From: Rhodocyclaceae bacterium | Lineage (GTDB): Bacteria > Pseudomonadota > Gammaproteobacteria > Burkholderiales > Rhodocyclaceae | Length of the DNA: 34,851 nucleotides | Assembly (NCBI GenBank): GCA_024709955.1 | Contig: JANJVS010000153.1 | Location: 1-34,851, forward strand | Reading direction: 5' to 3' | Shown: positions 1 to 34,851 of the stretch, piece by piece | How positions within the stretch are numbered: position 1 is the first letter of the stretch | Layout of the letters: the number at the start of each line of letters is the position of its first letter | Translations under genes and position numbers: made by a program | The notes under the pieces: generated by a model | Databases searched by the model: none | What the model was told of the DNA's origin: nothing | The model's input: the letters and a program-made list of their open reading frames with translations, nothing else

Positions 1-804
1 TTTGAAATGCTGCAGCGGCGCGGCGTGTTCATGGAAGCCAAGCCCTTCGCCGTCGGCTTCCGCATCGAGCATCCGCAAGGCCTGATCGACCGGGCGCGCT
101 ACGGCCGGTTCGCCGGCAACCCGCTGCTCGGCGCCGCCGACTACAAGCTCGTCCATCACGCGCAAAACGGCCGCGCCGTCTACAGCTTCTGCATGTGCCC
201 CGGCGGCCAGGTGGTCGCCGCCACCTCCGAGCCCGGCTGCGTCGTCACCAACGGCATGAGCCAGTATTCGCGCGCCGAGCGCAACGCCAACGCCGGCCTC
301 GTCGTGAACATCTCGCCGGAGGATTTCGGCGGCGCTGGACCGCTCGCCGGCATCGAGTTCCAGCGCAAATGGGAGCGGCGCGCCTTCGAGCTCGGCGGCG
401 GCAACTACGACGCGCCGGGCCAGCGCGTCGGCGACTTCCTCGCCGGCCGGCCGTCGGAAACGCTCGGCGCGGTCGAGCCTTCCTACCAGCCGCGGGTGAA
501 GCCGACCGACCTCGCCACCGCCCTGCCCGACTACGTGATCGCCGCGCTGCGCGAGGCGATCCCCGCCTTCGACCGGCAGATTCCCGGCTTCGCCATGGCC
601 GACGCCGTGCTCACCGGCGTCGAGACGCGCACCTCCTCGCCGCTGCGCATCACGCGCGGCGCCGACTGCCAGAGCCTCAACGTCAAGGGGCTCTACCCCG
701 CCGGCGAGGGCGCCGGCTACGCCGGCGGCATCCTCTCGGCCGGCGTGGACGGCATCGAGGTCGCCGAGGCGGTGGCGCGGGACTACGCCAGGCCGGTGCG
801 CTGA
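1..804 (+). CDS. FAD-dependent oxidoreductase (COG2509-like), 3' part
   Basis: The frame is open from the first base of the window, so this is the C-terminal part of a longer protein; the ATG at 7 is probably internal. About 267 residues are visible. The piece RIEHPQGLIDRARYG, the GGQVVAAT and GMSQYSRAERNANAGLVVN stretches, and the C-terminal GLYPAGEGAGYAGGI followed by an AGVDGIEVAEAV helix match the uncharacterised FAD-dependent dehydrogenases of COG2509. In that family the last glycine-rich motif closes over the FAD. Substrate is unknown for the family. No N-terminal dinucleotide-binding GxGxxG is seen because it would lie upstream of the window. A dispersed repeat follows 37 bp after the stop. 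Confidence 0.8.
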   Translation, partial: FEMLQRRGVFMEAKPFAVGFRIEHPQGLIDRARYGRFAGNPLLGAADYKLVHHAQNGRAVYSFCMCPGGQVVAATSEPGCVVTNGMSQYSRAERNANAGLVVNISPEDFGGAGPLAGIEFQRKWERRAFELGGGNYDAPGQRVGDFLAGRPSETLGAVEPSYQPRVKPTDLATALPDYVIAALREAIPAFDRQIPGFAMADAVLTGVETRTSSPLRITRGADCQSLNVKGLYPAGEGAGYAGGILSAGVDGIEVAEAVARDYARPVR

Positions 805-841
805 TCGCCCCCCGTTCGCGCGGCACAACACCGTCAGCGCA

Positions 842-865
842 AAAGTCGGCGCCGGCGACACGGTG
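842..865 (+). repeat. 24-bp dispersed repeat, copy 1
   Basis: Matches the consensus (left half AAAGTCGGCGC, right half CGGCGGGACGGTG) at 22 of 24 positions; the two changes are in the right half (ACACGG for GGACGG). It is intergenic, between the oxidoreductase and the chemoreceptor, just upstream of the putative chemoreceptor promoter. Confidence 0.85.
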
Positions 866-891
866 GGTTATGCGGAAAACCGCGCCACCGC

Positions 892-897
892 TATACT
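892..897 (+). promoter_or_regulatory. Possible -10 box of the chemoreceptor gene
   Basis: TATACT matches the sigma-70 -10 consensus at 5 of 6 positions and lies 54 bp before the chosen start. No good -35 is visible 16-18 bp upstream, so the call is tentative. I looked for a flagellar sigma-28 pattern here and did not find a convincing one. Confidence 0.3.
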
Positions 898-951
898 TTG
901 GTTGAAAACATCCATAAAACTAACCGGATAGCACCAAAGACAGGGGGCCGC

Positions 952-3033
952 ATGCGCAACAACCAGCCCGTCACCGGCGTCGAGTACGACTACGCCAGCG
1001 ACATCGCCATCATTTCCCACACCGACGCCAAGGGGCGCATCACCTTCGTCAACGACGACTTCATCGAGGTGAGCGGCTTCACCACCGAGGAGCTGATCGG
1101 CCAGCCGCACAACATGGTGCGCCATCCCGACATGCCGGTGGAAGCCTTCCGCGACCTCTGGGCGACCATTCAGGGCGGTCGTCCCTGGGCGGGGCTCGTC
1201 AAGAACCGCCGCAAGGACGGCAGCCACTACTGGGTGCGCGCCTCGGTGACGCCCAAGGAGGGCGGCGGCTACATCTCCGTGCGCATCAAGCCGAGCCGCC
1301 AGGAGGTCGCCGCCGCCGAGGCGCTCTACCAGCGCATGCGCCAGGACGCCACGCTGCGCCTCAGCGAGGGCCTGGAGGTGAAGCGCGGGCTAGCCGGCCT
1401 GCTCCATGGCGCGGTCTGCCGGATCGACAACCTGTCGATCGGCCGCCGCCTGATGGGCGTGATGGTGCTGGTGATGGCCCTGCTGGCCGGCGCCCTCGGC
1501 GAGAGCATGATGTCGGCCAACCGCATCGAATCCGCCTACCGGACCTACATTGAGAACGACGTCGCGCGCCGCTCCGACTTCTACAACATGTACGCGCAGG
1601 GCCTGCAGATGGGCCAGGCGACGCGCAACATCATGCTCGACCCGGATAACCCGAAGGCCTACGACAATTACAAGAACGCGGCCGCCAGCTTCGACAAGGC
1701 GGCCGGGCAGGCGCGCGAACTCGACGAGAAGACCGTCAAGTCCGGCCTGCCGGCGCGCGTGCTCGCGCTGCGCGCCGAGCAGAAGGCGCTGCACGACCAG
1801 GTCTTCGAGCTGGTCAAGGCCCACCAGGGCGACGAGGCCAAGGCCCTGCTCAACAAGCAGGAGACGCCGAAGTGGCGCGAGATCCGCGATGTGCTGCTCC
1901 AGGAAATCAAGCGCCTCGACGCGGCCACGCCGCGGCTGCTGGCCGAGCTCAACGAGCAGTCGGCGTCCGCGCGCAACCGCAGCCTCGCCTTCGGCGCGGC
2001 GGCCGTGCTGCTCGGCATCCTGCTCGCCGCGGCGATGCTGTCGCGCATCGCGCGCGCGGCGCGGCGCACCGAGCACCTGGTCGCCGCCGTGGCCGGCGGC
2101 CAGCTCGGCGAGGTGATCCGCGCCGGCTGCCGCGACGAGTTCGGCAAGATCCTCACCCACGTGGCGGTGCTGCGCAACCGCCTGCACGAGGCGATCAGCC
2201 TGATCCATCAGAGCGCCCGCGGGCTCACGCAGTCGAGCCAACGCCTCGCCGCCGCCAGCGCCGAGACCGTCGGCGCCGCCGAGAGCCAGTCCGCCGCCGT
2301 TTCCAGCATCGCCGCCGCCGTCGAGGAACTGTCCACCTCGACCGACGAGATGAGCAGCAATGCCCGCGCGGCGATGGAGGCCGCCGAGGCCGCCACGGCG
2401 GCGACGCGCAGCAGCGCCGAGACCAGCCGCGCCACCGCCGAACGCATCGGCGCGGCGGCCCACGTGGTGGCCGACTCAGAACAGCGCATCGCCGAGCTGG
2501 CGACCATGTCCGAGGAAATCAGCCGCGTCGTGCTGGTGATCAAGGAGATCGCCGACCAGACCAACCTGCTGGCGCTCAACGCGGCGATCGAGGCGGCGCG
2601 CGCCGGCGAGCAGGGCCGCGGCTTCGCGGTCGTCGCCGACGAGGTGCGCAAGCTTGCCGAGCGCACCGGCAATTCGACCCAGGAAATCGCCGCGATGATC
2701 GAGCGCATCCAGGGTGTCAGCCGCGCCGTCGCCCAGGAGGTGGCCGCGAGCAGCCGCCAGGTGGGCACCGGCGCCGAAAGCGCGGCACAGGCCGGCGAGG
2801 TGTCCGCCTCGGTCGAATCCTCCGTCGTCCAGGCCAGCCACGCGGTGCAGATGATCAGCGATGCCCTCGTGGAAAGCAGCGCCGCGACGCGCGACATCGC
2901 CGGCAACATGGAGCGCGTCGCCCAGGCCGCCGAAAGCAACGCGGACGCGGCCGGGCGCTCCGCGCAGGAGGCCGCCGCGGTGGGCGCGCTGGCGGACCGG
3001 CTCAAGGTGCTCGCCGCCCAGTTCCACATCTGA
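952..3033 (+). CDS. PAS-containing methyl-accepting chemotaxis protein (Aer-like)
   Basis: A 693-residue chemoreceptor. The N-terminal PAS domain (about residues 17-125) has the Aer-type pattern, including [22 protein letters not shown] and the [17 protein letters not shown] segment, so it may sense redox or energy state through a flavin as Aer does. A membrane segment at about 165-187 and another at about 344-364 flank a roughly 155-residue, mostly helical extracytoplasmic region resembling a four-helix-bundle sensor. HAMP-like and coiled-coil signalling regions follow, and the hairpin tip is conserved ([20 protein letters not shown], from about residue 530). The start ATG at 952 is preceded by AGGGGG; an upstream TTG at 898 in frame has no comparable ribosome site. 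Having both a cytoplasmic PAS and a periplasmic domain suggests dual input. A terminator follows. Confidence 0.9.
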
Positions 3034-3042
3034 CGCGCCATG

Positions 3043-3069
3043 CCCGCGCCTGCCCGGGCGCGGGATTTT
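3043..3069 (+). terminator. Rho-independent terminator after the chemoreceptor gene
   Basis: Arms CCCGCGCC (3043-3050) and GGCGCGGG (3057-3064) pair perfectly around a six-base loop and are followed by ATTTT. The T-tract is short but the stem is strong. It separates the chemoreceptor from ftsE. Confidence 0.6.
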
Positions 3070-3196
3070 CCCGCCGCGCGCGGAACGGGGGGAATCCGCT
3101 GGCAAAATACCCCCCCATGAAAGCAGCCACGCACGCGCGCATGCGCCCGCCGTCCCGCGCCGGAAAGCGCATCGATTCCCGGGACGTTCCGGCGCC

Positions 3197-3841
3197 ATGA
3201 TCCGCTTCGACCGCATTTCCAAGCGCTACCCCCCCGACATCACGGCGCTGGCCGACATCGACGCCGAGATCGGCGCCGGCGAACTGGTGACCGTGATCGG
3301 CCACTCGGGCGCTGGCAAGTCCACCCTGCTCAAGCTGATTCCCGCCATCGAGAAACCCACCAGCGGCACGCTGCTGATGAACGGCCAGAACGTCGGCGCC
3401 CTCGGCCGCGCCGCCCTGCCCTTCCTGCGGCGGAACATCGGCCTGGTGTTCCAGGACCAGAAGCTGCTGTTCGACCGCGGCGCCCTGGCCAACGTGTTGC
3501 TGCCCCTGGAGATCGCCGGCTTCCCGCACAAGGAGGCGCGGCGGCGCGCCGAGGCAGCCCTCGACAAGGTCGGCCTGCTGGCGCGCGCGCGCGCGCTGCC
3601 GATCGCGCTCTCGGGCGGCGAGCAGCAGCGCCTCGCCATCGCCCGCGCCGTCGTCCATCGCCCGGCCCTGCTGCTGGCCGACGAGCCGACCGCCTATCTC
3701 GACGCCGACACCGCGCGCGACGTGGCGGGCATCTTCCTCGAATTCCACCGCGTCGGCGTCACCGTGCTGGTGGCGACCTACGACGCCAGCCTGTTCCCCG
3801 GCGCGCGCCGGCTGCGGCTCGACCACGGGAGGCTGGCATGA
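3197..3841 (+). CDS. ftsE: Cell division ATP-binding protein FtsE
   Basis: The 214-residue ATPase of the FtsEX complex, which at the division septum controls periplasmic peptidoglycan hydrolases and links to FtsZ. Visible motifs are Walker A GHSGAGKST (residues 35-43), Q-loop FQDQ, ABC signature LSGGEQQR (about 138-145) and Walker B LLLADEPT (about 158-165). The position of the switch (H-loop) histidine reads ATYD instead of ATHD (Tyr195), and the D-loop is AYLD rather than the usual GNLD. The identity comes from size, motifs and the overlapping ftsX (ATGA, 3838-3841). The start ATG at 3197 has only a weak ribosome site. A lipoprotein-release or MacB-type ATPase is less likely given the FtsX partner. 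Confidence 0.93.
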   Translation: MIRFDRISKRYPPDITALADIDAEIGAGELVTVIGHSGAGKSTLLKLIPAIEKPTSGTLLMNGQNVGALGRAALPFLRRNIGLVFQDQKLLFDRGALANVLLPLEIAGFPHKEARRRAEAALDKVGLLARARALPIALSGGEQQRLAIARAVVHRPALLLADEPTAYLDADTARDVAGIFLEFHRVGVTVLVATYDASLFPGARRLRLDHGRLA

Positions 3842-4734
3842 ACTGGCTGCGCGCCCATTGGAACGCCTGCCGGCTGGCGCTCGCCCGCCTCGCGCGCGCC
3901 CCGCTCAACACGCTGCTTTCCGCGCTCGGCATCGGCATCGCGCTCGCCCTGCCGGCCGGCGGCCACCTGCTGATCGGTCAGATCGCCGGCCTGACGCAGG
4001 GCGCGGCCGCCACGCCGCAGCTCACGGTGTTCATGACCCTCGATGCCGACCGCAAGGCCGCCCAGGCCGTCGCGGACCGGCTCAAGGGCCGCCCGGAAGT
4101 GGCGCGCACCGAGCTGCTCGCGCGCGAGGACACGCTGGCGCGCATGAAGGCGGCGGAAGGGCTGGCGGACGTCATCGCCGCGCTGCCGAAGAACCCCTTC
4201 CCCGACGCCGTGGTGGTCACGCCCGCCGACGACAGCCCCGCCGCCATGGAAAGCCTGGCGGCCGAGACGCGCAAGTGGCCGCAGGTCGAGCACGTGCAGA
4301 TCGACGCCGACTGGGCGCGCCGTCTCGCCGCCCTGCTCAAGCTGGCGCGCACCGGCGTCTGGCTGCTCGCCGGCCTGCTCGGCATCGGCCTGGTGACCAT
4401 CACGTTCAACATCATCCGCCTGCAGGTGCTGACGCGCGAGGCGGAAATCGAGGTAAGCCAGCTGCTCGGCGCCACCGATGCCTTCATCCGCCGGCCCTTC
4501 CACTGGTATGGCACCCTGCTCGGCCTGCTCGGCGGCGCCGCCGCCTGGCTGATCGTCGGCGGCGCCCTGCTCTGGCTCGCCGATCCGGTGGGCGAACTCG
4601 CCCAGCTTTACGGTCTCGCGCTGCGGTTGGCGCCGCCCGGCCCCGCCGCCAGCGCCGCGCTGCTCGGCGCCGCCGCGCTGCTCGGCTGGCTCGGCGCCGC
4701 CCTCTCGGTGCGACGCCACCTGCGCGGGCGCTGA
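3838..4734 (+). CDS. ftsX: Cell division protein FtsX
   Basis: The 298-residue membrane partner of FtsE. It has the family layout: a short cytoplasmic N-terminus, a first membrane helix (about residues 22-45), a periplasmic domain of about 120 residues containing the characteristic LKGRPEVARTELLAREDTLA and LPKNPFPDAVVV segments, then three more membrane helices. The conserved NIIRLQVLTREAEIEVSQLLGAT coupling region lies after the second helix. The start overlaps the ftsE stop by four bases, indicating translational coupling. It is convergent with the diguanylate cyclase gene, with only seven bases between the two stops. Confidence 0.93.
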   Translation: MNWLRAHWNACRLALARLARAPLNTLLSALGIGIALALPAGGHLLIGQIAGLTQGAAATPQLTVFMTLDADRKAAQAVADRLKGRPEVARTELLAREDTLARMKAAEGLADVIAALPKNPFPDAVVVTPADDSPAAMESLAAETRKWPQVEHVQIDADWARRLAALLKLARTGVWLLAGLLGIGLVTITFNIIRLQVLTREAEIEVSQLLGATDAFIRRPFHWYGTLLGLLGGAAAWLIVGGALLWLADPVGELAQLYGLALRLAPPGPAASAALLGAAALLGWLGAALSVRRHLRGR

Positions 4735-4741
4735 CCCCGCC

Positions 4742-6565
4742 TCAGGCCGCGGCTTCCGCCTCGTAGAAGCAGTAGCGGCTGCGCCCATCCTGCTTGGCCC
4801 GGTACATCGCGTGGTCGGCGAGACGCAGCAGCATGTCGGGCTCGGCGTCGTCGAAGGGATAGATGGCGACGCCGATGCTGGCGGAAATCCGCAGCGTGTG
4901 CGCGCCGACCGCATAGGGCGCGCCGAGGTCCGCGATGATGCGCTCCAGCGCCCGCTCGCACTCCTCCACCGTGCTCAGGTCCGAGAGCAGCAGGACGAAC
5001 TCGTCGCCGCCGAGCCGCGCCACCGTGTCGTCGGCGCGCACCGCCTGGCGCAGGCGCCCGGCCACCTGCACCAGCAGCTGGTCGCCGACACCGTGGCCAT
5101 GGCGGTCGTTGACCGGCTTGAAGCCGTCGAGGTCGAGGAAGCAAACCGCCAGCAACTGCTCCTGGCGCCGGGCGTGGGCGATCGCCTGGCGCAGGCGGTC
5201 GGCCAGCAGCATGCGGTTGGGCAGGCCGGTCAGGGTGTCGTAGTTGGCGAGCTTCTCCAGGTACTGCTGGGTGCTCTTCAGGTCGGAAATGTCGGCATAG
5301 ACCGCCACATAATGGGTGGTCCGGCCGATGCCGTTCTTCACCGCGCTGATGTTGAGGATGCCCGGGTAGAGCTCGCCGGACTTCTTGTAGTTCCAGATCT
5401 CGCCGCGCCATTCGCCGGTATGTTCGATGCTGCGCCACATCGCGTCGTAGAAGGCGGTGTCGTGGTTGCCGGACTTGAGCATCGCCGGCGTCTGGCCGCG
5501 CAGGTCGTCGAGGGTGTAGCCGGTGAGCCGGGTGAAGGCGCGGTTCAGGTTGATGATGCGCCGCTCGGCGTCGGTGATCAGGATGCCCTCCTGGGTGTGC
5601 TCGAACACGCTGGCGCCGAGCAGCAGGGCCTCGGCCGCCTCCTCCTGCTTGCGCAACGCGCACAACAGGCAGCGCATCATCCAGAAGCCGGCCAGCAGGA
5701 CGAGGCCGATCACCAGCAGGCTCAGCCATGCGCTGGCGCGCCAGCGCGCGAGGATTGCGTCCTTGGCCTGATGCGAGTTCATCACCACCGGATAGGCCCG
5801 CAGCGCCGCGTAGCTGAAGACGCGCACCCGGCTGTCGAGCACCGCCGGCGCCTCGTAGGTGCCGCGCTCGGCCCGCGGCAGCAGCTCGGTGAACAGCGGC
5901 AGCCCGGACAACTGGCGGCCGACCGCCTCCTCTACGTGCGGCTCGCGGAACAGCAGCGTGCCGTCGCGGCGGAACACGGTGACGGCGCTGTCCTTGAGGT
6001 GCAGCACGCCGCGATAGAGCTCCTGGAAATACCGCGGCTGCAGGCGCGCGAACACCACGCCGCGAAAGCCGCCTTGCTGGTCCGTGATCGCCCGGGAGAC
6101 CACGACGGTCCACTCCTTGTCGCGACGGCTGACGTTAGGCGGGCCGACGAACATGCCCATGGCCGGATCGGCCTTGACCTGCTGGAAATACTCCCGGTCG
6201 GCGACGTCGATAGGCGTGGCCGGGTACAGCGCGCTGTCGCCGACGATGATGCCGCGCGCATCGACGATGGCGATGGCGCGGATCTGTGGCAGCGCCGCGA
6301 CGTAGCCCCTGAGCGCGCCATGCACCTCGGCCGAATCCCAGCCCGGGTTGCGTTCGAGCATCTGGATGACGTCGGACAGGCCGAAATCCACCGCCTGCAG
6401 GGAGCGTTCGAGCTGCTCGGCGAGCGCGAGGTTGAGCGCGGTGAGGCGCTCGCGCGCCTCGGTGAGCGCCTGCTCGCGCTCGCGCCAGATGTTCGCGCCC
6501 GCCAGCAGGCCCACCAGCAGGCTGACGAGGACGCCGACGATGATCAGGAATCTGCTGGCTTTCAT
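4742..6565 (-). CDS. Cache-PAS-GGDEF diguanylate cyclase
   Basis: A 607-residue membrane signalling enzyme expected to make cyclic di-GMP. Membrane helices at about residues 5-25 and 270-290 flank a periplasmic double-Cache-type sensor (SDVIQMLERNP, IVDARGIIVGDS, VSRAITDQQGGFRGVV). A PAS domain (EGILITDAERRIINLNRAFTRLTG) and its C-terminal motif follow, then a GGDEF domain starting YDTLTGLPNR. The active-site motif GGDEF is intact at 519-523, and the product-inhibition site RxxD is present as RADD (510-513), five residues upstream, so the enzyme should be active and feedback-controlled. There is no EAL domain. The start ATG at 6565 follows AGAGGT; a longer frame to 6685 lacks a ribosome site and would put 40 unlikely residues before the first membrane helix. 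Confidence 0.9.
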   Translation of the reverse strand: MKASRFLIIVGVLVSLLVGLLAGANIWREREQALTEARERLTALNLALAEQLERSLQAVDFGLSDVIQMLERNPGWDSAEVHGALRGYVAALPQIRAIAIVDARGIIVGDSALYPATPIDVADREYFQQVKADPAMGMFVGPPNVSRRDKEWTVVVSRAITDQQGGFRGVVFARLQPRYFQELYRGVLHLKDSAVTVFRRDGTLLFREPHVEEAVGRQLSGLPLFTELLPRAERGTYEAPAVLDSRVRVFSYAALRAYPVVMNSHQAKDAILARWRASAWLSLLVIGLVLLAGFWMMRCLLCALRKQEEAAEALLLGASVFEHTQEGILITDAERRIINLNRAFTRLTGYTLDDLRGQTPAMLKSGNHDTAFYDAMWRSIEHTGEWRGEIWNYKKSGELYPGILNISAVKNGIGRTTHYVAVYADISDLKSTQQYLEKLANYDTLTGLPNRMLLADRLRQAIAHARRQEQLLAVCFLDLDGFKPVNDRHGHGVGDQLLVQVAGRLRQAVRADDTVARLGGDEFVLLLSDLSTVEECERALERIIADLGAPYAVGAHTLRISASIGVAIYPFDDAEPDMLLRLADHAMYRAKQDGRSRYCFYEAEAAA

Positions 6566-6696
6566 CGACCTCTGGAAAGGAACGCCGGTGGGCCGGGGCG
6601 ATGCCGCCGGCAACCCGAAAAACTGCCCGGCAGCATAGCAAATCCGCCCGGCGCACGGTCCCGCGCCGCAACATCGCCATGTCATGCATCCCGCTC

Positions 6697-6710
6697 TTGA
6701 GCGACATCAA
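6697..6710 (+). promoter_or_regulatory. FNR/Dnr-type box (TTGAG-N4-ATCAA)
   Basis: The sequence TTGAGCGACATCAA matches the FNR/Dnr consensus TTGAT-N4-ATCAA at 9 of 10 specified positions. Its centre is 40.5 bp upstream of the centre of the GCGAC dyad of the oprC promoter and about 83 bp upstream of the inferred transcription start. It lies in the divergent region between the diguanylate cyclase and oprC and could serve either. Confidence 0.5.
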
Positions 6711-6731
6711 GCGCGGCAGCGGAAAACCGGA

Positions 6732-6780
6732 CCGCTGCGACAACATGTCGCAGCGGCGCGCACGGCTATCTCCCTAGAAT
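6732..6780 (+). promoter_or_regulatory. oprC promoter: 25-bp palindrome plus -10 box
   Basis: Arms CCGCTGCGACA (6732-6742) and TGTCGCAGCGG (6746-6756) form a perfect 11-bp inverted repeat with a three-base spacer; the core is GCGAC-N5-GTCGC centred on 6744. A -10 box TAGAAT lies at 6775-6780, 33.5 bp from the dyad centre, and no -35 hexamer is visible 17 bp upstream. The inferred start at about 6786 puts the dyad at about -42, the position of class II CRP/FNR-family activators. The same geometry recurs at the second TonB receptor and at tonB. Confidence 0.75.
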
Positions 6781-6813
6781 TTCAGCTCTTACTAATATGT
6801 CTCGGGGAGTACC

Positions 6814-8811
6814 ATGTCTTTCACGCGCGCAACCCTGGCGGCGGCCATCGCCGCACTGCCCTTCGCCACCCATGCGGCCGACGAAGCCGACACCACCCTC
6901 GGCGCGGTGGTCGTCACCGCGCCGCAGATGCGCGATCCGCTGGTCGTCGTCAATGACCCGAAGGCGCCCCAGGTGCCGGTGCCCGCCAGCGACGGCGCCA
7001 GTTTCCTGAAGAACATCCCGGGCTTCAACGTCATCCGCAAGGCCGGCACCGACGGCGACCCCGTGCTGCGCGGCCTCGCCGGCTCGCGCCTCAACGTGCT
7101 GCTCGACGGCGCCGAGTTCCACGGCGGCTGCGGCGGCCGCATGGACCCGCCCACCGCCTACGTCTTCCCCGAGGCCTACGACCGCGTCGTCGTCGTCAAG
7201 GGGCCGCAGAGCGTGCGCTACGGCAACGGCAACCTCGCCGGCGTCGTCTCCTTCGAGCGCGACACCAAGCGCTTCGCCGCCCCCGGCGTGCGCGCCTTCG
7301 GCAGCCTGATGGCCGGTTCCTGGGGCCGCGCCGACGGCGTCGCCGACGTCACCTTCGGCACGCCGAACGTCTACCTGCGCGCCAACGGCACCCATTCGGA
7401 ATCCGACGACTACGAGGATGGTTCCGGCCGCAAGGTGCACTCCGCCTTCAAGCGCAACAGCCTCAACATCCAGGGCGGCTGGACCCCCGACGACAACACC
7501 CTGCTCGAAATCTCCGCCGCGCGCAGCGAGGCCGAGGCCGCCTACGCCGACCGCCCCATGGACGGCACCGTGTTCGACCGCGAGGGCTACGGCGTCAAGT
7601 TCGAGAAAAAGCGCATCAGCGAGCTGCTGCGCAAGATCGATGTGCAGGCGGACTACAACTACATCGATCACGTGATGGACAACTATTCGCTGCGCAGCAA
7701 GCCGATGGGCTCGGCGGCCATGCCCTACCGCTGGAACAACCCGGACCGCGAAACCCACGGCCTGCGCGCCAGCGTCGAGCTGGGCCTTTCCGCCGCCACC
7801 GTGCTGACCCTCGGCGCCGACCGCCAGGACAACACCCACACGCTGCGCGCCGGGTCGAGCGCGACCCGCGCCGCCATCCCCGCCCTCGGCTCCCTCGCGC
7901 GCGGCAAGGACCTCGAAGCCGTCACCACCGGCATTTACGGCGAGCTGACCCACGAGCTGGCCAAGGCCGACCGCCTGGTCGCCGGCCTGCGCCACGACCG
8001 CTACAGCGCCGACCGCTACGTCGCCACCAGTGGCGCGCGCAACGGCAGCGCCAGCGAGAACCTCGACGGCGGCTTCCTGCGCTGGGAACACGACTTCGCC
8101 AACCAGCCGGCCACCGCCTACATCGGCCTCGGCCACGCCCAGCGACCGATGGACCACTGGGAAGCCACCACCTACAACGGCCTCACCGCGACGAGCAAGC
8201 TCGATCCCGAGAAGAACACCCAGCTCGATCTCGGCCTGGTATGGAACGGCGGCGACATCACGGGCTCGCTCTCCGGCTACTACTCGAAGATCGACGACTA
8301 CGTGCTGACGCGCAACAACAACACCTCCAGCAACGTGGACGCCACGCGCTACGGCATGGAGGCCGACGTCGCCTGGCGCTTCGCCCGGCAATGGACGCTG
8401 CGCGGCGCCTACGCCTACGTGCATGCCGACAACGACACGATGGACAAGCCCCTCGCCCAGACTCCGCCGCAGGAACTGCGCCTCGGCCTCGACTGGCAGG
8501 GCGGCGCCTGGACCGCCGGCGCGCTGGCGCGCTTCGTCGACAGCCAGGACCGCGTGCATGTGGGCTACGGCAGCGTCGTCGGCCAGGACCTCGGCAAGAG
8601 CGACGGCTTCACCACCCTGGCCCTCTACGGCAATTACCGCATCAACAAGCGGGCCCAGCTCTCCGCCGGCATCGACAACGTCTTCGACCGCACCTACGCC
8701 GAACACATCAGCCGCGCCGGCAGCACCATCCTCGGCTACGACATCGCCACCACCCGCGTCAACGAGCCCGGCCGCTTCCTCTGGGCCAAGCTCAACCTGG
8801 CGCTCGACTGA
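6814..8811 (+). CDS. oprC: TonB-dependent copper receptor (OprC/NosA type)
   Basis: A 665-residue outer-membrane receptor with a signal peptide (about 1-21) and a TonB box-like AVVVTAP. The plug carries the family hallmark GGCGGRMDPPTAYVFPE; Cys106 and Met110 make the CxxxM pair, and His286-Val-Met288 makes an HxM pair, corresponding to the copper ligands described for Pseudomonas OprC. The C-terminal barrel ends with LKSDGF-like and FDRTYAEHIS segments typical of the copper-receptor family. Expected role: import of copper across the outer membrane, energised by TonB-ExbBD, for example for nitrous oxide reductase or heme-copper oxidase assembly. Start ATG follows GGGGAG. A strong terminator follows. 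Confidence 0.88.
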   Translation: MSFTRATLAAAIAALPFATHAADEADTTLGAVVVTAPQMRDPLVVVNDPKAPQVPVPASDGASFLKNIPGFNVIRKAGTDGDPVLRGLAGSRLNVLLDGAEFHGGCGGRMDPPTAYVFPEAYDRVVVVKGPQSVRYGNGNLAGVVSFERDTKRFAAPGVRAFGSLMAGSWGRADGVADVTFGTPNVYLRANGTHSESDDYEDGSGRKVHSAFKRNSLNIQGGWTPDDNTLLEISAARSEAEAAYADRPMDGTVFDREGYGVKFEKKRISELLRKIDVQADYNYIDHVMDNYSLRSKPMGSAAMPYRWNNPDRETHGLRASVELGLSAATVLTLGADRQDNTHTLRAGSSATRAAIPALGSLARGKDLEAVTTGIYGELTHELAKADRLVAGLRHDRYSADRYVATSGARNGSASENLDGGFLRWEHDFANQPATAYIGLGHAQRPMDHWEATTYNGLTATSKLDPEKNTQLDLGLVWNGGDITGSLSGYYSKIDDYVLTRNNNTSSNVDATRYGMEADVAWRFARQWTLRGAYAYVHADNDTMDKPLAQTPPQELRLGLDWQGGAWTAGALARFVDSQDRVHVGYGSVVGQDLGKSDGFTTLALYGNYRINKRAQLSAGIDNVFDRTYAEHISRAGSTILGYDIATTRVNEPGRFLWAKLNLALD

Positions 8812-8828
8812 GCTTCAGGCGGCAACAA

Positions 8829-8860
8829 CAAAACGCCGGCTTGCGCCGGCGTTTTTGTTT
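8829..8860 (+). terminator. Rho-independent terminator after oprC (bidirectional)
   Basis: A perfect 10-bp stem, AAACGCCGGC (8831-8840) with GCCGGCGTTT (8845-8854), closes a TTGC loop and is followed by T-rich sequence. A-rich sequence on the other side means it can also serve the converging minus-strand gene. Confidence 0.85.
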
Positions 8861-8866
8861 GCCTGG

Positions 8867-8890
8867 AAAGTCGGTGCCGGTGGGACGGTG
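8867..8890 (+). repeat. 24-bp dispersed repeat, copy 2
   Basis: 22 of 24 positions match the consensus (two C-to-T changes in the centre). It is intergenic, just after the oprC terminator and before the 3' end of the converging gene. Confidence 0.85.
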
Positions 8891-8917
8891 GGCGCGCCGT
8901 CCCTGCCCCCAACACGC

Positions 8918-9532
8918 TTACTGGCAGCCCGCCTGCGCGTACCAGTCCGCCGCGGCACCGGCGCCGTTCAGCTGGCCGCCGGCGAGGTAATAGACGTTGC
9001 CGTCCCGGCTGGACGTGCCGAGATAGACGTTGCCCGCGTATTGGCGGTAGTAATACTCCCCGGCGGTCTGCGACTGGGCGCCGATGGAACCGAACAGCGC
9101 CGGGTAATGGCTTTCCGCCCAGTCGAACAGGCAGTCGGACCTGGCGGCGGAGGCCGCGACCGAACCGGCCTGGTAGTTGTATTGCATGCCTTCCCCGGTG
9201 AGCGTCAGGGACGTGCCCTGGCGTATGTAGCCGATGGTCTGGGTGACGAGGTAATCCGGCGCGGAGGTCACGCCGTCGCAGGTCACCGCCGTCTCGCGCA
9301 TCTGGAAGCTCGTGCCGGTGTCGTTGCTCCACACGCCCGAGCCGCCGCTGCAGAACGGATTGCGCGGCGTGGTATTCACATAGGTGCCGTCGGCCCGGAA
9401 CTCGAAGCTGCCGTTCAGCGCCTGAATATCTTCGGGATCGTTCGACGATACGAACTGCCAGGTGCCGACGATATCGGCATGCGCCATGCTGGAAAAGACC
9501 AGGGCGGCGAGCAAGGACAAGCGTTTCTTCAT
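8918..9532 (-). CDS. Small secreted protein, lipocalin-like N-half and YYxxYxG-type C-domain
   Basis: A 204-residue exported protein with a signal peptide (MKKRLSLLAALVFSSMAHA). The first part (IVGTWQFVSS, FEFRADGTYV) resembles lipocalin-like or META-type small beta barrels. The last 70 residues (CLFDWAESHYPALF, YYYRQYAGNVYLGTS, NVYYLAGG, DWYAQAGC) match a short cysteine-bracketed domain seen at the C-terminus of many betaproteobacterial secreted proteins; its function is unknown. The Cys residues may form disulfides. The start ATG at 9532 follows AAGAAG and is the only start giving a signal peptide; a longer frame to 9634 does not. No link to the flanking metal genes is evident beyond position. 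Confidence 0.75.
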   Translation of the reverse strand: MKKRLSLLAALVFSSMAHADIVGTWQFVSSNDPEDIQALNGSFEFRADGTYVNTTPRNPFCSGGSGVWSNDTGTSFQMRETAVTCDGVTSAPDYLVTQTIGYIRQGTSLTLTGEGMQYNYQAGSVAASAARSDCLFDWAESHYPALFGSIGAQSQTAGEYYYRQYAGNVYLGTSSRDGNVYYLAGGQLNGAGAAADWYAQAGCQ

Positions 9533-9642
9533 GGGATTTTTCTTCTTGGCTGGATTGGAGTGACGGGATGCGCAAAATGCGCGCGCCACTCTACACCAGG
9601 GCTGCAGTGGCCCGGTGCGGATTAATGCCTGCATCCAGCCGG

Positions 9643-9666
9643 AAACTCGGCGCCGGCGGCACGGTG
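9643..9666 (+). repeat. 24-bp dispersed repeat, copy 3
   Basis: 22 of 24 positions match the consensus (AAACTC for AAAGTC, GGCACGG for GGGACGG). It lies 20 bp beyond the stop of the Sel1-repeat gene, which runs on the minus strand. Confidence 0.8.
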
Positions 9667-9685
9667 AGCGCCGCCGCGCCGTACT

Positions 9686-10297
9686 TCAGCGTGCCGCGCC
9701 TGCCGCCGAGGCGACGGCCATGTTCCTGGCCGGCAGCGCTTCGGCCACCTCCGCCGCGCGCCGCCTGAGTTCTGCCACGATGCGCTCGCCGTCGCGGTGC
9801 GCGGCGGCGAGGGCCTCGCGGCGGTCGCGCTCCTCGATCAGCGCGCGCGCCTGCCGCTGCCACTGCTGGAATTGCGCGTGGTGCTGGTGGTGCGCATGCT
9901 GCCGGCGGTTCAGGGTGAACCACTCGTGGGCCTTGGTTTCGTCGGCGGGCACGCCCTCGCCGTTCTGGTACATCAGGCCGAGCTGGATCTGGGCCGGCTT
10001 GTCGCCGCGCTCGGCGGCCGCGCGGTACCAGCGCAGCGCCTCCGCCGCGTCGTAGGCGACGCCGTCGGCATGCTGGTGGACCAGCGCGAGGTTGTAGGCG
10101 GCATCGACGTTGCCTTGCTCCGCCCACTTGCGCCAGAGCGCCATGGCGGCCGGCGTGTCGCCGCCCCGGTGCAGCTTGGCGGCACGGTTGAGATCGGCAT
10201 CGGCATTGGCGACGGGGCCGGCGGCATGCGCGGCGGCGGCGCAGGCCAGGCCGGCAATCAGCAAAGCGCTTGCGATGGTTTTGTTATTGGCGATCAT
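9686..10297 (-). CDS. Periplasmic Sel1-repeat protein with His-rich segment
   Basis: A 203-residue protein with a signal peptide (cleavage near AAAAHA at about 25). Two to three Sel1/TPR-like repeats are visible (AMALWRKWAEQGNVDAAYNLALVHQHADGV; EALRWYRAAAERGDKPAQIQLGLMYQNGEGV; KAHEWFTLN). They are followed by a histidine cluster RRQHAHHQHHAQFQQW at about 132-147 and a charged helical tail. Sel1 repeats are protein-interaction scaffolds; the His cluster suggests metal binding, which fits the neighbourhood, but that is inference. It has its own upstream region with GCGAC-type sites, so it may be a separate unit of the same regulon. The start ATG follows AAGGAGAG. Confidence 0.8.
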   Translation of the reverse strand: MIANNKTIASALLIAGLACAAAAHAAGPVANADADLNRAAKLHRGGDTPAAMALWRKWAEQGNVDAAYNLALVHQHADGVAYDAAEALRWYRAAAERGDKPAQIQLGLMYQNGEGVPADETKAHEWFTLNRRQHAHHQHHAQFQQWQRQARALIEERDRREALAAAHRDGERIVAELRRRAAEVAEALPARNMAVASAAGAAR

Positions 10298-10325
10298 CGT
10301 TCTCTCCTTGGGAATAGGCCTGCCG

Positions 10326-10385
10326 ATAGTAAGGAGATTGGCGCGCCGAATGAATTGGGCAAATTGTCGCGCGGCAGCTTGTCGC
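10326..10385 (-). promoter_or_regulatory. Sel1-gene promoter with two imperfect GCGAC dyads
   Basis: Read on the minus strand, GCGAC-N5-GCCGC (10385-10371, 9 of 10 dyad positions) is directly followed by a poorer copy GCGAC-N5-GCCCA (10370-10356). A -10-like TACTAT lies at 10331-10326, 34.5 bp from the centre of the poorer copy and 49.5 bp from the better one. The geometry is therefore less clean than at oprC, the second TonB receptor and tonB. Confidence 0.45.
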
Positions 10386-10398
10386 AGCCGGCGGACGC

Positions 10399-11133
10399 TC
10401 AGAGCAGCAGCAGCCGGCGCAGGCCCAGCAGGATCAGCACGGCGGCCGCGCCCCAGAGCAGCCAGCGCGCCAGCCAGGCGCGGCCGCTGCGCAGCTCGCG
10501 GCCGAGGCGGCCGGCGAGGGGCACGAGGACGAGGATCGGCGTCATCGCCGCGCCGAGGCCGAAGGCCAGGCCGTAGGCGGCGCCCTGCGCGGCGCTGCCG
10601 GCATGAGCGGCGAGGGCGAGCAGCGAGGCGAGCGGCGTGCAGGGCGTGAGCGAAAGCGCCGCGCCGAGGAACAGCGGCGGCAGGCTGTCCGTCTTGCGCC
10701 TGAACTGCACGGGCTGCAAAGTCGGCGCTGATGAAGCAACTGCGCTACAAGGCGGTCGAGCAAACAACGCTCTCCTCGCCGTAGCGGACGGCGGGACGGT
10801 GGCGCAGGACCTCGCCGGCCGCAGCAGCAGCCACAAGCCGGCGAGGATGCTCGCGCCGCCGATCACCGCGTTGCCCCAGGGGCCACCGAGCGCCTTGGCG
10901 AGACCCAGCCCCGCCGCGCCGGCGAGGGCGGCGAGCAGGGTGTAGGTGACGACGCGCCCGGCGAGGAACACGCCGGTGTGCAGGAAGGCCTCCGCCTGCC
11001 CGCTGGCGCGGCCGAGCGCCCAGGTGCCCATGAACGGCAGGCAGGTGACGGTGCAGGCGGTCAGGCCCATCGACACGCCGAGCAGCCAGACGGTCGCCAG
11101 CGTCACCTGGCCGGCGGCGAGCTCCTCAAGCAT
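10399..11133 (-). CDS. CcdA/DsbD- or TauE/UreH-like membrane protein carrying a repeat insertion
   Basis: A 244-residue polytopic membrane protein with about six helices. Each half carries a conserved Cys-Pro region: TACTVTCLPFMGTWALGR in the first helix and SLTPCTPLASLLALAAH in the fourth. That pattern occurs in the sulfite exporter TauE/SafE-UreH-2 group and in CcdA/DsbD transmembrane electron carriers. Function could be metal or thiol-redox transport across the inner membrane. Between the two halves, residues about 112-139 are encoded by an 84-bp copy of the dispersed repeat; they are low-complexity (TVPPSATARRALFARPPCSA) and unlike the rest. Without them the protein would be 216 residues, closer to family size. 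The frame remains open. The start overlaps the upstream polyferredoxin gene by eight bases. Confidence 0.7.
   Translation of the reverse strand: MLEELAAGQVTLATVWLLGVSMGLTACTVTCLPFMGTWALGRASGQAEAFLHTGVFLAGRVVTYTLLAALAGAAGLGLAKALGGPWGNAVIGGASILAGLWLLLRPARSCATVPPSATARRALFARPPCSAVASSAPTLQPVQFRRKTDSLPPLFLGAALSLTPCTPLASLLALAAHAGSAAQGAAYGLAFGLGAAMTPILVLVPLAGRLGRELRSGRAWLARWLLWGAAAVLILLGLRRLLLL
10718..10801 (+). repeat. 84-bp long form of the dispersed repeat, copy 4, inside a gene
   Basis: The outer 11 bp (10718-10728, AAAGTCGGCGC) and 13 bp (10789-10801, CGGCGGGACGGTG) are the two halves of the 24-bp repeat. Exactly 60 bp are inserted between them (10729-10788). The insert can fold into an imperfect hairpin: CGCTAC (10743-10748) with GTAGCG (10781-10786), GGCG (10751-10754) with CGCC (10777-10780), and GAGC (10758-10761) with GCTC (10769-10772). 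It lies within the CcdA/TauE-like frame, adding 28 codons without a stop. Confidence 0.85.
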
Positions 11134-12175
11134 CGGCGGGGTTCCGGACGAACTTCACGGGCTTGACCGTGCCGTCGGGCAGTTCGCCCTTGACCTTGGC
11201 CTTGTAGTAGTCGCGGCGGGACGAGAACAGCGCGAACGGTCCCCACTTGAGCTGGATGACGTCGTCCTGCGGGCAGTATTCGGCGCAGCGGCCGCAGAGC
11301 GTGCAGTCCTCGTGGTAGGCCTTGCGCCCTTCTTCCCTGGCGATCTCGGGAATGTCCATCGGACAGGCCTCGCTGCAGATGCCGCACTTGCCGCAGTTGT
11401 CGTGCATTTTCTTGGCGAGACGCATGGGCGAGAGGCGCTGGAAGACGGCGTTGAAGGCGAGCAGCGGGCAGATGCGGCAGAAAGGCTGGCGGATCGCCAG
11501 CGCGCCGACGAGCGTGAAGCCGATCAGCAGGTTGGCGACGGCGCCGAGGCCGAAGCCGATTCCGTCATTGACGCGCAGCGCGAGCTGCTCGGTGCTGCCG
11601 GTGAGCAGCGTGGTCGCCACGCGCGAGGGGCAGATGTCGCAATACGGATTGCCGAGGGAATGGGGCGTGACGCCGAGGCCGGTGAGCAGCGGCAGCACGA
11701 AGACCAGCGCGAGCAGCAGCAGCCACTTCACCGGCCGCACGCGCCTCACGTCGCCGAGGTCGCCGGCCTCCGCGCGGCGCAGGCCGATGCCGAAGCGGCG
11801 GCCGAGCTTGCCGATCAGCTCCTGCAGCGTGCCGAGCGGGCAGACCCAGCCGCAGAAGGCCTTGCCGAGCACGAAGAAGAAGGCGAAGAAGGCGACGAAG
11901 CTCATCAGGAGCGGCAGCACCATGCCGAAGGTGAGCTGCTGCGCGCGCACCAGCGCCTCGCCGATGCGGTGGTGGATGATGTGCTGCGTCGGGATCAGCA
12001 CGCAATAGCCGCCGTTCATCTGGTCGTAGGCGCAGGAGAGCGCCGGCAGGTTGTTGGAGATCTTGTCGGCCATGTAGGTGCCGACGAAGACGCTGCCGTA
12101 GACGCTGACGAACAGCATGACGAGCTGCACGGCGAGGCGAAAGCGCGACAGCGTCGGGAAGAATGTCTTAAGCAT
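11126..12175 (-). CDS. NapH/NosR-like membrane polyferredoxin (4Fe-4S)
   Basis: A 349-residue inner-membrane iron-sulfur protein. About five hydrophobic helices carry the NapH/NosR/CcoG-type motifs CGWVCP (Cys108, Cys112), CDICP (Cys179, Cys182) and CRICP (Cys233, Cys236). Two classical 4Fe-4S ferredoxin motifs follow: Cys261-264-267-271 and Cys291-294-297-301, each ending in CP. Such proteins move electrons between quinols and periplasmic or membrane partners, as NapH does for nitrate reductase and NosR for N2O reductase. Here the partners are a TonB receptor, a periplasmic protein and a CcdA/TauE-like protein, so a role in reducing an imported metal or cofactor is plausible but inferred. 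The start ATG at 12175 overlaps the previous stop by eight bases; a longer frame to 12388 is an overlap artefact. Confidence 0.85.
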   Translation of the reverse strand: MLKTFFPTLSRFRLAVQLVMLFVSVYGSVFVGTYMADKISNNLPALSCAYDQMNGGYCVLIPTQHIIHHRIGEALVRAQQLTFGMVLPLLMSFVAFFAFFFVLGKAFCGWVCPLGTLQELIGKLGRRFGIGLRRAEAGDLGDVRRVRPVKWLLLLALVFVLPLLTGLGVTPHSLGNPYCDICPSRVATTLLTGSTEQLALRVNDGIGFGLGAVANLLIGFTLVGALAIRQPFCRICPLLAFNAVFQRLSPMRLAKKMHDNCGKCGICSEACPMDIPEIAREEGRKAYHEDCTLCGRCAEYCPQDDVIQLKWGPFALFSSRRDYYKAKVKGELPDGTVKPVKFVRNPADA

Positions 12176-13058
12176 TGCCGTTGTCTCCTTGCGGGCGGGC
12201 GGCGCGCCGCCGCAGCAGCGGCGTGGCGGCGAGCATGCCGACCAGGCCGAAGGCCGCGCCCCAGCCGAGGCTGCGGTCGCGGTCGGCGTCCTGGCCGTAG
12301 GCATGGTTGAAGGCGGTGAGGTAGCGCCGGCCGGCAGCCTCCTTCTCGGTGGCGAGCACGAACCTGGCGCGGCGCGGACCGTGGCCATCGCCGCCGGCCT
12401 GGTCCGTCGCGGGCTTGAAGTCGCGCGGGAACAGCACGGTGGCGATGCCGTCCCGGTCGGTCAGGAAGGTGGAGCGGCTGCCGAACTCGGTCTCCAGGGT
12501 CAGCGGCTGGCCGGCCAGCGGCTGGCCCTCGAAGCGCACCAGGAAGCGCCACTTCTCGCTCTCGCGGTAGCTGCCGTGCTCGCGCGGCAGCGGAGCGGGC
12601 ACGATCTCCAGCTCGTGCTTCACGCTCCGCAGCAGTTCCTTGGGCGAGTCGCCGGGATTGCTGAAATACCAGGCGGTCGATGCCACCTTGACCGCCTCGG
12701 CGGATTCCTCGCGGGCGACGACCCAGTGGTAATTGCCGACCTGCGGGGCAGCGGGCGCGATCCGCGCGCCTTCCGGGGCGACCGGATAGTCGACCTTGCG
12801 GCGCTCCGCCGGACCGGCCGGGGCATGCACGCTCAGCACGGCCGGCGCGATGCCCTGTACCCGCAGCAGCGTCTGGGCGCGCTCGCCGCGCGGATTTTTG
12901 CCGGGCAGCAAGAGCGGCTGCCGCGTCCATTCGCGCGGCGCCGGCGGACGACGGACCTCGGCGGCGCTTGCCGGCGGCGTTCCATGGTTTTCATGCTGGC
13001 TCCAGGCGATCGCCGGCAGGCAGGCGGCGACCAGGGCCAGGACGGATGAGGGCTTCAT
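12168..13058 (-). CDS. Periplasmic protein with C-terminal membrane anchor (DUF4198/NikM-like)
   Basis: A 296-residue protein with a signal peptide (MKPSSVLALVAACLPAIAWS) followed by HENHG. The segment GQPLAGQPLTLETEFGSRST followed by FLTDRDGIATVLFPRDFKP is the beta-sandwich pattern of the DUF4198/NikM-type domains often found beside metal-uptake systems. The mature region ends in a single hydrophobic helix (GWGAAFGLVGMLAATPLL) and a short basic tail, giving an N-out anchored topology. Function is unknown; it sits 13 bp after the TonB receptor and overlaps the polyferredoxin gene, so it may hand the imported ligand to the inner-membrane components. The family assignment is tentative. Confidence 0.65.
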   Translation of the reverse strand: MKPSSVLALVAACLPAIAWSQHENHGTPPASAAEVRRPPAPREWTRQPLLLPGKNPRGERAQTLLRVQGIAPAVLSVHAPAGPAERRKVDYPVAPEGARIAPAAPQVGNYHWVVAREESAEAVKVASTAWYFSNPGDSPKELLRSVKHELEIVPAPLPREHGSYRESEKWRFLVRFEGQPLAGQPLTLETEFGSRSTFLTDRDGIATVLFPRDFKPATDQAGGDGHGPRRARFVLATEKEAAGRRYLTAFNHAYGQDADRDRSLGWGAAFGLVGMLAATPLLRRRAARPQGDNGNA

Positions 13059-13071
13059 GTCCGGTCCTCCC

Positions 13072-15330
13072 TCAGAAAGTCGCCGCCACGCCGGCGATCC
13101 AGTTTCTCGGCTTGCCGACGACGATCGAAAGATCCTCGCTGTTATAAACGCCGTCGTAAACGCCGGTCAGGTAATTCGACTGGTCGCTGGTGCCGCGCGC
13201 GGCCGACCAGTAGCGCTTGTCGAACAGGTTGTTCACCCGGGCGAACAGCGACCACTTGGCGCCCATGAAACCCGTTTCGCGAATGTCGTAGTTGGCCGAC
13301 AGGTTGAAGAGCGTGCGGCCGGCCCATTTCTCCTGGTTGATCTCGTCGGCCCACGACCAGGAGCGCGTGTCCATTTCCAGCGCCAGGCGGAAGCGGTCAT
13401 CCGGCTGCCAGCCGAAGGTCATGTTGAGCTGATGGCGCGGCACGCGCGGCACGTCGTTGCCGGTGTTGTCGTAGGCGACCAGCGTCGGCGCGGGGCCGTA
13501 GGGGCTGCCGAGCGTCAGGTTGAAGCGGTCGTAGTCGGTGAACTTCGCCTGGATGTAGGTGTAGGCGGCATCGAAGGTGAAGCTGCGCTTGCGGTCGGTC
13601 TTCAGGGACAGCTCGAAGCCCCGGTTGCGCACGCCGCCGATGTTGTCGTACATCTGCTGGGCAGTGGCGGTGCTGGTGCTGTACTGGCCGTTGGTGGCGA
13701 GGATGAAGTCCTTGCGGTCGATCTGGAACACGGCGCTCTCGACCTCGGCGGCCACGCCGGCGATCTCGGTCTGGGCGCGCAGGCCGAATTCGAGGTTGAG
13801 CGCCTCCTCCGGCTTCAGGTTCTCGTTGTTGAGCGTCTTGCCGCCGGTGGGCGAGAGGCTGCCGTTGTAGAGCTGGTCGGTGGTCGGCGCGCGGAAACTG
13901 GACGACAGGTTGCCGAAGAAATCGAGATTCTTCCGCGCGGCATAGTTCGCGCCGGCGCGCCAGGAATTGACGCGGAAGCTCTTGTCGCGCGTGAAGGGGG
14001 CGGCGATCTCGTTGGTCCGGCCGGAGGCGAAGTCCAGGCCGATGTCATCGTGGCGGCCGTTCAGCGTCAGGGTCCATTGCGGCGCGAGCAGGAACTTGAG
14101 TTCGCCATACAGGGCATTCACCGTCTCGTCCGTCACGTTGTCGCTGAGCACCGTGCCGGCGGTCACCAGTTGCGCGCCGCGGCCGCGACAGCCGGCCACG
14201 GCCATGGTGCAGTAGTCGACCTTGGCGGTGTTGAGGTTCTCGTAGCGGTTGCGGCGCAGGTCGAGGCCGCCGAGCCAGCCGACACTGCCCGCGTTGGCGC
14301 GCCACTCGGTCTTGACGCCGCGCTGCACCTGGCGATAGTTGTTGAGCGTGGTGTACAGGTCTTGCGCGCCCGGCGACGAATCGCTGATCGCCGCGCCGCT
14401 GGCGCTGACGCGCTGCGGGGCCGACCAGAAGTCGGTGCGGTCGCGATACTCGTAGGCGGTCGCCAGCAGGTTGCTGGTCGGCGTGATGTCGTTGGCGTAG
14501 GTGACGTGCAGCTTCTGCAGGTCGACGCCGTACTTGCGCGTGTAGTCGCGGCCGATCTCGCCGCGCGGGTCGAGATCCGCCTGGGTGGCGCCCTTGACCG
14601 AGCCGTGCTTGTCCTTCATGCGGTCCGACTTCTCGAAGCCGAAGGTGAGGTCGGAGGTTTCGGTCAGATAGAAGCGCAGGTTGCCGTCGATGTTCTCGGT
14701 CCGGTAGGAGGACTGCCAGTAATAGTCGTCTGCCGCGCGCCGGGTCGCCTGGAGGTGGCCGCTGCCCCAGTCACCGGCGAAACCGGCGCGCGCCAGCTGG
14801 CGGTTGTAACCCCAGGCGCCCTGGTCGGCCGCCACCGTCACCCCCTTGTATTTCGCGCCGCGCTTGGTGGTGATGATCACCGCGCCGGTGAGCGCGTCGT
14901 CGCCGAACAGGTAGGAGGCGCCGCTCTTGATCACCTTGATCGACTCGATGTTGTCGAGGTCGATATTGACCTTGCCGGTGCGCTCGAACACCGGCACGCC
15001 GTCGATGACGATCGCCACGCCGGGCTTTTCGCCCATGTAGCGCTGGTTCTCGATGCCGCGCAGCTTGATCTTGATCTCGTCGCCGGAGGAGAGGTCGGCG
15101 GTGACGCCCGGAATCGAACGCAGGACCTCGATGATGTTCTCCGGCCGCTTCTCGTCCACGCTCTGGCCGCTGATCTCGTGGATGGTGGTCGGCTCGCCGC
15201 GCTTGCCGACGAAGCGGTCGTCGATGGTGGTCGAGGTGACGGTGACCTCGCCCAGTCTGGTGTCCTCGGCCTGCGCGACGCAGGGCAGCAGGGCGAGCGC
15301 CACGGCCAGCGGTTTGACTGCGAACTTCAT
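13072..15330 (-). CDS. TonB-dependent receptor
   Basis: A 752-residue outer-membrane receptor with a 21-residue signal peptide ending CVAQA and a TonB box EVTVTST. The plug carries ENIIEVLRSIPGVTADLS, IKLRGIENQRYMGEKPGVAI and VIDGVPVFERTG. A 22-stranded barrel follows, ending in an aromatic residue (VAATF), the signal for barrel assembly. Overall it resembles iron-siderophore or colicin-type receptors, but ligand cannot be told from sequence. It lacks the CxxxM motif of the OprC family. Its promoter carries two tandem GCGAC-N5-GTCGC dyads, and the genes after it encode a periplasmic protein, a polyferredoxin and a CcdA/TauE-like protein, so it is likely the entry point of that pathway. The start follows GGGAGGAAG. 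Confidence 0.88.
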   Translation of the reverse strand: MKFAVKPLAVALALLPCVAQAEDTRLGEVTVTSTTIDDRFVGKRGEPTTIHEISGQSVDEKRPENIIEVLRSIPGVTADLSSGDEIKIKLRGIENQRYMGEKPGVAIVIDGVPVFERTGKVNIDLDNIESIKVIKSGASYLFGDDALTGAVIITTKRGAKYKGVTVAADQGAWGYNRQLARAGFAGDWGSGHLQATRRAADDYYWQSSYRTENIDGNLRFYLTETSDLTFGFEKSDRMKDKHGSVKGATQADLDPRGEIGRDYTRKYGVDLQKLHVTYANDITPTSNLLATAYEYRDRTDFWSAPQRVSASGAAISDSSPGAQDLYTTLNNYRQVQRGVKTEWRANAGSVGWLGGLDLRRNRYENLNTAKVDYCTMAVAGCRGRGAQLVTAGTVLSDNVTDETVNALYGELKFLLAPQWTLTLNGRHDDIGLDFASGRTNEIAAPFTRDKSFRVNSWRAGANYAARKNLDFFGNLSSSFRAPTTDQLYNGSLSPTGGKTLNNENLKPEEALNLEFGLRAQTEIAGVAAEVESAVFQIDRKDFILATNGQYSTSTATAQQMYDNIGGVRNRGFELSLKTDRKRSFTFDAAYTYIQAKFTDYDRFNLTLGSPYGPAPTLVAYDNTGNDVPRVPRHQLNMTFGWQPDDRFRLALEMDTRSWSWADEINQEKWAGRTLFNLSANYDIRETGFMGAKWSLFARVNNLFDKRYWSAARGTSDQSNYLTGVYDGVYNSEDLSIVVGKPRNWIAGVAATF

Positions 15331-15359
15331 GACTTCCTCCCGGTTTTCAAAGTGGCGGG

Positions 15360-15420
15360 AGTCTAGGCATGGCTATGACCAAAGCACTGCGACACAGCGT
15401 CGCGCGCGACAATCCGTCGC
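15360..15420 (-). promoter_or_regulatory. Promoter of second TonB receptor: tandem GCGAC-N5-GTCGC dyads
   Basis: Two perfect dyads lie at 15389-15403 and 15406-15420 (centres 15396 and 15413, 17 bp apart). The -10 box TAGACT on the minus strand (15365-15360) is 33.5 bp from the centre of the nearer dyad, exactly as at oprC. The expected -35 position reads AGTGCT, which is not a -35, so the promoter should need an activator. Confidence 0.75.
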
Positions 15421-15448
15421 GGCGGAATTGCCCGCCGCGACCGCCGGA

Positions 15449-15472
15449 AAAGTCGGCGCCGGCGAGACGGTG
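15449..15472 (+). repeat. 24-bp dispersed repeat, copy 5
   Basis: 23 of 24 positions match the consensus (AGACGG for GGACGG). It lies 10 bp beyond the stop of the Dnr-like regulator gene. Confidence 0.88.
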
Positions 15473-15481
15473 AGCGGCCGG

Positions 15482-16168
15482 CTAGGAAATGAAAATTTCG
15501 AGCCGATCGAGGTCGCGCACGTCGATGCGGCCGCCCCGTACCTCGATCAGACCAGCTTCGCTGAAGTCGCGCAGGATCCGCGAGAGCGCCTCGGGCGTCA
15601 TGCCGAGGCGCGAGGCGACCGCCTGCTTCGGCGCCGGCAGATCGATGCTCGGGCGGTTGCCCGCGCGTGTTCCGCAACGCCCCACCAGATAGCCGGCGAC
15701 GCGCTGGATCGGATTCTGCACCGTGTAGGACTCGACGTCGCGCATCAGCGTCAGCACCCGGCACGAAAGCACGCGCATCATGCGCTCGACGAACGCCGCA
15801 TCGCGTTCGACGAGGTCGTCGATGGACTGGCGGTCCAGGAGCAGCAGCCGCGAGTCGGCGAGGGCGACGGCGGCGAAGGGATAGGGGCCGTCGAGGAACA
15901 GGGCGGCCTCGCCGAAGCTCTGGCCGGGCTCCAGCAGCTCGATGATCTTCTCGGCGCCATCCTCGGACTGGCAGGTTTCCTTGATCAGCCCGTCGACGAC
16001 GAGATGGAGGCCGGTCGGCAAGTCGCCCTTCTGGAAAACGATCTCGCCCTTGGCGCAGCGCCGCTCGCGGGCGCCGGCGGCGAGCCGCTCCCGTTCGGCG
16101 TACGGAAGGTCGCTGAAAATGGGGAACTGGGCGAGTAGGGTGGCGGTATGCGGCTCGGGATGCTTCAT
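15482..16168 (-). CDS. CRP/FNR-family regulator, Dnr-like
   Basis: A 228-residue transcription factor with an N-terminal cyclic-nucleotide-binding-fold sensor (FPIFSDLPYAERERLA, GEIVFQKGD, GLHLVVDGLIK, PGQSFGEAALFLDG), a long dimerisation helix and a C-terminal winged helix. The latter includes LPAPKQAVASRLGMTPEALSRILRDF; its E-x-x-S-R recognition pattern is that of FNR/Dnr. The N-terminal cysteine cluster of FNR is absent, so it is not an oxygen-sensing iron-sulfur FNR; Dnr of Pseudomonas, a nitric-oxide-responsive activator of denitrification, is the closest type I recognise. ATG 16168 overlaps the exbD stop (TGATG); a GTG three bases earlier is an alternative start. It is the best candidate to bind the GCGAC-N5-GTCGC sites nearby. 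Confidence 0.85.
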   Translation of the reverse strand: MKHPEPHTATLLAQFPIFSDLPYAERERLAAGARERRCAKGEIVFQKGDLPTGLHLVVDGLIKETCQSEDGAEKIIELLEPGQSFGEAALFLDGPYPFAAVALADSRLLLLDRQSIDDLVERDAAFVERMMRVLSCRVLTLMRDVESYTVQNPIQRVAGYLVGRCGTRAGNRPSIDLPAPKQAVASRLGMTPEALSRILRDFSEAGLIEVRGGRIDVRDLDRLEIFIS

Positions 16169-16590
16169 CACGGAGCCGATTGTGCCGTACCCTCCGTGAC
16201 GAATGCAATCCTCGTGATGCCATTGCGCTGCGCGGCTGCCATCACCTCGGCGACCTTCTCGTAGCGGCTGTCGCGGTCGGCGCGCAGGTGCAGCTCCGGG
16301 TTGCCGACGCGCGCGGCGGCGAAACGCGCGGCCAGCGCGTCGGCCGCCACCGGCTCGCCGTTCCAGTGCAGCGTTCCCGCCGCGTCGATGGCGAGCTGGA
16401 TGGTCTGCGGCTTGTCGTCGAGCTTGCTGCTGTCCACGCGCGGCAGGTCCACCGGCACCGCCTGCTGGAACAGCGGCGCGGTGATGATGAAAATGACCAG
16501 CAGCACCAGCATCACGTCCACCAGTGGCGTGGTGTTGATCTCCGCCATCGGCTGGGGGCCGTTGCCCTCGCTGAACGATCCGAACGCCAT
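16168..16590 (-). CDS. exbD: TonB-system proton channel subunit ExbD
   Basis: A 140-residue protein with a short cytoplasmic N-terminus, one membrane helix (LVDVMLVLLVIFIITAPLF) and a periplasmic domain (AIDAAGTLHWNGEPV, LHLRADRDSRYEKVAEVMAAAQ). The proton-path aspartate of ExbD is present at residue 25 (NTTPLVDVM). With ExbB it uses the proton gradient to energise TonB. The gene starts 10 bp after exbB and its stop overlaps the regulator start by one base. Confidence 0.93.
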   Translation of the reverse strand: MAFGSFSEGNGPQPMAEINTTPLVDVMLVLLVIFIITAPLFQQAVPVDLPRVDSSKLDDKPQTIQLAIDAAGTLHWNGEPVAADALAARFAAARVGNPELHLRADRDSRYEKVAEVMAAAQRNGITRIAFVTEGTAQSAP

Positions 16591-16600
16591 CGCCGGCTCC

Positions 16601-17320
16601 TTACGCGCGGCGCGCCGCGCCGACCAGCTGCAGGCCGCCGACGGCGCGCGTGCCGGTGGTCAGGTAGGCGTGCAGGTCGTGGGCGAAGCCGTCGAGCAGC
16701 GCCAGCGTGATGCGGTTGGCGCGCGTGAAGGCGTTGTAGGCGAGCACGGCCGGGATGGCGACGAACAGGCCGGCGGCGGTCATGATCAGCGCCTCGCCGA
16801 CCGGGCCGGCCACCTTGTCGAGCACCACGGTGGTCGCGCCCGACAGGCCGACCAGGGCATGATAGATGCCCCAGACGGTGCCGAACAGGCCGATGAAGGG
16901 CGCCGTCGAGCCGACCGAGGCGAGGAAGGTCAGTCCCGATTCGATGCCGGTCTGCGACTTGACGATCTGGCTGCGCAGCGCGCGCGTCACCGCCTCGCTG
17001 ACATTCACGCCGGCGCCGATGCCGCGGCTGGCGTTCTGCTCGTGGGCCTGGACGGCGAGCGCCCCGGCGTAGGCGAGATGGGTGTAGATGCCGGCCTTGT
17101 CCTCGGCCTTGAGGGCCTCGATCGCCTCGGGCAGCGAACCGGCCTGCCAGAAGGCCGCCATCGCCCGGTCGTGGCTGCGTCCCGCCTGCCACTGGCCGAG
17201 GGTCTTGCGCACGATGACCATCCAGGAAGCGACCGAGAGCAGCAGCAGCAGGATCGAGACGGCGTGGGTGATGAGGTCTCCCTGCGACCAGAAGTGGGCA
17301 AGACCGAGTTGGGATTGCAT
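16601..17320 (-). CDS. exbB: TonB-system proton channel subunit ExbB
   Basis: A 239-residue MotA/TolQ/ExbB-family protein. The first helix is at about 16-38 (ITHAVSILLLLLSVASWMVIV), followed by a cytoplasmic helical domain and two further helices containing the family core FLASVGSTAPFIGLFGTVWGIYHAL and AGLFVAIPAVLAYNAF. Surrounded by tonB (9 bp upstream) and exbD, it belongs to the TonB rather than the Tol system. It forms the pentameric core around which ExbD and TonB assemble. Confidence 0.93.
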   Translation of the reverse strand: MQSQLGLAHFWSQGDLITHAVSILLLLLSVASWMVIVRKTLGQWQAGRSHDRAMAAFWQAGSLPEAIEALKAEDKAGIYTHLAYAGALAVQAHEQNASRGIGAGVNVSEAVTRALRSQIVKSQTGIESGLTFLASVGSTAPFIGLFGTVWGIYHALVGLSGATTVVLDKVAGPVGEALIMTAAGLFVAIPAVLAYNAFTRANRITLALLDGFAHDLHAYLTTGTRAVGGLQLVGAARRA

Positions 17321-17329
17321 GAACTGCTC

Positions 17330-18037
17330 CTAGGATTCCAGTTTGAAGGCGATGGGCACGGCGACCCAGGATTCGATGGCATCGGCGCCCTGGCGCGCGG
17401 GCACGAAGCGCCAGCGCCGCACGGCCTCCTGCGCGGCCTCGTCGAGACGGGGGTAGCCGCTCGACGTGCGCAGCTCGACGGCGAGGGCCGCCCCCTCGGT
17501 GCTGACGCGCACGCGCAGCAGGACCGTGCCCTCCTCGGCGCGGCGCCGCGACACGGTCGGATAAACCGGCTTGGGGTTGTGCAGATAGTCGGCGTCGAAG
17601 CGCGCGGCCGTCACCGGGGCCGGCGCGGGCGGCGGAGCGGCGACGACCGGCGCGGGGGCGGGCAGTGCCGGCGGGGGCGGCGCCACGGCGAAACTGGCGA
17701 CGCTCGGAGCCTCGGGCGCCGCCGCGAGAACCGGCGGCGGGGGTTCGGGACGCTTCACCACCGGCCTGCGCTCGACAGGGGCCGGCTTCGCCTCCCGCGC
17801 GACCGGCGGCGCCTGCGGCGGCGGCGGCGGCAACTCGACAAGCCGGACATAAATCTGCTCCACCGCCTGACGGATCTCCGGCCGGGAGGCAAGTTCCACG
17901 CCGCCGGCGATCACGGCGACATGGGCGCCGAGCACGGCGAGGAAGCGCATGCCGCGCAGCGGCAGGGATTCGCCGGCGGTGCAGGGATCGGCCCAGGGCG
18001 GGGCCGCGAGCGTGGTATCGGATGGGATGGGGGACAT
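17330..18037 (-). CDS. tonB: Energy transducer TonB
   Basis: A 235-residue protein with a cytoplasmic N-terminus of about 30 residues, one membrane helix (MRFLAVLGAHVAVIAGG, with the helix histidine), a long proline-rich periplasmic spacer (LPPPPPQAPP, PEPPPPVLAAAPE, APPPPALPAPAP) and a C-terminal TonB domain (YPTVSRRRAEEGTVLLRVRV, GYPRLDEAAQEAVRRWRFVPAR). It should serve the two TonB receptors in the window. The start ATG at 18037 is chosen because the longer frame to 18175 would run over the promoter and its dyad. First gene of tonB-exbB-exbD-regulator. Confidence 0.9.
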   Translation of the reverse strand: MSPIPSDTTLAAPPWADPCTAGESLPLRGMRFLAVLGAHVAVIAGGVELASRPEIRQAVEQIYVRLVELPPPPPQAPPVAREAKPAPVERRPVVKRPEPPPPVLAAAPEAPSVASFAVAPPPPALPAPAPVVAAPPPAPAPVTAARFDADYLHNPKPVYPTVSRRRAEEGTVLLRVRVSTEGAALAVELRTSSGYPRLDEAAQEAVRRWRFVPARQGADAIESWVAVPIAFKLES

Positions 18038-18084
18038 GGTCTTTCGCCAGGCCGGCCCGCCGCGGCGCGGCCCGGATGCCCGCA

Positions 18085-18128
18085 ATCCTACCCATCCCCG
18101 GCCGGGATGCCCCGTGACAGATTGTCGC
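18085..18128 (-). promoter_or_regulatory. tonB operon promoter with GCGAC-type dyad
   Basis: Read on the minus strand, GCGAC-N5-GTCAC (18128-18114; 9 of 10 dyad positions) is centred on 18121. A -10 box TAGGAT lies at 18090-18085, again exactly 33.5 bp from the dyad centre. The -35 position reads GGGGCA, which is not a -35. Because the regulator gene is in this operon, the site suggests autoregulation. Confidence 0.7.
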
Positions 18129-18204
18129 AGCGGATACATGCTCCCCCAAGGCTTGCGTCCGGCGCAGAAAGCCATAGCAATTTAGTCGGGAACTTGCTAC
18201 ACTT

Positions 18205-18231
18205 TTAGCACTCAAATCATCCGAGTGCTAA
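18205..18231 (+). promoter_or_regulatory. CIRCE operator (HrcA binding site) upstream of rpoH
   Basis: TTAGCACTC (18205-18213), nine bases, GAGTGCTAA (18223-18231): a perfect match to the CIRCE consensus, ending 25 bp before the rpoH start. A -10-like TACACT at 18198-18203 would place the transcription start inside the operator. HrcA should therefore repress rpoH, relieved on heat shock. Confidence 0.95.
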
Positions 18232-18256
18232 CATATCCAGCGAAGGAGGAGCCGAG

Positions 18257-19159
<903 letters not shown>

Positions 19160-19177
19160 TCCGCCCTTGCGTCGCGA

Positions 19178-19209
19178 AAAACAGGCTGCCGCGGCAGCCT
19201 GTTTTCATT
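19178..19209 (+). terminator. Rho-independent terminator after rpoH (bidirectional)
   Basis: AAAACAGGCTGCC (19178-19190) pairs perfectly with GGCAGCCTGTTTT (19193-19205), followed by CATTT. A and T tracts on both sides let it stop rpoH and the converging kamA-like gene. Confidence 0.85.
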
Positions 19210-19214
19210 TGCCC

Positions 19215-20372
19215 TCACTCCGGACCGTCCACCGTATCCAGCAGGGAATCGTGGGCGAAGCGCGGCGCCAGTCCGCCATCCATGCAGGCCTCGGCGTCGG
19301 TCGCCGGCTCCAGGTCGTCGAGCCAGTAGGCGGCGTCGTCGCGCCGGTAGATCAGGAAACGGCCGCGCAGGCTCGCGTCCTTGGCGCGCTGGTAGCGCAG
19401 GTAGATGTGCTTGGCGTCCACGGCGAGAATCTCGATCTTGCCGGTCTCGTGGGACATCACGAAGCGCGCCCGCCGCGCCACGCCGGAGCCGTGGCGCAGC
19501 GCCTCGCGGAAGATCTCCCAGCCGCGCACGATGGGCACCTTGTAGGGATCGTTGCCGGCGGTCGGCCGCCCCTGGAAGACGTAGTAGGGCGGGCAACCGA
19601 TCCAGGACAGCTGGCGGAACAGGGTGGACAGCACCTGGGGATCGTCGTTGATGCCGGCGATCATCGGGCACTGGTTGGTCATCACCACCCCGACGCGCAT
19701 CAGGCGGTCGAGGCAGTCCACCGCCTCGTCGGTGAGTTCGCGCGGGTGGTCGAAGTGGTTCATCACGTAGATGCGCTTGCGCGGCGTCGAATACTTGCCG
19801 AACATTTCCACCAGCGCGGGATCGTCGAGCACGCGGAAAGGATTGAAGGCGGTCATCTTGGTGCCGATGCGGATGATCTTGACGTGCTCGATCTCGCGCA
19901 GCGCGCCGATGATCTCGGCCAGCCGGCGCGTGCTGAGCAGCAGCGGATCGCCGCCGGTCAGCAGCACGTTGGTGATTTCCGGATGTTCGCCGATGTAGGC
20001 GAGGCCCTCGGAAAGGTCCTTGCTCGCCTCGTCGTTGTCGTTCATGAACAGCCGCTTGCGGAAGCAGTAGCGACAATAGGCGCCGCAGACCTCGTTGCAC
20101 AACAGCAGCGCGGTGTCCGGGTACTTGTGCTGCACGCCGCGCAGCACGGTATTGGCGGCCTCGTTGCTGGCGTCCAGTTTGCCCCAGTCGTTGAGCTCGT
20201 CGGGACGCGGAATGACGAGCTGGCGGATCGGGTCGGCGGGATCGCTCCAGTCGATCAGATTCAGGTAGTAGTCGCTGACGCGGAAGGCGTAGGCGTCCGC
20301 CACCGGCTGGAGCGCGGCGCGTTCCGCGCCCGACAGTTGCTGGATGTCCTCGAGTTTCTTGATGTAGCGCAT
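19215..20372 (-). CDS. KamA-family radical SAM protein (lysine 2,3-aminomutase-like)
   Basis: A 385-residue protein of the lysine 2,3-aminomutase family. The radical SAM cluster motif is CGAYCRYC (Cys96, Cys100, Cys103) followed by FRKR. Other family marks are LTGGDPLLLS, RIGTKMTAFNPFR, MNHFDHPRELT and VVMTNQCPMIAGIND. Family members move an alpha-amino group to the beta carbon using SAM and PLP. It is longer than EpmB, and no EF-P or acetyltransferase gene is adjacent, so the EpmB and AblA roles are not directly supported. It follows an aminotransferase gene by 12 bp and is probably co-transcribed and functionally linked. The start follows AAAGGAGGGA. Confidence 0.85.
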   Translation of the reverse strand: MRYIKKLEDIQQLSGAERAALQPVADAYAFRVSDYYLNLIDWSDPADPIRQLVIPRPDELNDWGKLDASNEAANTVLRGVQHKYPDTALLLCNEVCGAYCRYCFRKRLFMNDNDEASKDLSEGLAYIGEHPEITNVLLTGGDPLLLSTRRLAEIIGALREIEHVKIIRIGTKMTAFNPFRVLDDPALVEMFGKYSTPRKRIYVMNHFDHPRELTDEAVDCLDRLMRVGVVMTNQCPMIAGINDDPQVLSTLFRQLSWIGCPPYYVFQGRPTAGNDPYKVPIVRGWEIFREALRHGSGVARRARFVMSHETGKIEILAVDAKHIYLRYQRAKDASLRGRFLIYRRDDAAYWLDDLEPATDAEACMDGGLAPRFAHDSLLDTVDGPE

Positions 20373-20384
20373 CTTCCCTCCTTT

Positions 20385-21689
20385 CTATTTCAACTTCTTG
20401 AGCCAGTTCGCCAGGGCGGCGGCGGCCTGTGCCACGTTGGGGCAATACAGCTCCAGGAACGCCCGGTCGAGTTCCTGATCCACGGGCACCTGCTGCGCGG
20501 CCGACAGCGCGCGGGCGCCGTCGAAATCCACGTAGGCCAGGCGCATGGTCAGCTCGCCGGGCGGGCGGCCGAAATCGGCGCCGGGCAGCGCCGCCACGCC
20601 GGTTTCGTCGAGCAGGCGTTCGCACAGCGTCGCGCTGTCCTGGATCCCGTGGCGGGCCAGCCGTTCGCGCAGCGGGCTGAAATCCGGAAACAGGTAGAAG
20701 CCGCCGACCGGTTCCGACACCGACGCTCCCGCGTCGCGCAATCCGCGCCAGACGTGGCGTCCCAAGTGGCGCAACACGCGCCGCGATTGCATGAGATAGC
20801 CCTCCATTTCGGTGCCGCCCGCGAAGGCGCGGATCGCCGCGTACTGGATCGGCGCGCTCGTCGAGGTATAGGTCTCGCTCGCCACGGTGGACATGGCTTC
20901 GAGCAGCCAGCGCAGCGAACCGGGGAAGGTGAAGGTGCCGAGCCGCCAGCCGCCGGCGCCGCACCACTTCGACAGGCCGCCGCTGATGATGGTGCCTTCC
21001 GGGTAGTAGCGCGAAACCGAGACGTGCTGCCCGCGATGATGCAGTTCGCCGTAGATTTCGTCGGACAGCAGGATCACCTTGTACTTCTTCGCGACCTTGG
21101 CCAGCGCCTTGAGTTCGTCCACCGTATAGCTGTCGCCCGTCGGGTTCGACGGGTAGTTGAGGATGACGATGCGCGGCCGGCCCGGGTCTTCGTGGCAAAC
21201 CCGGTCGAGGTCTGCCGGCATCAGGCGCCAGTCGTTCTCCGGCTGCGTCGGCACCCAGTGGATCTGCCGTCCGATGATGCGCGCCTGCGGCGCGTAGGAC
21301 ACCCAGCTCGGCGTCGGGATCACCAGGTCGCCGTAATAGACGAGCTGCAGCACGAACATCAGCTCCTTGGAGCCCGGCCCGATCAGCACATCCTCGCCGC
21401 CGCGCTCGATGCCGTGCATGCGCCGGTGGTAGGCCGCCACCGCGTCGCGCAGGGCACGCAGGCCGCGTACCGGCAGATAGTCCTTCTGATGGGCGTTGGC
21501 GCGCAGCTCCTCCACCACCGGCTGCGGTACCGGAAACGGCGACTGGCCGAGGCCGAAGCGGTAGACCTGCCGTCCCGCGCGGATCAGCTGGGCGCTGCGC
21601 TCGTTGATGGCCAGCGTGGCGGATTGTTTCAGGCCGCGCACGTTGAGATTGAGATTGACATCGGGCGATGTCGAACGGCGTCGCGTCAT
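20385..21689 (-). CDS. PLP-dependent aminotransferase (class I/II)
   Basis: A 434-residue fold-type I aminotransferase. Motifs: NYPSNPTG (178-185), SDEIY (209-213, Asp for the pyridine nitrogen and Tyr for the phenolic oxygen), and the Schiff-base lysine Lys241 in SGGLSKWCGAGGWRLG. The extended N-terminus (NLNLNVRGLKQSATLAINERS) and C-terminal coil are more than core enzymes have. Substrate is unknown. The neighbour, a KamA-type aminomutase, suggests the pair acts on a beta-amino acid or lysine derivative, but this is inference. The start ATG follows AAGGAGCG. Confidence 0.85.
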   Translation of the reverse strand: MTRRRSTSPDVNLNLNVRGLKQSATLAINERSAQLIRAGRQVYRFGLGQSPFPVPQPVVEELRANAHQKDYLPVRGLRALRDAVAAYHRRMHGIERGGEDVLIGPGSKELMFVLQLVYYGDLVIPTPSWVSYAPQARIIGRQIHWVPTQPENDWRLMPADLDRVCHEDPGRPRIVILNYPSNPTGDSYTVDELKALAKVAKKYKVILLSDEIYGELHHRGQHVSVSRYYPEGTIISGGLSKWCGAGGWRLGTFTFPGSLRWLLEAMSTVASETYTSTSAPIQYAAIRAFAGGTEMEGYLMQSRRVLRHLGRHVWRGLRDAGASVSEPVGGFYLFPDFSPLRERLARHGIQDSATLCERLLDETGVAALPGADFGRPPGELTMRLAYVDFDGARALSAAQQVPVDQELDRAFLELYCPNVAQAAAALANWLKKLK

Positions 21690-21713
21690 GCCGCGCTCCT
21701 TCCTGCCATTGCA

Positions 21714-22115
21714 TCACTCCTTGCCGGGCGACCGCTCGGCCGTGGGCTCCCCCTGGCCGGCGATGAGGTGGCCGAGACCGATGGCGATCGGCGGCGCGCC
21801 GAAGGATTCGACCGGTTCCGGCGCGCCGGGTCCGACGGCGACGGCCTGGCGCGCTTCGAGCTCGCGACAGCGGGCCTCCAGCTCGCCGATGCGTTTCTGC
21901 TGGCGGACGATCTTCCACTGGCGCCGCAGCGTGCCGGGCGTCGAGATCATGGCGACGATCAGGGCGCCCACGGTCAGTGCGATCAACAGGACCAGCGCCA
22001 GCGAGCTTTCGAAACGCCAGAACATGAAGCTCACCGTGACCGGCACGTTGTTCTGCAGGGAGAACGCCACGCCGCCGATGGCGAACAGCATGGCGAAAAT
22101 GGTGAGGAGTTGCAT
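21714..22115 (-). CDS. LapA (DUF1049)-like inner membrane protein
   Basis: A 133-residue protein with two membrane helices (about 3-20 and 38-58) joined by the NNVPVTVSFMFWRFESSLALVLL loop typical of LapA/YciS-family proteins, then a coiled coil (QWKIVRQQKRIGELEARCRELEARQ) and a disordered tail. In enteric bacteria LapA acts with LapB in regulating lipopolysaccharide synthesis; no lapB is seen here and the tail differs, so only family level is claimed. It lies between the MarR gene and the aminotransferase on the same strand, with AAGGAGG before the start. Confidence 0.75.
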   Translation of the reverse strand: MQLLTIFAMLFAIGGVAFSLQNNVPVTVSFMFWRFESSLALVLLIALTVGALIVAMISTPGTLRRQWKIVRQQKRIGELEARCRELEARQAVAVGPGAPEPVESFGAPPIAIGLGHLIAGQGEPTAERSPGKE

Positions 22116-22154
22116 GGAAGCCTCCTTTGCTATGTTGGGCCCCCCGGGCGGGGA

Positions 22155-22185
22155 CCGGCCCGCGGGCCGGACGGCGGCGCCGTCC
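22155..22185 (-). terminator. Two tandem GC hairpins between marR-like and lapA-like genes
   Basis: CCGGCCC (22155-22161) pairs with GGGCCGG (22164-22170), and GGACGGC (22169-22175) pairs with GCCGTCC (22179-22185). There is no T-tract, so termination is uncertain; they may instead attenuate or stabilise the transcript. Confidence 0.3.
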
Positions 22186-22188
22186 CGT

Positions 22189-22692
22189 TCATTCCCGCGT
22201 CATCATGTCCAGCACGTGGCCGACCCCTTCGCACAGGGAAGCCAGCGTCGCCTCCGGCAGGGCCTGCAGGGCGTTGCGCAGACGGCCCTGCAGCGGACCG
22301 GGGATGTCCTTCACCAATGCCGCGCCGCGCGCCGTCAGGCTCAGGCAGACCACCCGGCTGTCGGCCTGCTGGCGCGCGCGCCGGATCAGGTTCTTCGTTT
22401 CCAGCTTGTCGAGCAGGTTGCTCGCCGTCGAGTGGTGGATGATCATCGCGTCGGCCAGCTCGCTGACGCGCAGTCCCGGCCGCGCCGAGATGTGCCAGAG
22501 CGCCCAGAGCTGCGAGCCGCTCAGGCCGTGGCCGGGGTCGATGTTCTGCATTCCGGTCTCGACCACGCGCACCAGTTGCAGGATCTTGCTGAAGGCCGCG
22601 TCCGGCGAGGGCGCCCCTTCCGGCAGGCTGTTCGCGGCTTCCGCCAGGCGGACGGCCTTCGCGGCGGCGCGGCTTGCGGGTTTGTCGGACAT
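22189..22692 (-). CDS. MarR-family transcriptional regulator
   Basis: A 167-residue regulator. The winged helix is visible as SGSQLWALWHISARPGLRVSELADAMIIHHSTASNLLDKLETKNLIRRARQQADSRVVCLSLTARG, containing the DxR wing (DSR). The N-terminal helix (ILQLVRVVETGMQ) and C-terminal helices form the dimer interface. It is divergent from the mscS-trehalose operon over a 97-bp region with overlapping promoters and a palindrome, the usual arrangement for a MarR protein repressing itself and its neighbour. Ligand is unknown. AAGGAG precedes the ATG. Confidence 0.88.
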   Translation of the reverse strand: MSDKPASRAAAKAVRLAEAANSLPEGAPSPDAAFSKILQLVRVVETGMQNIDPGHGLSGSQLWALWHISARPGLRVSELADAMIIHHSTASNLLDKLETKNLIRRARQQADSRVVCLSLTARGAALVKDIPGPLQGRLRNALQALPEATLASLCEGVGHVLDMMTRE

Positions 22693-22707
22693 GGCTCGGC
22701 TCCTTGA

Positions 22708-22760
22708 TTGCGGGATTTATATGTTTGTGCAATAATGTTTCGCACCAACACGTTTGTCAA
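22708..22760. promoter_or_regulatory. Overlapping divergent promoters and candidate MarR operator
   Basis: Minus strand: TTGACA (22760-22755), 17 bp, CATTAT (22737-22732) for the MarR gene. Plus strand: TTGCGG (22708-22713), 17 bp, AATAAT (22731-22736) for mscS. The two -10 boxes coincide. An imperfect palindrome TTnGTGC...GCACnAA spans 22724-22748, centred on them at 22736, so one bound dimer would block both promoters. Confidence 0.55.
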
Positions 22761-22789
22761 GCACTTCTCGCAACGGGAGGACGACGACC

Positions 22790-23689
22790 ATGGACCTGGC
22801 CCTGCTGGAAAACGGCCTGCCCTTCGGCGACCGCCTGGCCGGCGCGCTGCGCATCTGCCTCATCGTCGCGCTGGCCTGGATGGCCCACGCCTTCGCCCAC
22901 AAGCTGATCCGCGGCCTGCGCATCTATCTCAGCCGCAATCTCGACGACGCGGACGAGGTCAAGCGCGTCACCACCCTCGGGCGGGTGTTCCGCTATATCG
23001 CCTCGGTGGTGATCACGCTGATCGCCGGCATGCTGGTGCTCGGCGAGCTGGGCATCTCCGTCGCGCCCATCCTCGGCGCGGCCGGCGTCGTCGGCGTGGC
23101 GGTCGGCTTCGGCGCCCAGAGCCTGGTCAAGGACTATTTCAGCGGCCTGTTCCTGCTGCTGGAGAACCAGATGCGCCACGGCGACGTGGTCACCGTCGCC
23201 GGCATCGGCGGCGTCGTCGAGGAGATGACGCTGCGCTACGTGCAGCTGCGCGACTACGACGGCAACGTGCATTTCATCCCCAACGGCAGCATCACCACGG
23301 TGACCAACAAGACGCGCGGCTTCGCCTTCGCCGTCATCGACGTGCGCGTCGCCTACCGCGAGAACGTCGATGAGGCGTTGGCGGTGATGCGCGCCGCCGG
23401 CGAGGAGCTGCGCGCGGACGCGGCCTGGCGGGAGCGCATCCTCGAACCGGTGGAGATCGTCGGCGTCGAGAACCTGGCCGACTCGGCGGTGATCCTGCGC
23501 TGCCGCTTCAAGGTCGCGCCGATCGAGCAATGGAACGTGCGTCGCGAGTACCTGCGGCGCATCAAGCACGCCTTCGACGCGGCCGGCATCGAGATTCCGT
23601 TCCCGCATCTCACGGTATATGCCGGACAGCTCAAGGATGGCGGAGCGCCGGCCCTGCGCATCGCGCGCGCTGCGCGGCCGCCGGCGTAA
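22790..23689 (+). CDS. MscS-family mechanosensitive channel
   Basis: A 299-residue protein with three N-terminal membrane helices and the MscS pore-and-vestibule core. The pore helix region reads ILGAAGVVGVAVGFGAQSLVKDYFSGLFLLLENQMRHGDVV, followed by the beta domain (IPNGSITTVTN) and the C-terminal alpha/beta vestibule. Such channels open under membrane tension on osmotic downshift and release solutes. The start ATG at 22790 follows GGGAGG; an upstream in-frame ATG at 22754 overlaps the promoter. The stop overlaps the ribosome site of the trehalose synthase gene (TAAGGAG), so the channel is the first gene of a trehalose operon. Confidence 0.88.
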   Translation: MDLALLENGLPFGDRLAGALRICLIVALAWMAHAFAHKLIRGLRIYLSRNLDDADEVKRVTTLGRVFRYIASVVITLIAGMLVLGELGISVAPILGAAGVVGVAVGFGAQSLVKDYFSGLFLLLENQMRHGDVVTVAGIGGVVEEMTLRYVQLRDYDGNVHFIPNGSITTVTNKTRGFAFAVIDVRVAYRENVDEALAVMRAAGEELRADAAWRERILEPVEIVGVENLADSAVILRCRFKVAPIEQWNVRREYLRRIKHAFDAAGIEIPFPHLTVYAGQLKDGGAPALRIARAARPPA

Positions 23690-23701
23690 GGAGTCCCGCG
23701 C

Positions 23702-27063
<3,362 letters not shown>

Positions 27064-27067
<4 letters not shown>

Positions 27068-28922
27068 TCTCGCGCTCCGGCCACGCCCACGCCATGCCCT
27101 TCGGCGCGACCCTCCTCGCGGGCGGCGGCGCGCGCTTCCGTCTCTGGGCGCCGAGCCTGCCGGTCGTCATGCTGCACATCGAGGGCGATCCGCCGGCCGC
27201 ATTCCCCATGACGCGCGACGCCGACGGCTGGCACGCGCTCGACCTGGCGTCCGCCGGTCCGGGCACGCGCTACCGCTTCCTGCTGCCCGACGGCATGCCG
27301 GTGCCCGATCCGGCGTCGCGCCGCAATCCAGACGGTGTGCACGGCGCCTCGGAAATCATCGATCCGGCGGCCTACCCGTGGCAGGCGGAGGATTGGCGTG
27401 GCCGCCCCTGGGAGGAAGCCGTCATCTACGAACTGCATGTCGGCACCTTCTCGCCGTCCGGCGATTTCGCGGGCATCGCGGCGCGCCTCGACCATCTCGT
27501 CGACCTGGGCGTGACCGCCCTCGAGATCATGCCGGTGGCGGACTTTCCGGGGCGGCGCAACTGGGGCTACGATGGCGTGCTGCCGTTCGCGCCGGCCGCC
27601 GCCTACGGCCGGCCGGAAGACTTCAAGCGCCTGATCGACGCCGCCCATGCGCGCGGCCTGATGGTGTTTCTCGACGTCGTCTACAACCATTTCGGTCCCG
27701 AGGGCAACTACCTGCACTGCTATTGCCCCGAGTTCTTCAATCCGCGCCACCAGACCCCCTGGGGCGCGGCGATCGACTTCGACGGCGCGCACAGCCGCAC
27801 CGTGCGCGACTTCTTCCGCCACAACGCGCTCTACTGGCTCGAAGAGTATCGCCTCGACGGGCTCCGGCTCGACGCCATCCACGCCATCCGCGACGACAGC
27901 GCGCCCGACATCGTCGAGGAAATCCGCGACGCCGCGCGGGCGCTCGCCGCCGCGCAGGGGCGCCACATTCACCTGATCCTCGAAAACGACAAGAACCAGG
28001 CGCATTACCTAGAAAGTCGGCGCTGGCGGGACGGTGCCGCGCCCGGCGGCGTCGCGCAGTGGAACGACGACATCCACCATGCGCTGCACGTCCTCGCCAC
28101 CGGGGAGACGGACGGCTATTACGCCGACTATGCCGACGATCCCTGCCTGGCGCTCGCGCGCTGTCTCGCCGAGGGCTTCGCCTGGCAGGGCGAGCCGTCG
28201 CCTTATCGCGGCGGCGCGCCGCGCGGCGAACCGAGCGGACACCTGCCGCCGACGGCCTTCGTCAATTTCCTGCAAACCCACGACCAGATCGGCAACCGGG
28301 CGCTGGGCGAGCGCCTCTGCCATCTCGCGCCGCTCGCCGCGCAGGAGGCGGTCACGGCGGTGCTGCTGCTGGCGCCGCCGCCGCCGCTGCTGTTCATGGG
28401 CGAGGAATTCGCCGCCAGCCAGCCCTTCCTCTTCTTCTGCGATTTCGGCGCCGAACTGGCGCGCGCCGTGACGGCGGGCCGCCGCGACGAATTCGCCCGC
28501 TTCGCGCGCTTCGCCGATCCGGCGGCGCGGGAGGCCATTCCCGATCCCAACGACCCCGCCACCCAGGCGCGTTGCGCCCTCGACTGGGAAACGCTCGATG
28601 CACCGCCGCACAAGCGCATGCTGACGCTCCACAAGCTGCTGCTGGCGTTGCGGCGCAAGGAAATCGCGCCGCGCCTGGCGGGCATGGCGGGAGGCGCGCG
28701 GGTGGCGCGCCTCGGGGCGCGGGCCTTGCGCGTGCAGTGGACGCTCGGCGACGGCGCGCGGCTCGAACTGATCGCCAATCTCGGGCCGGACGAACTGCTC
28801 GGCGTCGCCCCCGGCCCGGGACGGGAGCTCTTCGCGCTGCCGCCGCTCAACGCCGACGTGCGCGCCGAGGGCCGACTGCCGCCCTGGTCGGTCATCTGGC
28901 AACTGGACGGGGAGGCGGACCG

Positions 28923-28926
<4 letters not shown>
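27064..28926 (+). CDS. treZ: Malto-oligosyltrehalose trehalohydrolase (TreZ)
   Basis: A 620-residue GH13 enzyme that releases trehalose from maltooligosyltrehalose made by TreY. An N-terminal beta domain ([20 protein letters not shown]) precedes the barrel ([34 protein letters not shown]). Nucleophile Asp270 ([10 protein letters not shown]), acid/base Glu307 (LILENDKNQ) and the [17 protein letters not shown] motif are present. Ten residues after Glu307, codons 317-325 (ESRRWRDGA) coincide with a copy of the 24-bp dispersed repeat; the conserved [13 protein letters not shown] resumes immediately afterwards, so the element occupies a loop and the frame is intact. Overlaps at both ends are ATGA. 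Operon position is between treS and malQ-treY. Confidence 0.93.
28013..28036 (+). repeat. 24-bp dispersed repeat, copy 6, inside treZ
   Basis: 23 of 24 positions match the consensus (one C-to-T change at the centre). It is read in frame as part of codons 317-325 of treZ, between the acid/base motif and the AQWNDD motif. Confidence 0.9.
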
Positions 28927-34040
<5,114 letters not shown>

Positions 34041-34064
34041 AAAGTCGGCGCCGGCGGGACGGTG
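34041..34064 (+). repeat. 24-bp dispersed repeat, copy 7 (consensus)
   Basis: Starts at the base after the TAA stop of malQ-treY and equals the consensus at all 24 positions. The rest of the 140-bp gap up to the next gene shows no other clear feature. Confidence 0.9.
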
Positions 34065-34180
34065 GCCATCCGCGCCGGAGCGGCCGCCCGGATGGCGCGC
34101 GACGGCGGCGAAGTGGTGGCGACGCAGGCGTCGGGCAGCGCGCTTGCGGGGGCGTCGCTTTCCGGCTATGTTCCGCCGCC

Positions 34181-34708
34181 ATGCGCGACCGATCCCGCCC
34201 CGCCTTCCCGCTGCCCGCGGCCGTCCTGGGCCTCGCCCTGCTGGCGGCCGGCTGCGCCGGCAACGTGCCGCCGCCGGCCTACACCGCCGAAAAGTTCGCC
34301 GCCGATTCGCCCTTCGAGCTGCGCCTCGCCGCCGGACCGCTGGCCGCCTGCCGCTACGGCCAGCGCGCCCTGCTGAGCCAGGGCTACCAGGTGCACGGCA
34401 GCGACACCCAGACCATCCGCGGCACCAAGTATTTCCAGCCCGAGGCCAAGTACCAGATGCAGCTCGACATCAACCTGGTCTGCCTGCCCGGCGCGGACGG
34501 CACGGTGATCTACGCCAGCGCGGTGCAGACCCGCTACGAGCTCAAGACCAGCGCGAGCAACACCGGCCTCAGCGTCGCCGGAGTCGGCTCGGTGACCCTG
34601 CCCTGGTCGACGGAAAAGGAGGCGATGGTCAAGGTCGGCGAGGAAACCGTCGTCGATCCGGAGTTCTACGGACGGCTGTTCGAGCTGCTCAGGCGCCTGG
34701 CCGAATAG
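34181..34708 (+). CDS. Lipoprotein, DUF2242-like
   Basis: A 175-residue predicted lipoprotein: basic N-terminus, hydrophobic segment and lipobox LLAAGC with the lipidated Cys at 25. The body (QRALLSQGYQVHGSDTQTIRG, KYFQPEAKYQMQLDINLVCL, ASAVQTRYELKTSASNTGLS, VTLPWSTEKEAMVKVGEETV, DPEFYGRLFELLRRL) matches what I recall of DUF2242 proteins of betaproteobacteria, whose function is unknown. The start ATG at 34181 is the only one giving a lipoprotein signal; a much longer frame beginning at 33551 overlaps malQ-treY and is rejected. It is separated from the trehalose genes by 140 bp and is likely an independent unit. Confidence 0.75.
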   Translation: MRDRSRPAFPLPAAVLGLALLAAGCAGNVPPPAYTAEKFAADSPFELRLAAGPLAACRYGQRALLSQGYQVHGSDTQTIRGTKYFQPEAKYQMQLDINLVCLPGADGTVIYASAVQTRYELKTSASNTGLSVAGVGSVTLPWSTEKEAMVKVGEETVVDPEFYGRLFELLRRLAE

Positions 34709-34844
34709 GCCCTAGGGCCTGTTCTCATTCAGGCGACGGGTGCGACGGGGCGATTTTGGCCGCAGGGCAAGGCGCGACCGACGCGATGTGGTGGCTCCAC
34801 ATAAGGAGGGAGCAACACCGCCATGCGGCCAAAAGCGCCCCGTC
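34708..34844. repeat. Hairpin-forming intergenic element (possible MITE or transposon end)
   Basis: Begins with the palindrome GGCCCTAGGGCC (34708-34719, overlapping the lipoprotein stop). A 20-bp inverted repeat follows: 34744-34763 pairs with 34825-34844 with one mismatch. Inside lies a second hairpin, ATGTGG (34786-34791) with CCACAT (34797-34802). No coding frame is recognisable. The element probably continues beyond the window. Confidence 0.6.
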
Positions 34845-34851
34845 CCTCCGG

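Follow-up and report, generated by a model that had tools for sequence, protein, structure and literature searches.

The question raised by this locus is which protein acts at a series of inverted repeats, GCGAC-N5-GTCGC, lying before an oprC-type copper receptor gene, a second TonB-dependent receptor gene (TBDR2) and tonB, and what these sites serve. The window, i.e. the whole stretch of DNA analysed, comprises 34,851 nucleotides of a Rhodocyclaceae genome. The reading favored here, with a probability of about 0.82, is that the dyads are predicted operators of RegA, the partner of the membrane kinase RegB, and that they serve to bring in and handle copper for copper enzymes. The features are listed below in window coordinates; the 17-mer is TGCGACA-N3-TGTCGCA.

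6697..6710, +, FNR/DNR-like site TTGAGCGACATCAA with 1 mismatch, 40 bp upstream of the oprC dyad
6736..6752, +, dyad TGCGACA-N3-TGTCGCA before oprC, centre 6744, about -43, 0 mismatches to the 17-mer
6775..6780, +, -10-like TAGAAT of oprC, 33.5 bp from the dyad centre, start predicted at about 6787
6814..8811, +, oprC/nosA-type TonB-dependent copper receptor (TIGR01778, 627 bits against a cut-off of 472)
9686..10297, -, Sel1-repeat protein (PF08238)
10355..10371, -, degraded proximal Sel1 dyad, centre 10363, 4 mismatches
10370..10386, -, degraded distal Sel1 dyad, 2 mismatches to the 17-mer
10399..13058, -, remaining TBDR2 gene set: 296-aa protein, NapH/NosR-like ferredoxin membrane protein, DsbD_2 protein
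13072..15330, -, second TonB-dependent receptor, TBDR2
15360..15365, -, -10-like TAGACT of TBDR2, 33.5 bp from the dyad centre, start predicted at about 15353
15388..15404, -, proximal TBDR2 dyad, centre 15396
15405..15421, -, distal TBDR2 dyad, 17 bp further upstream than the proximal one
15482..16171, -, Dnr-like CRP/FNR regulator, final gene of the tonB operon
16168..16590, -, exbD (PF02472)
16601..17320, -, exbB (PF01618)
17330..18037, -, tonB (PF03544)
18085..18090, -, -10-like TAGGAT of tonB, 33.5 bp from the dyad centre, start predicted at about 18078
18113..18129, -, tonB dyad, centre 18121, 2 mismatches to the 17-mer

The core GCGAC-N5-GTCGC occurs exactly at 6737-6751, 15389-15403 and 15406-15420 and with one mismatch at 18114-18128 (tonB) and 10371-10385 (Sel1); one-mismatch copies are also found at three other places of the window, which have no promoter role of this kind. 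The coordinates bear out an earlier, sequence-only reading of this DNA, which had placed the oprC, TBDR2 and tonB dyads at a fixed 33.5 bp from a TAGnnT -10 box and had assigned an extra upstream dyad to TBDR2 and two degraded dyads to the Sel1 gene. At the latter, TACTAT (10326-10331) lies 34.5 bp from the proximal dyad centre. The chance of a TANNNT hexamer 33.5 or 34.5 bp from a random centre is 0.0014 per strand. When the named sites of the window's own genome were checked (C77:5349 was left out), this geometry was present at the oprC, TBDR2, tonB, Sel1, NosL and 60-aa gene promoters and absent at the regB, cytochrome c and C39 dyad sites. The distance from the -10 box places the dyads near -43, which supports the proposed class II-like position. 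The accompanying claim that a -35 box is lacking is a judgement by eye that holds for most promoters but not for relatives L117 and L118, where TTGACC follows the dyad. Paired dyads are also seen at the TBDR2 genes of some relatives, and neighbors with at most 4 mismatches within 60 bp of exact sites number 11 against 6 in the control, a difference that is no more than suggestive; 6 of these 11 neighbors lie 15-17 bp away.

The possibility that the dyads are chance matches in GC-rich DNA has some counts from the window and its genome on its side. Copies of the core with up to one mismatch number 8 in the window, no more than the 9.15 expected, and across the genome its exact form occurs 17 times compared with 56 for the reversed control; 14 of these sites lie outside the window, and 10 of the 12 viewed in context fall inside genes. 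Loosened to 2 mismatches, the 17-mer is found at 24 genomic sites and the reversed control at 36. The contexts of 14 of the 24 are divided between intergenic (7) and genic (7) positions; C111:6736 is the oprC site of the window, and C231 was viewed in locus L129. By inspection, TGCGAC-N{2,8}-GTCGCA as a whole gives no excess among the matches listed, the reversed control being usually higher. Allowing 3 mismatches, by contrast, gives an enrichment of the 17-mer within the window (8 against 2.53 expected, a number reached in 0 of 100 shuffles), 3 of the 8 lying outside the named promoters.

The comparative data argue against chance. In 199 family genomes the exact 17-mer occurs at 53 sites, the reversed control at 6 (summed by hand), and 51 of the 52 exact sites fetched from relatives are intergenic according to a simple codon-usage ORF caller. 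A TANNNT hexamer lies 33.5 or 34.5 bp from the dyad in 30 of 62 oriented promoters, drawn from 50 of the 52 exact sites, against a background of 0.35 per offset, and in 23 of 45 genus-by-target groups. The dyads are present in many families of the order; outside the Rhodocyclaceae 27 of 30 sites are intergenic, and 10 of 30 promoters show the 33.5/34.5-bp spacing, with 3 more at 35.5. Intergenic and target calls in relatives are approximate, because the ORF caller, trained on the window genes, overlooks some genes and fuses others (RegB in L093 and L195). The genome and genus lists behind the geometry and co-occurrence counts were entered by hand from tables. Given the exact 17-mer in relatives together with the fixed geometry, a chance origin is untenable, its probability being practically nil, and it was rejected; the earlier observation of the dyads as real sites is upheld. 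In the genome scan that had been proposed, neither the bare core nor the loosened 17-mer exceeds the reversed control in the window's own genome; across relatives the exact 17-mer is enriched. Among receptor loci, 10 of 23 with at least 57% identity and 44 of 46 more distant ones carry no dyad at up to 2 mismatches. These are 69 of 75 loci, the partial L214, L232, L264, L266, L267 and L268 having been left out beforehand, and they overlap the genome set (e.g. L202 and G101), hence the two sets are not independent.

Several observations connect the dyads with RegB and RegA. A RegA match (E <= 1e-20) is found, on a check by eye, in 38 of 38 genomes with the exact dyad, compared with 107 of the full set of 199 (p about 1e-12); by genus the figures are 22 of 22 dyad-bearing and 45 of 68 (p about 1e-5), in statistics that ignore phylogeny. 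RegB, at a threshold of E <= 1e-40 chosen by the analyst, is matched in 37 of the 38 genomes and in 71 of the 161 others; in G041, the sole exception, the contig with the site carries two RegA genes. A regBA pair or RegA lies beside dyad-bearing receptor genes in L096, L098 and L103 and, divergently, in L194, L247, L254 and L195 (in the last the RegB ORF was uncalled). In the window's genome a dyad separates regB from a cytochrome c gene, and 14 of 23 loci have a dyad (at most 2 mismatches) ahead of regB compared with 0 of 23 for the reversed control (30 RegA loci were taken and 7 lacking a regB ORF dropped; L177 has 41 bases upstream). The operators, their geometry and targets, the co-occurrence and the linkage with regBA are read directly from the sequences.

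The pair itself (L129, RegB 5468-6739 and RegA 6739-7272) has the expected family features. The RegA recognition helix, MHRRTLQR, is the same as that of PrrA (1umq), and the RegA-box consensus is GNGRCRTTNNGNCGC. RegB contains an AHE[LM]GTPL box, a GGxxNP motif and a conserved cysteine, the latter two in 29 of 29 rows (L098 and L178 being the same gene); the last residue of the motif is mostly L, not F, and the cysteine is likened to Cys265 by position, in an alignment without R. capsulatus RegB. Both proteins score below the curated NCBIfam cut-offs (175 of 250 bits for RegA, 235 of 350 for RegB), although these remain their best family matches; the pair is therefore named RegBA-like and is not a certified equivalog. 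Other points also count against the RegA reading: the RegB cut-off is passed by 0 of the 199 family genomes, the group-1 Cys156 upstream of the HTH was seen by eye in 0 of 37 aligned RegA rows, and 69 of the 107 RegA-positive genomes lack the exact 17-mer.

Two other binders were weighed. The sequence-only reading had suggested the Dnr-like CRP/FNR protein, whose gene sits in the tonB operon, a point of likeness to the DNR/NnrR regulons of denitrifiers, and the TGCGA half-site does resemble TGTGA; in L197 a 50%-identical homologue lies beside the receptor. However, the recognition helix, PE..SRI, is that of DNR, and the half-sites of the dyad are spaced one base further apart than those of CRP/FNR sites. 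The DNR consensus, CTTGATnnnnATCAAG in PMC1274295, is a different operator. Matches to TTGAT-N4-ATCAA at the regulated promoters amount to a 1-mismatch site at oprC and none with up to 2 mismatches at TBDR2 or tonB; across the window such FNR/DNR-like matches (up to 2 mismatches) number 6 against 2.45 expected, which is weak alone. The regulator is also not conserved with the sites: a homologue (tblastn E <= 1e-8) occurs near 1 of the 69 receptor loci, some on short contigs, among the matches listed from the remaining genomes of the 199 in the family the best has 48% identity, and the dyads extend through many families of the order. Control by this protein is very improbable, and it was rejected as the binder; being last in the tonB operon, its gene is more likely a target of the regulon. 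Some other regulator conserved in these genomes, for instance a second paralogue of RegA or another response regulator of the Fis type, is a somewhat less remote but still unlikely candidate. The co-occurrence of RegA with the dyads is correlative and confounded by phylogeny, and some genomes have two or three RegA-type genes, some of them close to dyads (G029, G041, G008). Yet at E <= 1e-20 RegA is matched just once in the window's genome, the dyads before regB speak for RegA itself, and a RegA-bound R. capsulatus ChIP sequence at ccoN, GCGACCGTTCGTCGC, has the GCGAC-N5-GTCGC form (PMC5359404).

RegA is thus preferred as the binder, and its predicted targets point to copper. Many dyad targets in relatives are copper genes: TonB receptors (some OprC-type), NosL, NosZ, SCO1, PCuAC and CtaA. 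Elsewhere in the window's genome the dyads precede genes for a NosL-like protein and for a 60-aa small membrane protein that leads a permease operon, with which SCO1 is found in several relatives. Some dyad sites have no evident copper target. A same-genus NosZ query gave no match in this genome, an empty answer that on its own proves nothing; the genome is 95% complete. The TBDR2 gene set recurs in identical order in L100, L145, L146 and L147. Of the regulon first suggested, uniting copper import, TonB energy supply and a redox protein, a real regulon with copper import and TonB energy supply is supported.

In the proposed mechanism, RegB would phosphorylate RegA, which would bind GCGAC-N5-GTCGC as a dimer through its Fis-type HTH, centred near -43 beside the -10 box. 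At these promoters, mostly without a recognisable -35, it would help RNA polymerase to initiate transcription in a class II-like manner. The regulon would provide copper through OprC, TBDR2 with its membrane redox genes, their TonB-ExbBD and the Sel1 protein, together with the NosL-like protein and the small membrane protein encoded elsewhere in the genome. Since a dyad lies upstream of regB in many genomes, RegBA probably controls its own synthesis. The signal to RegB may be quinone and/or thiol redox, with a copper input possible. Binding by RegA, activation rather than repression, and the signal are what we infer from these patterns.

Comparison with known systems draws on parts of the papers cited. 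RegB/RegA, PrrB/PrrA, RegS/RegR, ActS/ActR and RoxS/RoxR, two-component systems of proteobacteria, share with the present one the GCG inverted repeat of the form GCGAC-N5-GTCGC, the helix MHRRTLQR and the RegB motifs and cysteine named above. Against the RegA reading, the known sites of RegA/PrrA are degenerate and differ in their spacing (PMC4263372), most sequences in the consulted part of the PMC5359404 table are far from this palindrome, and the ccoN footprints lie at -80 to -49, not -43 (PMC9147068). The operators described here come close to perfect palindromes and keep a constant distance from the -10 box, and many of the recognisable targets are copper import and chaperone genes. The RoxR motif is absent from the portion of PMC5436846 consulted. 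In Bradyrhizobium the genes under RegR include nos, nor and copCAB (PMC4064962), and N2O accumulates in a B. thailandensis roxS mutant (as told in PMC9104464). R. capsulatus RegA, of the same family, is a copper-binding protein, and in group 1 the cotranscribed genes include senC, for a copper chaperone of the SCO type; the copper mechanism of that RegA uses Cys156, absent here, and the part of PMC9147068 consulted names no copper-uptake target. In Brucella, nosA is under NnrR (PMC1274295). The CruR upstream ORF of Bordetella, which acts post-transcriptionally (PMC12914433), and CueR-linked copper acquisition in Pseudomonas likewise act on copper acquisition genes, but a RegBA link does not appear in the consulted parts of PMC12914433 and PMC6907878. 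The open-licence PMC literature, in the portions covered, yielded no paper on the dyad or on a RegA-controlled copper-import regulon in Betaproteobacteria. The predicted regulon is new as a copper-supply set with strict operators near -43.

Little is known of how bacteria turn on the import of copper, and the supply of this metal matters for whether denitrifiers carry N2O through to N2. A broader proposal, rated at somewhat under even odds, is that RegB/RegA serves primarily as a copper-supply switch in Rhodocyclaceae and allied Betaproteobacteria, coupling quinone redox, and perhaps copper, to high-affinity uptake of the metal via OprC and TBDR2, served by a TonB-ExbBD of their own, and to the copper chaperones of N2O reductase and haem-copper oxidases. 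If true, copper acquisition by Gram-negative denitrifiers would have a transcriptional activator. Likely parts of copper handling singled out by the operator would be the gene set of TBDR2, the operon of the 60-aa membrane protein and the Sel1 protein. The degenerate alphaproteobacterial RegA sites hardly permit a regulon to be read from sequence; with a strict operator and a predicted start, the genes under RegA in a large group of environmental bacteria may become readable in this way.

The sequence-only reading had placed GCGAC-N5-GTCGC dyads at the promoters of oprC, TBDR2 (the second TonB receptor), tonB and a Sel1 gene, and a sequence check confirmed their existence and positions. As claimed, the dyad centres at 6744, 15396 and 18121 each lie 33.5 bp from TAGAAT, TAGACT and TAGGAT, respectively, and both degraded dyads of the Sel1 gene are present, the proximal one with TACTAT at 34.5 bp. 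The GC-rich window shows no excess of the core at one mismatch (8 found, 9.15 expected) but an excess of the 17-mer TGCGACA-N3-TGTCGCA when up to three are allowed (8 versus 2.53; 0 of 100 shuffles). The proposed scan of the genome holding the window yielded further intergenic sites before a NosL-like gene (contig C224), a 60-aa gene with its permease operon (C21) and regB (C231), the -10 distance being kept at the first two and absent at regB. Relative to controls read backwards, neither the exact core (17 sites versus 56) nor the 17-mer with two mismatches (24 versus 36) was over-represented. The window by itself is thus suggestive; comparison with relatives was needed for proof.

The exact 17-mer occurs at 53 sites in 38 of 199 family genomes, against 6 for the reversed control. 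Of these sites, 52 lie in genomes other than that of the window; every one was retrieved, and a simple ORF caller places 51 in intergenic DNA. Among the 62 promoters oriented to an adjacent gene, drawn from 50 sites, the -10-like hexamer TANNNT lies 33.5 bp downstream of the dyad centre in 19 and 34.5 bp in 11, compared with 0.35 per offset elsewhere; counting one per genus and target type, the spacing is present in 23 of 45 groups. At the order level (300 genomes, 9 of them from the family) 72 genomes carry an exact site, with ~119 sites versus 20 for the reversed control by hand count. In 30 loci of other families, 27 of 30 sites are intergenic and TANNNT lies at 33.5, 34.5 and 35.5 bp in 7, 3 and 3 of 30 promoters, respectively. 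These spacing counts show the proposed geometry to be correct and general. A hexamer at -12 to -7 puts the dyad centre near -43. The dyads mark a real regulon of copper-supply content, whose regulator is most likely RegA-like and not the Dnr-like protein (probability about 0.8).

The target set comprises the 62 proteins adjoining the 52 sites, with families assigned for representatives only; these include TonB receptors, NosZ, CtaA and a Tll0287-like protein. NosL was assigned on the member from the window's genome, and PCuAC is encoded within target operons. The TIGR01778 (OprC-type) cut-off was passed by 2 of 7 family relatives' receptors tested with NCBIfam (loci L101 and L111). Of the 62 proteins, 11 fall into one cluster, a 60-aa membrane protein that matches no Pfam family and heads an operon with a small protein, a LolC/FtsX-like permease, an ATPase and, in several genomes, SCO1. 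Outside the family, targets judged by eye include TonB receptors, RegB itself and proteins resembling PCuAC, YcnI and PepSY. For part of the sites no copper target is evident. The TBDR2 gene set, possibly a membrane redox module for metal uptake, recurs with conserved gene order in L100, L145, L146 and L147. Coordinates of these and other features are:
L102, 3620-6501: operon of the 60-aa protein
L120, 3533-6948: operon of the 60-aa protein
L155, 1558-3017 (contig C21 of the window's genome): operon of the 60-aa protein
Window 10399-15330, minus strand: TBDR2, a 296-aa protein, a NapH/NosR-like ferredoxin membrane protein and a DsbD_2 protein
Window 15482-16171: Dnr-like protein
Window 28923-34040, plus strand: very large predicted protein of 1705 aa

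RegA is encoded in 38 of 38 exact-dyad genomes versus 107 of 199 overall, a co-occurrence whose p-values were computed without regard to phylogeny, and a RegB match (E ≤ 1e-40) is found in 37 of 38 versus 71 of 161 others. Dyad-bearing TonB receptor genes adjoin regBA or RegA in three genomes (G004, G008, G078), and regBA or RegA is divergent from the TBDR2 gene, with dyads before the receptor, in L194, L195 (RegB ORF not called), L247 and L254. Of 23 regB loci, 14 carry a dyad (at most two mismatches) upstream of the gene, against 0 of 23 for the reversed control; in 12 of the 14 the distance to the called start codon is 44-62 bp. The recognition helix of RegA is that of PrrA (1umq); the R. 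capsulatus RegA ChIP sequence reported at ccoN is GCGACCGTTCGTCGC (PMC5359404). On contig C231 a dyad separates regBA from a divergent c-type cytochrome gene (L129:2470-7272), and the next gene resembles, by eye, another TonB receptor. Additional RegA-type genes near dyads (G029 C14 in L108, G041 C19, G008 C14 and C102) are perhaps dedicated local copies.

Against RegA, the exact 17-mer is missing in 69 of 107 RegA-positive genomes. The RegA and RegB of the window's genome score below the NCBI curated cut-offs, although those families are their best matches, and no RegB among the 199 family genomes passes its cut-off. Cys156 of group-1 RegA is absent from all 37 aligned rows. Alphaproteobacterial RegA sites are described as looser (PMC4263372), and RegA protection at ccoN is reported at -80 to -49 (PMC9147068), whereas the dyads here lie near -43. 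Receptor loci of at least 57% identity carry a dyad (up to two mismatches) in 13 of 23 cases, more distant ones in 2 of 46. The binder named in the sequence-only reading, the Dnr-like protein, shares PE..SRI with DNR and would thus be expected to recognize TTGAT-N4-ATCAA, the reported DNR consensus (PMC1274295); among 69 related receptor loci, which include short contigs, 1 has a homologue nearby. Control by this protein is not borne out, and the RegA-like regulator is the most likely binder. An FNR/DNR-like site with one mismatch to that consensus (TTGAGCGACATCAA, window 6697-6710) precedes the oprC dyad by 40 bp, so that a second input at oprC by a CRP/FNR protein is possible.

RegA binding, the sign of regulation and the signal are all predicted. 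Since GGxxNP and a conserved cysteine occur in 29 of 29 RegB rows, RegB would most likely sense quinone or thiol redox state and then phosphorylate RegA. Bradyrhizobium RegR, reported for nos, nor and copCAB (PMC4064962), agrees with a RegA-family role in N2O reduction and copper genes. A direct copper input is possible because R. capsulatus RegA binds copper, although through a cysteine absent here (PMC9147068). In the literature searched, no description of copper-supply content under such an operator was found. The control is of a known kind and its operator unusually strict. At -43, dimers of RegA would most likely activate copper import and delivery.
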